From Novilysobacter antarcticus (GTDB lineage Bacteria > Pseudomonadota > Gammaproteobacteria > Xanthomonadales > Xanthomonadaceae), in contig NZ_JAIEUJ010000001.1 in the NCBI RefSeq assembly GCF_019802285.1, positions 744,001 through 808,000 on the forward strand: DNA of 64,000 bases. The letters run 5' to 3'. Positions within the stretch are counted from its first letter, which is position 1. Every line of letters starts with the position of its first letter. This document shows, piece after piece, positions 1-64,000 of this stretch. The notes under the pieces were generated by a model. The model was not told where the DNA came from. It made no database searches and saw only the letters and a list, made by a program, of their open reading frames with translations. Made by a program: the position numbers and the translations under genes.

Positions 1-721
1 CGCCATTGGGCGGCGTCTGGTCAAGCTTGGCCAGCTGCGGCTCGAACGTGCGACCCGACAGTTCTGCCTTCTTCGCGCCCGTCAGCTTGGCTGCGGTCGC
101 GGCCCAGTTCCTTTTTGCGGCGCGCGGCACCGGCGGCGCCTTCAGCCCCTTCTTCCCGGACTTGCCGGCGCCGGCGCGCTTGATGTCTGCGGCCGGCGCG
201 GGGGTCACGCCGCCGAGCAGGTCATCGGCTTCCAATTCGGAGGCGAACTCGTCGTCGTCCTTGAACAGGAGCCACTGCGGCTGTTTGGCCGATTTTCCGG
301 AGCGCACCAGATGCCAGCCGCCCTTGAGCTTTTCACCGAACAGCTGAAACCGGAGATGGCCCTTGGCCAGCTGTGCTTCGGCGTTGTGGGCGGTGCTCCA
401 GACCCCATGGTCGAACTGCGCTACGTGCCCGCCGCCGTACTGCCCCTTGGGAATGTCGCCTTCGAAGCTGGCGTAATCGACCGGGTGGTCCTCGACTTCC
501 ACTGCCATGCGCTTGACCGTGGGATCGAAGCTGGGACCTTTGGGAACCGCCCAGGATTTCAGCGCGTCACCGACCTGCAGGCGAAAATCGTAGTGGCGGC
601 GCGAGGCGTGGTGCAGCTGGACAACGAAGATCGCCCGCTCACCGGAGATCAAAGGCTTGCCGGGCTCGGGTTCGCTGGTCTTGGTGAACTGCCGCTTCCT
701 GCGGTACTCGGTAAGACTCAT
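1..721 (-). CDS. ligD: DNA ligase D, N-terminal phosphoesterase part (partial)
   Basis: Reading from an ATG at 721 toward the window start gives 240 open codons, and the gene continues beyond base 1. The product begins MSLTEYRRKRQFTKT and carries the LigD 3'-phosphoesterase signature: HHASRRHYDFRL, then SWAVPKGPSFDP and a D-x-P-KGQYGGG stretch around residues 35-110. This domain trims 3' ends during Ku-dependent non-homologous end joining. After about residue 165 comes a Lys/Ala/Pro-rich linker, where the ATP-dependent ligase domain normally starts; that domain lies outside the window. No ku gene is visible here. The gene runs in the same direction as the FmdE-like gene, 130 bases downstream of it. 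Family assignment is secure, but completeness cannot be judged. Confidence 0.9.
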   Translation of the reverse strand, partial: MSLTEYRRKRQFTKTSEPEPGKPLISGERAIFVVQLHHASRRHYDFRLQVGDALKSWAVPKGPSFDPTVKRMAVEVEDHPVDYASFEGDIPKGQYGGGHVAQFDHGVWSTAHNAEAQLAKGHLRFQLFGEKLKGGWHLVRSGKSAKQPQWLLFKDDDEFASELEADDLLGGVTPAPAADIKRAGAGKSGKKGLKAPPVPRAAKRNWAATAAKLTGAKKAELSGRTFEPQLAKLDQTPPNG

Positions 722-851
722 GGGCGCTCGGTTCCGGGATGCGCTTGGTCCGCCAGTTTTGCCGGGATATTGGAGGTTGCTCCAACCATGGCTCGGGGGG
801 CGCATATGCAACGTGATGCGCGAGACCGGTCCGACGTGCGTGAACCTCGCT

Positions 852-1469
852 TCAGTCCGTAATGCGGACCAGCTTGATCAGACGGGGATCATCGGCGAAA
901 TCCAGCAACATCGAGCGCACGCGCTCCTGCCAGCCTTCGGCAAACGCGCGCTTTTGTGCTTCGCTGGCGACACCCTGCATGATCGCGATCAGCAAGCCTC
1001 GCTGGTTCGGGTCGCCGGGCACCGGAGAGGTGTCCAGTTCGGCTGATACCGCGTCACCGGTATCGCGGCGCCGGAACGTCACTGCCCCTGACGTGGGTTG
1101 CTCAGCGAAGCTCAGCAGGCCGTTGCGCGCATAGCGTCCGCCGATGCCCTTGAAGCCGTTCTCGGCCGCCGCGCCGGTGAGCAGCGTCAACACTTGGGCC
1201 GTGACCCCGGTGGTGCCGTGGCTGGCTGGCGCTGGCATCGCCACCTCGATCTGCCCGCGCTCGGCCCGACCGTCCGGATATAACGCCTGCATCGCGGCAC
1301 GCCCCATGAGAAAGGAGCCGGCCACCGTCGGACAGGAGTGCCCGGAGAACCGCACTGCGTCAGCGTAGACATAGTCAAAACATCCGTCGCTCGGGGCGCC
1401 CAGCAGCTGGGCGAGCGGATCGAAGGCTTTCACAACGGGAGCCTGCTCAAAAAAGGCTGGAAAGATCAC
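852..1469 (-). CDS. FmdE-like domain protein
   Basis: The 205-residue protein contains F-SGHSCPTVAG near residue 45, which resembles the G-H-x-C-P motif of the FmdE family (named after a gene of the formylmethanofuran dehydrogenase operon). A His and a Cys in that motif could bind metal or a cofactor. No signal peptide or membrane segment is seen. A TTG at 1481 is possible, but GTG at 1469 is preferred because GGAG lies six bases upstream of it. The C-terminal part, with ERVRSMLLDFADDP, is not recognisable. The cellular role is unknown. It sits upstream of ligD on the same strand but is not tightly linked to it. Confidence 0.6.
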   Translation of the reverse strand: MIFPAFFEQAPVVKAFDPLAQLLGAPSDGCFDYVYADAVRFSGHSCPTVAGSFLMGRAAMQALYPDGRAERGQIEVAMPAPASHGTTGVTAQVLTLLTGAAAENGFKGIGGRYARNGLLSFAEQPTSGAVTFRRRDTGDAVSAELDTSPVPGDPNQRGLLIAIMQGVASEAQKRAFAEGWQERVRSMLLDFADDPRLIKLVRITD

Positions 1470-1602
1470 GTCGCGCTCCAAGGAATGGTTGTCACTACGC
1501 TACCCATCCATGCCTTTTTGCCCCGTGATGCAGGTCAAGCACGCGCGTGTGGCGTCCCGGCGGGGAGGTGACGGCGAGACGAACCCGGGGCAGTCGGCCA
1601 CT

Positions 1603-2124
1603 TCAATGAGGGCCTTTTTGGGGAGGCTGGCGTCGCCGCGGCAATCCAATCCACCGCGGCACGTGCTGGCGGTACTCCGCGAACGCGGACCCGAAGCGCG
1701 CCGCAAGGTGCCGCTCTTCGCGCTTGATGGCGAGTTGGTTCACCAATACCGCTGCGACCAGCGCAGTGACCAGCAGCCACGGCCAGCCCAACGCGAGCGC
1801 GGCCCCTAGCAACAGCAACGTGTTGCCAAGATAGATCGGGTTACGTGACACGGCAAAAACCCCGCCGCTCACCAGCCGCCCGGCAGCGCGGTGGGGCAGG
1901 ATATTCGTCCGCGCGCGGTGCATCGTGAGCATGGCCGCCAGATCGAATCCCACCCCTGCACACGCAAGGACGACGCCCACCACCTTGAACCATGCCCCTG
2001 TCCGGGCCAGCACCTCTCCGCCTGGCCATAACGCTTCCAATCCCCAGGCTGCCAGCAGCGCGCCCAGCACCAGTATGGGCGGCCAGGGAACCCGGTTGGG
2101 GCGTTGCACGATGTCGTCTTTCAT
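1603..2124 (-). CDS. Isoprenylcysteine carboxyl methyltransferase-family membrane protein
   Basis: This 173-residue protein has four to five hydrophobic segments. The C-terminal signature SRNPIYLGNTLLLLG, followed by E-ERHLAARFG-AFAEYRQHVPRWI, is typical of the bacterial ICMT/PEMT-like methyltransferase family, which binds S-adenosylmethionine at the membrane. The ATG at 2124 shares an ATGA overlap with the stop of the outer membrane factor gene, so it is the last gene of the exporter operon and probably translationally coupled. Its substrate is not known; a lipid or small amphiphile would fit the context. The upstream extension in the same frame is not needed, because the ATG overlap gives a clear start. 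Confidence 0.8.
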   Translation of the reverse strand: MKDDIVQRPNRVPWPPILVLGALLAAWGLEALWPGGEVLARTGAWFKVVGVVLACAGVGFDLAAMLTMHRARTNILPHRAAGRLVSGGVFAVSRNPIYLGNTLLLLGAALALGWPWLLVTALVAAVLVNQLAIKREERHLAARFGSAFAEYRQHVPRWIGLPRRRQPPQKGPH

Positions 2125-3632
2125 CGTGAGTCCTCCGGCGCAGCGGCAGGTGTGACGTCGACCCGTAATGGGGCTTTGGCAGCGGCGTGAAGTCCGGGTT
2201 GAGCTTCCCACCCTCCTCCCAGCGCCTTGAACAAAGCTACCAATGCCACTGCGGCGGATGTGTGCGACCGGGCGTACGCGTCTTCCGCATCGCGCAGCAT
2301 GCGCTCTTCCGCCAGTTGTTCGGTTAGGGAAATATCACCGGAGCGGTAACGGATTTTTGCGTATTCATAGCTGCGGACCGCAGCATCCACTGCCCTGCTC
2401 CGACGCTCAACCGCTTTCTGGCCGAGCCGGTAGTCGCCAAGCGCGCGCTCCGCGTCGCCGAGTGCGGCCAGCACCGTCTGCTTGTAGGCCAATACGGCCT
2501 GTGCCTGCCGCGCGTCGGCGGCACGGATCTCCGCCCGCACCCGACCACCATCCAGCACACGCCAGGAGATCAGCGGCACGACCGAAAAGGTCTGACTGGC
2601 GGACTCGAACAGGGTGCTGGCGTCCAATGCCTGGAAACCGCCGCTGGCGCCAATTGAAAGCTTTGGAAACAACTCTGCCGTGGCAACCCCGATGTCGGCG
2701 GTGCGGGCAGCGAGTCGCCTTTCGGCGGCCAGAACGTCGGGGCGCCGCCGCAGGATATCCGCACGCAGGCCCACCGGAATTGGATTCAGCGCGATCGCGT
2801 CCGTGGTTGTTTCAAGCAGCGCGAGCTCGCGTTCCGGTGGACCCCCGAGCAGGACGCCCAGGCCCAGGGCTGCGCTACGCAATTGGGCCTGGATTCCGGG
2901 AATTCCAGCCTCCGCAGCCGCAACACGGGCGTCGGCCGCATCGACATCCGCCTGTGCCGCATCGCCCAGCTCAAACCGCTTCTCCATCAATTCACGAGTG
3001 AGCGTCAACGCAGCCGCTGAACGGGTCCGTGCCCCAAGCTCCCGCTGCGCGCCTCGCAAGGATAGGTAGCTGCGCGCAACTTCAGCAGCGATGCTGATGC
3101 GCACCCCGGTCGCCTCCGCCTGCGTAGCCTGCACAGCGGCATCCGCGCTTTGCAGCGCGCGCCGGGTCCGACCAAACAGATCGACTTCCCAGCCGGCGTC
3201 GAAGCCAGCGTCGTAGATGGTCTGGTCCCGCTCGATGCCGGGAATGGAAGTGATCGGCAGCGCCCCGTTCTCGCTTTGTCGGCGCCGCATCGCGCTGCCG
3301 TGAAGCTCCACGACAGGCGCATGTCCCCCGGCGGCCCGATCGCGTATTGCGCGTGCTTCGTCGATGCGCGCGTGTGCCTGTTGCAGATCCAGATTGTTCG
3401 CCAGGGCTTCCTGCACCAGTCGCGTCAGATCGGGATCGCCTAACGTCGCCCACCACGCCGACAGGTCCAGATCTGCAACGTTGGACGGAGAAGGCTGGGT
3501 CCACCCCGAGTCGGTCTCGACGGGCGGTGGACCCCGGTAGTCCGGCCCGACGGCGCAGCCACCCAAGGTAAAGGTGAGCAGAACCAGTGCCGCGAGCATC
3601 TCGCAGCGCGAACCGGCGTTAGAGCGCTTCAT
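2121..3632 (-). CDS. Efflux outer membrane lipoprotein, NodT family
   Basis: The 503-residue protein starts with a lipoprotein signal ending TFTLGGCAVGPDY; Cys26 would be lipidated. The body has the duplicated long-helix/beta pattern of TolC-type channels, with NodT-family landmarks such as SAWWATLGDPDL, PDVLAAERRLAARTADIGVA and FPKLSIGASGG. It should form the trimeric outer membrane exit duct for the ABC exporter encoded just upstream. A GGGAG ribosome binding site precedes the ATG. It follows the permease gene after 31 bases and overlaps the methyltransferase gene by four bases. A dedicated outer membrane factor inside this kind of ABC operon implies export right out of the cell. Confidence 0.93.
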   Translation of the reverse strand: MKRSNAGSRCEMLAALVLLTFTLGGCAVGPDYRGPPPVETDSGWTQPSPSNVADLDLSAWWATLGDPDLTRLVQEALANNLDLQQAHARIDEARAIRDRAAGGHAPVVELHGSAMRRRQSENGALPITSIPGIERDQTIYDAGFDAGWEVDLFGRTRRALQSADAAVQATQAEATGVRISIAAEVARSYLSLRGAQRELGARTRSAAALTLTRELMEKRFELGDAAQADVDAADARVAAAEAGIPGIQAQLRSAALGLGVLLGGPPERELALLETTTDAIALNPIPVGLRADILRRRPDVLAAERRLAARTADIGVATAELFPKLSIGASGGFQALDASTLFESASQTFSVVPLISWRVLDGGRVRAEIRAADARQAQAVLAYKQTVLAALGDAERALGDYRLGQKAVERRSRAVDAAVRSYEYAKIRYRSGDISLTEQLAEERMLRDAEDAYARSHTSAAVALVALFKALGGGWEAQPGLHAAAKAPLRVDVTPAAAPEDSR

Positions 3633-3663
3633 GTCAGCTCCCTTATTGCGTGGGGCACGTGCG

Positions 3664-4803
3664 TCACTGCAGACGACTCCGCACGAGGACAGCGGCGGTG
3701 GTCAAGCTCACCAGCGCGATGAGCGCAAGTGGCAAGGTATTGGCGAGGATGTCGGAGGCAGGCATGGCCTTGAGGAACGAGCCTTCCACGATGAGCAGAA
3801 AGTGGGTAAGCGGAATGGCCTGGGCAATCCATTGCAGTGCGATGGGCATGTTTTCAACCGGAGTGGCGAAACCCGACATAAGCACCGCGGGTACTCCAAT
3901 CGCAAACGCTCCGAGAATGGCCTGCTGCTGGGTGGCCGAAACCGACGAGACCATCAGACCAATACCCACCACCGACAGGATGAACAGCAGCAGGCTGGGC
4001 AGGAGCAGCAAGAACGAACCGGTAAACGGCACCTGGAACAGGAAGGCCGCCACCCCGATCATCATCAGACCCAGCACGGTGCCGATGGCCACTGCGGGTA
4101 CGGCTTTGGCGATGATGATTTCCGCTGTGGTGGTAGGCGATACCAGCAGTTGATCGAAGGTTCCCAGCTCGCGTTCGCGGGCGATCGACAGGGACGTGAT
4201 CATCAGTGCGCTGAAGAAGACCAGAATTCCCGACAGTGCCGGGACCACAAACCAGCGATAGACCAGGTTGGGGTTGAACCAGTGCCGGACCACCACCGGG
4301 GAAACTGGCGCCGCCTGCCCTCTCGCCGTGCTGCCCACATCTGCAGCGATGGAGTTGAGGTAGCCCACTGCGATCTGGCCGGCATTGCTGCGACGGCCGT
4401 CCACGATCACCTGCACGTCGCCGGTGCGGCCGGCGGCGATGTCACGTGAGAATTCCGGCCCGATCAGGACCCCGGCCATCACCTTCCTGCGATCAACGAG
4501 TTCCTGCAGTTCGCCCGGGTCGTGCACGGTATAGAGCCGGTCGACGAAGTCCGCCGCGCCGATGCGAGCCTGCAGCTCGTGCGACCAGCGGCCCGCATCG
4601 AGGTTGTACACGGCAATGTTGGCGTTGCGCACTTCCAGCGTGGTGGCGAACGTGAAGACCAGCAGTTGCAGCAGTGGCGGGGCGAACACGATCATGCGGC
4701 TGCGCGGGTCGCGCAGGATGCTGAGCAACTCTTTGACGATCTGCGCCCGCAGACGCGGACCCATGAAGGTGTGGAAGAAGCCAGGCATCCGCGCGGAGCG
4801 CAT
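3664..4803 (-). CDS. ABC-2 type transporter permease (YbhR-like)
   Basis: This 379-residue membrane protein has one N-terminal transmembrane helix, a periplasmic domain of about 130 residues, and a C-terminal block of five or six helices, the usual ABC2_membrane_3 layout. Landmarks are KELLSILRDPRSR at the N-terminus, REREMGT-like RERELGTFDQLLVSP before the helical block, and GFATPVENMP near the end. It pairs with the next permease upstream as a heterodimer powered by the double ATPase. The ATG at 4803 lies three bases after the stop of the previous gene. The order matches E. coli ybhGFSR. The substrate cannot be read from sequence. Confidence 0.9.
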   Translation of the reverse strand: MRSARMPGFFHTFMGPRLRAQIVKELLSILRDPRSRMIVFAPPLLQLLVFTFATTLEVRNANIAVYNLDAGRWSHELQARIGAADFVDRLYTVHDPGELQELVDRRKVMAGVLIGPEFSRDIAAGRTGDVQVIVDGRRSNAGQIAVGYLNSIAADVGSTARGQAAPVSPVVVRHWFNPNLVYRWFVVPALSGILVFFSALMITSLSIARERELGTFDQLLVSPTTTAEIIIAKAVPAVAIGTVLGLMMIGVAAFLFQVPFTGSFLLLLPSLLLFILSVVGIGLMVSSVSATQQQAILGAFAIGVPAVLMSGFATPVENMPIALQWIAQAIPLTHFLLIVEGSFLKAMPASDILANTLPLALIALVSLTTAAVLVRSRLQ

Positions 4804-4806
4804 CGA

Positions 4807-5997
4807 TCAGGCCTCCAGATTCTTGCGGGTCTTGTGCTTCGCGATGGCGAAGAAGACGACGCCGATGGCAGCCATCGCCGCCAGGTTCGGCAGGAACACC
4901 GACCAGACGTCACCCGCCAGGAACACCGTCTGCAGCGAGGATACGAAGTAGCGCGCGGGGATCAGGTAGGTGATCAGCTGGATCGGCAGCGGCATCGCGT
5001 CGATCTCGAACAGGAATCCAGAGAGCAGAAATGACGGCAGGAAGCCGGAAAAAAGCGCGATCTGCGAGGCCAGGAACTGGTTCCGGGTCAACACCGAGAT
5101 CAGCAGTCCCTGCCCCAGCGCGGGAATCAGGAACACTGCCGAGAGGGTCATCAATGCGAGCACCGACCCGCGCAAAGGTACGTCGAACGCGAATGTCGCC
5201 AATGCGGCTGACGCCAGCGTGGCGATCATCCCCAGCGTAAAGTACGGCGCCAGCTTGCCGATCAGGATTTCCGTCACCGAGGCGGGCGTGGAGAGGATGG
5301 CCTCCATCGTCCCCCGCTCCCACTCGCGTGCAACGACGAGCGCGGTCAGCATGGTGCCGATGATCGTCATCACGATGGCGATGGCGCCCGGGACCAGCGC
5401 TCGGCGGCTTTCCAACTCCGCGTTGAACCAAAACCGCGGCCCCAAGGAGATCGCGGGTACGGGTGCCGATTCGGTCCGACCGGCGCCCCAGGTCTGCACC
5501 ACGCCCTGCGCGTAGTTGGCGACGAAATTGGCCGTATTCGGCTGCGAGCCGTCGGTGATCACCTGCACCAGCGGCTGCGACCCCGGCGAGGCCAGGCGGC
5601 GCTCGAAATCCTGCGGGATCACCACGAAACCGCGCAATTTGCCGGAAACGAGCTGATCCGCGACTTCACGACGGTCGCGTGCCGGGGTCACCTTCAGGTA
5701 ACGGGTGCCGGCAAAGGCCGCTGCGAGTGATTGTGCGGCCGCCGTATCCGACTCGAGCACGACACCGATGCGTACCTCGCGCACATCCAGCGATACCGCG
5801 TACGCGAACAGGAACAGCAGCACCACCGGCATCACAAAGGCGATCAGGATCGTGGACGGGTCGCGAATCGCCTGCAGGCTTTCTTTACGGACCAGCGCCG
5901 CCAGGCGACGCCAGTCAAATCCACGCGCACCTCGCTCCTCACCAGTGCGACTAAGCGATCCGCCGTATGTGTGCGCATCGATGGGGTCGCTTTTCAC
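4807..5997 (-). CDS. ABC-2 type transporter permease (YbhS-like)
   Basis: This second permease has 396 residues and the same architecture as its partner: KESLQAIRDPSTILIAF at the N-terminus, a periplasmic domain, then REWERGTMEAILSTPASVTEILIGK ahead of the terminal helices. The C-terminus is basic (KHKTRKNLEA), as expected for a cytoplasmic tail. The start is a GTG at 5997 whose codon overlaps the stop of the ATPase gene (GTGA), suggesting coupled translation. An N-terminal stretch of about 25 polar residues precedes the conserved region, so a later start is possible. Confidence 0.9.
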   Translation of the reverse strand: MKSDPIDAHTYGGSLSRTGEERGARGFDWRRLAALVRKESLQAIRDPSTILIAFVMPVVLLFLFAYAVSLDVREVRIGVVLESDTAAAQSLAAAFAGTRYLKVTPARDRREVADQLVSGKLRGFVVIPQDFERRLASPGSQPLVQVITDGSQPNTANFVANYAQGVVQTWGAGRTESAPVPAISLGPRFWFNAELESRRALVPGAIAIVMTIIGTMLTALVVAREWERGTMEAILSTPASVTEILIGKLAPYFTLGMIATLASAALATFAFDVPLRGSVLALMTLSAVFLIPALGQGLLISVLTRNQFLASQIALFSGFLPSFLLSGFLFEIDAMPLPIQLITYLIPARYFVSSLQTVFLAGDVWSVFLPNLAAMAAIGVVFFAIAKHKTRKNLEA

Positions 5998-7781
5998 GTC
6001 GACACCGCTTGCGTGCGCGTCCGGTCCTGCAGATCGGCCGATTCAATCAGGTGGATGAATGCGTCCTCCATAGTGGGGTCGGGGCGCTCGTCGCTCCGCG
6101 CTCCGCGCTTCAGCGAGTCGGGTGTGTCGAGCGCGATCAGCCGCGCGCGATACATCATCGCCACCCGGTCGCAGTACTCGGCCTCGTCCATGAAATGGGT
6201 GGTCACCATCACTGTCACGCCCTTGCGGGCGAGCCCGTTGATGTGCGTCCAGAACTCGCGCCGGGTGATCGGATCAACACCGGAAGTGGGTTCATCGAGG
6301 AAAAGCACGGGCGGGCGGTGCATCAGCGCACAGGCCAGCGCGAGCCGTTGCTTGAACCCCAACGGCAGGGATTCGGGCGACGTCGACAGGTACTGGCCGA
6401 GATCGAAGGTCTCGATCATCTCATCGATGCGCTCGCGCCTGAGCACGCGCTCCAGCCCATAGACGCCGGCGGAGAACTCCAGGTTCTGCCGCACCGACAG
6501 CAGTCCGTAAAGCGAGAATTTCTGCGCCATGTAGCCGAGCCGACTCTTGGCCGCACCGGTTGCATGGCGAAGATCGATCCCCACCACGTGCGCCTGCCCT
6601 TGCGTGGGTTTCAGCAAGCCGCAAAGCATCTTGAACGTGGTGGACTTGCCCGCGCCATTGGGTCCGAGAAGGCCGAAGATTTCGCCCTTGCTTACGTCGA
6701 AGCTGACGTTGTCGGTCGCGGTGAAGTCGCCAAAGCGCTTGGTCAGGTCCTTGCAGGACACGGCGATGTCGGAGTCGAGTTCCACCGCAGCAAAGCGATC
6801 GGCGAGCGCCGACGTCCCGCCCGGCCCGCCGCCGAGCAGGTCGATGAACGCATCCTCGAAACGTGCCTTGACCGGCTCAATGCGTGCTCCCACCTCACCC
6901 GCAAGCGCCTTGAGTTCGGTGCTGCCGGCACCCTGCCGCAGCACCACCCGAACTGCATCGCCCTGGAGCACGCCATCGCTCACGCTGGCCAGATCCAAAG
7001 CGCGTGACAGGACGGCGCGACGTTCAGCGCCCACGTTCTCCAGACGGAAACTTCGCCCTTGCAGCCGGTCACTGAGTTCCTGCGGCGGACCGTCGAACTC
7101 CAGTTTGCCCTCGTTGAGCAGCAGGACACTCTGGCAACGCTCGGCCTCATCCAGGTACGCCGTCGACCAGACCACCGCCATGCCGTCATCGGTGAGTGAC
7201 TGCACCATCCGCCAAAGATCCTGGCGGCTGACCGGATCGACGCCCACGCTGGGCTCGTCCAGCAGCAGCACCCGGGGACTGGCCATGAGCGCGCAGGCCA
7301 GTCCCAGCTTCTGCTTCATGCCGCCCGACAGCTTGCCGGCGAGACGTCGGGTAAACGGTCCGAGCCGGGTGAAGTCAAGCAGGCTTTCGAAGATCCGGTC
7401 GTGCAGGTCGGCGTCCATGCCGCGCAGGCGCGCATACAGGCGCATGTTCTCGATCACCGACAGGTCTTCGTAGAGCCCAAAACGCTGCGGCATATAGCCG
7501 CTGGCGACGTGGATCGCATCGTTGTCGTCGACCACGTCAAAGCCGGCCAGCGTCACGGCCCCGCCATCTGGCACCAGCAGCCCGGCCATGATCCGCATCA
7601 GCGTTGTCTTGCCGGCGCCATCTGGCCCGACCAGCCCGGTGAGGCGCCCGTACCGGATCTGCGCGCTGAATCCCCGCAGTGCCTTGACACTGCCGAAGTG
7701 CTTGGCGACGTTGTCGATCACCACGGCGGCAGCGCCGTCTGGGCGCTGTGTGGGGATATGGCTGGCAGCCGGTGATGTCAC
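5994..7781 (-). CDS. Double ABC transporter ATP-binding protein (YbhF-like)
   Basis: The 595-residue protein holds two complete nucleotide-binding domains in tandem. The first has Walker A GPDGAGKTT, signature LSGGMKQK and Walker B VLLLDEPSVGVDP. The second has Walker A GPNGAGKST, a variant signature LPLGFKQR and Walker B VLFLDEPTSGVDP. The DEPs/tSGVDP form is typical of exporters in the YbhF/YhiH group. It drives the two permeases encoded directly downstream. The GTG at 7781 lies one base after the adaptor gene's stop. The linker between the halves (about residues 235-330) shows no extra domain. The change of the second signature from LSGGM to LPLGF is common in this subfamily and need not impair ATP hydrolysis. 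Confidence 0.94.
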   Translation of the reverse strand: MTSPAASHIPTQRPDGAAAVVIDNVAKHFGSVKALRGFSAQIRYGRLTGLVGPDGAGKTTLMRIMAGLLVPDGGAVTLAGFDVVDDNDAIHVASGYMPQRFGLYEDLSVIENMRLYARLRGMDADLHDRIFESLLDFTRLGPFTRRLAGKLSGGMKQKLGLACALMASPRVLLLDEPSVGVDPVSRQDLWRMVQSLTDDGMAVVWSTAYLDEAERCQSVLLLNEGKLEFDGPPQELSDRLQGRSFRLENVGAERRAVLSRALDLASVSDGVLQGDAVRVVLRQGAGSTELKALAGEVGARIEPVKARFEDAFIDLLGGGPGGTSALADRFAAVELDSDIAVSCKDLTKRFGDFTATDNVSFDVSKGEIFGLLGPNGAGKSTTFKMLCGLLKPTQGQAHVVGIDLRHATGAAKSRLGYMAQKFSLYGLLSVRQNLEFSAGVYGLERVLRRERIDEMIETFDLGQYLSTSPESLPLGFKQRLALACALMHRPPVLFLDEPTSGVDPITRREFWTHINGLARKGVTVMVTTHFMDEAEYCDRVAMMYRARLIALDTPDSLKRGARSDERPDPTMEDAFIHLIESADLQDRTRTQAVST

Positions 7782-7782
7782 C

Positions 7783-8820
7783 TCATCGCGCCCGGTGTTG
7801 TTGCGTGCCGCGTGGAATGCTCTCGACCTCCACCGTCACCGGCATGCCTTGCCTGAGAGTCTCGTCGGCATCGGCGACCACCACCCGCAAGCGGTAGACG
7901 AGATCGGTCCGAAGGTCGGCAGTTTCCACCGATTTCGGGGTGAACTCGGCACGGGGCGAGATGAAACCGATCTGACCGCGGTAGGTCTTGTCGGACGAGT
8001 CGGTGTGGACGCGGACCTGGGTCCCCGGCGCAACCAGCCCCAACTGTGGCTCGCTGACGTAGGCGCGGACATACACCGGATCGCGCAGGCTGAGGCTGTA
8101 GACCGTGCTGCTGCTTGCCACCATGCTGCCCGGCTCACGCACGCGCGAAAGTACGGTCGCGTCGCTTGGCGCAACCAGCTGAGTGTCATCGAGAGCCGTA
8201 AGGGCATGCGCCAAGGCGGCTTCGGCGGCGGCCACCCGCGCCTGCCCTGCAATAACGTCCTCGCTGCGGAATCCCTCACTGGTCAGGGACAAGGCGGACT
8301 TGGCCGAGGCGAGTGCTGCGGCGGCCTGGTCGCGCGCGTTCCTTGCCGCATCGACGGTGCGTTGACTACTGGCGCCCGAGGGTAGGAGCCGCTCTTGGCG
8401 TCGGAAATTGAGCTGCGCCTCGTCGAAGCCGGACTGCGCCTGACTGACGGACTGCTTCGCCTGGGCAACTTCCTGCGGGCGGCTGCCACTGCGCAGCTTG
8501 GCCAGTCCAGCCTGCGCGGCATCAAGCTCGGCCTGCACTGCGGCCACGGAATGCTCGTATGGACCCGCATCAAGCGTCGCCATGACATCGCCCGCCGCGA
8601 CCGCGTCGCCCTCATCGAAATGCATGCTTGAGATGCGCCCCGGTTGGCGGAAGGCCAGTTCTACTTCACGGATATCAACGTTGCCGTAGAGACGCAGAAC
8701 GTCGCCACCGTCCCGATCGCGCACCACCCACCACGCCAGACCGGCGACGAGGGTCAACCCAATCACGACGATCGCCCAGCGTGCTTTACCGGACGGAAGT
8801 GAGCGGGGCTCAGTCGTCAT
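7783..8820 (-). CDS. HlyD-family membrane fusion protein (YbhG-like)
   Basis: This 345-residue periplasmic adaptor has one N-terminal membrane anchor (about residues 17-36), a biotinyl-lipoyl half starting LYGNVDIREVELAFRQPGRI, a long coiled-coil hairpin rich in Ala, Gln and Glu (about residues 85-205), and the second lipoyl half with SDATVLSRVREPGSMV. The layout equals E. coli YbhG. It would bridge the permeases to the NodT-type channel. The chosen ATG at 8820 gives MTTEPRSLPSG and overlaps the end of the TetR gene by 11 bases. An open extension to 8892 lies entirely within TetR coding sequence and is not supported. Confidence 0.9.
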   Translation of the reverse strand: MTTEPRSLPSGKARWAIVVIGLTLVAGLAWWVVRDRDGGDVLRLYGNVDIREVELAFRQPGRISSMHFDEGDAVAAGDVMATLDAGPYEHSVAAVQAELDAAQAGLAKLRSGSRPQEVAQAKQSVSQAQSGFDEAQLNFRRQERLLPSGASSQRTVDAARNARDQAAAALASAKSALSLTSEGFRSEDVIAGQARVAAAEAALAHALTALDDTQLVAPSDATVLSRVREPGSMVASSSTVYSLSLRDPVYVRAYVSEPQLGLVAPGTQVRVHTDSSDKTYRGQIGFISPRAEFTPKSVETADLRTDLVYRLRVVVADADETLRQGMPVTVEVESIPRGTQQHRAR

Positions 8821-9424
8821 GGCGTGCCTCGATACCGCGGCTGTAGATCGTGAATACCCCGGGCGCATCGCGGCGCATCTGCTGAACATCACCGGCCAGG
8901 AGGGATTGCATGATCAATCCTTGGATCGAGCCGATGAACAGTGTCACCGCCGCCTCCGTGTCCAGCGACGGCGCCAGTTCGCCCTGCGCCTTGCCCTCCT
9001 CCACTTTGGCCCGCAGGCGCGCCCGATAACCGGAAATCAGGGTCTGCACCAACTGCTTGGCACCCGTCGCGCCGGAACGCTGGAGCTCACCGAACATCAT
9101 GCGCGGTACCCCGGGATGTTCCGCCACGAAGTCCACGTGGGCCAGAAACATCGCGCGCATCGCCAGAAGGGGCGAGTCGGTGCCTGTGGCGGCCCTGTCG
9201 ATAAGCGTGAGCAGTCGCTCGGCGACCCACTCCATGACGGCCTGCCAGATCGCATCCTTGCTGGGAAAATGCCGGAACAACGCGCCCTGGGTGAGATGCA
9301 TGTGCTTGGCGATGGCCGCCGTTGTGATCTCGCTGGGATTGGTGGACGCTGCCAGTGCCACGACCGCTTCCACCGTCACCGCGCGACGCTCTTCTGCGGG
9401 GAGATTCCTGGGCCGATGGGACAT
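8810..9424 (-). CDS. TetR/AcrR-family transcriptional regulator
   Basis: The 204-residue protein has an N-terminal helix-turn-helix (about residues 12-60) with EITTAAIAKHMHLTQGALFRHFPSKDAIW, the classic TetR recognition-helix context. The C-terminal helical ligand domain is of the type found in CecR/YbiH regulators of ybhGFSR operons. It is the first gene of the exporter operon. A 40-base palindrome overlapping the probable -10 element lies just upstream, so autorepression with relief by an exported compound is the simplest model. The inducer cannot be read from sequence. Confidence 0.92.
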   Translation of the reverse strand: MSHRPRNLPAEERRAVTVEAVVALAASTNPSEITTAAIAKHMHLTQGALFRHFPSKDAIWQAVMEWVAERLLTLIDRAATGTDSPLLAMRAMFLAHVDFVAEHPGVPRMMFGELQRSGATGAKQLVQTLISGYRARLRAKVEEGKAQGELAPSLDTEAAVTLFIGSIQGLIMQSLLAGDVQQMRRDAPGVFTIYSRGIEARHDD

Positions 9425-9430
9425 GGTTTC

Positions 9431-9470
9431 TGGCCTGAAAGAAAGTAATCGGTTACTATCTTATAGGCCA
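9431..9470. promoter_or_regulatory. Probable TetR operator (40-base palindrome)
   Basis: The segment is an inverted repeat centred between 9450 and 9451. The outer arms TGGCCT (9431-9436) and AGGCCA (9465-9470) and the inner arms AGTAA (9444-9448) and TTACT (9453-9457) share the same centre, and 16 of 20 base pairs match. It begins seven bases upstream of the TetR start and covers the predicted -10 element of the leftward promoter. Size, symmetry and position fit the binding site of a TetR dimer or pair of dimers. It may also affect the rightward RND operon. Confidence 0.7.
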
Positions 9471-9485
9471 TCTATGGCATCGCAA
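9458..9485 (-). promoter_or_regulatory. Candidate leftward promoter of the ABC exporter operon
   Basis: On the minus strand TTGCGA (9485-9480) and TAAGAT (9463-9458) are separated by 16 bases and would start transcription inside the palindrome, about 25 bases before the TetR ATG. The -35 box matches the sigma-70 consensus at four of six positions and so does the -10 box. The match is modest and the call rests mostly on position. Confidence 0.4.
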
Positions 9486-9552
9486 CAACTCAAAATATGA
9501 TGATCAACCGGGGGTCTGCCCTCCCGGACCCAATCGAACCGGTGCCAACTTG

Positions 9553-10692
9553 ATGCGTCTCTCCGACATGAAACCCGCCCACTGGATCTACGCAGCCGCG
9601 GCTCTCGCGCTCTTGTTTTTGGTGGTCATGTGGATGCGTGATCCCGCACCAGCAGATACCGGTGCCGGAGACGCGGCTCCTGTTGTTGACGCTGAAGGCC
9701 GGATCCGGATGAGAGAGGAGCAGATCGAAGCCCTCGGTATTGAAAGCGTGGCCGCGCAACCTGCCGAGAACATCCCGGTAACCGGCCTGCCGGGCGAGGC
9801 CGTGCCGCCCTTTGATGCAGTGACCCAGGTAACCGTGCCGTTCACGGGCGTGGTCACGCGCATTCTGGTCGATGAAGGCGAGCGCGTTCGAGCAGGCCAA
9901 CCCCTGCTGCGCATACAGAGCCGCGAGTTGATAGCCATGCAAGGCGACTTGGCCCGTGCCCGCGCGGAAGCCGGGGTTTCCAGCCAGCAGGCACGCCGCG
10001 ATGCGGCACTCGCTGGCGAAGGAATCATTCCTGAAGCCCGCCTTTCGGAGAGCAGTGCACGAGCCTCGGCCGCACGCGTCACCCTGGATGAGGCAAACGC
10101 GATGATGTCCCGGCTGCGCCGCGTGCCCGGCGGCCAGGCCGGCGAATACGACCTCCTCGCGCCCCAGTCCGGCCTTGTGCTGCGACGCAGTGTCACGCCC
10201 GGACAGGCCATTGAAGCGATGGCGCCGGCTTTCGTGCTGGTCGATTCCGACGCACTGGATGTCCAGTTCAATGCACCCATTGCCCTGCGCGGGCAGCTGC
10301 AACCGGGACTCCCCATCCGCTTGGCCAACGGCATCGAGGGCGAAGTGGTCGCGGTTGGCGCCGACACCGACGCAGGTAGCCAGACGCTACGTGTACGCGC
10401 TCATGTCGATCAGCCCGGTGCGCTGGTCGCCGGGCAACAACTGGCGGTGACGCTCCTGCTGCCGGCGGCGGCCGATGCGGTGTCGGTGCCGCAGCGCGCG
10501 TTGCAGACGCATGGCCAAGGGGTCTCGGTGTACGTGCAGGATGGATCAACGTTCCGGAGGATCACGGTGGAGCGGATGGGCGGTGATGCCGACACCGCAG
10601 TTGTGCGCTCGGCCGGGACGCTGCGCCCGGGTGACCTGGTGGTGCAGAAAGGTGGCAGCGTGCTGAAGTCGCTCGCGCCAATTGCGGAGTAG
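9553..10692 (+). CDS. Heavy-metal RND efflux periplasmic adaptor (CzcB/CusB-like)
   Basis: This 379-residue protein has an N-terminal membrane anchor (WIYAAAALALLFLVVMWM), then RIRMREEQIEALGIESV, a barrel-sandwich hybrid domain with VTVPFTGVVTRILVDEGERVRAGQPLLRI, an alpha-helical hairpin and a beta-barrel/C-terminal domain. These are hallmarks of adaptors that pair with HME-RND pumps. No His- or Met-rich metal-binding N-terminus is present, unlike many CzcB and CusB proteins. It is the first gene of a four-gene operon and ends four bases before the pump's GTG. The start may be ATG 9553 or ATG 9568; neither has a clear ribosome binding site. A TATGAT at 9496-9501 is a possible -10 element. Confidence 0.88.
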   Translation: MRLSDMKPAHWIYAAAALALLFLVVMWMRDPAPADTGAGDAAPVVDAEGRIRMREEQIEALGIESVAAQPAENIPVTGLPGEAVPPFDAVTQVTVPFTGVVTRILVDEGERVRAGQPLLRIQSRELIAMQGDLARARAEAGVSSQQARRDAALAGEGIIPEARLSESSARASAARVTLDEANAMMSRLRRVPGGQAGEYDLLAPQSGLVLRRSVTPGQAIEAMAPAFVLVDSDALDVQFNAPIALRGQLQPGLPIRLANGIEGEVVAVGADTDAGSQTLRVRAHVDQPGALVAGQQLAVTLLLPAAADAVSVPQRALQTHGQGVSVYVQDGSTFRRITVERMGGDADTAVVRSAGTLRPGDLVVQKGGSVLKSLAPIAE

Positions 10693-10696
10693 CGGC

Positions 10697-13600
10697 GTGC
10701 TCTACCGTCTCATCGAGTTTTCCCTGCGCCAGCGCTTGCTGGTGCTTTTGGCGGCATTGGCAGTCTGCATTGCGGGCGCGATGGCGTTCATGCGCTTGCC
10801 CATCGACGCATTTCCCGACATTTCGCCCACTCAGGTGAAGCTGGTCCTCAAGGCACCTGGCCTGACCCCCGAGGAAGTCGAGGCCCGCGTCATCACCCCA
10901 CTGGAGATGGAGCTGCTTGGCGTGCCCAGCGCGGTGATGTTGCGATCCGTCGCTAAGTACGCCATTGCCGACATCACGCTCGATTTCGCCGAGGGCACCG
11001 ACCTTTACTGGGCTCGGCAACAGGTGGCGGAGCGTTTTTCGAATGTGGCTCCCGACCTTCCCGAGGACGTCAGCGGTGGACTCGCGCCGATTTCCACTCC
11101 GCTCTCCGACGTGTTCATGTTCACCATCGAGGGCGGCGGCCTGGATCTCCAGGAGCGCCGCAGCCTGCTTGACTGGACCATACGGCCGGCGCTTCGGACG
11201 ATACCGGGTGTCGCCGACGTCAACGTACTGGGCGGTGAAGCCAAGAGCTTCGTCGTGGTTCCTGATCGGGCCCGGCTGACCGCCAACGGGCTGGCGTTGC
11301 ACGATCTGGTGGACGCCTTGCAGCGCAACAACCGCAACGATGGTGCAGGTCGGCTGCAGTCCGGTGAATCGGCCCTGATCGTTCGTGCCGAAGGCTCACT
11401 GCAGACGGTCGGCGACATCGGCAACGTGGTGGTCAAGTCCGGTGTCCAAGCGTTGCGAATCAAGGATCTTGCCGAGGTTCGCGTCGAGGGCTTGACCCGG
11501 TATGGCGCGGTCGTCCGCGATGGCGAAGGCGAAGCGGTCCAGGGCATCGTGGTGGCATTGCGCGGCGCTGACGCGTCTCAACTGATCGAGAATGTCGACG
11601 CGCGCCTCGAGGAAATCCGGCCGAGTCTGCCGGCCGGCGTGCAGATCGACACGTTCTACAACCGCAGTGCGCTGATCACGCGGGCCGTAGGCACTGTCGA
11701 GCGCGCACTGCTTGAGGCTACTGCACTGGTGGTCGTGTTGCTGCTGCTGTTCCTCGGCAACTTGAGGGCGGCGATCGTGGTCGCCCTGATACTCCCCATC
11801 GCGGCACTTTCCACGTTCCTGCTGATGCATCTCACGGGACAGAGCGCCAACCTGATGAGCCTGGGCGGCCTGGCCATCGCCGTCGGACTGCTGGTGGACG
11901 CCGCAGTGGTGGTTATCGAGAACACCGTTACCCGTCTCGACCCCGACGCTCCTGGCGCCCACCTGCCGCATCTGCATCGCGTATTCGCGGCTACCCGCGA
12001 GGTCGCCGCGCCGGTGGCCGCAGGCATGCTCATCATTTCCCTCACCTTTGTCCCGCTGCTCACCCTGCAAGGCTTGGAAGGAAAGCTGTTCGCACCAGTG
12101 GCGTTGACCATCGTGTTTGCCCTTGGCGCCTCACTGCTGGCTTCGCTCACCGTGATACCCGTGCTGGCGTCCTTCCTGATGAAGGAGGGTGCCCATGGTG
12201 ATCCGTGGCTGGTGCGCAAGGTGGACGGCATCTATCGGCCACTGCTCGACAAGGCTCTCGCCAAGCCGACCTATGTGTTCGCAGCCAGTGCACTTGCCCT
12301 GCTGCTGGGCGTGGTTGCCTATGCGGGCACCGGCAAGAGCTTCATGCCGACCATGGACGAGGGCGACGTTCTGATCCAGTTGATGAAATCGCCCTCGATC
12401 TCGCTGGAGCGCTCATTGGAGCTTGAGCTCGCGGTGGAGAAAGCGCTCATGGACGAAGTCCCGGAGATCGCCCACATCGTTTCCCGGGTGGGTTCCGACG
12501 AGCTGGGTCTGGACCCGATGGGACTCAACGAAAGCGACATGTTTCTGGAGCTCAAGCCGAAGAAGGAGTGGCGCGTGCGCGACAAGGACTGGCTGACGGG
12601 CGAGCTGCGCAAGGTGCTCGCGCGCTTCCCCGGTATCGAGTACGGCTTCACCCAGCCTATCGAGATGCGCGTCGCTGAAATGCTTACTGGAAGCCGTGGT
12701 GATCTGGCGGTAAAGATTTTCGGACCCGACCTGGCTGTGCTGGGCGAGCTTGCTCAACGCGTCGCGGGCGCGGTGGAGGAAATCGAAGGCGCGGAAGACG
12801 TCCTGACCCAGACTACCGAAGGGGTGGATTACCTGAAGGTGGAGATCGACGCGTTGGCCGCCGGGCGACAAGGCCTTGCCGTGGCCGATGTGCAGGACGA
12901 GCTGCGCGCCCAGCTTGAAGGAGTCGATGCCGGGATGGTGATCGAGCCCGATCGCAGGACGCCGATCATCGTGCGCGGCAACCATGACATCCGGTTTTCC
13001 GCCGAGCTTTTCTCGCGTATGCAGGTCACCCTGCCGCAAGGCGGCAACGTGCCGCTCTCGAGCATCGCCCGCATCGTGGGCGGCAATGGACCGGTGATGA
13101 TCGATCGCGAGCACGGTTCGCGCTACGCGTTGGTGCAGGCCAACGTGGACGGACGAGACCTGGTCGGATTTGTCGAGGAAGCAAAGGCTGCGGTGGCTCA
13201 GGATATCCCGCTGCCGGCAGGGTATCGGCTGGAATGGGGCGGTCAATTCGAGAATCAGCAACGCGCCGCAGCCCGCTTGGCACTGGTGGTCCCGGCGGCG
13301 CTGGGTCTGATTTTCCTCGTCCTGTTCATGACGTTCGGCTCCGCGCGCCAGGCGCTGCTCGTTCTGTTCAACATCCCCTTCGCACTGGTGGGCGGCATGG
13401 TGGCCCTCTGGCTTTCAGGAGAATATTTGTCGGTACCGGCCTCGGTGGGTTTCATTGCATTGCTTGGAATCGCGGTCCTGAATGGCTTGGTGCTCGTCAC
13501 CCGATTCAACCAGCTTCACGACCAGGGCCTGGATATCACCGCAGTGGTGCGCGAAGGCGCATGGCGACGGGTCCGGCCCGTGCTCATGACCGCAAGCATC

Positions 13601-13789
13601 GCCGCCTTCGGCCTGGTCCCATTGCTCCTCGCGACCGGGCCGGGCTCGGAGATCCAGCGCCCGCTCGCCATCGTGGTGATTGGCGGTCTGGTCAGCGCCA
13701 CCGCCCTGACCCTGCTGTTGATGCCATTGCTCTACCGCCGCTACGGCTTGCCACCGGTGTCCCATCCTGAAAGGAGTGCAGCGCCATGA
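10697..13789 (+). CDS. Heavy-metal efflux RND permease (CzcA/CusA family)
   Basis: The 1030-residue protein shows the twelve-helix RND architecture with two large periplasmic loops. N-terminal LPIDAFPDISPTQVKL and DLYWARQQVAERF are HME-RND landmarks. The transmembrane helix 4 motif near residues 390-410 reads GGLAIAVGLLVDAAVVVIEN, with the essential Asp in VDAA but Ala where zinc/cobalt pumps have a preceding Asp. This resembles the Cu/Ag-type signature rather than the CzcA type. The Met clusters typical of CusA are not evident, so the metal is unresolved. GTG 10697 is preferred over an upstream TTG because it follows GGAG and the end of the adaptor gene. It overlaps the next gene by four bases (ATGA). 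Confidence 0.92.
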   Translation: MLYRLIEFSLRQRLLVLLAALAVCIAGAMAFMRLPIDAFPDISPTQVKLVLKAPGLTPEEVEARVITPLEMELLGVPSAVMLRSVAKYAIADITLDFAEGTDLYWARQQVAERFSNVAPDLPEDVSGGLAPISTPLSDVFMFTIEGGGLDLQERRSLLDWTIRPALRTIPGVADVNVLGGEAKSFVVVPDRARLTANGLALHDLVDALQRNNRNDGAGRLQSGESALIVRAEGSLQTVGDIGNVVVKSGVQALRIKDLAEVRVEGLTRYGAVVRDGEGEAVQGIVVALRGADASQLIENVDARLEEIRPSLPAGVQIDTFYNRSALITRAVGTVERALLEATALVVVLLLLFLGNLRAAIVVALILPIAALSTFLLMHLTGQSANLMSLGGLAIAVGLLVDAAVVVIENTVTRLDPDAPGAHLPHLHRVFAATREVAAPVAAGMLIISLTFVPLLTLQGLEGKLFAPVALTIVFALGASLLASLTVIPVLASFLMKEGAHGDPWLVRKVDGIYRPLLDKALAKPTYVFAASALALLLGVVAYAGTGKSFMPTMDEGDVLIQLMKSPSISLERSLELELAVEKALMDEVPEIAHIVSRVGSDELGLDPMGLNESDMFLELKPKKEWRVRDKDWLTGELRKVLARFPGIEYGFTQPIEMRVAEMLTGSRGDLAVKIFGPDLAVLGELAQRVAGAVEEIEGAEDVLTQTTEGVDYLKVEIDALAAGRQGLAVADVQDELRAQLEGVDAGMVIEPDRRTPIIVRGNHDIRFSAELFSRMQVTLPQGGNVPLSSIARIVGGNGPVMIDREHGSRYALVQANVDGRDLVGFVEEAKAAVAQDIPLPAGYRLEWGGQFENQQRAAARLALVVPAALGLIFLVLFMTFGSARQALLVLFNIPFALVGGMVALWLSGEYLSVPASVGFIALLGIAVLNGLVLVTRFNQLHDQGLDITAVVREGAWRRVRPVLMTASIAAFGLVPLLLATGPGSEIQRPLAIVVIGGLVSATALTLLLMPLLYRRYGLPPVSHPERSAAP

Positions 13790-14088
13790 GCGGGTTGATC
13801 CGACTGAACATGGTGTTTCCTCCTCGGCTGGAGACACCTCTTACCGAAGCATTGAGTGCGGACCCTTCCATTCCGGGGTACACCCTTTTGGAGGCCGAGG
13901 CCCATACCGGCGACTTCGCCGATGCCTCGGATGCCGAGCGGGTGCGCGGCCGCGTGGACAGGCGGGTGTTGTGGCTGGTAATCCGGGCGGACATGAAGGA
14001 CGACGTGCTGCGTTTGATGCGCGAGCACGTCGACTCCGGCGACCTGCACTGGTGGAGCGAACCGGTGCTGGAAACAGGACGACTGTGA
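13786..14088 (+). CDS. DUF3240 family protein
   Basis: The 100-residue soluble protein begins SGLIRLNMVFPPRLETPLTEAL and ends with HVDSGDLHWWSEPVLETGRL, matching the DUF3240 family found between pump and outer membrane factor genes in heavy-metal RND operons. The fold is probably ferredoxin-like and PII-related, suggesting a regulatory or metal-sensing role, but no biochemical function is established to my knowledge. Its ATG overlaps the pump stop and its stop overlaps the TolC start (TGATG), so the three genes are translationally coupled. There is no signal peptide, so it acts in the cytoplasm. Confidence 0.82.
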   Translation: MSGLIRLNMVFPPRLETPLTEALSADPSIPGYTLLEAEAHTGDFADASDAERVRGRVDRRVLWLVIRADMKDDVLRLMREHVDSGDLHWWSEPVLETGRL

Positions 14089-15323
14089 TGAAGCAAATTG
14101 CATCGATGACGCTCTTGTTGGCGTTGGCCGCGCCGAGTGTGCAAGCGCAGGACTGGCTGCCTGATCCCGCCTTGGTGGAGGCCGCTATCGCCGAACAGCC
14201 ATCCGTACGTGCCGCGATGCGCCGCACCGACGCCGCGGGTGCACAGGCGCGCGCCCGCGCGGTTGGCCCGCACGAGTTCGAGGTGAGCGCAATTTCACAG
14301 GTCCGCCGGATCGATGTCGATAACGGAACGGAACGTTACGACGAGTACGAAGCGCAACTGGGACGCGCGTTCCGATGGCCGGGCAAAGTTGCACTGGACC
14401 GGCGGATCGGCGAATACGGGATAAGCGCCAGCGAACTGCGGCTGGACGACGCGCGGCACGAAGCGGCGCGGATATTTTTGAAGTACTGGTTGGACTGGCT
14501 GCGCGCCAGCGAGCAGTCCGCTGAGGCAGAGGAACAGTTCGAATCGCTGGTCCGGGAGCGCACTGCGCTCGCCCGGCGGGTGCAGTTGGGCGATGCCGCG
14601 GCAAAAGATCTCGACCTGCTGGATGTTGAGCTCGCCCAGACCGACGCCACGCGCCTTGCGGCCCAAGGTGCACTCGTGGACGCCGAGGCTGCCATCGCGC
14701 ATGACTTCCCCACCCTGCCCTTACCCGAACGCGCTCCTACGGTGGGCGATCCGGAAGAGTTGCCCGAGACACCGGAGGTCTGGGTCACCCGTATTGTCCA
14801 GCGCAGCCACGAAATTGGCGCGCTGGAAGCGGATGCCATGCAGGCTGACGCGCTGGCCGCTCGCAGCCGCGCCGACCGGCTGCCCGACCCCACCCTGGCT
14901 CTGCGATTGATGAATGATCGTGGGGGCGCCGAGCGGGTGGTCGGCTTGGTATTCACCATGCCCGTCGGGGGTCGCCATCGCTCCGCTTTGGCCACCGGCG
15001 ACGGCGCCAGCGCGGCGGCTATGCACAGCGAAGCGCAGGCGAAGCGTCGCGAGATCCAGCGGGAGGCCGAACAGGCTGTGCGCAAGGTCGAGCAGGCACG
15101 CAGGCAGTGGCTCGCCCAGCAGCGCGCCCTGAGGGCCAGCGACGGCGCCCGCAAGCGCACGCGCCGCGGCTGGGAGTTGGGCGAATTATCGTTGGCGGAG
15201 TGGCTGCTCGCCGAGCGGACGCATCGGCAGATCGCCTTTGCAGAAGCCTCGGCCCGTGCCGACGCAGAGGAGGCACGTTTGGGCGTCCTGGTCGACAGTC
15301 ACGAGCTCTGGCACGCCGAATAG
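14088..15323 (+). CDS. TolC-family outer membrane factor of the RND operon
   Basis: The 411-residue protein has a cleavable signal peptide (MKQIASMTLLLALAAPSVQAQ) and no lipobox, unlike the NodT-type protein of the neighbouring ABC operon. It has long helical coiled-coil regions with repeated Ala/Arg/Glu and a CzcC-like DPTLALRLMNDRGG segment. It should supply the outer membrane channel for the RND pump. The last 25 bases overlap the convergent Rieske/FAD reductase gene. An in-frame extension upstream to 13776 runs through DUF3240 and is rejected in favour of the signal-peptide start at 14088. Confidence 0.88.
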   Translation: MKQIASMTLLLALAAPSVQAQDWLPDPALVEAAIAEQPSVRAAMRRTDAAGAQARARAVGPHEFEVSAISQVRRIDVDNGTERYDEYEAQLGRAFRWPGKVALDRRIGEYGISASELRLDDARHEAARIFLKYWLDWLRASEQSAEAEEQFESLVRERTALARRVQLGDAAAKDLDLLDVELAQTDATRLAAQGALVDAEAAIAHDFPTLPLPERAPTVGDPEELPETPEVWVTRIVQRSHEIGALEADAMQADALAARSRADRLPDPTLALRLMNDRGGAERVVGLVFTMPVGGRHRSALATGDGASAAAMHSEAQAKRREIQREAEQAVRKVEQARRQWLAQQRALRASDGARKRTRRGWELGELSLAEWLLAERTHRQIAFAEASARADAEEARLGVLVDSHELWHAE

Positions 15324-16876
15324 TCGCCATTTGCACCGATGATGCGCTCGAATTCGAGCTCCTTCAGCAAGCCCGCATGGTCGCGATGCACGAATGCCGC
15401 CGCCAGCTCGCGCCCGCGCTTCAGGTAGCTGACAGTGCAGTCACGCCGCGCCAGATCACCTTCTATCCGGACATCGTCGAAGCCCTTCGCGTGGCCGACG
15501 TAGGACAGGCCGAACCCGTGTTGCTCGGTCCAGAAGAAGGGCACGGCTTCATACGGCTTTTTGCGACCCAACATGTTCAGCGCAGCGGTCTGGCCCTGGT
15601 GTTCGGCAACCACCCAGTGCTCGATGCGAACTCGTTCGCTGGTGAGCGGTTCCGGCCACAGGGCAATATCGCCAGCGGCATAGATGCCCGGCGAACTCGT
15701 CTCCAGAAAGCGGTCGACAATGACGCCGCGATCGACCGCAAGCCCCGCCGCTTCGGCCAACTCCAGCCGCGGTCGTACCCCGATGCCTACCACCACCAGA
15801 TCGGCCTGCAGGGTCTCCTCGTTGGTCAGGATGACCTCGTCTTCGTGGATGGTGCTGGCCGTTGTGTCGAGGTGGAAAACCACCCCTTTCTTCTCGTGCA
15901 GTTCCTGCAGGAAAGCGCCCAGCTCCTTGCCCAACACATTCGCCATGAGACTGGTTTCGCGCCCTACGACGTGCACTTCCATCCCGCGTGCACACAGGCC
16001 CGAGGCGACCTCCAGTCCGATGAAGCTGGCGCCGATGATCACCGCGGTTTTTGCGCTTCTGGCTTGCGCCAGCAGGCGGTGGCAATCGGCAGCGCTGCGC
16101 AGGTAGTGCACGTGGGGAAGCGAGGCGCCGGGCACGTCCAGCTTGACCGGCTCTGCACCTGTGGCGATGAGCAGCGCTTCGTACGCGATCCGCTCACCAT
16201 TCGCGAGGTGTACCTCGCGCTCGGCGGTACGGATGGCTTCAACATGCACTCCCAACCGCAACTCGATCTCGTTGTCGCGGTAGAACTGCGATGGATGCAG
16301 CTCATTCGCGTCCTCGTCCATGTCGCCGCTCAGCACCCCCTTGGAAAGGTTGGTGCGGTCATAGGGAGCGGCTTCATCGGCGCTCAGCAGGGTGACCGAT
16401 CCGGTGTAACCCTCGCGTCGCAGCGTCTGGGCTGCGCACAATCCAGCCGCTCCCCCGCCGATGATGACGATGGATGCGGGCCGCGCAGCCGCGGCGCGTG
16501 CGGGAGGGCGCTCCAATGATGCGTGCGTTGCAGGAGATCGCTTTCCGGTTACGGTGGCCGTGCCGTCCACCACCTCGACGTCGTAGCACTCGACCGGATC
16601 CAGTGCCGGCGGGCGCGATGGCAGCCCGGTTCGCAGGTCGAAACAGGCGTGGTGCCACGGACAGCGGACGCCGCCATCCACCACCAGCCCTTCCGCAAGC
16701 GGGCCACCTTGATGGGTACACACCGCGCCCAAGGCGAAAAAATCCTCGCCCTGCCTCACCAGGATCACGGACTTGCCAGCCACATGACCCAGCAGCAGGT
16801 CGCCATCGGCCATCCGCTCGATCCGCACACCGACCGCCAGGTCGGGGCCTTTCAGCGTGTCGCTCTCGTCCGCCAT
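15299..16876 (-). CDS. Rieske-FAD/NAD(P)H oxidoreductase (AIF/ferredoxin reductase type)
   Basis: The 525-residue protein fuses an N-terminal Rieske domain (about residues 10-110) to a pyridine nucleotide-dependent FAD reductase. The 2Fe-2S ligands are seen as CTHQGG and CPWHHACFD. The FAD fold follows with IVIIGGGAAGLCAAQTL near residue 135, an NAD(P)-binding GASFIGLEVASGL, and the FAD motif GIYAAGDIALWPE. The C-terminal domain resembles BphA4/AIFM3 reductases. A plausible role is passing electrons from NAD(P)H through FAD to its own Rieske centre and on to an unknown acceptor. Its partner is not encoded nearby. No signal peptide is present. Confidence 0.9.
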   Translation of the reverse strand: MADESDTLKGPDLAVGVRIERMADGDLLLGHVAGKSVILVRQGEDFFALGAVCTHQGGPLAEGLVVDGGVRCPWHHACFDLRTGLPSRPPALDPVECYDVEVVDGTATVTGKRSPATHASLERPPARAAAARPASIVIIGGGAAGLCAAQTLRREGYTGSVTLLSADEAAPYDRTNLSKGVLSGDMDEDANELHPSQFYRDNEIELRLGVHVEAIRTAEREVHLANGERIAYEALLIATGAEPVKLDVPGASLPHVHYLRSAADCHRLLAQARSAKTAVIIGASFIGLEVASGLCARGMEVHVVGRETSLMANVLGKELGAFLQELHEKKGVVFHLDTTASTIHEDEVILTNEETLQADLVVVGIGVRPRLELAEAAGLAVDRGVIVDRFLETSSPGIYAAGDIALWPEPLTSERVRIEHWVVAEHQGQTAALNMLGRKKPYEAVPFFWTEQHGFGLSYVGHAKGFDDVRIEGDLARRDCTVSYLKRGRELAAAFVHRDHAGLLKELEFERIIGANGDYSACQSS

Positions 16877-16954
16877 TCCGGTGTCCTCGGTGTTGCCCCC
16901 TGTTCCGTCCTATAAGCGAGCCTAAGCCTGCCCGCATTAGATGGCGGTGAACCT

Positions 16955-19900
16955 TCAGCCCACTGCCGCATCGCGCCCCATCGTCAAATGCACGCGGTGC
17001 TGTTGGCCATCATCACGCAGCGGAATCCTCGCGGCTTCGCCACGCACCCTAAGTGGCTCACCGTCCAGCGTGCCATCGCGGATTCCGCGGCTGACGCCCG
17101 CGGGGTTGTCGACCTGAATTCGATATTCCGAACTGCGATGGCGGTAGATCATGCGGAAGCCGGGCCACGCCCTTGGAATACACGGGTCTACCAGCAGCTG
17201 ATCACCACGCAGCCCGAAGCCGAGCAGCGCCTCGATCCCGGCGCGGTAAAGCCAGGCAGCGGAGCCGGTGTACCAGGTCCATCCGCCGCGTCCTGCCAGT
17301 GCGCCGACCGAATAGACATCGGCGCAGGACACATACGGTTCGACACCGAAATGCTCGGCGGCCGTGGACGATATCGAATGGCCAATCGGATTGAAGAAGT
17401 CAAACAGCTCCCACGCCTTGGCGGCCTCGCCCAAGGCGGCCCAGGCAAAGATCGACCAGATGCAGCCGTGGGTGTATTGCCCGCCGTTTTCCCGGACGCC
17501 GGGCGGATAGGCCTTGATATAACCCGGATCGTGGGGGCCGTTCTCGGCAAACGGCGGCGTAAACAGCCGCGCCAGGCGGTGGCCCCGGTCAACCAGTTCA
17601 CGATCGGTGGCATGCATGGCCGAACGCGCTCGATCCGGATCGCCGGCGCCCGACATGACGGCCCAGGACTGCGCGATCGAATCGATCCGGCACGCCTCCT
17701 GGCTGGCACTGCCCAACGGCGTCCCGTCATCATAGTAGCCGCGTCGGTACCACTGCCCGTCCCAACCTGCGTCTTCCATCGCCGCTTTCACGGTGACTGC
17801 AACTTCATCCCAGGCATCCGACCGGACGGTATCGGCGCGTGAGCGGGCGATGGGCACAAACCGGGTAATCACGTCCAGAAGCAGCCAGCCCATCCAGACG
17901 CTCTCGCCGGTGCCCTGCTCTCCTACGGCGTTCATGCCGTCATTCCAGTCTCCCGTGCCCATCAGCGGCAGCCTGTGGGGACCGAGCGTCAGGGACGCGT
18001 CCACCGTGCGCGCGCAATGCTCGTAGAGACTTCCATGGGTCGCGGACACGGTTGGGGTAAAGAACGCATCCTTGTGGCCCTCCTCCAATGCAGGGCCCTC
18101 GAGAAAGGGCACGCTCGCGTCAAGGATCTCGACGTCCGCGGTCACCGTCAGGTAATGCAGCACTGAATACGGCAGCCAAAGCCTGTCGTCGGTCATCCGG
18201 CTGCGAAGGCCCTTGCCGCCTGGCGGCAACCACCAGTGCTGCACATCGCCCTCAATGAACTGGCGCGAGGCGGCGCGCAGCAAGTGCTCGCGGGCGACGT
18301 CGGGGTCGGAGATGCAGAGCGCCATCACGTCCTGCAACTGGTCGCGGAACCCGTACGCGCCGCTGGCCTGGTAGTACGCCGTGCGCGCCCACATCCGGCA
18401 GGAGAGGACCTGGTAGAGGAGCCAGTGGTTGAGCAGCAGGTTCGTTGCCGGGTCCGGCGTCTCGACCTGGAGCGTGGCGGTCACAGAGTGCCAACGGTCG
18501 TGGATCGCGCCCATGACAGTGTCGAGATCCATACCGCGAGCGTGCCGCACCAGATCGCTGGCGGCGTCTGTGGATTCCGCATCGCCGATCAGGAAACGCA
18601 ACTCAGCGGTCGCGCCGGGTTCAATCTCCAGTACTGACTGCAACGCCGCACACGGGTCCCTGCCCGAGCCCCGCCAGCCGGACAGCGATGAACTGCCCTG
18701 CAGCGCGGCCGGCCGATCGATCGAGCCATACCTGCCGAGGAACTCGCCGCGATCGCAGGTAAAGGCGGCCATTTCCGCGCCGATATCCGCAAAGGCAACG
18801 CGCTCGCCGAAGTCCTCGCGCCAGCGATTGACCGCAAACACGGCGCCGGTACGCGGATCCTGCGACGTGGCCACGTGCGGCCCGGGAACGGTTCCGTTGG
18901 GTCCCAATGCCCATTGCAGGTAGGCGGTGACCGAAATGGTCCGTCTGCGCTCCGAATGATTGCGGACGCGCAGCCCGGATATCTTGACCGCATCTTCAAG
19001 CGGCACGAGCTGAAGCAGTTCGATTCCAAGACCGTCAAAATCGTGCGACCACTTCGTCCAGCCCCTGCCATGGCGGGTGATCCGGTTGGTCGCCGCTCCC
19101 GGAATCGGCAGAGGTGTGGCACTCCACAGAGCGCCACTGTCGTTGTCGCGCAGGTACAGCACCTCGGAGGGCTCGTCGGTGACGGGGTCGTTGGCCCAGG
19201 GGGTAAGCGGGTTCTGCTGGCTGTTGCCGGAGAACGTGTGCCCACCACCTTCCGCCGTCGCGATGAAGCCGAACGCCGGATTGGCGACGATGTTGCTCCA
19301 CGGCGACGGGGTGCAGCGAGTTCCATCGGTGCGGATGATGTATTCCTCGCCGCCCAGGGAGAACCCGCCGTAACCGTTGTCGAACTGCAGGGAAAGCGCC
19401 GCAGTGCGAAAACCCGCGTGATCGGACGGTCGTGGCTCCGGATCGGGCGGCGGCGTTAGAGGTTCCGGTCCATGGACCAGCGGCGCATCCTCCTCCGCGA
19501 CAACGCCGGTAGCGTCCGGCCTGCCCGCGTCGCCGCCTGCGGGGACAATGACCCGGGCCGCGCCGATCAAGCCGTCTCGCAAGCCCGGGTCAAGCTCATC
19601 GGCGCGCAGGTAGAACGCTTCCGCTTTCGCGAGCGCGGCCCGCGTTGCCAGCTTCCGCGTCTGCTCTGCGACGAGGCCGTCGAGCGACTGATCGGCCGCG
19701 GATCCTTTCAGGACGCTTCCGCTTGCCAGTACGACCACGTCCGCCCCGATTCCCATCGATTGCCAGTAGCGCTGGGCGCGCAGCAATTCGTGGACGCGTT
19801 CGGGAACTTCCGGCTCCTCAATGGCAAGCAGCGCGATCGGACGATCGCCGGAGATACCGGCCGACCAGAGAACGGGCGCTCCGCCTGTCGCCCGAGCCAG

Positions 19901-20887
19901 CGCGTCCTCTGAGGCGCGCCACGCCGGGTTCGACACCAGCAGCCCAGCGAGCAATTCGCAGCAGCGTTCCGCGCAGGCGTGATCGACCCGGAACTTCGCC
20001 CGCCTTGCGATCTCGCATGCACGCGCCTCGTCGATGACATGTCCACAGTGCTCGGCGGGCGGCGCGCCTCTTGCCAGCGCCAGGGCTCGCTCCCGCGTGT
20101 CTGCGGCGCAGCTCCAAAATGCGATCCTGACCGTTGCGCCCGCCGCTATCCGCACCCGTCGTCGCAGACTGATCACGGCATCCAGCACGTCGCCGGCAGT
20201 CTCGCCCAGGACATCGCCGTTCCACACCGCATGCGCGTTCCCCAGGCGCCGTCCGCGCCCGAGGAAGCGGCGACGATCGCTTTCGTATTCGCAGGTATCC
20301 GTCGGCTGGCCTTCCACCAGCGCTACCTGGGCGACCCAGCATGCCTTCTCGTCGGCGGAACGGCGACGACGAGTGGCGAGCAGCACGCCGCCATCGGCCA
20401 CCCACTCGGTACGCACGAAAAGCTTGGAAAACGCCGGATGCGACGCATCGGCCGCGAGGGACCCCAGCACAGGCTCGCTGTAGGAAGTCACCTCGATTAC
20501 CCGCGCCCGCGGACTGCGGTTCGTGATGCTCAGGTGCCGCAGCTCGGCGTCCCGATCGGCAGCGACGACCACGGTCAGGCAGGTTTCAAGGGCGTGCGCG
20601 ACCCGCCTGCTGGAAAACACGCCATACGCCGCATCGGTGGTCACCTCTCCCGCAGACGTAGACATCGGCTGCCGGGTCGGTGACCACACCGCGCCGCTGT
20701 CGGCATCGCGCAGCACCAGATAGCTGCCCCACGCATCGCAGGTCGGGTCTTCGTGCCATCGGGTCAACGCCCGACCGCACCATCGACTCCACCCTGAGCC
20801 GGCATCGGTCAGCAGGGTGGTGAAGCGGCCGTTCGACAGCAGGTGGACACGCTGCACGGCAATCGTCGGGGCGTTCGGAGCGGACAT
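16955..20887 (-). CDS. GH94 family protein, NdvB C-terminal-like (possible beta-1,2-oligoglucan phosphorylase)
   Basis: The 1310-residue protein has no transmembrane segment or signal peptide. It contains two GH94-type beta-sandwich domains: the first begins RVHLLSNGRFTTLLTDAGSGWSRW (in part) at residue 12, the second near residue 500 with FDNGYGGFSLGGEEYIIRTD and CTPSPWSNIVANP. The C-terminal (alpha/alpha)6 barrel carries GDWNDG at residues 979-984; Asp983 corresponds to the general acid of GH94 phosphorylases. The order equals the C-terminal half of cyclic beta-1,2-glucan synthases, but the GT84 glycosyltransferase is absent. GH94 also includes 1,2-beta-oligoglucan phosphorylase, which yields glucose 1-phosphate; this suits the neighbouring genes. 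ATG 20887 has a strong GGAGGGAG site. Phosphorylase activity is inferred. Confidence 0.82.
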   Translation of the reverse strand: MSAPNAPTIAVQRVHLLSNGRFTTLLTDAGSGWSRWCGRALTRWHEDPTCDAWGSYLVLRDADSGAVWSPTRQPMSTSAGEVTTDAAYGVFSSRRVAHALETCLTVVVAADRDAELRHLSITNRSPRARVIEVTSYSEPVLGSLAADASHPAFSKLFVRTEWVADGGVLLATRRRRSADEKACWVAQVALVEGQPTDTCEYESDRRRFLGRGRRLGNAHAVWNGDVLGETAGDVLDAVISLRRRVRIAAGATVRIAFWSCAADTRERALALARGAPPAEHCGHVIDEARACEIARRAKFRVDHACAERCCELLAGLLVSNPAWRASEDALARATGGAPVLWSAGISGDRPIALLAIEEPEVPERVHELLRAQRYWQSMGIGADVVVLASGSVLKGSAADQSLDGLVAEQTRKLATRAALAKAEAFYLRADELDPGLRDGLIGAARVIVPAGGDAGRPDATGVVAEEDAPLVHGPEPLTPPPDPEPRPSDHAGFRTAALSLQFDNGYGGFSLGGEEYIIRTDGTRCTPSPWSNIVANPAFGFIATAEGGGHTFSGNSQQNPLTPWANDPVTDEPSEVLYLRDNDSGALWSATPLPIPGAATNRITRHGRGWTKWSHDFDGLGIELLQLVPLEDAVKISGLRVRNHSERRRTISVTAYLQWALGPNGTVPGPHVATSQDPRTGAVFAVNRWREDFGERVAFADIGAEMAAFTCDRGEFLGRYGSIDRPAALQGSSSLSGWRGSGRDPCAALQSVLEIEPGATAELRFLIGDAESTDAASDLVRHARGMDLDTVMGAIHDRWHSVTATLQVETPDPATNLLLNHWLLYQVLSCRMWARTAYYQASGAYGFRDQLQDVMALCISDPDVAREHLLRAASRQFIEGDVQHWWLPPGGKGLRSRMTDDRLWLPYSVLHYLTVTADVEILDASVPFLEGPALEEGHKDAFFTPTVSATHGSLYEHCARTVDASLTLGPHRLPLMGTGDWNDGMNAVGEQGTGESVWMGWLLLDVITRFVPIARSRADTVRSDAWDEVAVTVKAAMEDAGWDGQWYRRGYYDDGTPLGSASQEACRIDSIAQSWAVMSGAGDPDRARSAMHATDRELVDRGHRLARLFTPPFAENGPHDPGYIKAYPPGVRENGGQYTHGCIWSIFAWAALGEAAKAWELFDFFNPIGHSISSTAAEHFGVEPYVSCADVYSVGALAGRGGWTWYTGSAAWLYRAGIEALLGFGLRGDQLLVDPCIPRAWPGFRMIYRHRSSEYRIQVDNPAGVSRGIRDGTLDGEPLRVRGEAARIPLRDDGQQHRVHLTMGRDAAVG

Positions 20888-20994
20888 GCTCCCTCCATCG
20901 GGCAGCATGGAATCTTGATGCTACTCCGGCATCGTTACGCTGCCTTGAAGGCCCATCGACTACCGTCGCCGTATCGCAGCGGACGGATACCACA

Positions 20995-22272
20995 GTGACC
21001 GATGAGCGACTGATCGACCGCTTGCAGCGAGCCGCATTTGGCTACTTCTCCGGCGCGTTCAATCCGGCCAATGGACTTGTGGCGGACACAAGCCGGGCAG
21101 GCTCGCCATGCAGTATTGCGGTGGTCGGCTTTGCCTTGGCCACCTATCCGGTGGCCGTCGAGCGTGGATGGATCGGTCGGCGCGATGCGGTGCAACGGGC
21201 GCTGGCAACCCTGCGCTTTTTCCACGAGAGCGATCAGAGCGGAGCGGCCGACGCCACCGGCCACAAGGGGTTTTACTACCACTTCCTGGACATGGATTCG
21301 GGTACGCGGATGTGGCGCTCGGAGTTGTCCACAATCGACACTGCCCTGTTCATTGCCGGGGCGCTGCTTGTCGCCCGCTATTTCACCGACGACACCCATG
21401 ATGAGCACGAGCTGCGCTTCCTGGCCGACGCCCTGTACCTGCGCGTGGACTGGCAGTGGGCCTGTGCAGACCGGCCCACGATCCGCCAGGGGTGGAAGCC
21501 GGAGTGCGGGTTCCTTCACTACGGCTGGGACGGCTACGACGAGGGCATCCTGCTGTATGTGCTGGCCGCGGGCTCGCCCACCCACCCGATCGACAGCGCC
21601 AGGTACGCCGCTTGGACGGCCACCTACCAATGGGAAAACCTCTACGGCGAGGAGTTCCTGTATGCGGGACCGCTGTTCGTGCACCTGTTTTCACACGCGT
21701 GGATCGACTTTCGCGGCATACGCGACCCCTTCATGCGCGAGAAGCGCAGCGACTATTTCGAGAACACCCGCCGTGCCATCGCCGTCCAGCGTGAATATGC
21801 ATGGCGCAATCCGCACGGTTTCGCCGGCTATGACCGCGACTGCTGGGGCCTGACCGCATGCGATGGTCCGGACGAGAGCAACCCTCAACTGGCCAACCAC
21901 CTGGGGCGGCTGTACGGCTACGCCGCACGCGGGGTTCCTTACGGCCCGGATGACGGCACCTTGAGTGCCTGGCTCGGCCTGTGCTGCCTGCCCTTCGATC
22001 CGGCGGTCGCGCTGTCAGCCACCCACGCGCTGTTGCAGCGGTATCCACAAACGCTGCAGAAGGAGCGCTTCGCGAGCGGCTTCAACCCCTCGCTCGCAGA
22101 TGATGACGGCGCTCCGTGGGTATCCGCTGGCGCCTTCGGACTGGATCAGGGACTGGTGGTGATGATGGTGGAGAACCACCGCAGCGGGCTGATCTGGAAC
22201 CTGATGCGCGACTGCGGATACCTGCGTAACGGCTTGAGAAACGCCGGCTTCGGCGAAGGCTGGTTGGAATGA
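20995..22272 (+). CDS. Glycoamylase-domain (PF10091) glycoside hydrolase, GH144-like
   Basis: This 425-residue protein begins LIDRLQRAAFGYFSGAFNPANGLVADTS and continues with GFYYHFLDMDSG and ELSTIDTALFIAGAL, the conserved blocks of the glycoamylase (PF10091) family. The family includes GH144 endo-beta-1,2-glucanases and the middle domain of NdvB-type cyclic glucan synthases. Later WKPECGFLHYGWDGYDEG and AYDRDCWGLTACDGP also match. No signal peptide is visible, so the substrate would be cytoplasmic or imported. It is divergent from the GH94 gene with 107 bases between the start codons, suggesting shared control. The start is GTG at 20995 with a poor ribosome binding site. It overlaps the oxidoreductase gene by four bases. 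Confidence 0.8.
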   Translation: MTDERLIDRLQRAAFGYFSGAFNPANGLVADTSRAGSPCSIAVVGFALATYPVAVERGWIGRRDAVQRALATLRFFHESDQSGAADATGHKGFYYHFLDMDSGTRMWRSELSTIDTALFIAGALLVARYFTDDTHDEHELRFLADALYLRVDWQWACADRPTIRQGWKPECGFLHYGWDGYDEGILLYVLAAGSPTHPIDSARYAAWTATYQWENLYGEEFLYAGPLFVHLFSHAWIDFRGIRDPFMREKRSDYFENTRRAIAVQREYAWRNPHGFAGYDRDCWGLTACDGPDESNPQLANHLGRLYGYAARGVPYGPDDGTLSAWLGLCCLPFDPAVALSATHALLQRYPQTLQKERFASGFNPSLADDDGAPWVSAGAFGLDQGLVVMMVENHRSGLIWNLMRDCGYLRNGLRNAGFGEGWLE

Positions 22273-23786
22273 GTTCCTTTGCCCGCGAGAGTCTGGTTTC
22301 CCATGCGCCCGAAGACGGCTACGAGGATGAGCGCCTCGCCAATGTGCGCCCACCCGGCTGGCGGAACCCGGAACCGGCGGCGCGGTATGACCTGGTCATC
22401 CTCGGTGGCGGTACCGCAGGGCTGACCGCGGCCGCCGAGGCGCGCGAGCGCGGTGCCAGCGTCGCCCTGATCGAGCCCCGCCTGCTCGGCGGCACCTGTC
22501 TCAACACGGGGTGCGTGCCTTCCAAGGCCCTGATCCACAGCGCCCGCATCTGCGCGCACTTGCGGGACGCCAGCAGATACGGAACGGCTGACGTCGACGC
22601 GGTGCAGGTCGATTTTGCCGCCGTCATGGAGCGGATGCGGGCGATCCGGGCGCGAATCAGCCGGGGCGACGCGGCGTCACGCCTGTCAGGCATGGGTACG
22701 GATGTGTTTTTCGGCCCGGCGCGATTCACTGCAGCCGATTCGCTCATTGTCGCAGGGACCGTCCTGAGGTTCGACAAGGCGCTGATCGCCACCGGCGCAC
22801 AACCCCTGATCCCTGCCATCCCGGGGTTGGCCGAATGCGGCTTTTTGACCAGTGACACCGTGTTTGACCAGACCACCCTGCCCGACCGGATCCTGGTGAT
22901 CGGCGGCGGTCCGCTCGGCTGCGAGATGGCCCAGGCCCTATGTCGCTTCGGCGCACGGACAACAATCGTGCAGAACTGGCCCCTGTTCCTGCCGAAGGAA
23001 GAGCGCGACGCAGCGCAGGTGCTTTCCGGGGCCTTTGCCCGTGACGGACTGGAGGTGCGACTGAATACCCGGGTTGTGGATATTCGGGTCGAGGGGGATC
23101 GCAGGATCGCCGAACTGCTGAGCGACGACGACCGGAGCACCCTCGAATTCGATGCCATCCTGACGGGAACAGGCCGCTCCCCCCGGGTGGAGGGGCTGGA
23201 CCTGGAATTGGCCGGGATCGAGTACGACGGCCATCGCGGAGTCCACGTCGATGATTGCCTGCGCACCAGCAATCCGCGGGTGTATGCCGCCGGTGACGTG
23301 TGCCTGGTGCACCGCTTCAACGACACGGCGCGCGCCTCAGCACGGCTTGCGGTCGCCAACGCACTCGACGGCGCAAATGAACGTCTGAGCGAGCTCGTGA
23401 TCCCCTGGTGCACCTACACCGATCCGGAAATCGCGCACGTGGGCATGTACGTCCGTCACGCGCGGGAGAAGGGTATCGGGGTGAGGACATTTACCGTGCC
23501 GATGCATACGGTGGACCGGGCAATCACCGACGGTAATGACGCCGGCTTCGTCAAGATCCACGTGCGCGACGGCACCGCCGAAATCCTGGGTGCCACGATC
23601 GTAGCCCGCCACGCAGGCGAAATGATCAGCGAGATCACCCTGGCCATGGTCGCCAAGCTGGGTCTCGACAAGCTCTCGCAGGTGATTCACCCCTACCCCA
23701 CCCAGTCCGAAGCGATCCGCATGGCAGCCGACGCTTTTTCCCGCAGCCAGCGTGGCCCGGCCGTCACGAGCGAACTGCGAGACTGA
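22269..23786 (+). CDS. Class I pyridine nucleotide-disulfide oxidoreductase (mercuric reductase-like)
   Basis: The 505-residue flavoprotein has DLVILGGGTAGLTAAAEA (FAD binding), the redox disulfide GGTCLNTGCVPSK around residues 75-87, the NAD(P) motif VIGGGPLGCEMAQAL, the second FAD motif VYAAGDVCL, and a dimer-interface VIHPYPTQSEAIRM with the His and Glu typical of the family. A polar N-terminal extension of about 35 residues precedes the core; no HMA metal-binding domain is present. The C-terminal Cys pair of true mercuric reductase is missing (the tail ends SELRD), so mercury reduction is unlikely. It sits between the glucanase and 6-phosphogluconate dehydrogenase genes, in an ATGA overlap with the former. 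The physiological disulfide substrate is unknown. Confidence 0.88.
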   Translation: MSSFARESLVSHAPEDGYEDERLANVRPPGWRNPEPAARYDLVILGGGTAGLTAAAEARERGASVALIEPRLLGGTCLNTGCVPSKALIHSARICAHLRDASRYGTADVDAVQVDFAAVMERMRAIRARISRGDAASRLSGMGTDVFFGPARFTAADSLIVAGTVLRFDKALIATGAQPLIPAIPGLAECGFLTSDTVFDQTTLPDRILVIGGGPLGCEMAQALCRFGARTTIVQNWPLFLPKEERDAAQVLSGAFARDGLEVRLNTRVVDIRVEGDRRIAELLSDDDRSTLEFDAILTGTGRSPRVEGLDLELAGIEYDGHRGVHVDDCLRTSNPRVYAAGDVCLVHRFNDTARASARLAVANALDGANERLSELVIPWCTYTDPEIAHVGMYVRHAREKGIGVRTFTVPMHTVDRAITDGNDAGFVKIHVRDGTAEILGATIVARHAGEMISEITLAMVAKLGLDKLSQVIHPYPTQSEAIRMAADAFSRSQRGPAVTSELRD

Positions 23787-23816
23787 TCGGACGCATTACT
23801 GAAAAGGAGGCACGAG

Positions 23817-24722
23817 ATGAAACTCGGCATGATCGGCCTTGGGCGCATGGGGGCCAACATGGCCCGCCGCCTGATCCAGGGCGGCCACTCCATCGTCGGG
23901 TTCGATCCCGACCCCGACGCCCGCAAAGCGCTGGAAAAAGACGGCGCGCAGACCGCCGACAGTCTCAAGGCGCTGGTCGAATCGCTGCCCGGGCCTCGCA
24001 ACGTCTGGATGATGGTCCCCGCCGGCGACATCACCGAAAGCACGGTCGGCGACCTGATGGCGTTACTTGACGCCGGCGACACCCTGATCGACGGCGGCAA
24101 CTCCAACTACAAGGACACAGTGCGTCGGGCCAACTCGCTGGCGGAGCACGACATGCATTACGTCGACTGCGGCACCAGCGGCGGTGTCTGGGGGCTGGCC
24201 GAGGGCTACAGCCTGATGATCGGTGGCGAACCGGCTCCGGTGGAGGCGCTGCGCCCGGTGTTCGAGACCCTTGCCCCGGCGACCGACCAGGGCTGGGGCC
24301 ACGTGGGCCCGCCCGGCGCCGGACACTTCACCAAGATGGTCCACAACGGCATCGAGTACGGAATGATGCAGGCCTACGCGGAAGGCTTCGCGATTCTCCA
24401 GCACAAGCAGGAGTTCTCCCTGGACCTGCACCAGGTCGCCGAGATCTGGCGCAACGGCAGCGTGGTCCGTTCGTGGCTGCTCGACCTCACCGCCCGGGCC
24501 CTGGACCAGAACCCGACCATGGACGGGATCGCGCCCTGGGTGGACGACTCTGGCGAGGGCCGATGGACGGTGGCAGAGGCAATCGACCTGGACGTGTCCG
24601 CGCCGGTGATCACCCTGGCGTTGCTGGAGCGGTTGCGCTCGCGCGACAAGGACTCCTATTCCGACAAGCTGCTGGCCGCGATGCGCAACCAGTTCGGTGG
24701 GCACGCCATCAAGAAGGAATGA
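23817..24722 (+). CDS. gnd: 6-phosphogluconate dehydrogenase, decarboxylating (short GntZ type)
   Basis: The 301-residue enzyme starts MKLGMIGLGRMGANMARRL with the Rossmann GxGxMG motif, then DGGNSNYKDT, VDCGTSGGVWGL and FTKMVHNGIEYGMMQAY, the substrate and catalytic Lys/Asn region. Length and motifs match the short GntZ/YqeC group, about 300 residues, rather than the 470-residue E. coli Gnd. It oxidises 6-phosphogluconate to ribulose 5-phosphate and CO2; cofactor preference within this group varies (NAD or NADP) and cannot be assigned by eye. A strong AAAAGGAGG site precedes the ATG. It is the last of three co-directional genes and faces the zwf operon. Confidence 0.93.
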   Translation: MKLGMIGLGRMGANMARRLIQGGHSIVGFDPDPDARKALEKDGAQTADSLKALVESLPGPRNVWMMVPAGDITESTVGDLMALLDAGDTLIDGGNSNYKDTVRRANSLAEHDMHYVDCGTSGGVWGLAEGYSLMIGGEPAPVEALRPVFETLAPATDQGWGHVGPPGAGHFTKMVHNGIEYGMMQAYAEGFAILQHKQEFSLDLHQVAEIWRNGSVVRSWLLDLTARALDQNPTMDGIAPWVDDSGEGRWTVAEAIDLDVSAPVITLALLERLRSRDKDSYSDKLLAAMRNQFGGHAIKKE

Positions 24723-24833
24723 GGCCGTGAACGTGCGGCGGTCGGCCGACGGACCGCGTCGCTGGAAAGAACCAATGGGCGCCGGCGGTACACTGGCACT
24801 CCACATTGCCGTCGCTCGATACCCCCCAACACC

Positions 24834-25382
24834 ATGCGTAATCCCCTGCAGGACCAGCTGCTCAAAGCGGGCTTGGTCAAGAAGAACAAGGTCACCCAGG
24901 TTGTCCGCGAGCAGAACAAGAAGCGGCACGGCAAGGCCGAGCCCAACGCAGCGCCTGAAGCCGATGCCGTGGATGCCCAGCGGCTGCTTGCCGAGCGCGT
25001 GGAACGCGATCGTGCGCTGTCAGCCGAACGCAACGCCCAGGCGCGCGCCAACGAGCTGAAGGCGCAGGTGCGGCAGATCGTGGAGATGCATCGGGTCAAG
25101 CGCGAGGGTGAGATCGACTACCGGTTCACCGACGGCAATGCGATCCGCAGCGTGCTGGTCAACGAGGCGTTGCGCGCCCAGCTCGCAAAGGGAACGCTGG
25201 TGATTGTGCGCCATGGCGACAGCCATGAGCTGGTGCCCCGTGCTGCCGCGGAAAAGATCCGCGAGCGTGACCCGGAGGCCATAGTGCTCGACCACGGACG
25301 CGCCGACGACACCTCGAGCAAAGCTGGCGATGACGACGATTTCTACAGCCAGTTCAAGGTTCCCGACGATCTGGTCTGGTAA
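24834..25382 (+). CDS. DUF2058 family protein (YaiL-like)
   Basis: The 182-residue protein starts MRNPLQDQLLKAGLVKKNKV, with a highly basic region, a central coiled-coil (RLLAERVERDRALSAERNAQARANELKAQ) and a C-terminal globular part with EIDYRFTDG, all typical of DUF2058/YaiL nucleoproteins. The tail ends YSQFKVPDDLVW, a conserved end of the family. It may bind RNA or ribosomes, but its function is not established. It is 111 bases after gnd and converges on tkt with 15 bases between, so it is probably an independent unit. Confidence 0.88.
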   Translation: MRNPLQDQLLKAGLVKKNKVTQVVREQNKKRHGKAEPNAAPEADAVDAQRLLAERVERDRALSAERNAQARANELKAQVRQIVEMHRVKREGEIDYRFTDGNAIRSVLVNEALRAQLAKGTLVIVRHGDSHELVPRAAAEKIRERDPEAIVLDHGRADDTSSKAGDDDDFYSQFKVPDDLVW

Positions 25383-25397
25383 TCGCTGCGGCGCCGT

Positions 25398-27446
25398 TCA
25401 GGCCAGCAGCGCCCGCGCCCGTTTCACGACGTTGTCGACGGTGAATCCGTAGGCAAGGGCAACTGCCTGCATTGGCGCCGACGCGCCAAAATCATCCACC
25501 GACAGCACGGCGCCACCGTCACCGACCCAGCGATGCCACCCCTGCGCGCTGCCGGCCTCGACCGCCAGTCGGGCAGTGACCGCGGGCGGCAGGACCGAGT
25601 CGCGGTATTCCCGCGGCTGGGCCTCAAACAGATCCCAGCTCGGCATCGACACGCACCGGACACCGACCCCATCGCGCCGCAGCCGTCCGGCCGCCTCCAC
25701 GATAAGACTGACCTCCGAGCCGCTGGCGATCAGGATGATCTGCGGCGAGTCGCCCAGGTCGGCATCCAGCACATAGGCGCCCTGCGTCACTCCATCGGCG
25801 GCGGCGTATACCTGCCGGTCCAGCGTTGGCAGATCCTGCCGGGTCAGGATGAGCACGACCGGCCGGTCGCGCATTTCCACCGCGACGCGCCAGGCGACGG
25901 CGGTTTCGTTGGCGTCGGCCGGGCGAATCACGCTCAGGCGCGGAATGGCGCGCAGGCTGGCGAGCTGCTCCACCGGCTGGTGGGTCGGGCCGTCCTCACC
26001 CAGCAGAATGCTGTCGTGGGTGAACACGTGAACCAGATGCAGCCCCATCAGCGCCGCGAGGCGAATGGGCGGCCGCATGTAGTCGGAAAAGACCAGGAAC
26101 GTCGCGCCGTAGGGGATGAACCCGCCGTGCGCCGCCATCCCATTCACGATCGCTCCCATCGCATGCTCGCGCACCCCGAAATGCAGGTTGCGCCCGGCCA
26201 GGCTCCAGCCGCCGCCGTCGGAGCCTTGCTTGTCCTCGCCCGCGGCCAGCGGAGGATTGAAGTCACCCATGCCCTTCAGGGCGGTCTTGGTCGACGGATC
26301 CAGATCAGCCGAACCGCCCGACAGCTCCGGCAGGTGCGGCGCGATGGCGTTCATTACCCTGCCGCCGGCGACGCGGGTCGCCATTCCCTTCGCATTGGCG
26401 GGAAATACCGGGAGTTCCGCATCCCAGCCGGTCGGCAGGACGCCCTCCAGGCGCCGCCGCAGTTCTCTTGTCAGATCCGGCTGCGCCGTGGCATAGGCCT
26501 GCATCTGGCGATGCCACACTTCTTCCTGGGCGGCGCCCCGCCCAACCGCTGTTTGCATATGGGTGAGCGCCTCATCGGGGACCCGGAAAGCCGGCTCCAC
26601 CGGCCAGCCCAGGTTCTGTTTGGTCAGGCGCACCTCTTCCTCACCGAGCGGTGACCCGTGAGCCTCGAAGCTGTCCTGCTTGTTGGGCGAGCCATAGCCG
26701 ATGTGGGTACGGACCAGAATCAGTGACGGTCGCCGGACTTCGTCAGCGGCAGCGCGGATCGCCGCATCGATGGCCGCCACGTCATTGCCGTCCTCGACCC
26801 ATTGCGTGTGCCAGCCGTAGGCCCGGAAGCGCGCTTCGCAATCCTCGGTGAACGCGATATCGGTGGCCGCTGACAGGGTCACGAAGTTGGCGTCGTACAG
26901 ACAGGTCAACTTGCCCAGTCGCAGATGCCCGGCGAGCGAGGCGGCCTCGGAGGCGACGCCTTCCATCAGGTCGCCGTCGCTGGCGAGCATCCAGGTACGG
27001 TGGTTGATCACCTCGTGCCCGGGCCGGTTGTACTGCGCCGCCAGTTGCGCCTCGGCCATCGCCATGCCGACCGCGTTGGCGAACCCCTGCCCGAGCGGAC
27101 CGGTGGTCACCTCGACCCCGGGCGTGTGACCGCGCTCGGGGTGGCCGGGGGCCTTGCTGCCCCATTGGCGGAACTGCTTGATGTCATTCAACGAGATGTC
27201 GTAGCCGCTCAGGTACAGCAGGCTGTAAAGCAATGCAGAGCCGTGACCGGCAGAAAGGACGAAGCGATCCCGGTCCGCCCAGTCCGGGTTGCGCGGGTTG
27301 GCCTTGAGCCAGCGCGACCACAGGACATACGCCATCGGCGCGGCGTCAAGCGGGAGTCCCGGATGTCCGCTGTCCGCCTTCTGCACCATGTCCACGGACA
27401 GGAAACGGAGGGTGTCGATACAGAGCTGGTCGATTCGCGCGGACAT
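25398..27446 (-). CDS. tkt: Transketolase
   Basis: The 682-residue enzyme has the N-terminal [22 protein letters not shown], the thiamine diphosphate motif with [14 protein letters not shown] and LYDANFVTL, the pyrimidine-domain stretch [32 protein letters not shown], and the C-terminal domain. It transfers two-carbon units between sugar phosphates in the non-oxidative pentose phosphate pathway. Length is close to E. coli TktA (663). It is the last gene of the zwf-tal-pgi-pgm-tkt operon, nine bases after pgm, with GAGG before the ATG. Confidence 0.97.
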
Positions 27447-27455
27447 GCTGTTACC

Positions 27456-29123
27456 TCACTGTTCGGTGGTCGGGTCCTCCAGGGCGGCGTCAACAGTCTC
27501 CTGTGCATCCTTGAGCAATTGCTGCAGATGGTCGGCGTCGCGAAAACTCTCGGCGTAGATCTTGTAGATGTCCTCTGTCCCGGAGGGACGGGCGGCAAAC
27601 CAGCCACTGGCAGCGACAAGCTTGATGCCACCAATGGCGGCGTCGTTGCCGGGTGCCTTGTCCAGCACCTGCTGGATCGGCTCGCCGGCCAGTTCGGTGG
27701 ATGCGATGGCGTTGGGGGTCAGCGCGGCGAGCGCGCGCTTTTGCGCCTTGGTCGCGGGCGCTTCCACCCGATCGGTGAACGGCTCGCCATAACGGTCACA
27801 CAACCGGCGGTAGATCACGCCGGGATCGTTACCCTCACGGGCAGTGATTTCCGCGGCAAGCAGGGCCGGTGCGATGCCGTCCTTGTCGGTCGTCCAGACC
27901 GAACCGTCGCGACGCAGGAAGGAGGCACCCGCGCTTTCCTCGCCGCCGAAGCCCAGCGTGCCGGAAAACAGCCCGTCCACGAACCACTTGAAACCCACGG
28001 GAACCTCATACAGGTGCCGGCCCAGCCCCGCGGCGATACGGTCGATCATGGCGCTGCTGACCACGGTCTTGCCGATGCCGGCCCCCGTGCTCCACTGCGG
28101 ACGGTTGCGGAACAGGTAATCGATGGCGACGCTGAGGTAGTGGTTGGACGGCATCAGTCCAGCGCTGGCGGTCACGATGCCGTGGCGGTCGTGGTCGGTA
28201 TCGCAGGCGAAGGCGACGTCGTAGCGATCCTTCAGGCCGATCAGCCGGCTCATCGCATACGGGGAGGAGGGATCCATGCGGATGCGCCCGTCCCAGTCCA
28301 GGCTCATGAAGCCGAACTGCGGATCCACCTGCTCGCTGACGACGTCCAGCGCGATCCGGTAGTGCTCGGCAATGCGCGCCCAGTAATGCACCCCTGCCCC
28401 GCCCAGCGGATCCACGCCCAGCCGAAGGTCTGCGCTGCGGATCAGGTCGAAGTCGATCACGTTGCCCAGATCGGCGACATAGGCCGAAAGGAAGTCGTGC
28501 TCGCGGGTGGTGCCGGCGGCGCGGGCGCGCCCGCCGGTCCAACGCCGCACGCCGTCCAGTCCCTTCGAAAGGCTTGCATTGGCGTGTTTCTGGATCCACG
28601 CGGTCACGTCCGTATCGGCGGGGCCGCCGTTGGGCGGGTTGTACTTGAAGCCGCCGTCCGCCGGCGGATTGTGCGACGGGGTGATCACGATGCCATCGGC
28701 GAGACCTCTTTCCCGTCCTGAGTTGTGGACCAGGATCGCGTGGGAGATGGCCGGCGTGGGCACGGGTTCGTCATCCGCCGACACGTGCACCTGGACGCCG
28801 TTGGCTGCCAGCACTTCCAGCGCGGTCTCCAGGGCCGGGGCGGAAAGCGCGTGCGTGTCGGCACCAATGAAGATCGGGCCGTCGATCCCCTGCCCCTTCC
28901 GGTAGGCACAGATCTCCTGGGTGATGGCGAGGATGTGGTCCTCGTTGAAACTCCCTTCCAGCGACGAACCACGATGGCCGGAGGTCCCGAACGACACCGT
29001 CTGCGCCGGGTTGGATGGGTCCGGCCGGGTCTGGAAGTACGCGTTGACCAGACGGCCGACGTCGATGAGGTCACGAGCCTCTGCCGGCAAGCCGGCGCGC
29101 TTGTCGATGCGTGTGCCCATCAT
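27456..29123 (-). CDS. pgm: Phosphoglucomutase, alpha-D-glucose specific
   Basis: The 555-residue protein matches E. coli Pgm (546). It shows the phosphoserine loop [19 protein letters not shown] (Ser of TPSHNPP), [12 protein letters not shown] near the N-terminus, the metal-binding loop with [10 protein letters not shown] and the substrate loop [16 protein letters not shown]. It interconverts glucose 1-phosphate and glucose 6-phosphate, so it would carry a GH94 product into the pentose phosphate pathway. ATG 29123 forms an ATGA overlap with the pgi stop; a longer open frame upstream lies inside pgi and is rejected. Placement in the middle of an oxidative pentose phosphate operon is unusual. 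Confidence 0.96.
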
Positions 29124-30790
29124 TGGCGCCCCCGCGCTGCGCGGTAGCGCTGGATCAGGGTGTTGGTCGAGCTGTCGTGGCCCAGCGCCGGCGTGTCCGC
29201 CGCCTTGAGTTCCTCTGCAAGGGATGTGGTCAGTTGCTTGCCCAGTTCGACACCCCACTGGTCGAAGGAATCGATGTTCCACAGCGTCCCCTGCACGAAC
29301 ACGCTGTGCTCGTAGAGCGCTACCAGGCTGCCCAACGTGTGCGGCGTCAACCGGTCGGCAAGGATGGTGTTGCTGGGACGGTTGCCGTCAAACACCCGGT
29401 GCGGTTGCAGCGCTTCCGGGGTGCCCTCCGCCGCGACCTGTGACAGCGTCTTGCCGAACGCGAGCGACTCGCCCTGGGCCAGCAGGCTGGCAATCAGGAG
29501 GTCATGCTGGTCGCCGGCAGCGTCACCCGTGCCGGCTTTGCGTTGCAGCGGCAGCGGGTTCAATGGATGGCAGAAACCGATGAAGTCACACGGCACCAGC
29601 CGCGTGCCCTGATGGATCAACTGATAGAACGAGTGCTGCCCGTTGGTGCCGGGCTCGCCCCAGTAGACCGGTCCGGTCTGGTAGTCCACCCGGCTGCCCT
29701 CGGCGGTCACGTGCTTGCCGTTGCTCTCCATCGTGAGCTGTTGCAGATAGGCGGGAAACCGGCTCAGGTACTGCGAGTAAGGCAGCACCGCGACTGTATT
29801 GGCGCCGAGGAAGTTGCTGTTCCAGATCCCGATCAAGCCCAACAGGACCGGCAGGTTGCGCTCCATCGGGGCAGTACGGAAATGCACGTCCATCGCATGG
29901 AACCCCGCCAGCATTTCGCGGAAGCGCTCCGGGCCGATGGCCAGCATCGTCGACAGGCCGATGGCGGAATCCATCGAATAGCGGCCGCCCACCCAGTCCC
30001 AGAACCCGAACATGTTGGCGGTGTCGATACCGAACGCCTCCACGCCGTCGGCATTGGTGGAAACCGCGACGAAGTGTTTCGCAATCGCCGCCTCATCGCC
30101 CAACCCCTGCAAGCACCAGGCGCGCGCGGCGTGGGCGTTGGTCAGCGTCTCCAGCGTGGTGAACGTCTTGGAGCATACGATGAACAAGGTCTCCGCCGGA
30201 TCCAGGCCGCGGGTGGCCTCGCTGAAATCCGTGCCGTCCACATTGGACACGAAATGGAACGAGAGCTCGCGCTGGCTGTAGAAGCGCAAAGCCTCGTAGG
30301 CCATCACCGGCCCCAGATCCGAGCCCCCGATGCCGATGTTGATGACGTTTCGGATCGGCTTGCCGGAATGGCCCGTCCACTGGCCAGTGCGCACGCGATT
30401 GCAAAAGGCCGCCATCCGATCCAGTACGGCGTGCACCTCGCCAACCACGTCCTCGCCGTCAACGATCAGCTCGCTGTCGGCCGGCATTCGCAGGGCCACA
30501 TGCAGGGCAGGACGGTCTTCGGTGACGTTGATCTTGCCGCCGGAAAACATCGCCTCGCGACGCTCCTCCAGGCCGCAGGCGCGCGCCAGGGCAAACAGGA
30601 GGTCCAGCGTCTCCCGGTTGATCCGGTTCTTGGAGTAATCCAGGTAAAGCCCGCCGCCATCCGCCGCCATCCGCGCGCCCCGGTCGGGCTCGTCGGCAAA
30701 CAGCTCACGCAGATGGCGCGGCGCCATCCACGCAAGGTGCTCTTCCAGCGCCCTCCATTGCGGCTTCGCGGTGAGTGACCCGTCCTTCAT
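29120..30790 (-). CDS. pgi: Glucose-6-phosphate isomerase
   Basis: The 556-residue enzyme carries both PGI signatures: the region with [19 protein letters not shown] and the C-terminal [13 protein letters not shown]. It also has [11 protein letters not shown] and [12 protein letters not shown] for phosphate binding, and ESNGKHV. It interconverts glucose 6-phosphate and fructose 6-phosphate. In an oxidative pentose phosphate cycle it would return fructose 6-phosphate to zwf. Both ends overlap neighbours by four bases (ATGA with tal and pgm), so translation is coupled. Confidence 0.97.
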
Positions 30791-31881
30791 CCGCCGCGTT
30801 CCTCTCCGGCGAGGCTGCGGCTGCGCGACTCGATGGTCTGCAGGAGCTCTTTCCAGGACTTCACGAATGCCTCGGCACCTTCCACCTGCAAACGATCCGC
30901 CAACGCGGCGATATCCACTCCCGCCGCGGAGAACCGCGCGAGCGTCGCCTCCGAATCGCCACCGTCCACTGCCATGACGCCCGAGAGCCGGCCGTGGTCG
31001 GCAAACGCGTGCAGGGTCTTCTCGGGGATCGTGTTGATGGTGTCCGGCGCGGCGAGCGCTTCGATATACAGCGTGTCCGACGCGTTGGGATCCTTGGTGC
31101 CGGTGCTCGCCCAGAGCATCCGTTGCGGCTGCGCGCCGCGTGCGGCGAGCTTCTGCCAGCGCGGGGACTCAAGCAGTTCGCGGTAGGCCTTGTAGGTCTG
31201 CTGCGCGACCGCGATGCCCAGCGTGTTGTGCAGGTCCGCGGGCACCTTGTCGGCGACCGCGCGGTCCCAGCGGCTCACGAACAACGACGCTACCGACGCC
31301 ACGCGCGCGTCCAACCCGGCCTCAAGCCGCCGCTCCAGGCCGCGCATGTACGCCTCGGCCACGGCCAGGTATTGCGCCGTCGAGAACAGCAGCGTCACGT
31401 TGACCGGCACACCGGCGAATATCGACTCCTCGATCGCCGGCACCCCTTCAGGCGTGCCCGGAATCTTGACGAATAGATTCGGGCGATCGCCTTGATCGTG
31501 GATCGCCTGGGCTGCGGCAATGCTGCCGGCGGTATCGGAGGCCAGCAGCGGTGAGACTTCCATCGATACCCAGCCATCGACTCCATCGGTCGCTTCGAAC
31601 ACGGGCTTGAACAGGTCCGCCGCGCGGCGCAGATCCTCCAGCGCAAGCTCGATGAACAGCGCCTCGCCCGACTTGCCCTCTCCCGCCTTTTTTCGCATTC
31701 CCTCGTCGTAGGCGTCACTGCCACCGACGGCCTCGTTGAAGATGCTCGGGTTGGACGTCAAACCAGTGACCGAGAAGTCGGCGATGTACCGCGCCAACGT
31801 GCCGTCGTCCAGGATCGTTCGGGAAATGTTGTCCAGCCACAGGCTCTGGCCCATGTCGTGAAGTGATCGAGTCGTGCTCAT
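30787..31881 (-). CDS. tal: Transaldolase (long, Tal type 2)
   Basis: The 364-residue enzyme starts [24 protein letters not shown] and has the signature [13 protein letters not shown] and the Schiff-base lysine in [12 protein letters not shown]. Length and sequence match the longer transaldolase group of actinobacteria, cyanobacteria and some proteobacteria rather than the 317-residue TalB. Some bacteria fuse this transaldolase to glucose-6-phosphate isomerase; here the two are separate but overlapping genes. It links sedoheptulose 7-phosphate and glyceraldehyde 3-phosphate to erythrose 4-phosphate and fructose 6-phosphate. It begins 104 bases after zwf. Confidence 0.95.
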
Positions 31882-31985
31882 GCGTCCTCCGGTGTGCGGC
31901 ATCGCCCAACATGGTAGTGCCCCGGGGCGGCGAGGGAGCAGTGCCATTGATTGGCAGGCGCGGCGCGATCAAGGTCCGCGCGTTT

Positions 31986-33392
31986 TCAGCAGGGGTGGCT
32001 CTGCTCGGGCTGCGGGTCCTGCCAGTGGCGGCCGCCGGTGACAAGCTCGCTGGTGGATTCCGGACCCCAGCTGCCGGGTTCGTAGATCGTGAGCGGCGTG
32101 TTGTGATTGCCATGCGAATCGGGCAGCACGGGCTCGACGATGCGCCACGCTTCTTCCACCGAATCGTCGCGGGTGAACAGGCTGGTGTCGCCCTCAATGG
32201 CGTCGCCAAGCAGTTGCTCGTAGGGCGATTTGCCTTCATCGCGCGAGCTGCGGGCAACCAGCTCGACCTGGCGCCCTTCCATCCCCTCGCCCGCCTTCTT
32301 CACCCGCGCGCCAGTGGAGATCACCACTTCGGGGCTCAGGCGGAAGCGGAAATAGTTGGTCTCGGCCAGTGAAATCCGGTCGAACAGTTCCAGCGGCGGC
32401 GGCTTCAGGTCAACCATCACCTGGGTGCTGGTGATGGGCAGCTTCTTGCCGGCGCGGATATAGAACGGGACGCCGGCCCAGCGCCACGTGTCGATGTACA
32501 GGCGCAGTGCCACAAAGGTCTCCACCTGCGAGTCCGCGGCAACCCCAGCCTCGTTGCGATAGCCGCGGAACTGTCCGCGGACCACGTCCTCCGGCCGCAA
32601 CGAGCGCGTGGCACGGAACAGACGCAGTTTCTCGGCGCGCAGCGATTCGGGGTCGCGGCCGGCCGGGGCATCCATGGCCAGCAGCGAGAGGACCTGGAGC
32701 AGGTGGTTCTGGACCACGTCGCGGATGGTGCCGACCTCCTCGTAGAACGCACCACGCCCCTGCACGCCAAAGTTCTCGGCCATCGTTATCTGCACGCTGT
32801 CCACATAGGTGCGGTTCCAGACCGGCTCGAGGAACGTATTGGCGAAACGGAAATACAGCAGGTTGCGCACGGCCTCCTTGCCCAGATAGTGGTCGATACG
32901 GAACACCGAGGATTCCGGAAACACCTGGTGCAGCTCGCGGTTGAGCTCCCGGGCCGAGGCCAGGTCGCGACCGAACGGCTTCTCCACGATCACCCGGGCG
33001 TCGGCGTTGCATCCCGATGCGGCCAGCCCCTGCACCACCGTGCCGAACATGCTTGGGGGGATGGCCAGGTAATGGATGGGACGGGTGGCGGAACCCAAGG
33101 CCTGTTTCAGGCCGCGGAACGTCTGCGGGTCACTGTAATCGCCGTCGATATAGCGCAACTGCTCCGACAGGCGCGAAAACGCGTCCTCATCCACCCCGCC
33201 GTTGGCCTCCAGGCTCGCGCGCGCCCGCTCACGCAAGCGCTCCAACGACCAGCCGCCGCGGGAAACGCCAATCAGGGGCATGTCGAGCTCGCCGCTCCGG
33301 ATCATCGCCTGCAGCGCCGGGAAGATCTTCTTGTACGCAAGGTCCCCGGTGGCGCCGAAGAAAACGAATGCGTCTGAGGGTGGCTTGGCCAT
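31986..33392 (-). CDS. zwf: Glucose-6-phosphate 1-dehydrogenase
   Basis: The 468-residue enzyme starts [22 protein letters not shown] (nucleotide-binding GxTGDLA) and has the active-site signature [21 protein letters not shown] and [11 protein letters not shown]. It oxidises glucose 6-phosphate to 6-phosphogluconolactone with NAD(P) and opens the operon zwf-tal-pgi-pgm-tkt. The ATG at 33392 follows GGGAG; an open extension upstream to 33524 runs into eptA and is rejected. No 6-phosphogluconolactonase (pgl) gene follows, although zwf and pgl are adjacent in many proteobacteria. Confidence 0.96.
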
Positions 33393-33471
33393 GCCGCTGC
33401 TCCCGTGAGTCCACCGGATGATTGTGCCCGCCCGGACGTGACGGCAGCCAAATGGCGGCGCGAGCGTGGAC

Positions 33472-35133
33472 TCAGCTGGGCGCGCGGCCCATGCAGGGAG
33501 CGAACAGGTCCTGGGACGCGTCATAGACGCCCGTCTCCACCTGCATCAGCCCCAGCACCGAGCTGAAGAGATTGTCGTGCGTGACAGGTGTCGAAAGGCG
33601 CTGGCGCATGCAGCCGACATCGACATTCCGGTCCGCCGCCAGCGAAGGGGACAGCCACATCACCATGGGCACCTTCAGCTGGGTGTCCGGTGCGATCGCG
33701 TAAGGCATACCGTGCAGATAGAGGTTGCCCTCACCAAGCGATTCGCCGTGGTCGGAGACGTAGATCATCGCGCTGTCGCGCGTGGGGTCCGCTTCCAGGG
33801 TTTCGATCAGACGGGCGAGAAAGTGATCGGTATAGAGAATCGCATTGTCGTAGGCGTTGACGATCTCCGCCTGCCGGCATTTGCCCAGGTCCGCCGATTC
33901 GCACACGGGAACGAACTGGCGGAATTGATCGGGGTAGCGCTGGAAATAGCTCGGCCCGTGGTTGCCGAGCTGGTGCAGGACAATCACCTGGTCACGACCC
34001 TCGCCATCGATCTTCGCCTGCAGGTCGTGCAGCAGCACTTCGTCCAGACAGTGCTCGGCGTTGCACAGCTCGGGAACCCGGGCGTCCACCAGGGATTCGA
34101 AGGGAAGCCCCGCACACACACCCTTGCACCCGCCCTGGTTGTCGCGCCACAGCGTTGCGATACCGGCGTGATCCAGCACGTTGAGCAACGACTCCGACTC
34201 CTTGATCGCCCGTTTGTCGTAGCCGCGTCGCCCCTGCGCGGAGAACATGCACGGCAGGGAGACGTCCGTGCTCGATCCGCACGCCGTCACGTCGGTGTAG
34301 TTCAGGACATCCAGATCGGCCAATTCAGGCGTGGTTTGACGCGCATACCCGTTGAGACCCCAGTTCTGCGCCCGCACGGTTTCGCCGACCACGATCACCA
34401 GTACCCGCGGTTTGCCATTGCCGCGCCCCACCACAAGAGCATCGTTGCCCAAGGGTTGGCGTGCACGGACGGCCGCTGCGGGGTCCTCTGACGCGACCCG
34501 TGCAAGGGAGACGAGGTAGTTGCCCGGGGCGATCAGGTGCCGCAGTTCGGTCCGGTTGCGCATCATCGCGGAGATGTCCTGGAATGAGACCAGCAAGGCC
34601 CCGGCGGTCACCGTCGCGACGGCCACCATGACGACCACTCGTCGCAACAGCGCGGCCGCGGGCTTTTGTGCGCGAATCCGCACCCACCAGACCAGGGCTA
34701 CCGGAATGAGTGTGGCCAACACGGGCAGCGCCAGCCCCGGAGTCAACAGTTCGCGGGCTTCACGCGTGTCGGTATGAAGGATGTTGCGAATCATGTCGGG
34801 ATCCAGGTAGACCCCGTAATGGCTCGAGTAATACCCGGCCAACGCGGTTACCACCAGCAGCAAGGAAAGCAGCGGCTTGGTGGTCCAGCGGTTCAACACC
34901 AGACACAGGAGCAGGAAGTGCAGCCCGGTCATCGCCGTTGCCAGCGAGGCAGCCGTCACCCAGCCGCGCGCGCTTTCCAGAGCGCCGGTCGCCGCATAGG
35001 CGCGCCAGAATGCGGTGTTGCAGGCAAGGGTGAAGAATAGGCTCACCGCCAGCGCCATCCCCTCCTGGCTGACCGAGGGCCGCCACATCGACCTGCCGCG
35101 CAGCCCCTCCCGGGCATGGGCGACGGCGCTCAT
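33472..35133 (-). CDS. eptA: Lipid A phosphoethanolamine transferase (EptA-like)
   Basis: This 553-residue inner membrane protein has five N-terminal transmembrane helices (to about residue 185) and a periplasmic alkaline phosphatase-like domain. The zinc-site Glu251 lies in [11 protein letters not shown]. The catalytic Thr289 lies in [16 protein letters not shown], where disulfide cysteines flank the nucleophile as in EptA/MCR enzymes. [11 protein letters not shown] and [11 protein letters not shown] carry further metal ligands. It moves phosphoethanolamine from phosphatidylethanolamine to lipid A, lowering surface charge and polymyxin binding. ATG 35133 overlaps the PAP2 stop. The base composition is like the neighbours and no mobile element flanks it, so it looks intrinsic. 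Confidence 0.93.
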
Positions 35134-35957
35134 GCCGGCGCTCCTGGCCCGTACGGACGAAGGATCCACAGCGACCCTGCCAAGGCTACAAGCCAACAGA
35201 TCATCAACGTCCACACGTCGTGGGACAGGAAGTGCGCTCCGCGCAACTGCTGGCTGATGCCGAACAGGGCGCCGGCCGCCAGGGCAAGGGCCAATCCGGC
35301 CCATCGCAAGCGCGGCTGCACCGCATGGAAGAAGAAGTACAACGTCACCCACGCGTAGCCGGCGCTGGCGTGCCCGGCGGGAAAACACGCCGCGTGACCC
35401 ATGCTTTGGGGCCGTGACTCGAACAACCCGACAAACGGCTGCAAGCCACCGTAGCGCTGGAGGTCCCATGGGCAATCCATTCCACTGCCTGCCTTGAGCA
35501 GCGAGACGGCGACCGAGCCCGCCAGGGTTGCAAAGACCAGATAGCCCAGGGGGCGACGCCAATGGGTCAGCCTCGAATCGACAAGACTCCACAGCCATGC
35601 GATCAACACACCCAGCCAGGCGGCGGCGGACACGGCCTTGCCCGCCTCATGCACCAACGTGGTGGTAATCCAGCTGTCGCGCAGGGCCCACGCATTGCCC
35701 TGCGCCGCATACAAGAGGTCGGCGAGCAGAAAATCGCCGTGTGCGCTGATAAGGACCACGCTGACCGCCGCCGTCGCCACAAGCGGATACACAAGGTGAT
35801 TGCGCAGAAAAGCCCGCTTCGACCTCCCCGTTGCGGGCAGGAGCCCAGCTGGACAGAACTCGTCGGATCGCGTTGCGGTAGAGGCGGGCACGTCGGGACT
35901 ACGGGAGTGGGACCAGCGCCAAGCATGAGCACCCCGTTGTAGCGATCTCTCAGCCAT
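35130..35957 (-). CDS. PAP2-family membrane phosphatase
   Basis: The 275-residue protein has about five membrane helices and the three PAP2 acid phosphatase motifs: KAGSGMDCPWDL (variant of KX6RP), FPAGHASAG (PSGH type) and SQQLRGAHFLSHDVW (SRX5HX3D type, Ser-Gln for Ser-Arg). This group accompanies eptA/mcr genes in many bacteria. It may dephosphorylate lipid A, diacylglycerol or undecaprenyl diphosphate intermediates. It is the first gene of a two-gene operon, divergent from a response regulator gene. The start ATG 35957 lacks a clear ribosome binding site and sits inside a direct repeat, so the true start could be later at a non-ATG codon. Confidence 0.87.
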   Translation of the reverse strand: MAERSLQRGAHAWRWSHSRSPDVPASTATRSDEFCPAGLLPATGRSKRAFLRNHLVYPLVATAAVSVVLISAHGDFLLADLLYAAQGNAWALRDSWITTTLVHEAGKAVSAAAWLGVLIAWLWSLVDSRLTHWRRPLGYLVFATLAGSVAVSLLKAGSGMDCPWDLQRYGGLQPFVGLFESRPQSMGHAACFPAGHASAGYAWVTLYFFFHAVQPRLRWAGLALALAAGALFGISQQLRGAHFLSHDVWTLMICWLVALAGSLWILRPYGPGAPA

Positions 35958-35964
35958 TTCTCAG
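35948..35964. promoter_or_regulatory. Direct repeat TCTCAG-N5-TCTCAG, possible response regulator site
   Basis: TCTCAG occurs at 35948-35953 and again at 35959-35964, an exact 11-base period, which is the spacing used by OmpR/PhoB-family dimers. It overlaps the proposed PAP2 start codon and lies 67 bases upstream of the response regulator start, in the divergent region. It may control the PAP2-eptA operon. The overlap with the start codon is awkward unless the mRNA is leaderless or the start is later. Confidence 0.4.
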
Positions 35965-36030
35965 GCGTTCGTTATCGAGCCCCAACTGCCCGGACTAGAC
36001 TTGCGTGGATCCGTGCCGCAGCCGAGCCAA

Positions 36031-36714
36031 ATGTCCGACTCCCTGAAAATCCTGATCGTGGAAGACCAGCACGACATCGCGGCCAATATCTGGGACTTCC
36101 TGGAACGCCGTGGCCACGAGGTGGACCACGCCGCCGATGGCGAAACCGGGCTGATGCACGCGCTCCGGATCCCCTTTGACGTGATCGTGCTGGACCTCGG
36201 CCTGCCGCGCCTGGACGGACTGGATCTTTGTCGGCAGCTGCGGGAAGCAGGACGCGGCACTCCGGTCCTGATGCTGACTGCGCGCGATACCCTCGACGAC
36301 AAAATACGCGGCTTCCATGAAGGCGCCGATGACTACATGGTCAAGCCGTTCGAGCTCAAGGAACTGGACGCGCGGATACGCGCACTGCACCGCCGCGGCG
36401 CGCCCTCGCCGCTGCTGCCCCTGGTCGTCGGTCCGCTGGAACTTGACGCCGAGTCGATGGTGGCAACTCGCGCAGGTACCCGCATCGCCCTCACGCGCAG
36501 CCAGAGCAGCATCCTGGAACTGCTGATGAGACGATCACCCGGCGTGGTCGGCCACGATCTGCTGATCCAGTCCGTTCCTGGCTCCCGCGGTGGCGATGCG
36601 GCCTCCCTGCACACCCACATGTATGACCTGCGCAACCTGGTGGACAAGCCGTTCGACATTCCCCTTATCCGCACTGTCCACGGCATCGGATACCGATTGG
36701 TGCCGCCCGAATGA
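36031..36714 (+). CDS. OmpR/PhoP-family response regulator
   Basis: The 227-residue protein has a receiver domain with the acidic pair ED at 11-12, phosphoacceptor Asp55 in VIVLDLGLPRLDG, Thr/Lys switch residues in MLTARD and YMVKPFE, and a C-terminal winged helix (about residues 128-225) ending IRTVHGIGYRLVPPE. It is divergent from PAP2-eptA and precedes its kinase with an ATGA overlap. Control of lipid A modification in answer to cationic peptides, metals or envelope stress is a reasonable inference from known PmrA, PhoP and ColR systems. ATG 36031 is chosen over a TTG at 36001 because the receiver begins at residue 4. Confidence 0.92.
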   Translation: MSDSLKILIVEDQHDIAANIWDFLERRGHEVDHAADGETGLMHALRIPFDVIVLDLGLPRLDGLDLCRQLREAGRGTPVLMLTARDTLDDKIRGFHEGADDYMVKPFELKELDARIRALHRRGAPSPLLPLVVGPLELDAESMVATRAGTRIALTRSQSSILELLMRRSPGVVGHDLLIQSVPGSRGGDAASLHTHMYDLRNLVDKPFDIPLIRTVHGIGYRLVPPE

Positions 36715-37943
36715 GGTTTCCCTTGCCACTGCGCACGCGCGTGACCTTGCTTTACACGGTCATGGGCGCGGTGCTGAGCATCGCGTTTGCGCTTGGCGTT
36801 GTGTTCATCGCCGAGGAGTACGAGCGCGTCCTGGTGGAATCGATCCTCACCAGCCAGGCGCATGACTACGCCGAGCGGCTGCAACGCGAGCCCGGCATCG
36901 ACCTGCCGCGCAGCGCCCGGGTCAGCGGTTATCAGCTCCTGCCCGACAACCGCGGAGAAGTCCCTGACGTGTACCTGAGCCAGCCGCCGGGAATCGGTGA
37001 AGTGCGCAACGCGGAAGGCGACGAAGTGTTCCTGGGCGTATTCGATACCTCAGCCGGCCGCCTGTTCTTTGTGATGGACGTGCACGACATCGAGGCGCTG
37101 GAGCGCTACCTCGCCCTTGTCCTAGCCGTGGTCGTGCTTGCGGGAACGGCACTAAGCGCGTGGCTGGGATGGTTGCTGTCGGGTCGGGTCGTGCGCCCGG
37201 TCCAGCAGTTGGCCCAGGCGGTCACTTCGTTGCCGATCCAGCCCGAGCGGACAGCGCTGGCGGACAAGTTGCCGGCCGACGAGCTGGGCCAGTTGGCCAG
37301 CGCGATCGATGACTATCAAGCCCGGCTCGCGTCTGCGGCGGAAGCGGAGCAGACCTTCCTCGGCGATGCCAGCCATGAGCTGCGCACGCCGATTTCCGTG
37401 GTGCGCGGCGCCACCGAGTTGCTGCTTGAGGACAGCGCGGACATTCCCGCGCTGCAGCCGCGGCTGCAGCGCCTTGACCGCGGAATCCGTGAACTGTCGG
37501 AATTGATCGACGCCCTGATGCGACTTGCCCGCCGCCGCGTGGACTCGGCAGAGCCAGTCGAGCTGCGTGGCTGGCTGGTGTCGTGCCTGGCCGGGGTTGC
37601 GTCAATCGTGGACGGCACCGTGAGCGTTGCGCTCGACGGCGCGGAGGTCGATACCACGCTGCCTACGCGCGATGCGACCCTGATCGTGCACGGAGTGCTG
37701 CGGCGCCTGTTGCCTCCCGGCGTGCCCGGCACACTGCGCATCTTGATCTCGAACCGCATGATGTCGTTCGCCTTCGCTGCCGATGACACCCGGCCATCGA
37801 CCTCGTCCAGGCCGCGTCCGGCCAGCAGCGATCGACGCCTCGGCCTGACCCTGGTCGGACGCCTCGCCGACCGTATCGGCTGGGAGATTGACGACTCCGA
37901 TGCCGCGTCGGGCAGCGTCGACGTGCACTTCGTTAAGCGGTAG
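36711..37943 (+). CDS. Sensor histidine kinase with degenerate ATPase domain
   Basis: The 410-residue membrane protein has two transmembrane helices (about 12-33 and 133-156) flanking a periplasmic loop of about 100 residues, a HAMP region, and a HisKA domain with His222 in DASHELRTPISVV. The catalytic domain is abnormal. The N-box region (about residues 322-341, IVHGVLRRLLPPGVPG) has no Asn, and the G1 region has no DxGxG, reading AADDTRPSTSS instead. Only a G2-like RLGLTLVGRLADRIG remains near residue 380. It may not bind ATP normally and could act as a phosphatase, a phosphotransfer partner or a dimer with another kinase. Overlaps the response regulator by four bases. Confidence 0.85.
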   Translation: MRFPLPLRTRVTLLYTVMGAVLSIAFALGVVFIAEEYERVLVESILTSQAHDYAERLQREPGIDLPRSARVSGYQLLPDNRGEVPDVYLSQPPGIGEVRNAEGDEVFLGVFDTSAGRLFFVMDVHDIEALERYLALVLAVVVLAGTALSAWLGWLLSGRVVRPVQQLAQAVTSLPIQPERTALADKLPADELGQLASAIDDYQARLASAAEAEQTFLGDASHELRTPISVVRGATELLLEDSADIPALQPRLQRLDRGIRELSELIDALMRLARRRVDSAEPVELRGWLVSCLAGVASIVDGTVSVALDGAEVDTTLPTRDATLIVHGVLRRLLPPGVPGTLRILISNRMMSFAFAADDTRPSTSSRPRPASSDRRLGLTLVGRLADRIGWEIDDSDAASGSVDVHFVKR

Positions 37944-38018
37944 AACATCGCCCTGCCGTATCCTGTGGCGTCCACGCCCGACCGCTTCATGCGCGCGCAA
38001 CAACGGTAGAGAAACCCG

Positions 38019-38417
38019 ATGTCGAGCAAGTTCAATGGCAGCCGCAACGACGGCGACACCACCCCGGACACTGGTATAGAGGCACACGCCGACCTGCGTG
38101 ACGGAGCCGGCAAACTGCTGGGCGGGATCGTCCGCCGAGATGGCGAATGGGTGCTCGGAATGGACGGCAAGATGGTCGGCAGCTCCGACAGCGCCGCCAC
38201 GATGCTGGCGCTCATCCGCCGAGCCGCCTCGATGCACGAGCGCACCGGAGCCATCGCAACACTCAAGTTCTCCGATGCGCTGCGTGATGCCGCCAACGCG
38301 GAGGCGCGTGAGCTGGGTCTGGAGTTCCAGCAATTCGAAGCCCAGCTGGACGAGAAGATGAAGAGCGACCCGCCCTCATCCGTCCGCGGCCCGACTGACC
38401 GCACCGGCCTGCACTGA
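38019..38417 (+). CDS. Hypothetical protein, 132 residues
   Basis: I do not recognise this family. The protein has no signal peptide or membrane segment. A central part reads DGAGKLLGGIVRRDGEWVLGMDGKMVG, two or three short beta strands with turns, followed by a helical C-terminal half (MLALIRRAASMHERTGAIATL, in part, then ANAEARELGLEFQQFEAQLDEKM). GGTAGAGA precedes the ATG by about nine bases. It follows the degenerate kinase by 75 bases on the same strand and converges on the QseC-like gene with 11 bases between. Codon usage resembles its neighbours, so it is probably a real gene. Function unknown. Confidence 0.6.
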   Translation: MSSKFNGSRNDGDTTPDTGIEAHADLRDGAGKLLGGIVRRDGEWVLGMDGKMVGSSDSAATMLALIRRAASMHERTGAIATLKFSDALRDAANAEARELGLEFQQFEAQLDEKMKSDPPSSVRGPTDRTGLH

Positions 38418-38428
38418 GCGCCCCGGCG

Positions 38429-39763
38429 TCACGATCCGGCAACAGGGAACTGCACCGACACCTCGAACCCGTCAGGTCGGCCAGTGGCGGGCGAGGCCAA
38501 TGTCAGCCTGGCACCTGCGGCGTCGGCAATGGTCGTCACGATCGCCAATCCCAGCCCATAGCCCTGCGCCCGACCCCGACCGCGGATGAAGCGGCCGGTC
38601 AGCTGTGCCAATTCGGCAGGATCCAGTACCTCACCGGCGTTGATGACGGTCAGCCGCGCCGATTTGCTCAGATCCACGTCGATCGGGTGCCCCGGCGCAC
38701 CATGTTTGAGCGCGTTCTCGATCAAATTGCGCGCCAGGATCGCGAACGCGTCCGCATCGATGGGCGAGAGAACGGGCCCGGTCGACGGCAGCACCAACCG
38801 GATCGGGACGGCTGCCGCGCGTTGCAGGTCGTCCACCACGTGGGTCAGCAGCAGCACCAGATCCTGGGGCTCCTCGGCAAGCACGCTCCCGCCCTCCGCC
38901 TTTGCCAGTTGCATCAACTTTTCTGCAAGGCGCGACAGCTCCCTGAGCGATGCCTCGATCTGCCCGGCGCGCGCCTGCAAGGGCCCATCGGCGGCCTCAC
39001 GACGCAGGCGCTGAACCTGGGCAAGCGCGGCCGCCAGCGGGGTCCGCAGCTCATGCGCGCTGTTCGCGGTGAACCTGCGCTCGGTCTCAAGCGCACGCCG
39101 CAGGCGATCAATCAGGCTGTTGACGGCATCCGCGCTCGGACGGATTTCCAGCGGCAGCAACTCGGTGTGGATCGGCGAGAGATCACCGACCCCGCGTGCT
39201 TCAACCGCCCGCCGATAGGAACGCACGCTGCGCAGCCTGAAGCGCACATACAGCCAAACGCCCAACAGGCTTGCCGGGACCAGCAGCAACAGCGGCAGCA
39301 GCAAGGCAACGGTGGCATCCCGGGCGGCCTTGCGGCGGTATGCCAAAGGCTCGGCAAGCTGCAGGAATACCGTATCGCGCAGGGCACTGGCACCGTACAG
39401 GCGGTGGGTCGCCGTCGTGCTGAATCCCAGCATGTCCGGCGGGCCAAACACGCCCGGGTCCGCGTCGTGAGATTGCAGCAGGATGGTGCCCTCACGGTCG
39501 CGCACCAGATACGCGACCTGCCCCGGAAGCGCATTGAGCGGTGCCACCCGTTGCTGGGTGGGAGGGTCTTCCCGATTGATGATGTCAAGGACCGCCAGCG
39601 GTAGGATGCGCTGCGCCGCACCTTGCATCGCATCGTCGAACGCGTCGTCCAGCCGTCTCTGCACGATCAGCCCGGACAGCGCGGTCGCCACCAGCCACAA
39701 CACCACGATCCCCAGGGTGAGTCCGTAAACGAGTTGCTTTTGCAGGCTGCCCGCAACCCTCAT
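38429..39763 (-). CDS. Sensor histidine kinase, QseC-like
   Basis: The 444-residue protein has two transmembrane helices (about 12-33 and 151-173) around a periplasmic sensor, a HisKA domain with His237 in NSAHELRTPLAAAL, an N-box LARNLIENALKHG and a G2 box GYGLGLAIVTTIAD. The G1 box is weak (NAGEVLDPAEL), as in several QseC-like kinases. It is the second gene after its response regulator with an ATGA overlap. The pair is divergent from the PepSY-DUF2271-flavoreductase genes and probably controls them. QseC and PmrB relatives respond to metals or catechols; the signal here is unknown. Confidence 0.9.
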   Translation of the reverse strand: MRVAGSLQKQLVYGLTLGIVVLWLVATALSGLIVQRRLDDAFDDAMQGAAQRILPLAVLDIINREDPPTQQRVAPLNALPGQVAYLVRDREGTILLQSHDADPGVFGPPDMLGFSTTATHRLYGASALRDTVFLQLAEPLAYRRKAARDATVALLLPLLLLVPASLLGVWLYVRFRLRSVRSYRRAVEARGVGDLSPIHTELLPLEIRPSADAVNSLIDRLRRALETERRFTANSAHELRTPLAAALAQVQRLRREAADGPLQARAGQIEASLRELSRLAEKLMQLAKAEGGSVLAEEPQDLVLLLTHVVDDLQRAAAVPIRLVLPSTGPVLSPIDADAFAILARNLIENALKHGAPGHPIDVDLSKSARLTVINAGEVLDPAELAQLTGRFIRGRGRAQGYGLGLAIVTTIADAAGARLTLASPATGRPDGFEVSVQFPVAGS

Positions 39764-40428
39764 GGCTGCCCCTGCAGGCCCAGTCGGTAGCCCATCCCGC
39801 GGACCGTATCGACCACGCTGAAGCCCAGCTTTTTACGCAGATGGCTGATGTGGACCTCCACCGCATTGCTCTCTATTTCCGCTCCGAACTCGTACAGCCG
39901 TTCCTCGAGCTGCGACTTTGACAACAACGCACCGGGACGCTGGAGGAAGGCATCCAGCAGCGCCCATTCCCGCGCCGTCAACGCAATGGTTTCGTCAGCG
40001 CGCTGGATGGTCCGAGCCGTCAGGTCGATTGTCAGCGCCCCCAGTTGCAGCTGCGGGTTGGAATTGCCGCTGTAGCGGCGCGCCACAGCGGCCACGCGGG
40101 CGGACAGTTCCGACAGGTCGAACGGCTTGACCAGATAGTCATCGGCACCCGCGTTGAGGCCGGCAATCCTGTCGGAGAGCTGGTCCATGGCGGTCAGGAT
40201 GATCACCGGAGTGCCATCGCCGACCGAGCGCAACCGGCGCAGGAAATCGATGCCGCGACCATCGGGCAGCATCAGGTCGAGCAGGATGAGGTCGTAGGGG
40301 GTCGAGCCGATCGCCAGTTGCGCGTGGTCCAGGGTCTGCACCCAATCCACCGCGTGTCCGTCCTCGCCGATCTGCTCGCGCACGGCCTGGCCCAGGTCGA
40401 CGTTGTCCTCTACCAGCAGTACCCGCAT
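39760..40428 (-). CDS. OmpR-family response regulator, QseB-like
   Basis: The 222-residue protein has phosphoacceptor Asp51 in LILLDLMLPDGRG, ILTAMD and YLVKPFDL switch motifs, and a winged-helix output domain ending VDTVRGMGYRLGLQ. It belongs to the QseB/PmrA group. The start ATG at 40428 is 16 bases from an 11-base-period direct repeat that resembles binding sites of this group, suggesting autoregulation along with control of the divergent flavin gene set. Confidence 0.92.
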   Translation of the reverse strand: MRVLLVEDNVDLGQAVREQIGEDGHAVDWVQTLDHAQLAIGSTPYDLILLDLMLPDGRGIDFLRRLRSVGDGTPVIILTAMDQLSDRIAGLNAGADDYLVKPFDLSELSARVAAVARRYSGNSNPQLQLGALTIDLTARTIQRADETIALTAREWALLDAFLQRPGALLSKSQLEERLYEFGAEIESNAVEVHISHLRKKLGFSVVDTVRGMGYRLGLQGQP

Positions 40429-40443
40429 CGAAAAACCCTCGCC

Positions 40444-40460
40444 TTAAGGCTCGCATAAGG
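40444..40460. promoter_or_regulatory. Direct repeat TTAAGG-N5-ATAAGG, QseB/PmrA-type box
   Basis: TTAAGG (40444-40449) and ATAAGG (40455-40460) are 11 bases apart. The layout resembles the CTTAAG/TTAAG-N5 boxes described for PmrA, QseB and ColR regulators. It lies in the 80-base divergent region, 16 bases from the response regulator start and 48 bases from the PepSY gene start, so it could serve both directions. Confidence 0.55.
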
Positions 40461-40508
40461 ATGCGCGCCTAGAGTCCACGTTGCACCCAACCCAAGGAGA
40501 TCACACCC

Positions 40509-40838
40509 ATGAAACACCTCACTCTGACCGGTGTCGTTCTGGCCGGCCTCGCCTTCAGCGGCAGCGTGATGGCCGGTGACGACTGTACCGACCCCGTCGC
40601 CGACTGGCAGCCGCGCGAAGTCCTGCGCCAACAGCTCGAACAGAAAGGCTGGGAAGTCCAGCGGATCAAGGTCGATGACGGGTGCTACGAAGTCCGCGGG
40701 ACCGACAAGCTGGGAAACCGGTTCAAGGCTGAGTACTCCCCGGCATCGCTGCAGATCCGCGAGCTGAAGATCACGTTCGATGGCAAGGGCGACGCAGGCG
40801 ACTACCTGGACCGCAACCCGGACCAGAAGGCGAAATGA
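40509..40838 (+). CDS. Small periplasmic PepSY-domain protein
   Basis: The 109-residue protein has a signal peptide (MKHLTLTGVVLAGLAFSGSVMAG) and a PepSY domain: PREVLRQQLEQKGWEVQRIKVDDGCYEVRGTD and the end FKAEYSPASLQIRELK, in part. Two cysteines (about 26 and 59) could form a disulfide. AAGGAG precedes the ATG. Secreted PepSY proteins often sit beside membrane PepSY reductases and two-component systems of the QseBC type. It is the first gene of the flavin cluster. Confidence 0.88.
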   Translation: MKHLTLTGVVLAGLAFSGSVMAGDDCTDPVADWQPREVLRQQLEQKGWEVQRIKVDDGCYEVRGTDKLGNRFKAEYSPASLQIRELKITFDGKGDAGDYLDRNPDQKAK

Positions 40839-40871
40839 AGCCATTTACGACCCGATTGCAGGAGCAATGAC

Positions 40872-41342
40872 ATGAACAAGATCGTCCTATCCCTCTGCCT
40901 GGCCGGAGCCATGGCGCTGCCTGTACTGGCTGACGCCAGGCCCGTCACCCTCACCACCCAGATGAAAGCCTACACCGGCGATGGAGCCTATCTGGCCATC
41001 TATGTCACCGATGCCGCGGGCAAGTACCACAAGACACTCTGGGTCTCGGGCAAGAAGTCGAAGTACTACAAGAACCTGCGCGACTGGGCCCGGGGCAGCG
41101 GCATGCGGGCGAGCGAGTTTGACGGCGTGAGCGGCGCGAGCGTCGGCAGCGGGCGCACCCTCAAGGTCACCGCCGAACTTGAGGACGCGTTGATCGATGC
41201 CGGCTATGAAATACGGATCGACACCGCGGTGGAAGACGGTCGCGACAACCCGGCCGACGTGCGGGCGCCCCTGACCAAGGCCGGCAGCGGCAAAGCGACT
41301 GCGGGGCGCGGTTACGTGCAGTCATTCACTTACGACATGTAA
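40872..41342 (+). CDS. DUF2271 protein with flavinylation-type motif
   Basis: The 156-residue protein has a signal peptide ending LPVLADA and matches DUF2271: MKAYTGDGAYLAIYVTDAAGKYHKTLWVSG, in part, and KYYKNLRDWAR. Residues 84-90 read DGVSGAS, close to the Dgx(s/t)gAT sequence that ApbE modifies with FMN in NqrC and RnfG. Ser90 would carry the flavin through a phosphoester bond. With apbE three genes downstream, this protein is a good candidate for a covalently flavinylated periplasmic electron carrier. DUF2271 proteins have been linked to flavinylation in published genome surveys; the modification here is inferred. Confidence 0.85.
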   Translation: MNKIVLSLCLAGAMALPVLADARPVTLTTQMKAYTGDGAYLAIYVTDAAGKYHKTLWVSGKKSKYYKNLRDWARGSGMRASEFDGVSGASVGSGRTLKVTAELEDALIDAGYEIRIDTAVEDGRDNPADVRAPLTKAGSGKATAGRGYVQSFTYDM

Positions 41343-41369
41343 TCGATCGGCCTGAAGGAGGTCCGCATC

Positions 41370-43598
41370 ATGTTGCGTCGGATTCACTCACTGCCCGCTC
41401 TTGTCCTTGGGCTGCTGATCGCCGTGTTGGCGATCAGCGGCGCGATCCTGTCGGTCAATCCAGCCATTGACCGGCTTGGAACGACGGTGCCGGAGCGTGG
41501 GCAGGTCAGCGTCGCCCTGCTCGCGGAGCGGATAGCCGACAACTTTCCCGGGGTCGAGCAGGTCCAGCGCTCACCCTCGGGCACGATCATCGTCTACTAC
41601 AGTCAGGGCGACCAGGCGGAGGCGGTCCGGATCGACCCGCTCAGCGGAAAGGCGATCGGCCCGTATGCGCCCTCTCCCACCACGCGTTGGATCAAGAAGC
41701 TGCACCGCTCGTTTCTCGCGGATACGCCAGGCCGGGCCGCGGCAGGCGTGTCCGCCCTGACGATGCTGGTCCTGTGCGTCTCGGGCGTGGCGCTGCTGCT
41801 GAAACGCGTGGGCGGCTGGCGACAACTGTTGCGCCCCCTGCGTGGCAACTTCAGCCAGCGTTGGCACGCGGAACTGGGACGAATCGCCGTGTTGGCACTA
41901 GTGCTGTCCGCACTGACCGGCGTCTTCATGTCGGCGACCACCTTCGGCCTGGTACCGCAGGGTGCGGATGTAGAGCCTGCGTTCCCCACTGCGGTGGAGA
42001 CGCCAGGTGCGCCGGCGCCCGTCGGCACCCTGCCCGCCCTGCTGGATACCGATCTGAACGACCTGCGCGAGCTGGTCTATCCGATGCCCGACACACCCTC
42101 GGATTTCTACTCGCTCGCCACCGCGCAAGGCGACGGCTACATCGACCAGACCACCGGCGCCCTGTTGGTGTTCCAGCCACATGACCGCGCCCAGCAAACC
42201 TACGAACTGATTTACATGCTGCACACCGGCGAAGGCCTGTGGTGGCTGGGCCTGCTGCTGGGAATCTGCGCACTCAGTGTTCCGGTAATGAGCGCCACCG
42301 GCGTGGTGATGTGGTGGCACCGACGTCGCCTGATGCCGCGCATCGCAAACAACAGCGGCGCGCAGGCGGCGGACACCATCATCCTGGTCGGCAGCGAAGG
42401 CAACAGCACCTGGGGCTTCGCGAACGCGTTGCACGCTGCGCTGCACAAAGCCGGCAAGCGCGTGCACACCGCCCCGATGAACCAGCTGGCGAAGGAATAT
42501 CGCCAGGCGAGCCACCTGTTCGTGCTCACCGCCACCTACGGCGATGGTGACGCGCCCACCTCGGCCAAGCAGTTCCTTGCGCGGCTGGAAAGTTTTAGCG
42601 GGGACAACAAGCCGGCGTTCGCGGTCCTGGGATTTGGCGATCGCCAGTTCCCGCGGTTCTGTCAGTTTGCCAAGGACGCCCGCAACGCGCTGCTGGCCGG
42701 CGGCTGGACAGAATTCGTGCCGCTCGAGACGGTGGACAGACAGTCCTCGCAGGAGTTCGCGCGCTGGGGAGAGGCGGTCAGTCGCGCATTGTCCCTCGAC
42801 CTGGCGCTGACGCACGTGCCGTCACACCCGCAAACGCGCCCGCTTGAGCTGATCAGCCGCGTGGACTACGGCGCGCAGGTCAACGCGCCAACGAGCATCC
42901 TGCGCTTTGGTCCGGTCGCCTCGCAGAGTGCTGGTGGCCGGTTGCGGCGCATGCTTGGGCTCAGTGAACTGCCCCACTTTGAGGCGGGAGACCTGGTCGG
43001 GATCGTCGTAGCGGGCAGTCCGGTCCCGCGGTTCTATTCGCTGGCCAGCGGATCCAAAGACGGTTTCCTGGAAATCTGTGTGCGCAAGCATCCGGGTGGG
43101 CTGTGTTCGGAAATGCTCCACGGCCTGCCACCGGGCGCCCGAATCGACGCCTTCATCCAGCCCAATCCGGACTTCCGGCCCGCCTCCGGCAAGTCTCCCG
43201 TTGTTCTCATCGGCGCCGGTACCGGCATCGGCCCATTGGCCGGATTCATCCGCAACAACGAAGGCAAACACCCGATGTACCTTTACTGGGGCGGCCGCGA
43301 TCCGGCTTCGGATTTCCTGTACGAGCCGGAACTGGATGGCTACCTGGCCGATCACCGGCTGACCGGGTTGAACGCGATTTTCTCCCGCACCGCCAAGGGC
43401 GGCTACGTGCAGGACCGTCTGCTGGAACACTCGTCGCAGATGCGTCGACTGGTTGAAGACGGGGCGCAGATCCTGGTCTGCGGCAGCCGCGCCATGGCCG
43501 ACAGCATCAGGCAGACCATCGATGCGATTCTGGCCCCGGTCGGCCTGGACGTTGCGACTCTCAAACTGCAGGGGCGCTACCGTGAAGACGTCTTCTGA
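41370..43598 (+). CDS. PepSY-TM / flavodoxin / FNR fusion reductase
   Basis: The 742-residue protein joins three parts. Residues 1-325 are a PepSY-associated membrane domain with four helices (near 8-28, 128-146, 170-192 and 290-315), containing KKLHRSFL and IYMLHTGEGLWWLGLLLG, with His residues suited to heme. Residues about 335-480 are a flavodoxin domain (GSEGNSTWGFANALH, TATYGDGDAPTSAKQF). Residues about 490-742 are a ferredoxin-NADP reductase module (RFYSLASGS, GAGTGIGPLAGFIR, YREDVF). It should carry electrons from cytoplasmic NADPH across the inner membrane. The DUF2271 protein is the obvious periplasmic acceptor. A strong AAGGAGG site precedes the ATG. Confidence 0.92.
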   Translation: MLRRIHSLPALVLGLLIAVLAISGAILSVNPAIDRLGTTVPERGQVSVALLAERIADNFPGVEQVQRSPSGTIIVYYSQGDQAEAVRIDPLSGKAIGPYAPSPTTRWIKKLHRSFLADTPGRAAAGVSALTMLVLCVSGVALLLKRVGGWRQLLRPLRGNFSQRWHAELGRIAVLALVLSALTGVFMSATTFGLVPQGADVEPAFPTAVETPGAPAPVGTLPALLDTDLNDLRELVYPMPDTPSDFYSLATAQGDGYIDQTTGALLVFQPHDRAQQTYELIYMLHTGEGLWWLGLLLGICALSVPVMSATGVVMWWHRRRLMPRIANNSGAQAADTIILVGSEGNSTWGFANALHAALHKAGKRVHTAPMNQLAKEYRQASHLFVLTATYGDGDAPTSAKQFLARLESFSGDNKPAFAVLGFGDRQFPRFCQFAKDARNALLAGGWTEFVPLETVDRQSSQEFARWGEAVSRALSLDLALTHVPSHPQTRPLELISRVDYGAQVNAPTSILRFGPVASQSAGGRLRRMLGLSELPHFEAGDLVGIVVAGSPVPRFYSLASGSKDGFLEICVRKHPGGLCSEMLHGLPPGARIDAFIQPNPDFRPASGKSPVVLIGAGTGIGPLAGFIRNNEGKHPMYLYWGGRDPASDFLYEPELDGYLADHRLTGLNAIFSRTAKGGYVQDRLLEHSSQMRRLVEDGAQILVCGSRAMADSIRQTIDAILAPVGLDVATLKLQGRYREDVF

Positions 43599-44544
43599 AG
43601 CCGCCAACCCATCCGTCGCCGTCATGCAGCGCCACAGCCTGCACGGCGAGACGATGGGCACCCGGTACAGCGCGCTGTTTTTTGCCGCGCCGGGCGTCGA
43701 TGAGGCCGCCATCGGCCAGCGGCTCTTCGCCGCCGTCGATAACGTTGATCGACAGATGTCGAGCTGGAAGGCCGATTCCGATCTGAACCGCCTGAATGCC
43801 GAGCCGATCAACGAGTGGATTACGGTTCCCGCGGAGCTGTTGGCGGTGCTGGAGACCGCCCTGCGGGTCGGTCGACAGTCGCGGGGTGCGTTCGACATCG
43901 GCGTCGGTGACCTGGTCCACTCCTGGGGTTTTGGGCCCGCCCGGGGCGCGATCGACGTCCAGGCGATCACGGCCCGAAACGATGGTGTCCAGCGGGCCGC
44001 GTCCGACATCCTCGAACTGGACCCGGTGCAACTCCGGGTCCGGAAGCGGGCGGAGATCAACCTGGACCTGTCCGGGATCGCCAAAGGCTTCGGGGTGGAC
44101 CAACTGGCCGCCTGTCTCGACAGTTTCGGCATCACCCGCTATCTGGTCGGGATCGACGGTGAGATGCGCGCCCGCGGCAGCAAGCCCGATGGGAGTCCCT
44201 GGGCCGTGGCGATCGAGAAGCCGGTCCGCGGCGTGCGCGAGGTTGCCGGCGTGATGGAGCTGGTTGACGCGGCGATCGCCACGTCCGGCGACTACCGCCA
44301 CTGGGTTGAGCATGACGGCCGGAGCTACCCGCACACGATGGACGCCAGCGGACGACGACCCGCGAGTAACCGGTTGGCCGCGGTCAGCGTGGTCGCTTCC
44401 ACGTGCATGCTCGCCGACGCGTGGGCGACGGCCTTGCTGGCCCTGGGGGAGACCGAAGGGGTCAAGCTGGCGCGGGATCGCGGAATGGAGGCGTTGTTCA
44501 CCCTTCACGATGGCGACGGATTTCAGGAGATCCACGTTGGCTAA
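43582..44544 (+). CDS. apbE: FAD:protein FMN transferase
   Basis: The 320-residue protein matches Apb[14 protein letters not shown] at the start, [50 protein letters not shown] and [12 protein letters not shown], which hold the FAD and Mg-binding residues. ApbE moves FMN from FAD onto Ser/Thr of exported proteins. GTG 43582 is preferred because it overlaps the reductase gene and follows AGGGGC; an ATG at 43624 is the alternative. No signal peptide or lipobox is evident from either start, which is odd for a family that usually works in the periplasm. Confidence 0.93.
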
Positions 44545-44572
44545 CATCCACCGCTTCCAACTGGAGCGCGCC

Positions 44573-45487
44573 ATGAGTGCACTTGATACCGCCGCTACGG
44601 TTCTCGATTGCCTGGTCATTGGCGGGGGTCCCGGTGGCTTGACGGCGGCGACCTACCTGGCGCGCTTCGGTCGCGAACTGGTCATTGTCGACGCCGGCCA
44701 TAGCCGTGCCCGCTGGATCCCGGCGAGCCATAACTGCCCGGGCTTTCCGTTTGGCGTGGCAGGCAATGAGCTGCTGGGGCGGTTTCGCGAGCACGTCGCG
44801 CAATATCACGTGCCCGTGGTGGAGGACCGGATCGAGGTGCTGGAACGTGAAGGAGACATTTTCATCGCCAGCACCAGCTCACGAAAGTGGCGCGCCCACA
44901 GCATCATCCTGGCCACCGGCGTCGTCGACCTGCTGCCCGACATCGAAGGAGCGGAAGAGGCCATCGCCAGCGGCGCGATCCGGTTGTGCGCGGTCTGCGA
45001 TGGTTACGAGGCCAAGGATGATGCGATCGCCGTACTCGGTCGCTGCGAGGAAGCCATCGGCCACGCCGAATTCCTGCGGACGTTCTCGCGCGACGTCACC
45101 GCGATAGCCACCGACGGCCTCGCCGACGACCCGTCACTGCGAGACCGGGCTGCCGCCAGCGGCGTGGTCCTGCTTGCGGCGCCAGACCAGTGGCGGTTGG
45201 TCGACGGCGGTTGCGAGGCGCAACTGCCGGACGGATCGCGTCGGCGTTTCGACACCCTCTATCCGGTCTTGGGCTCCGACGTCCAGTCATCCCTGTTGGC
45301 GCCGCTGGGCGCCGCGACGGACGATGCGGGTGCGCTGATCGTCGATGACCACATGCAGACTAGTGTCCCCGGCGTGTACGCGATAGGTGATGTGGTCAGC
45401 GCGCTCAACCAGATCAGTGTGGCGGTCGGACAGGCCGCTATCGCGGCGACCGCGGTCCATGGACGCCTTCCGCGCAACCCCCGTTGA
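44573..45487 (+). CDS. Thioredoxin reductase-like FAD oxidoreductase
   Basis: The 304-residue protein has the FAD motif [21 protein letters not shown], a redox pair CAVCDGYE in the position of the thioredoxin reductase CATC site, an NAD(P) region ([17 protein letters not shown], a degenerate GxGxxA) and the C-terminal FAD motif [26 protein letters not shown]. It is the last gene of the flavin cluster, 28 bases after apbE. Because ordinary trxB is usually elsewhere, this may be a paralog serving the cluster or a general disulfide reductase. The NADPH motif departs from consensus, so the cofactor is uncertain. ATG 44573 has GGAG upstream; TTG 44537 is possible. Confidence 0.87.
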
Positions 45488-45710
45488 ACGGGCTGAGTCG
45501 GTGATCGAACCGCTGGAACGGGTGAGAACCCGGCTTTCAGATGGTCCTCCCCCCAACAACGGCACGGGCGCACTTGGTCAGTCTCAAAGTGAACGATTCA
45601 CCCTACGTTCGGCACGGCGGCCGCGAAAGGCGCTTTTAACCACAAAGCCATCACAAATCCAGGAATAGTTTTTGACATGCCCGCTCGAGGGCACACGCCA
45701 GGAGACGGCA

Positions 45711-45848
45711 ATGCCAACTGACAAGAAGCACTCAACCGACAGCAAATCTGAAAAGAAGCACGCAAGCGGCTCGGATCAGAAGAGTGGCAAGTCGGCGTCA
45801 GGTGATACGTCCAAAAGCTCAAAAAAGAGCGAAACCAAGAGCCGTTGA
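45711..45848 (+). CDS. Small Lys/Ser-rich protein, 45 residues
   Basis: This short gene has a good AGGAGA ribosome binding site six bases before the ATG and a terminator 21 bases after its stop, so it is very likely expressed. The product MPTDKKHSTDSKSEKKHAS... is almost all Lys, Ser, Asp, Thr, Glu, His and Gly, with no hydrophobic core; it must be disordered and strongly basic. KKH is repeated twice, and SGDTSKSSKKS ends it. No family recognised; DNA or RNA binding or a stress-related hydrophilin-like role is possible. The A/C-rich codon use (AAA, AGC, TCA) differs from the GC-rich neighbours. A TTGACA at 45672 is a possible -35 box, but no good -10 follows. Confidence 0.65.
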   Translation: MPTDKKHSTDSKSEKKHASGSDQKSGKSASGDTSKSSKKSETKSR

Positions 45849-45869
45849 GTACCCGCGGCTGGTAACCGG

Positions 45870-45894
45870 AACGCCCGCGCAATGCGGGCGTTTT
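45870..45894 (+). terminator. Rho-independent terminator after the small basic protein gene
   Basis: AACGCCCGC (45870-45878) and GCGGGCGTT (45884-45892) form a nine-pair stem around a five-base loop, and the transcript continues into a short T run (45891-45894). It lies 21 bases after the stop codon of the 45-residue gene. Confidence 0.8.
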
Positions 45895-45959
45895 CGCGTG
45901 CGCCCTCCCGCGCGTCCGAAGGTGCGAAACATCGATCGCCGGCAACGAAATTGCAGGCA

Positions 45960-45986
45960 CAAAAAAGGCTCCGTTTCCGGAGCCTT
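45960..45986 (-). terminator. Rho-independent terminator of the tRNA operon
   Basis: On the minus strand AAGGCTCCG pairs with CGGAGCCTT (arms 45978-45986 and 45965-45973) around a four-base loop and is followed by six or more T residues. It sits about 40 bases past the 3' end of tRNA-Glu and faces the terminator of the plus-strand gene. Confidence 0.88.
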
Positions 45987-46025
45987 GATTGCTTGAAAAC
46001 CGTAAGGTAATCAATGGTTTAGAAG

Positions 46026-46101
46026 TGGCGTCCCCAAGGGGATTCGAACCCCTGTCGCCGCCGTGAAAGGGCAGTGTCCTAGGCCTCTAGACGATGGGGA
46101 C
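46026..46101 (-). tRNA. tRNA-Glu (anticodon TTC)
   Basis: The 76-base gene reads GTCCCCATCGTCTAGAGG at its 5' end, has the anticodon loop CTTTCAC and the T-loop GGGGTTCGAATCCCC, and ends in an encoded CCA. The acceptor arms pair (GTCCCCA with TGGGGAC). It follows tRNA-Ala by 66 bases on the same strand and is followed by a strong terminator. Confidence 0.97.
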
Positions 46102-46167
46102 GCGGTAGTCCCTGTACCTTTTTTTTGGTTGTCTTTCACACAACCAGGCACAAAAACTATTTTGAAA

Positions 46168-46243
46168 TGGTGGAGCCAGGCGGGATCGAACCGCCGACCT
46201 CCTGCATGCCATGCAGGCGCTCTCCCAGCTGAGCTATGGCCCC
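46168..46243 (-). tRNA. tRNA-Ala (anticodon GGC)
   Basis: The 76-base gene starts GGGGCCATAGCTCAGC, carries the anticodon loop ATGGCAT (GGC) on a stem CTGC/GCAG, and ends GGCTCCACCA with CCA encoded. Sequence is close to E. coli tRNA-Ala(GGC). It is the first gene of a two-tRNA unit. Confidence 0.97.
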
Positions 46244-46263
46244 ACGGGGCTGGAAAGTCCGTA

Positions 46264-46292
46264 AGATTAGATCGCTATTTGAGAACCGTCAA
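46264..46292 (-). promoter_or_regulatory. Promoter of the tRNA-Ala/tRNA-Glu unit
   Basis: On the minus strand TTGACG (46292-46287) and TAATCT (46269-46264) are exactly 17 bases apart, and transcription would start about 14 bases before the tRNA-Ala 5' end. A TCTAAT two bases earlier is an alternative -10. The -35 box overlaps the last codons of the DUF1249 gene. Confidence 0.7.
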
Positions 46293-46780
46293 GCCCCAGT
46301 CAGGATTTCCGCCGAACTTTCACTTTCCAACCTCAGGGTGCGCTGTCCGTGCCCGCGCTCCGCGAGGTACTCCAGCCATTTGCCCAGGAAGGTGTTCATC
46401 CGCAATCGGTGGCTGATCAGGGCCGCCGGCAATGGATGCATGCCCAGCACATCCTGCCAGCGACGGCCAATGTAGCAGTGCGTCGCTTCCAGTTGGTTGG
46501 CGTCGTGGTAGTGGCGCAGGTAGGCCGATGGATCGGGCATCCCCGTCACCGGGTCCACCATGGTGTAGCTGACGCGCAACTCGGTCGTGTAGCGGTGCTG
46601 CAACAGGACCTCCACGCGCAGGTCCAGGCCATCGCCCACGCTGGAGATGTGCGTCCCGGGCGCGAGGTCGGAGGTGGCGAACAGGCGGCGCAGGCGGACA
46701 TGGTTTTCCGCGTACAGGGCCATCAGCCAGCCGAAGCGGTCGAGCGAAGGGAGTCGGCGGGTGGCAACAGGACTGGTCAT
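46289..46780 (-). CDS. DUF1249 family protein (YqiB-like)
   Basis: The 163-residue soluble protein has FGWLMALYAENHVRLRRLF near the start, VEVLLQHRYTTELRVSYTM, PSAYLRHYHDANQLEATHC and the basic end with RLRMNTFLGKWLEYL, in keeping with DUF1249 (E. coli YqiB). Its exact function is not known; in E. coli the gene lies near tolC, nudF and cpdA. Here it stands alone upstream of the tRNA unit, 65 bases after ppsR on the same strand. Confidence 0.88.
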   Translation of the reverse strand: MTSPVATRRLPSLDRFGWLMALYAENHVRLRRLFATSDLAPGTHISSVGDGLDLRVEVLLQHRYTTELRVSYTMVDPVTGMPDPSAYLRHYHDANQLEATHCYIGRRWQDVLGMHPLPAALISHRLRMNTFLGKWLEYLAERGHGQRTLRLESESSAEILTGA

Positions 46781-46845
46781 GCGCTGATCCTACACGCCCG
46801 CCCCGGCTGCGGCCGGCAGCCACCAGGACCGGGGAACAACGCGGT

Positions 46846-47667
46846 TCAGAACATCTCGCGATTGATCCGCAGAGTCGTCATGACCTTGCTCGCGATCTCC
46901 TCGATGGAGGTGTTCGTGGTGCTCAGGGTGGGAATCCTTTCCGCGCGGAACAGCGCTTCCGCCGCAGCAACCTCGCGCTTGCAGGTCTCCAGCTTCGCGT
47001 AATGGGAATCGGGGCGGCGCTCCTGGCGGATCTGGTGCAGGCGGTACGGGTCAATCGTCAGGCCGAACAATTTGTCGCGGAACTTGCGCAGGCGCTCAGG
47101 CAAGCGGTCGTGCTCCAGGTCCTCCTCGGTGAGCGGGTAGTTGGCCGCCCGCACGCCGTACTGCAGCGCCAGATAGACGCAGCTGGGCGTCTTGCCGGCG
47201 CGTGACACCGCCACCAGGATCACGTCGGCGTCGTTGTAGTCGATCGCGATGCCGTCATCGTGGGTGAGCGCGTAGTTCATCGCATTGATGCGGCGGTGGT
47301 AGGTGTCGAAATCGACGATTGCGTGGGCGCGTCCCACCTGGCGCATGCGTGACTGGCCCAGCTCGCGCTCCAGCGGTTCAATGAAGGGCGCAAAAACATC
47401 GAGCATCAGCGCCCCGCTCTTTGCCAGCGCTTCGCTGACGCTGCTGTCCATGCACGAGTTGATCACGACCGGGCGTACGCCGTGTTTCTCCGCCGACGCC
47501 TTGATGCGCTCGACCGCATCTTCCGCGCGCTCCACGCTGTCCACGAACGAAATGCGCTCGGCGACGAAGTCGGTCCCGCTGAACTGCGTCAGCAGGCTGT
47601 GGCCGATGGTCTCCGCGGTGATGCCCGTACCGTCGGAAATGTAGAAAACAGGCCGTGTTTCATTCAT
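46846..47667 (-). CDS. ppsR: Bifunctional PEP synthase regulatory kinase/pyrophosphorylase
   Basis: The 273-residue protein (E. coli PpsR 277) starts [26 protein letters not shown] and has the P-loop-like [28 protein letters not shown], hallmarks of the DUF299 kinase/phosphorylase family. It phosphorylates PEP synthase on a Thr next to the catalytic His using ADP, inactivating it, and reverses this with phosphate. It is divergent from ppsA with 130 bases between starts. An upstream extension of 20 residues is rejected, since ATG 47667 gives the conserved N-terminus. Confidence 0.95.
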
Positions 47668-47797
47668 GTAGTCAGGCGCCTCGTGGTCAGCTGGGAGAAA
47701 AGCCCGCCAGATCAACCTTGTAAGCACCCGGCGCAGCGGCGATCATAACGGCTTCGCCGCGATCAGCGGCGTGCCCCCCCCACGGAGATACACTGTT

Positions 47798-50176
<2,379 letters not shown>

Positions 50177-50224
50177 GCCATGACGGACCGCTAACGGCGG
50201 CGGTCCTGGAATCCGGTCCACATT

Positions 50225-50252
50225 CGACGCCCCGCCTGACCGCGGGGCGTCG
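50225..50252. terminator. Strong GC hairpin between ppsA and orn
   Basis: CGACGCCCCGC (50225-50235) and GCGGGGCGTCG (50242-50252) form a perfect 11-pair stem around a six-base loop. No T run follows in either direction, so it would not be a classical intrinsic terminator, but it may protect the ppsA 3' end or support factor-dependent termination. It lies 48 bases past the ppsA stop. Confidence 0.5.
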
Positions 50253-50269
50253 CACATGAGGAGATCTGG

Positions 50270-50383
50270 ATGCAATCGACAACGACCATCGCGGACGGCA
50301 GGTCAGCGCGTCCCGTTCAGCTTTCAGCGCTAAGACGATCAGCCGAGTTCACGCCGCCCAACAAGCCCATGAACCGACGGTAA
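50270..50383 (+). CDS. Possible small protein, 37 residues
   Basis: An ATG at 50270 follows a full AGGAG site with six-base spacing, only 17 bases after the ppsA hairpin. The frame is open for 37 codons ([20 protein letters not shown]...) and ends in TAA. The product is basic with no recognisable domain. The last 67 bases overlap the end of orn on the other strand, so coding constraint there could come from orn. Given the strong ribosome binding site it is worth listing, but a chance match cannot be excluded. Confidence 0.3.
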
Positions 50384-50913
50384 TAACGCAGCTCATTGAT
50401 CGAGTCGTGCACGTCGCTCAAGGCGGTGTGGCTCCCCTGCTTGTGCAGGCCGGCGCTGATCGAGGGTGCCCAGCGCTTCGCCAGCTCCTTGACCGTGCTG
50501 ACATCCAGGTTGCGGTAGTGGAAATAGCGTTGCAGCTTCGGCATCTGGCGATGCAGGAAACGGCGGTCCTGACATATCGAGTTGCCGCACATCGGCGACG
50601 CGTTCGCCGGCACCCAATGGGCAAGAAATGCGAGAGTCTGCTGCTCGGCTTCCTGCAGTGAGACGCCCTGCTCCAGCACCCGGGTCCACAACCCAGAGCC
50701 GCCGTGCTGGTTGCGGTTCCAGTCGTCCATTGCCTCAAGGGTCGCCACCGGGTGGGCGATGGCCAGTTCCGGGCCTTCGGCGAGGACGTTCAGTTCCTTG
50801 TCGGTGACAACGGTGGCGATCTCGAGGATCGAGTCGTTGTCGGTGTCCAGACCGGTCATTTCCAGGTCGATCCAGACGAGGTTGTCGGCGTTCACAGGGC
50901 CGTTGGCCATCAT
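50317..50913 (-). CDS. orn: Oligoribonuclease
   Basis: The 198-residue exonuclease has the DEDDh motifs: [35 protein letters not shown] and [14 protein letters not shown]. It degrades di- to oligoribonucleotides, including the pGpG left from cyclic di-GMP turnover, and is generally essential in gammaproteobacteria. Start is ATG 50913 or ATG 50910; the extra upstream residues to 50946 are not conserved in the family. It is divergent from the DUF2721 gene. Confidence 0.96.
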
Positions 50914-50972
50914 GGGCTCGCGTCGCTTGGAAGGGGCAGGCATCATACCGTCAGCCCGCCACGGAAGCCTGC

Positions 50973-51458
50973 ATGACCGCTACGCCCCTCGCCGATCCCA
51001 ACCACTATGCAGTGATTTCGGCGATGATCACCCCCGCTTTTTTCCTGACCGCAACCGGCTCGCTGTTGATATCGTCCAACAACCGCCTGGCGCGTGTCGT
51101 CGACCGCATGCGCAAGGAGATCGAGCACCTGCGCGAAACCGTGCCGGGCCCGATGCGCACCGAGCTGGAAATCCGGATCGGCTACCACCGGCGGCGGTCG
51201 TACCTGGTCCTGGGCGCATTGCGAATTCTCTACGCGTCGCTCAGTGCCTTCGTCGGCACCAGTATCGGGATCGCCGCCGACGCGTTCTTCCAGTATCAGC
51301 TGGGCTACCTGCCGACGCTGTTGGCGGTGCTCGGCGTGCTGCTGATGCTGGCTGCCTCGCTGTGCCTGGGCCAGGAGGCGCGGATCAGCCTGCGGGTGCT
51401 GGAGCGGGAGTTGCGCGCGGAACTGGACAAGGACCCCGGCCTCCCGAGGATGTCCTGA
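50973..51458 (+). CDS. DUF2721 family membrane protein
   Basis: The 161-residue protein has three hydrophobic segments: [18 protein letters not shown] (about 19-36), [25 protein letters not shown] (in part, about 75-95), and [24 protein letters not shown] (in part). A conserved [20 protein letters not shown] cytoplasmic segment follows helix 1, typical of DUF2721. Function is unknown. It starts 60 bases from orn on the opposite strand and converges on tadA. Confidence 0.82.
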
Positions 51459-51476
51459 CCCGTCGAGTCATTCGCC

Positions 51477-51944
51477 TCAGGCCGGCTTGGCGCGCTTGCG
51501 ACGGAAGTAGGCGGTGAGTCTTTCACCCGCCTCTTCACCCAGCAATCCCCCTTCAACCTCCACCCGATGATTGTGGCGCGGGTCGCCCAGCAGATTGAAG
51601 ACACCACCGGCGGCACCGGTCTTGGGATCGGCGGCGCCGTAAACGACACGCGCCACGCGCGCATGCACCATGGCCATCGCGCACATCGCGCACGGCTCCA
51701 GGGTCACATAGACAGTGCATCCCAGCAGGCGGTGGTTGGCCAGGCGGAATCCCGCCTGACGCATCGCTACGATCTCCGCGTGTGCGGTCGGATCATGCTC
51801 GGTGATGTTGCGGTTCCAGCCTTCGCCGAGAAGCGAGCCGTCGGCGGCAACGACCACCGCGCCCACGGGGATCTCGTCATCCTCGCGTTCGGCGCGGTCC
51901 GCCAGCGCCAGTGCGTGCCGCATCCAGCGCTGGTCGTCGCTCAT
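51477..51944 (-). CDS. tadA: tRNA-specific adenosine deaminase
   Basis: The 155-residue enzyme has the zinc deaminase motifs [12 protein letters not shown] and [14 protein letters not shown], with Glu as proton shuttle. It converts A34 to inosine in tRNA-Arg(ACG). The start at 51944 forms an ATGA overlap with the guaA stop, so it is translated with guaA; a longer start at 51950 is possible. GuaB, GuaA and TadA are clustered in several gammaproteobacteria. Confidence 0.95.
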
Positions 51945-53509
51945 TCCCACTCGATGGTCGCGGGCGGCTTTCCACTAATGTCATAAACAACACGAGAAAC
52001 ACCGCGCAACTCGTTGATTATCCTGTTGGAAACCCGACCAAGGAAATCATACGGAAGGTGCGCCCAATGCGCTGTCATGAAGTCGATCGTCTCTACGGCC
52101 CGGAGTGCGATGACCCATTCATAGGCCCGCGCGTCTCCGACCACGCCCACCGACTTGACCGGCAGGAACACCGCGAACGCCTGGCTGGTCCTGTCGTAGA
52201 GGTCGGCCTTGCGCAGTTCGTCGATGAAGATGTGGTCGGCGCGCGCCAGCAGTTCCGCGTACTCGCGCTTGACCTCGCCCAGGATACGCACTCCAAGGCC
52301 GGGACCGGGGAACGGATGGCGGTAGACCATGGAGGCCGGAAGACCGAGCTCGACACCCATGCGACGGACTTCATCCTTGAACAGCTCGCGCAGCGGCTCG
52401 ACCAGACTCAGCTTCATGTGCTCGGGCAGGCCACCGACGTTGTGGTGGCTCTTGATCACGTGGGCCTTGCCGTTCTTGCCGCCCGCGGATTCGATCACGT
52501 CGGGATAGATCGTGCCCTGCGCGAGCCATTTCGCGTTGGCCAGCTTCCCGGACTGCTCGTCGAAAATCTCGACGAACAGGTTGCCGATGATCTTGCGCTT
52601 GGCCTCCGGATCGGTGACGCCTTCGAGCGCCTCGAAGTAGCGGTCGGCGGCATCCACGCGAATGACCTTGACGCCCAGGTGCTCGGCGAAGGTCGCCATC
52701 ACCTGGTCCCCCTCCTGCCAGCGCAGCAATCCGGTATCGACAAACACGCAGGTGAGCTGATCACCGATCGCCTTGTGCAACAGCGCCGCGACAACGGACG
52801 AATCCACGCCACCGGACAGGCCGAGGATGACTTCATCCGCGCCGACCTGCTCGCGGACCCGGGCGACCTGGTCCTCGATGATCTGCTGCGGCGTCCACAG
52901 CGTCTGGCATTCGCAGATGTCGGTCACGAAGCGCTCAAGCAGCGCCCCACCCTGCTTGGTGTGGGTGACTTCCGGGTGGAACTGGACGCCGTACCAGCGG
53001 CGCTCGTCATCGGCCATCGCAGCCACCGGCACACGGTCGGTGCGGGCGGTAACGACAAAACTGTCCGGCGCCTTGGAGACGTGGTCGCCGTGGCTCATCC
53101 ACACGTCCAGGCGCGGCGGTGAGCCCGGATGGTCCTTGAGGCCGTCCAGCAAACGATCCTGTGCCACCAGCGCGACCTCGGCATGGCCGTATTCGCGCTG
53201 GTCGGCGGCCTCGGTCTTGCCTCCCAGCTGCTTGGCCATGGTCTGCATGCCGTAGCAGATGCCGAGCAGCGGCAGACCGGAGTCGAACACTTCCTGCGGC
53301 GCCTGCGGGCAGCCTTCCCGCGTCGTCGATTCCGGACCGCCGGACAGGATGATGCCTTTGGCGCCGAACCCCTCGATCTCGGCCGGGTCGTGGTCCCAGG
53401 CCCAGATTTCGCAATACACCCCCAGCTCGCGGATGCGCCGCGCGATCAGCTGGGTGTACTGCGCCCCGAAGTCGAGGATCAGGATCTTGTCTCTATGGAT
53501 ATCGGTCAT
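51941..53509 (-). CDS. guaA: GMP synthase (glutamine-hydrolysing)
   Basis: The 522-residue enzyme contains the class I glutamine amidotransferase domain with nucleophile Cys in [17 protein letters not shown] and [11 protein letters not shown], then the ATP-pyrophosphatase domain with the PP-loop [14 protein letters not shown] and the C-terminal dimerisation domain ending [10 protein letters not shown]. It converts XMP to GMP. It begins five bases after the guaB stop, so the two purine genes form one operon with tadA. Confidence 0.98.
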
Positions 53510-53514
53510 CGTCT

Positions 53515-54972
53515 TCAGCCCACCCGGTAATTCGGCGGCTCTTTGGTGATCTGCACGTCGTGGACGTGGCTCTCGCGAGAGCCGGCGGAACTGACGCTGA
53601 CAAACTCCGGCTTGGTGCGCATTTCCTCGATGGTCGCGCAGCCGACGTAACCCATGGTCGCGCGCAGGCCACCCACCAGCTGGTGGACAATGTTGCGCAG
53701 CGGACCGCGGTACGGCACGCGGCCTTCGATGCCTTCAGGCACCAGTTTGTCGGCGTCGGAGGAGTCCTGGAAATAGCGGTCCTTGGAGCCGGTTTCCATC
53801 GCCGCCAGGCTGCCCATGCCGCGGTAGCTCTTGTAATGGCGGCCCTGGAACAACTCGCTGTCGCCCGGGGACTCATCGGTGCCGGCAAACAGGCTGCCGA
53901 TCATCACCGTCGATGCGCCGGCGGCCAGTGCCTTGCCGATATCGCCGGAGTAGCGGATGCCGCCGTCGGCAATCAGCGGAATGCGGTCCTGCAGGGCCTC
54001 GGCGACCATGTCGATGGCCGATATCTGTGGCACCCCGACGCCGGCGACGATACGCGTGGTGCAGATCGAACCCGGACCGACGCCGACTTTGACCGCGTCG
54101 GCGCCATGGTCCATCAGCGCCAGCGCGGCGTCGCCGGTGACGATGTTGCCGCCGATCACCTGCAACTGCGGGAAGTGCTTCTTGACCCACTTCACCCGGT
54201 CAAGCACGCCCTGCGAATGGCCGTGCGCGGTATCCACCACCACCACGTCGACCCCGGCGGCGACCAGCGCTTCCACTCGCGCTTCGGTATCACCGCCCAC
54301 GCCTACCGCCGCCCCGACCAGCAGGCGTTCGCTGCTGTCATAGGCGGCGTTGGGGTTGTCGGTCTTCTTCTGGATGTCCTTGACGGTGATCAGCCCCTTG
54401 AGCTCGAAGTCGTCATTGACTACCAGAACCTTCTCGATCCGGTGCTTGTGCAGCAGCCCCACGACTTCCTCGTCGCTGGCGCCCTCCTTGACCGTGATCA
54501 GGCGATCCTTGCGCGTCATGATGTGGCGCACCGGATCGTCAAGCTTGGTCTCGAACCGCATATCACGGCTGGTGACGATGCCAACCAGCTGGCCGTCGTC
54601 GACCACCGGCACGCCGGAGATGTTGCGCTCGCGGGTCAGTTTGAGCACGTCGGCGATCGACGTATCCGGGCTGACCGTGAACGGTGCCCTGATCACGCCG
54701 GCCTCGAAACCCTTGACCTGGGCGACGTGCGCGGCCTGCTGGGCCACGGTCATGCTCTTGTGGATGATGCTCATCCCGCCCAGCTGGGCCAGGGCGATCG
54801 CAAGGCGGGCTTCGCTGACGGTATCCATCGCCGCCGACAGGATCGGCAGGCGCAGACCAAGGTCGCGGGTCAATCGGGCTGACACGTTGACGTCCTTGGG
54901 CAGGACCGTCGAGTGGGCCGGAATCAGCGAAACGTCGTCGAAGGTGAGAGCTTCAGCCTGGATGCGCAGCAT
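53515..54972 (-). CDS. guaB: Inosine-5'-monophosphate dehydrogenase
   Basis: The 485-residue enzyme has the catalytic loop [19 protein letters not shown] with the nucleophilic Cys, paired CBS domains (about residues 95-205) with [21 protein letters not shown], in part, and the flap RGMGSLAAM. It oxidises IMP to XMP with NAD, the committed step to guanine nucleotides. It is the first gene of guaB-guaA-tadA, 61 bases after folD on the same strand. Confidence 0.98.
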
Positions 54973-55033
54973 GGTCGGAACCGGAATAGGTGAAGCGCGC
55001 CATTGTACCGCTTTAGCGCCGCGTCGATGGGGC

Positions 55034-55915
55034 TCAACTGTCTGCAGCCTCGGCGGCTTCCAGCGTGTTCTGCATCAGGGTCGCCACCGTCATCGGCCCG
55101 ACCCCGCCCGGAACCGGCGTGATCCAGCTGGCGCGTTGCGCAGCGGCCTCGAAGCCGACATCGCCCACCAGCCGCCCGTCGTCCAGGCGGTTGATGCCGA
55201 CGTCTATCACCACCGCGCCGGGTTTCACCCATTCACCAGGAATCAACTGCGGGCGGCCGACGGCGACCACCAGGATATCGGCGCTGCGAACGGATGCTTC
55301 CAGAACGTCCGGCGGGGTGAACTTGTGGCAGCAGGTGGTGGTGCAGCCGGCAATCAGCAGTTCCAGTGCCATCGGTCGCCCGACGTGGTTGGAGACGCCG
55401 ACGATGGTTGCGCTGGCGCCGCGCACCGGCCGGTCCGTGTAGGCCAACAGGGTGGTGATGCCGCGCGGCGTGCACGGCCGCAGGCCGAACTGGCGCAAGG
55501 CCAGATGGCCGACGTTTTCCGGATGGAATCCGTCAACATCCTTGCTCGGCGAGATACGGTGGATCAAAGCGCTGGCGTCGCGCCGATCGGGCAGCGGCAG
55601 CTGAACCAGGATGCCGTGGATGTTGGGATCCGCGTTGAGACGGTCGATCAGCTCAATCAGCTCGTCGTCGCTGGTCCCGGCCGGAAGATCGAAGTCGACC
55701 GCGCGGATTCCCACCTTGCGTGCCGCCCGGCGCTTGTTGCGCACGTACACCGCCGACGCCGGATCCCCGCCCACCAGGACCACAGCCAATCCGGGAGCCG
55801 ACTTCCCGGCGGCCAAGCGAACATCAACTCGTGCCTTGAGGCTGTCCAGTAGATCCTCGGCAATGCGCTTGCCGTCCAGGATGCGGGCGAGTGGCGGGCT
55901 GGCGTCAGTATTCAA
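55034..55915 (-). CDS. folD: Methylenetetrahydrofolate dehydrogenase/cyclohydrolase
   Basis: The 293-residue bifunctional enzyme has [19 protein letters not shown] with the catalytic Lys of the YxxxK motif, [28 protein letters not shown] for NADP binding, and the C-terminal [21 protein letters not shown]. It links 5,10-methylene- and 10-formyl-tetrahydrofolate, feeding purine synthesis, in keeping with guaBA downstream. The start is TTG at 55915, with a weak ribosome binding site; no nearer ATG fits the conserved N-terminus. Confidence 0.96.
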
Positions 55916-55984
55916 AAGCAGGACCTGGAGTGACGTGGCCAGCCATTATCGCCGATCTTGCACCCGACGATCTCGTAGCGCACT

Positions 55985-57130
55985 TCAGTTTCCCGAACAG
56001 AAGGCCGCGTAGTCGATGTAGCCGGGAAACGGTGTGCCGGGCGAACACACCGGGCACGCCGGATCAGGCGACAGGCGAGTCTCGCGGAAGCGCATGCCCA
56101 TGGCATCGAAATTGAGCAGACGGCCGCGCAGCGACTCGCCGATGCCGAGGATCAGCTTGATCACCTCGGTGGCCTGGAGCATGCCGATCACTCCCGGCAG
56201 CACGCCCAGCACGCCGGCCTCGCTGCAGTTGGGCGCATCCTCAGGTGATGGCGGTTCGGGGAACAGGCAGCGGTAACAGGGATAACGGCCGCGGTGGCGA
56301 CCCGCGTCGAACACGCTGACCTGGCCGGTGAATCGATGCACCGCGCCATACACAAGCGGCTTGCCGAGTTTCACGCACGCATCGTTGAGCAGGTAGCGCA
56401 CGGCAAAATTGTCGCCCCCATCCAGAACGACGTCGGCCTCGCCGATGAGCGCCTCGACGTTGTCGCTGGTCACCCGCGCCGTCACCGGATTGATCCGCAA
56501 CCGCGGGTTCAATGCGGTCAAGGCAATGGCAGCCGACTCGACCTTCGCCATGCCGATGCGCGCTTCGGTGTGCAGGATCTGGCGCTGCAGGTTGCTGCGA
56601 TCGACGACGTCGTCATCGGCCAGGTCCAGATGGCCGATTCCCGCAGCCGCGAGGTAATAGGCGGATGGCGAGCCCAGACCGCCTGCGCCCACCAGCGCGA
56701 CACGCGCGACGGCCAGGCGCTGCTGCCCTTTCGGGCCGACCTCGGGAAGCAGCAGGTGGCGCGAGTAGCGCTCGTTGAAGTCGCGCTCGTCCGGATCGAT
56801 TTGCGGTTCCGTTATCGGCAGGCCCTCGGCCCGCCAGCGCCGGGTGCCGCCTTCGACGGAAGCGACGTTGGAGTAGCCCGCGGCAGTCAGGGCCCGCGCC
56901 GATGCCAGCGAGCGCGCACCTACCTCGCAGATGAGCAGCACTTCAGAGTCGGTCCGCGGAATCACGCCTTCCGGGGCTGCCTCCAGGTCGGGGCCAGCGA
57001 CGCCAACCGCTGACGCCGCCATCCCGCGCGCACGCTCGTGGGCCTCCCGGGTGTCCACCAGTATGGCGCCTGCCTTCTGACGCGCATGCGCCTGCGTCGG
57101 CGTAAGGATCAGTGTCTCCATTTCCGCCAT
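55985..57130 (-). CDS. moeB: Rhodanese-MoeB/ThiF adenylyltransferase fusion
   Basis: The 381-residue protein has an N-terminal rhodanese domain (about residues 8-105) with the active-site Cys in LICEVGARSLASARAL, followed by an E1-like domain with YSRHLLLPEVG, VALVGAGGLGSPSAYYLAAAGIG, DDDVVDRSNLQRQILHTE and two CxxC zinc pairs (CYRC and CPVC). It adenylates the C-terminal Gly of a ubiquitin-like sulfur carrier such as MoaD or ThiS and may also load sulfur. MOCS3/Uba4 carry rhodanese at the C-terminus, so the order here is reversed. No sulfur carrier gene is nearby, so the pathway (molybdopterin or thiamine) is open. Confidence 0.92.
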   Translation of the reverse strand: MAEMETLILTPTQAHARQKAGAILVDTREAHERARGMAASAVGVAGPDLEAAPEGVIPRTDSEVLLICEVGARSLASARALTAAGYSNVASVEGGTRRWRAEGLPITEPQIDPDERDFNERYSRHLLLPEVGPKGQQRLAVARVALVGAGGLGSPSAYYLAAAGIGHLDLADDDVVDRSNLQRQILHTEARIGMAKVESAAIALTALNPRLRINPVTARVTSDNVEALIGEADVVLDGGDNFAVRYLLNDACVKLGKPLVYGAVHRFTGQVSVFDAGRHRGRYPCYRCLFPEPPSPEDAPNCSEAGVLGVLPGVIGMLQATEVIKLILGIGESLRGRLLNFDAMGMRFRETRLSPDPACPVCSPGTPFPGYIDYAAFCSGN

Positions 57131-57158
57131 TATCCGCGCTTTCGTGGTTGCTGGAGGG

Positions 57159-57668
57159 TCAGTAAGCGCCCATGTAGTCGCGCTTGCCGATCTCCACGCC
57201 GTTGTGGCGCAAAAGCGCGTAGGCCGTCGTCACGTGGAAAAAGAACTGCGGCAGCCCGTAGGTCAGAAGATAGTCCTGGCCACTGAAACGGCGCTCCTTC
57301 GGGGTGCCCGGCCGGGTCAGGATCTCGCGATCCTCACTGCCCTCAAACCGTGCCGCATCCACGCTGTCGAGAAATCCGAGGGAGCGCTGCAGGCGCTCGC
57401 GTAACTGGTCGAACCCCTGCTCCTGGTCGTCGTAGGCGGGCACGTCCTCTCCGGCCAGGCGCGCGGTCACGCCGGTGGCGAAGTCGCACGAGATCTGGAC
57501 CTGGCGGACCAGCGGGAGCATGTCGGGGAAAAGCCGCGACTGCAGCAACACCGCAGGCTCGATCTTGCGCTCCGCCGCGTAGGTCTCGGCCTTGTCGAGG
57601 ATGGCTACAAGGCTTCCCAGCATCTGCCTGAAAACGGGGACGGAAGCGGCGTACATGGAAATCGACAT
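57159..57668 (-). CDS. DUF1993 family protein
   Basis: The 169-residue protein starts MSISMYAASVPVFRQMLGSLVAIL and has LFPDMLPLVRQVQISCDFA and LPQFFFHVTTAYALLRHNGVEIGKRDYMG, in part, which match DUF1993. The fold is thought to be a DinB-like four-helix bundle. It has no known activity. AGAGG precedes the ATG at 57668; a second ATG at 57656 is possible. It is 28 bases before moeB on the same strand and may be co-transcribed with it. Confidence 0.88.
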   Translation of the reverse strand: MSISMYAASVPVFRQMLGSLVAILDKAETYAAERKIEPAVLLQSRLFPDMLPLVRQVQISCDFATGVTARLAGEDVPAYDDQEQGFDQLRERLQRSLGFLDSVDAARFEGSEDREILTRPGTPKERRFSGQDYLLTYGLPQFFFHVTTAYALLRHNGVEIGKRDYMGAY

Positions 57669-57789
57669 GGCAGAACCTCTTGCGGGGGGAACCGGTGATG
57701 TTAGCCGTTCCCTGAGCGCTCGCGCGGCGCGCCCGGCATTGGCTCGGGCGAGGCCCTAGAATTGGCTGCCCAGCTCCACTGCCGCTCCG

Positions 57790-58437
57790 ATGCCCTATCG
57801 CTTGCTGAAATTGTTTGTGGCACTTGCCGCCTATGGGCTGTCGATGGCGATGATGCTGCAGTCGCAATACGGGCTGATGCCGTGGGACGTGCTGCACCAG
57901 GGCCTCTCGGTGCAGGGCGGCTGGCCGATGGGACGGGTCACCGTGGCGGTCAGTTTCGCCGTCCTCCTCGCATGGATCCCGATCCGCCAGAAACCCGGCT
58001 TCGGCACGATCTGCAACGCCATCGTGATCGGCCTTACGTTCGATGCGGTGCTGGAACCGCTGGGCCAAATGGTCGCTGGCGCCGGACCTGCACTGCGGAT
58101 GGGTTTGCTGGGTAGCGGGATCCTGATCAATGGCGCTGCCACGGCGGCCTACCTCGGTGCGGATTTCGGCGCCGGACCGCGCGATGGCTTGATGACCGGT
58201 CTGGTCCGGCGCACCGGTCGCTCGGTGCGCCTGGTACGGACGCTCATCGAGGGCAGCGTACTGGCGACCGGCTACCTGCTCGGCGGCACGCTCGGCATCG
58301 GCACGGTGCTTTACATGCTGCTGATCGGCCCGCTGATCCAGCTCATGCTGCCGTGGTTCCAGCGCCTACCGGTGGCGCCCCGAGTCATCCCCGCAGCAGA
58401 ACCGCCGGCAGAGCAACCAGACCCAGCAATACAATGA
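57790..58437 (+). CDS. YczE-family membrane protein
   Basis: The 215-residue protein has five predicted helices and conserved blocks LQSQYGLMPWDVLHQGLS, KPGFGTICNAIVIGLTFD and GAGPRDGLMTGLVRRTG, typical of YczE/YyaS proteins. It belongs to a group distantly related to YitT membrane proteins. Function is not established. The last 53 bases overlap the convergent DUF6164 gene, where the C-terminal tail (PPAEQPDPAIQ) is not conserved. Confidence 0.85.
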   Translation: MPYRLLKLFVALAAYGLSMAMMLQSQYGLMPWDVLHQGLSVQGGWPMGRVTVAVSFAVLLAWIPIRQKPGFGTICNAIVIGLTFDAVLEPLGQMVAGAGPALRMGLLGSGILINGAATAAYLGADFGAGPRDGLMTGLVRRTGRSVRLVRTLIEGSVLATGYLLGGTLGIGTVLYMLLIGPLIQLMLPWFQRLPVAPRVIPAAEPPAEQPDPAIQ

Positions 58438-58750
58438 CCGCCGCAGCGGCAAGCACGACCTTCATCGGCTCGCGACGCCACACATCGGCGAACGTCTCGC
58501 CGGTGCCGTCACGCCGACCGGCCTCATATTCAGCGCGCGCCCTGGCCTGCCGCCCGCTCTGGTAGATCGCCATCAGCCGCTTGGCTTCCGGCAAATCGCC
58601 ATCGTTGGTCAGCCAGATCGCGCCGTGGGAGATGCCCCAGCGGCTGGGTTTGGTTTCGTAGTACTCGATGCGGTTCTCATCGAGCATTGCGCGTACGTCC
58701 TCGATTTCATCTTCAAGGACCAGGCGCAGGTTGAGCAGCAGTTTCGACAT
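58385..58750 (-). CDS. DUF6164 family protein
   Basis: The 121-residue protein starts MSKLLLNLRLVLEDEIEDVRAMLDENRIEYYETKP and has the conserved WGISHGAIWLTNDGDLPEAKRLMA, followed by one C-terminal transmembrane helix (VVLAAAAVIVLLGLVALPAVLL, in part). This matches DUF6164. The N-terminal part resembles a ferredoxin-like DUF2007 fold. The short positively charged WRREPMK before the helix suggests a cytoplasmic domain on an inner membrane anchor. Function unknown. Start ATG 58750. Confidence 0.8.
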   Translation of the reverse strand: MSKLLLNLRLVLEDEIEDVRAMLDENRIEYYETKPSRWGISHGAIWLTNDGDLPEAKRLMAIYQSGRQARARAEYEAGRRDGTGETFADVWRREPMKVVLAAAAVIVLLGLVALPAVLLRG

Positions 58751-58784
58751 CCGCGGATGATACCGCCCGGGACGCGGTCGTGGC

Positions 58785-59387
58785 TCAACCGCCGCCCAAC
58801 ACATCGAGTGGATCCGCGACCGTTTTCTCGGGCGTCCTCGGCAATGGCCGCGACGATCCCGGACGCAAGCTCGAGCGGCGTGGGCGCGCCCGCATGCCGG
58901 CCTCCAGACGGGTCCGCACGTCGGCTGGTATGGCCTCGTCGCCCAGCTCGCGAATCAGGCTGGCCAGCAGTTCACCGGCCATTTCATGCGACTTGGCGTC
59001 GTCTTCTGGCAGGTATTGCAATGCGTCATCAGCCAGCCGGATGCTGCCGCGCAGGTAAAAATCCCGGGCCGCCGCGTCGTTGGGATCACGCTCAAGGACT
59101 TCGCGCGATGCCGCCACGGCACGGGGCCAATCCCCCAGCCCGGCGTGGATCTCGGCGATATGCAGCCACGGCAATGCCTGTGCGGGCTCGGCGTCTGCGG
59201 CGCGCTGGTAGGCCTGGATTGCTGCTGCTGCATCGTCGCCGCGCATCGCCAGTTCTGCAGCGGTCATGCTGTCGGCGTACCCCGGCACCATGGCACTTGG
59301 AAGTGTGGCGCAACCCGAAGCCGCAACCGCGAGCAAAACCCCGCCCAACGCCCAGCCCAAGCCACGCATGTCCGTGGATTCCTTCAT
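58785..59387 (-). CDS. Tetratricopeptide-type lipoprotein
   Basis: The 200-residue protein has a lipoprotein signal (GWALGGVLLAVAASGC) with Cys near residue 26, then one to two TPR-like repeats: AAELAMRGDDAAAAIQAYQRAADAEP and LHIAEIHAGLGDWPRAVAASREVLERDPND, each given here only in part. The C-terminal 35 residues are Arg/Pro/Ser-rich. It probably scaffolds an envelope complex. ATG 59387 gives the signal peptide; an extension to 59423 is less likely. Confidence 0.75.
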   Translation of the reverse strand: MKESTDMRGLGWALGGVLLAVAASGCATLPSAMVPGYADSMTAAELAMRGDDAAAAIQAYQRAADAEPAQALPWLHIAEIHAGLGDWPRAVAASREVLERDPNDAAARDFYLRGSIRLADDALQYLPEDDAKSHEMAGELLASLIRELGDEAIPADVRTRLEAGMRARPRRSSLRPGSSRPLPRTPEKTVADPLDVLGGG

Positions 59388-59449
59388 CGACCTATCCTCG
59401 AACCTGGCTAAAGCAGCCCCCACGCGAAGATATCAGTTTCCCCGGCAAA

Positions 59450-60118
59450 TCACGATGGCGGAGCGACCGGTAAATGCCAGTCATAACGGATCGCCATGTA
59501 GCGCAAACCGAAGCACACCGCCGCGGAGGCCGCCATGACCGGAACGGCGGGCAACTCCAGGGCGACGCCAATCACGACCACGATCGCACCGAGCATCGCC
59601 GCAATCGCATACAGATCCGACTGGAACACAACGGGCGTGCGCGCAACCAGGACGTCGCGGACGATACCGCCGCCAATCCCGCTGAGCATTCCCAGCAGGA
59701 CTGCGCCAACCGGTCCAAGCCCGTGGTCGAGCGCTTTCAAGGTGCCGATTACGGCAAACAGCGCGAGGCCGGCGGCATCGAATAGCCGCACCGGGTTGCG
59801 CAGCCGCTCGATATCGCCGTAGCGGTAAAAAGTAATGATGCCGGCCAGGCAGCTGACGGCCAGGTAGTGCCAGTTGGCCAGCGCCACCGGTGGGGTGGCG
59901 CCGATCATCAGGTCGCGGGTGATGCCGCCGGCGGTCGCGGCCGCGAACGAAAGCACCAGCACGCCAAAAATATCCAAACGGTTGCGGACACCCACGGTTG
60001 CCCCGCTGATGGCAAAGGCGAACGTACCGATCAGGTCGATCGTGGTGATGATCGTATTGAGCGCCAATTCACGGTCACTGGGAAAACGGGCAAACAGGAT
60101 GCCACGCGCCACGCACAT
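59450..60118 (-). CDS. TRIC-type cation channel family protein (YadS/UPF0126-like)
   Basis: The 222-residue protein has seven predicted helices in two related halves. The conserved stretches FAFAISGATVGVRNRLDIFG and TAGGITRDLMIGATPP in the first half correspond to GLALFAVIGTLKAL and SGIGGGIVRDVLVARTP in the second, the two-repeat pattern of prokaryotic TRIC/UPF0126 channels. GGxxRD motifs mark the pore helices. It may pass glycine or monovalent cations. The ATG at 60118 adds about 20 residues before the first helix; a TTG start near LNTIITTID is possible. Confidence 0.9.
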   Translation of the reverse strand: MCVARGILFARFPSDRELALNTIITTIDLIGTFAFAISGATVGVRNRLDIFGVLVLSFAAATAGGITRDLMIGATPPVALANWHYLAVSCLAGIITFYRYGDIERLRNPVRLFDAAGLALFAVIGTLKALDHGLGPVGAVLLGMLSGIGGGIVRDVLVARTPVVFQSDLYAIAAMLGAIVVVIGVALELPAVPVMAASAAVCFGLRYMAIRYDWHLPVAPPS

Positions 60119-60220
60119 TGGCGCGGGAGCGTCTGGCCTCCGGCGCGGACTTGCGGCCGGCACGGCGCTTCCCCTAGCCTGCGTGTCCCGCCTTCCGGCG
60201 CCCCCAGTTTGAGAGTTCCG

Positions 60221-60688
60221 ATGGAAATTGCCGACCGCCGCGTTGCGACGGTGCACTACACGCTGACCGTCGACGACGGCACGCTGGTCCATTCGTCCTA
60301 CGCGGCGGAGCCGTTGGTCTATCTGCATGGCGCCGGAAAGCTCATGCCCGGGCTGGAGAAAGCGCTGGCGGGCAAGAAGCCGGGAGATCGACTGAAGGCC
60401 GTGGTACCGCCCGAGGAAGGTTATGGTCGACGCCACGAGCAGCTGGTCCAGGCCGTTCCCCTGTCCGCATTCGAGGATGTGTCCATGGTCAAGCCGGGCG
60501 CAAAGTTCCTCACTGAGACGGCGCAGGGCCCCGTACTTGCAACGATGATGAGAGTCGAAGGGGACCGGATCACCGTTGATGGGAACCACGAACTGTCCGG
60601 CAAGACCCTGCACTTCGACCTGCGCGTGGTCAGCGTCCGCGAAGCGACACTGGGAGAGCTGACCACGGGTGAGGTCAGCAACGACTGA
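60221..60688 (+). CDS. FKBP-type peptidyl-prolyl isomerase, SlyD-like
   Basis: The 155-residue protein has the FKBP domain with VVTVHYTL-like VATVHYTLTVDDGTLV, PLVYLHGAGKLMPGLEKALAGKKPGD (in part), PPEEGYGRRHEQLVQAVPLSAF around the IF-loop, and VDGNHELSGKTLHFDLRVV, which closely follow SlyD. The His/Cys-rich metal-binding tail of E. coli SlyD is missing; the protein ends GELTTGEVSND. It would act as a cytoplasmic prolyl isomerase and chaperone. ATG 60221; an open upstream extension is shadow of the TRIC gene. Confidence 0.9.
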   Translation: MEIADRRVATVHYTLTVDDGTLVHSSYAAEPLVYLHGAGKLMPGLEKALAGKKPGDRLKAVVPPEEGYGRRHEQLVQAVPLSAFEDVSMVKPGAKFLTETAQGPVLATMMRVEGDRITVDGNHELSGKTLHFDLRVVSVREATLGELTTGEVSND

Positions 60689-60690
60689 GC

Positions 60691-60930
60691 TCAGCCTGCT
60701 GAGCGGCCCGGATTGCGATCCTGCCAGGCAGCAAGCAGCTCCCGGTAGTGCCGGACCTCATCTGCATAGACATCGTGGACGCAACTGTCGCATCCGCTGT
60801 CGCAACACTCCATGGGAAGCGGGCGCTCAGGCTCCACAGGCCGTGGATCGTCCACGGTAGCGGGTTGGGGAAGCGGCAACAGTTCGAGCGGTCGGTCGGA
60901 TTGGGTAGGCGGTTTGCTCACAGCAGCCAT
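60691..60930 (-). CDS. Oxidoreductase-like domain protein, Cys-rich
   Basis: The 79-residue protein has a Pro-rich N-terminal half and the motif PLPMECCDSGCDSCVHDVYADEV, whose four Cys match the Oxidored-like (PF09791) family seen at the N-terminus of some eukaryotic reductases. The cysteines could bind a metal or cluster. The start overlaps the stop of the ClsC-like gene by 13 bases, so it is the second gene of an operon, and it ends two bases from the slyD-like gene. Confidence 0.8.
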   Translation of the reverse strand: MAAVSKPPTQSDRPLELLPLPQPATVDDPRPVEPERPLPMECCDSGCDSCVHDVYADEVRHYRELLAAWQDRNPGRSAG

Positions 60931-62483
60931 TCTATCGGCAGCGCTTCCATGACCCTGACCGCCGCGTTCAGCAAGAACCCGTTACCCGGCTCTTCCTTCA
61001 GAACACGCTCGCCACCTTCCACCGCGCCCTCCTCCACCCACTCCAGCTTGCCGTCCGTTCCCCGCCGCACCAGGTACGCACTATCGGGCACCAGGTCCTT
61101 GAACGTATTGGCAATGCCCGACGCGATCGCGGTGCTCTCGACCACCAACCCCATTTCGGTATTGAGGTTGGCGGAGCGCGGGTCGAAATTGAACGAGCCA
61201 ATGAATGCGCGGCGACGATCGGCAGCGAACACCTTCGCGTGCAGGCTCGACGCCGAGCTTCCGGTGAGCTTGCGCCGCACCGTCGGCACATCGGCCGTTT
61301 CCGGCTTCATCTCGTAAAGGGTGATACCCGCATCCAACAGAGGCTTGCGCCGTTTGGCGTAGCCGGCGTGGACCGCCGTTACGTCGGTCGCGGCAAGCGA
61401 GTTGGTCAACACCGTCACCTGCACGCCCTGTTTTGCCAGGCCAGCCAGATAGTCGACACCGAACGCGGTGGGCACAAAGTACGGCGAGACAATCTGCAAC
61501 TCGGCATCCGGAGTACCGATGACCTGCTGCAGACGCTCCGACAGCAGGCTCTCGCGCGGCGCCTTTCCAAGGCCCTTGGCCGGATCATCGCTGAGCAGCT
61601 CTACCTCGACCCACTCCAGGCCCAGGTCACCGGACGCCAAAGCCTGCAGATACGGCGATTCATCCAGCGCACGAAGGTAGGCACGCGCGGCGGGATTCCG
61701 CTCCACCACCGAGGCGGCCGCCTCCAGCGCCGCCAGCGCACCCTCGGGCGCGGCGGGCACCAGGCCCTGAAGCCGGTAGGAGGACTCGCTTGCCCAGTAA
61801 AGATCGAAATCGCGGGACACCTCATCGACGATCGGCCCCACCGCCAGCACATCCAGATCGACGAAGAGCACGCCATCGCCGGCATCGAAATACTCGTCAC
61901 CGACGTTTCGCCCGCCCATGATCGTGGCCTGGTTGTCGGCGGTGAAGGACTTGTTGTGCATGCGCCTGTTCACGCGCGGGAAATCGGTGATGTAATCCAG
62001 CCAGCGCCAGTTTCGGTGCGGGAAGGGGTTGAACAGCCGCACCTCGATCAGAGGATGGGTATCCAGCGTCGCCAGCAGCGGATCGAGCCCGGCGGTATTG
62101 TTGTCGTCCAGCAGCAACCGCACCCGAACGCCGCGATCCGCCGCGCGGTGCAACGCCTCGAACAGCAGCGTCCCGGACATGTCGCCACGCCAGATGTAGT
62201 ACTGAACGTCCAGGGTCCGCTGCGCGCTTTCCGCCAGGGCGACCCGCGCGGCGAACGCATCGTCCCCTCTCGCCAGTGGCAATACGCCTGACAGCCCGGG
62301 GTGGGCCCGGGCAAACGGCTGGACGGCCCGAGCCAGGAGCGTGTCGGCGGTATGTGTCAGCCGGGTGGATTCGGATCGGCCCTCCTGCGACGGGAGGCGC
62401 GAGCTAATCGCCAGGGCCACGGCGAGCAGCACCAGGATGGCCAAGATCGTCGGCCACCTGAGGACGTGTTTTTTTGCGGTCAT
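60918..62483 (-). CDS. Phospholipase D/cardiolipin synthase, ClsC-like
   Basis: The 521-residue protein has an N-terminal membrane helix (about 9-28) and two HKD motifs, HNKSFTADNQATIMGGRN near residue 175 and HAKVFAADRRRAFIGSFN near residue 420, with DVQYYIWRGDMSG before the first. Layout and length resemble E. coli ClsC (YmdC), which makes cardiolipin from phosphatidylglycerol and phosphatidylethanolamine and partners YmdB. No ymdB-like gene is adjacent. The catalytic part would face the periplasm if the N-terminal helix is an uncleaved anchor. Confidence 0.9.
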   Translation of the reverse strand: MTAKKHVLRWPTILAILVLLAVALAISSRLPSQEGRSESTRLTHTADTLLARAVQPFARAHPGLSGVLPLARGDDAFAARVALAESAQRTLDVQYYIWRGDMSGTLLFEALHRAADRGVRVRLLLDDNNTAGLDPLLATLDTHPLIEVRLFNPFPHRNWRWLDYITDFPRVNRRMHNKSFTADNQATIMGGRNVGDEYFDAGDGVLFVDLDVLAVGPIVDEVSRDFDLYWASESSYRLQGLVPAAPEGALAALEAAASVVERNPAARAYLRALDESPYLQALASGDLGLEWVEVELLSDDPAKGLGKAPRESLLSERLQQVIGTPDAELQIVSPYFVPTAFGVDYLAGLAKQGVQVTVLTNSLAATDVTAVHAGYAKRRKPLLDAGITLYEMKPETADVPTVRRKLTGSSASSLHAKVFAADRRRAFIGSFNFDPRSANLNTEMGLVVESTAIASGIANTFKDLVPDSAYLVRRGTDGKLEWVEEGAVEGGERVLKEEPGNGFLLNAAVRVMEALPIEWLL

Positions 62484-62531
62484 GACCTCGTATTCTAGAA
62501 CGTCCTGTGCGCTGCCAAGGACCCTTCCGGC

Positions 62532-64000
62532 TCACTCCGCCATCAATTGCATGATGGCCGGAACCGGCGCGTTGCCATAGCTCAGGAAGCGGTTGTGGAA
62601 CGTATTCAGATCGAAGTCGGCACCCAGCCGTTGCTTCTGCTGCTCCCGGAAGTCGTAGATCTCCGCGTAGCCGGTGAAATACGAGGTCAGCTGCACCTGT
62701 GACAGGCGCACCCGACGCCACTTGTTGACCGCCTCGGTCTCCTCCTGGAAGGCCTCGCGGCGCAACAGGTCCAGCGCCTTCTCCTCGGACAGTCCCTGCA
62801 CATGCACCTCGTAGTCCAGGATCGCGTTGGTGACCACGCGCAGGTTCCACTTGCCGTACATCAGCCACATCTCCGGCGCCTGCTCGCCCCACCCGGCCTC
62901 CAGCATCATCCGCTCGGCGTAGACCGCCCAACCCTCAATCATCGCGCCGTTGCCGACCAGGCTTTTGACCAGGCTCGGGCTCTTGTTGGCGTGCAACAGC
63001 TGGGTGTAATGCCCCGGGATCGCCTCATGGATATTGAGTATCTGCAACACCCAATGGTTGTACTCGCGCAGGAAGCTCTCGGCCTGCTCGGCGCTGTAGT
63101 CATCCAGCGGGCTGACGTTGTAATAGGTGTTGGCGGTCGGGTTGAACGGACCCGGCGCGCTGACCGAGGCACCTGCGCCACCGCCGCGCATGTATTCGGG
63201 CGTCTCGCGGACCACCAGCGGCCGGCTGGCGTCCTGGTCGAGCAGGTCGTGCTCGCGGACGAAGTCCGCCAGCAGCGGAATCTGCCGCTTGATCTCGTCG
63301 AAAAACTGGTCGCGCGCGACGTGCTGGGTGGAAAGTTTGTCGATCATCATGCCGATCCGCTCCAGCCGGTCGTCGGGCATCGCGGTACCGGCGAAATACT
63401 TCGGCCAGAGCTCCACGGTGATCTTGTCCATCTGCTCGTGCAGGCGGTTTTTCTCGTCCACCGCACGCTGATGCAGCTGGGATGCGGTGAAGTGCGACTG
63501 GATGTCGTAGGCGAACTTCGCCTCATATTGCTCGGCGCCGATGCGGAAGCTGCGGGCGTTGCCGGAGGCGACCTGCTCGGCCTGCACCCCTTCCAGCCAG
63601 CTCGTCCACTCGCCTATGGCAGCGCGGGCGGCATCGATGCGCGCGTTGAAAGTCGCCTTGTCCGCGGAGTCCAGGCCGGACTCGGCGATCTGCTTGCGTA
63701 GCGCGTCACCGAGCACGCTGAGCGAGCCGCGGCCCTGAACGATCGCGAGCTCGACGTGCTCCGCGGTCGGGTCGACGATATTGGCCCGCGCGGCGGCGTA
63801 GTACTCCGGCACGTGCTCCAGCCGCGCCATCACAGTACGCAGGCGCTCGTCCTCCTCCGCGTAAGGGGTATTGAGGAGCAGGCCGATGGGACCGGCGATG
63901 TTGTAGCGCGAGGGATTCCACTCCCAGTCGCGGAACGTTTCCTGATACCAGATGCTGGCCTCGTAACGGTTCTTCAGCAGCATGTGGTCGATGCTCTCGG
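62532..64000 (-). CDS. DUF885 family protein (partial)
   Basis: The gene runs in from beyond base 64000; 489 codons are visible and the 5' end is missing. The product carries HEAIPGHYTQLLHA, an HExxxGH-like motif, and EGWAVYAERMMLEAG, which together are typical of DUF885 proteins and suggest a zinc metallopeptidase. Further landmarks are NYYNVSPL-like YYNVSPLDDYSAEQ, and QLTSYFTGYAEIYDFREQQKQ near the C-terminus. Most family members in this group have a signal peptide and act in the periplasm; the N-terminus is out of view. The stop is 48 bases before the ClsC-like gene on the same strand. Confidence 0.9.
   Translation of the reverse strand, partial: ESIDHMLLKNRYEASIWYQETFRDWEWNPSRYNIAGPIGLLLNTPYAEEDERLRTVMARLEHVPEYYAAARANIVDPTAEHVELAIVQGRGSLSVLGDALRKQIAESGLDSADKATFNARIDAARAAIGEWTSWLEGVQAEQVASGNARSFRIGAEQYEAKFAYDIQSHFTASQLHQRAVDEKNRLHEQMDKITVELWPKYFAGTAMPDDRLERIGMMIDKLSTQHVARDQFFDEIKRQIPLLADFVREHDLLDQDASRPLVVRETPEYMRGGGAGASVSAPGPFNPTANTYYNVSPLDDYSAEQAESFLREYNHWVLQILNIHEAIPGHYTQLLHANKSPSLVKSLVGNGAMIEGWAVYAERMMLEAGWGEQAPEMWLMYGKWNLRVVTNAILDYEVHVQGLSEEKALDLLRREAFQEETEAVNKWRRVRLSQVQLTSYFTGYAEIYDFREQQKQRLGADFDLNTFHNRFLSYGNAPVPAIMQLMAE

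What the first reader, a model, noticed from the sequence alone, without database searches (positions are those of the whole stretch)
16955..33392. Beta-1,2-glucan genes joined to a complete oxidative pentose phosphate cycle
Within 16.5 kb lie a GH94 protein, a PF10091/GH144-like glucanase, gnd, and the operon zwf-tal-pgi-pgm-tkt. If the GH94 protein phosphorolyses beta-1,2-oligoglucans, its glucose 1-phosphate goes to glucose 6-phosphate (Pgm), is oxidised by Zwf and Gnd, and returns to fructose and glucose 6-phosphate through Tkt, Tal and Pgi. That is a closed NADPH-generating cycle fed by a storage or periplasmic glucan without ATP use. An NADPH-type disulfide reductase sits between glucanase and gnd. 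The gene identities are firm, but the coupled pathway is inference. I do not know of a published description of this module.
Basis: partly seen in the sequence, partly recalled or inferred. Interest (0 to 1): 0.8.

Follow-up and report, generated by a model that had tools for sequence, protein, structure and literature searches.

The report
Glucan-fed pentose phosphate gene module
Genes that look able to break down a bacterial sugar polymer (beta-1,2-glucan) inside the cell sit beside genes of a sugar pathway that makes reducing power, and similar groupings recur in distant bacteria, which suggests a transferable fuel module whose activity is still untested.

Summary
The genes are as named, and the linkage is more than local chance. 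GH94, the PF10091 glucanase, a flavoprotein, gnd, zwf, tal, pgm and tkt recur together in varying subsets and orders in Xanthomonadales, Burkholderiales and one Gemmatimonadetes MAG. The set is patchy: 3 of 3 other genomes of the genus lack the glucanase. The glucanase is a signal-less GH144 with its clan residues intact. [quoted passage not shown] the genome also encodes a full synthase. In three alphaproteobacterial loci GH39 plus a ROK kinase stands where GH94 plus Pgm stands elsewhere. This favours feeding glucan-derived glucose 6-phosphate into the oxidative pentose phosphate pathway. Gnd carries an NAD+-type acidic residue (15 of 16), so the "NADPH cycle" is only half supported. The flavoprotein, the glucanase's most constant partner, has lost one or both redox cysteines in 29 of 66 sequences, so disulfide reduction is not its conserved role. 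Nothing biochemical was tested. New variant of a known kind.

The parts
15299..16876 (-). Rieske [2Fe-2S] plus FAD/NAD(P) reductase, directly downstream of GH94; possible member of the module
   Evidence: Pfam PF00355 + PF07992; same neighbour in L029 (62%) and between zwf and gnd in L012 (48%)
16955..20908 (-). Stand-alone GH94 protein, 1317 aa, likely beta-1,2-oligoglucan phosphorylase
   Evidence: Pfam PF06165, PF17167; [quoted passage not shown] motif DWNDGMN at 987-993, 181 of 185 invariant residues kept
20909..20994 (.). 86-base divergent intergenic stretch between GH94 and the glucanase
   Evidence: coordinates; no sigma-70-like promoter was found from 20800 to 36200
20995..22272 (+). 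GH144 endo-beta-1,2-glucanase-like protein, 425 aa, no signal peptide seen
   Evidence: PF10091; 348 bits to 8xul XCC2207/XcSGL; D115, E183, F228, Y309 invariant in 119 of 119
22269..23786 (+). MerA-like FAD oxidoreductase (NF004991), the most constant partner of the glucanase
   Evidence: NF004991 690 bits, cut-off 620; 73 of 97 loci, 72 of the 73 directly downstream on the same strand
23817..24722 (+). gnd, short-form 6-phosphogluconate dehydrogenase, probably NAD+-type
   Evidence: NF007161 and TIGR00872, both over cut-off; D30 in 15 of 16
24834..25382 (+). DUF2058 protein between the two halves; probably not part of the module
   Evidence: PF09831; found in 1 of 80 loci (L029) and in genus relatives without the module
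25398..27446 (-). tkt, transketolase (second copy in this genome)
   Evidence: TIGR00232; other copy at C1:42734-44689, 51%
27456..29282 (-). pgm, phosphoglucomutase; the profile starts at residue 58, so the true start is probably near 29111
   Evidence: TIGR01132 847 bits
29120..30790 (-). pgi, glucose-6-phosphate isomerase
   Evidence: PF00342, NF001211; only match of the genome
30787..31947 (-). tal, transaldolase of the TIGR00876/NF002881 type
31986..33524 (-). zwf, glucose-6-phosphate dehydrogenase
   Evidence: TIGR00871 486 bits; only match of the genome

Best explanation
A horizontally acquired module mobilises beta-1,2-glucan in the cytoplasm and feeds it to the oxidative pentose phosphate pathway. 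The signal-less GH144 cuts the glucan, including cyclic glucan that the synthase itself can no longer cleave. The stand-alone GH94, a free-standing relative of the synthase's phosphorylase domain, turns linear oligosaccharides into glucose 1-phosphate. Pgm makes glucose 6-phosphate; Zwf and Gnd oxidise it; Tkt, Tal and Pgi return carbon to hexose phosphate. The genome's own cyclic glucan synthase is the likely source. Zwf probably gives NADPH and Gnd probably NADH. The flavoprotein is an NAD(P)H-using partner whose conserved reaction does not need its disulfide; a transhydrogenase-like or oxidase-like role is my guess. Shown by sequence: gene identities, catalytic residues, linkage, replacement pattern, patchiness. 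Inferred: glucan specificity, direction of flux, location, coenzymes, horizontal gain, the flavoprotein's role.
For: Catalytic and clan residues kept in glucanase and GH94. GH94 nearest to synthase GH94 domains, 1005 bits against 267 for cellobiose phosphorylase, and in the tree nearest to synthases that lie beside this glucanase type. A full synthase is encoded in the same genome. Linkage in 97 loci against 20 control loci, with different gene orders in different lineages. GH94/synthase and GH39 nearly exclude each other (23 and 16 of 97 loci, 1 shared); pgm in 10 of 23 against 0 of 16, ROK in 0 of 23 against 3 of 16. zwf, pgi and a close gnd only in the module here. PMC11842490 (passages): a finished cyclic glucan is not cleaved by its synthase.
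Against: No activity is tested. 68 of 97 loci show none of zwf, gnd, tkt, tal, pgi, pgm, pgl, and the Mesorhizobium-type loci mostly lack them, so glucanase plus flavoprotein can work without these genes nearby. The replacement pattern rests on 3 ROK loci and was noticed before it was counted. G002 has the pentose phosphate set without this glucanase. Gnd is NAD+-type by residue, so NADPH output is half of what was claimed. The window GH94 has no PDB match to LpSOGP (5h3z) at E 0.001. Intracellular beta-1,2-glucan as a reserve is not shown here. Evidence from outside Pseudomonadota with pathway genes is one MAG (L012).
Confidence: 0.5

Rival explanations
1. Genomic island: the glucanase-flavoprotein pair and the pentose phosphate or phosphoketolase sets travel together because each helps under stress, without flow of carbon from glucan to glucose 6-phosphate.
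For: Patchy distribution; partners vary and include phosphoketolase and acetate kinase (xfp 8, ackA 3 of 97); metal-efflux genes lie nearby in the window and on some plasmids; glucanase-flavoprotein pairs without pathway genes are common.
Against: The same enzyme set is kept through changed gene order, and the two front ends (GH94+pgm, GH39+ROK) both lead to glucose 6-phosphate.
Confidence: 0.25
2. The module consumes outside glucan: beta-1,2-oligosaccharides are imported and used as food, and the pathway genes serve general sugar breakdown.
For: L022 has a solute-binding protein and a MalK-like ATPase just upstream of the pair.
Against: No sugar importer was seen among the window genes scanned (not every window gene was scanned), and the neighbour clusters counted do not include a recurrent importer that I annotated; unannotated neighbours remain.
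Confidence: 0.12
3. The cluster serves glucan synthesis: GH94 and GH144 trim chains made by the synthase and Pgm supplies glucose 1-phosphate for UDP-glucose.
For: The synthase lies next to pgm in G002 and L020 and within the cluster in several loci; GH94 reactions are reversible (PMC11842490 passage).
Against: zwf, gnd, tal, tkt and pgi have no known part in UDP-glucose supply (general knowledge); GH39 with a ROK kinase fits breakdown. galU was not searched.
Confidence: 0.1

Closest known systems
[quoted passage not shown]
   Same: GH94 phosphorylase or SGL-clan glucanase acting on beta-1,2-glucan in one gene cluster
   Different: Those clusters are described with ABC importers and beta-glucosidases; the words pentose and phosphoglucomutase do not occur in PMC12369401, nor pentose in PMC11842490. 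Here pentose phosphate genes and a flavoprotein take that place
[quoted passage not shown]
   Same: Window GH94 aligns with its C-terminal 1240 residues; D990 falls on catalytic D2528 (my arithmetic; PMC11842490)
   Different: No glycosyltransferase and no cyclisation domain; free-standing
XcSGL (XCC2207), GH144 beta-1,2-glucanase of Xanthomonas campestris (PMC12102758, named sections and passages)
   Same: Fold family, clan residues, highest PDB match
   Different: XcSGL has a signal peptide; the window protein has none seen, and its type has other neighbours
Glycogen-fed oxidative pentose phosphate pathway of cyanobacteria (recalled; only a search listing seen)
   Same: Polyglucan, phosphorylase, Pgm, Zwf, Gnd in sequence
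   Different: Alpha-glucan there, beta-1,2-glucan here; here the genes form one cluster with a flavoprotein

Membership tests
GH144 (SGL clan) | Residues equivalent to XcSGL E239, F286, Y367 | tested here: met
   E183, F228, Y309 by the 8xul alignment (constant offset 14) and invariant in 119 of 119 sequences; residues named in PMC12102758
GH144 (SGL clan) | Hydrolysis of beta-1,2-glucan | not testable with these tools
   needs an assay
GH94 | Supersandwich and catalytic domains with the general acid Asp | tested here: met
   PF06165, PF17167; D990 in DWNDGMN
[quoted passage not shown]
   No match to LpSOGP 5h3z at E 0.001, while the genome's own synthase matches it at 3e-9; activity not testable
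[quoted passage not shown]
   Window protein has only the GH94 part; the protein at C2:795088-803769 has the whole
Oxidative pentose phosphate pathway | Zwf, lactonase and Gnd present | tested here: met
   zwf and gnd in the cluster, pgl elsewhere in the genome
Oxidative pentose phosphate pathway | Both dehydrogenases give NADPH | tested here: inconclusive
   Gnd D30 in 15 of 16 and TIGR00872 (NAD+) over cut-off, but NF007161 (named NADP) also over cut-off; Zwf Arg in 3 of 7
Oxidative pentose phosphate pathway | rpe and rpiA present in this genome | not tested
   no search made
Mercuric reductase (MerA) | C-terminal cysteine pair and TIGR02053 score | tested here: not met
   Window protein ends without a pair; 0 of 66 in the aligned parts, which may be trimmed at the end; 400 bits against cut-off 454
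Disulfide reductase | Conserved redox-active CxxxxC pair | tested here: not met
   Present in the window protein, but both cysteines in only 37 of 66 sequences

The most novel reading that the evidence does not exclude
A family of mobile 'glucan battery' modules: beta-1,2-glucan is an intracellular reserve, and a free-standing form of the cyclic glucan synthase's own phosphorylase domain discharges it. Interchangeable front ends (GH94+Pgm, or GH39+ROK kinase) and back ends (oxidative pentose phosphate genes, or phosphoketolase+acetate kinase) are combined around a cytoplasmic glucanase and a flavoprotein of unknown, disulfide-independent reaction. If so, beta-1,2-glucan has a redox and energy role in addition to its known osmotic and symbiotic ones.
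Probability: 0.3. Interest if true: 0.82.

Novelty: new variant of a known kind. Interest (0 to 1): 0.62.

Why it matters
Beta-1,2-glucans are mostly discussed as periplasmic or secreted osmotic, symbiosis and virulence factors. A recurrent signal-less glucanase and phosphorylase joined to pentose phosphate genes would make them an internal fuel, comparable to glycogen. The flavoprotein, found at E 1e-110 in 6 of 299 sampled genomes and each time next to the glucanase, is a clear target for a new reaction.

Tried and rejected
Thiol switch (flavoprotein reducing cysteines of the glucanase): no cysteine column is conserved in flavoprotein-linked glucanases (highest 56%); C171 occurs in 49% of them and in none of the others, too weak. 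Glucanase as GH194: dropped after reading that XcSGL is GH144. Degenerate GH94 (long branch in the tree): rejected, 181 of 185 invariant residues kept. Insertion site around DUF2058: no synteny with the window was found in 40 kb of each of 3 genus relatives, so no boundary could be drawn. Single origin of all stand-alone GH94s: not shown; 14 of 15 form one clade, L012 lies in an unresolved fork with three synthases, and 6% of bootstrap trees have the 15 as one group. Promoter scan: none found; terminator-like sites at chance level. Paper searches whose listings showed no description of the module.

Dropped rows and selection: the GH94 tree used 26 rows with over 80% coverage; six shorter matches were left out, and one row (L101, contig end) was relabelled by hand from stand-alone to synthase. 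Eight of 25 listed plasmid hits, out of 93 records, were opened: two entered the count; H1, H16 and H19 showed partners but did not enter; H7, H8 and H13 showed none. GH39, ROK, pgl, HAD, xfp and ackA markers were taken from some of these same loci or their relatives, so patterns were seen first and counted after. The control is one family only. Gene calls in fetched loci came from my own crude script. FADox was scored on the five best candidates of each genome.
Full report
Observation. Pfam and NCBIfam give GH94, PF10091, an NF004991 FAD oxidoreductase, short-form gnd, DUF2058, tkt, pgm, pgi, tal and zwf at the stated place. 'Complete' is too strong: pgl is elsewhere (C4:89155), and rpe and rpiA were not searched in this genome. 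A Rieske-FAD reductase at 15299-16876 directly follows GH94 and recurs in L029 and L012, so it may belong.

Organism. The window is G000:C1:744001-808000 of a 2.78 Mb genome. The named glucanase nearest in identity among the 80 loci is from Lysobacter concretionis (75%). In 99 genomes of its family 52 have a match, but only the window genome and G049 (66%) have this type; the other full matches are 42-49% identical, of the XcSGL type, with two weak pieces in G011. Three of three other genomes of the genus have none, and they have no GH94 match either. The module is therefore patchy and probably acquired.

Glucanase. The best solved relative is 8xul, XCC2207. The paper on it (PMC12102758; abstract, passages, sections 5 and 11 and part 1 of 2 of section 12 seen) places XcSGL in GH144 and names E239, F286 and Y367 as clan residues. 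With a constant chain offset of 14 they fall on E183, F228 and Y309 of the window protein; D115 fits the general-base position. All four are invariant in 119 of 119 sequences (73 flavoprotein-linked including the window, 26 not linked, 20 XcSGL-type). A hydrophobic signal-like N-terminus was counted by a crude rule in 19 of 20 XcSGL-type proteins, 8 of 72 linked and 1 of 26 unlinked ones, so this type looks mostly cytoplasmic.

GH94. [quoted passage not shown] PMC11842490 (passages) gives D2528 as the catalytic residue of that domain. By the alignment (907 to 2425, one gap, offset 19 between chains 8rf9 and 8rf0) D990 of the window falls on it; this is my arithmetic, and that part of the synthase row was cut in the output. 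181 of 185 residues invariant in 24 relatives are kept. In a tree of 26 GH94 regions, 14 stand-alone proteins form one clade (100/100); with L012 and three synthases that lie next to this glucanase type they form a group (99/98) apart from the other 8 synthase rows (midpoint root, one label set by hand). So the enzyme looks like a free-standing synthase domain. That is a better reason than GH94 membership alone to expect beta-1,2 specificity, but no proof. The genome has a full synthase at C2:795088-803769, 2035 bits over residues 67-2850. The same review says a finished cyclic glucan is no longer cleaved by the synthase, which gives an endo-glucanase a place in the route.

Linkage. In 97 loci of this glucanase type the flavoprotein is present in 73 and directly downstream on the same strand in 72 of those; a GH94 match in 18, gnd 16, pgm 16, tkt 14, GH39 16, a synthase match (Cgs) in 10, xfp 8, tal 6, zwf 6, pgl 6, pgi 2. 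At least one of zwf, gnd, tkt, tal, pgi, pgm, pgl was seen in 29 of 97, and in 20 of 69 with at least 6 kb on both sides; at least two in 15 of 97. In 20 loci of the XcSGL-type paralogue from the same family there is no flavoprotein, GH94, synthase, gnd, pgm, tkt, tal, pgi, GH39, ROK, xfp or ackA; zwf in 1 and pgl in 2, so one or more of the seven in 2 of 20 and two in 1 of 20. Gene order differs between lineages: one-strand synthase-type GH94 (cut by the end of the stretch)-gnd-zwf-HAD-tal-pgm-glucanase-flavoprotein in Polaromonas L030; GH94-zwf-Rieske-gnd-glucanase-flavoprotein in the Gemmatimonadetes MAG L012; gnd (edge)-zwf-HAD-tal-pgi-tkt-pgm-glucanase-flavoprotein in Simplicispira L067. 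Rearranged but kept together argues for selection. Against this, 68 of 97 loci, among them most Mesorhizobium-type ones, show none of the seven pathway genes.

Replacement. GH94/synthase and GH39 nearly exclude each other: 23 and 16 of 97 loci, one with both (L083, full synthase). pgm occurs in 10 of 23 against 0 of 16, ROK kinase in 0 of 23 against 3 of 16. In L025, L026 and L054 the kinase (nearest NCBIfam model polyphosphate-glucose phosphotransferase, below its cut-off) sits with pgl; rpe is in L025 and L054, zwf in L026 and L054, tkt and gnd in L054. Phosphorylase with mutase and glycosidase with kinase are two ways to glucose 6-phosphate.

Own copies. zwf and pgi each gave one match in this genome, in the module. 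For zwf, 18 of 20 genomes matched: 67-69% in G002, G021 and G049, otherwise 36-42%; for pgi the other six were 40-45% in four and 67-73% in G002 and G021. gnd has no close match in the 3 other genus genomes (best 32-34%; whether those are 6-phosphogluconate dehydrogenases was not tested). tkt is a second copy. G049 carries synthase-zwf-HAD-tal-pgm-ackA-xfp on one contig and glucanase-flavoprotein-gnd on another. G002 has zwf-HAD-tal/pgi-xfp-ackA-tkt-gnd, and pgm divergent from its synthase, without any match to this glucanase.

Corrections to the redox reading. Gnd has D30 at the end of the second strand of the nucleotide fold, where an acidic residue points to NAD+ (rule recalled, from no call); D in 15 of 16 Gnds. 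The NAD+-dependent model TIGR00872 is over its cut-off, but so is NF007161, named NADP-dependent. Zwf has Arg89, but only 3 of 7 keep Arg. The flavoprotein has C77 and C82 here, yet only 37 of 66 sequences keep both; the rest read SC, RC, CG or SS, in every context including Polaromonas L030, Simplicispira L067, Luteimonas L028 and Rhodanobacter L014 and L020. Its conserved reaction can hardly be disulfide reduction. At the genome level it is tied to the glucanase: 6 of 299 genomes at E 1e-110, all 6 with the pair adjacent; the reverse does not hold, as 13 of the 299 have the glucanase over 450 bits. The 6 are 3 genera, so the effective number is small. A transhydrogenase-like role between Zwf's NADPH and Gnd's NADH is a guess from recalled knowledge of SthA.

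Verdict. Best reading: a mobile, modular cytoplasmic beta-1,2-glucan mobilisation set coupled to the oxidative pentose phosphate pathway, with a flavoprotein partner of unknown reaction. Seven searches of the paper library listed no description of it; subscription papers are mostly not held, and only three papers were opened, in part. The parts and the principle are known, the combination is not in what I searched: new variant of a known kind.

Noticed in passing
22269-23786 and homologues L014, L020, L028, L030, L031, L067, L071, L083: The flavoprotein family repeatedly lost its redox cysteines (SC, RC, CG, SS patterns; 29 of 66) while staying next to the glucanase; C218, C345 and C381 are invariant in the same 66 rows.
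   Followed up: partly
L073, L077, L082, L128, L133, L135, L136, L085: The same glucanase type lies near phosphoketolase, with acetate kinase in some, in other lineages and on a Polaromonas plasmid: 8 of 97 loci, none of them with GH94/synthase or GH39.
   Followed up: partly
L087 (Criblamydia sequanensis plasmid, 12001-13266): A chlamydial plasmid carries the glucanase beside acetate kinase, ribose-phosphate pyrophosphokinase, glgP and phosphoketolase.
   Followed up: no
15299-16876: Rieske-FAD reductase fusion next to GH94; in L012 a relative lies between zwf and gnd, in L029 it has the same place.
   Followed up: partly
33472-35598: Lipid A phosphoethanolamine transferase (NF028537 over cut-off; MCR models far below theirs) whose frame overlaps the start of the zwf frame on the same strand.
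   Followed up: no
L093:11243-13798: In G002 transaldolase and glucose-6-phosphate isomerase matches fall in one 851-aa frame, a probable fusion.
   Followed up: no
L018, L030, L067, L009, L014, L028, L095: A HAD phosphatase recurs beside tal (between zwf and tal in L018, L030, L067, L095); the window lacks it.
   Followed up: no
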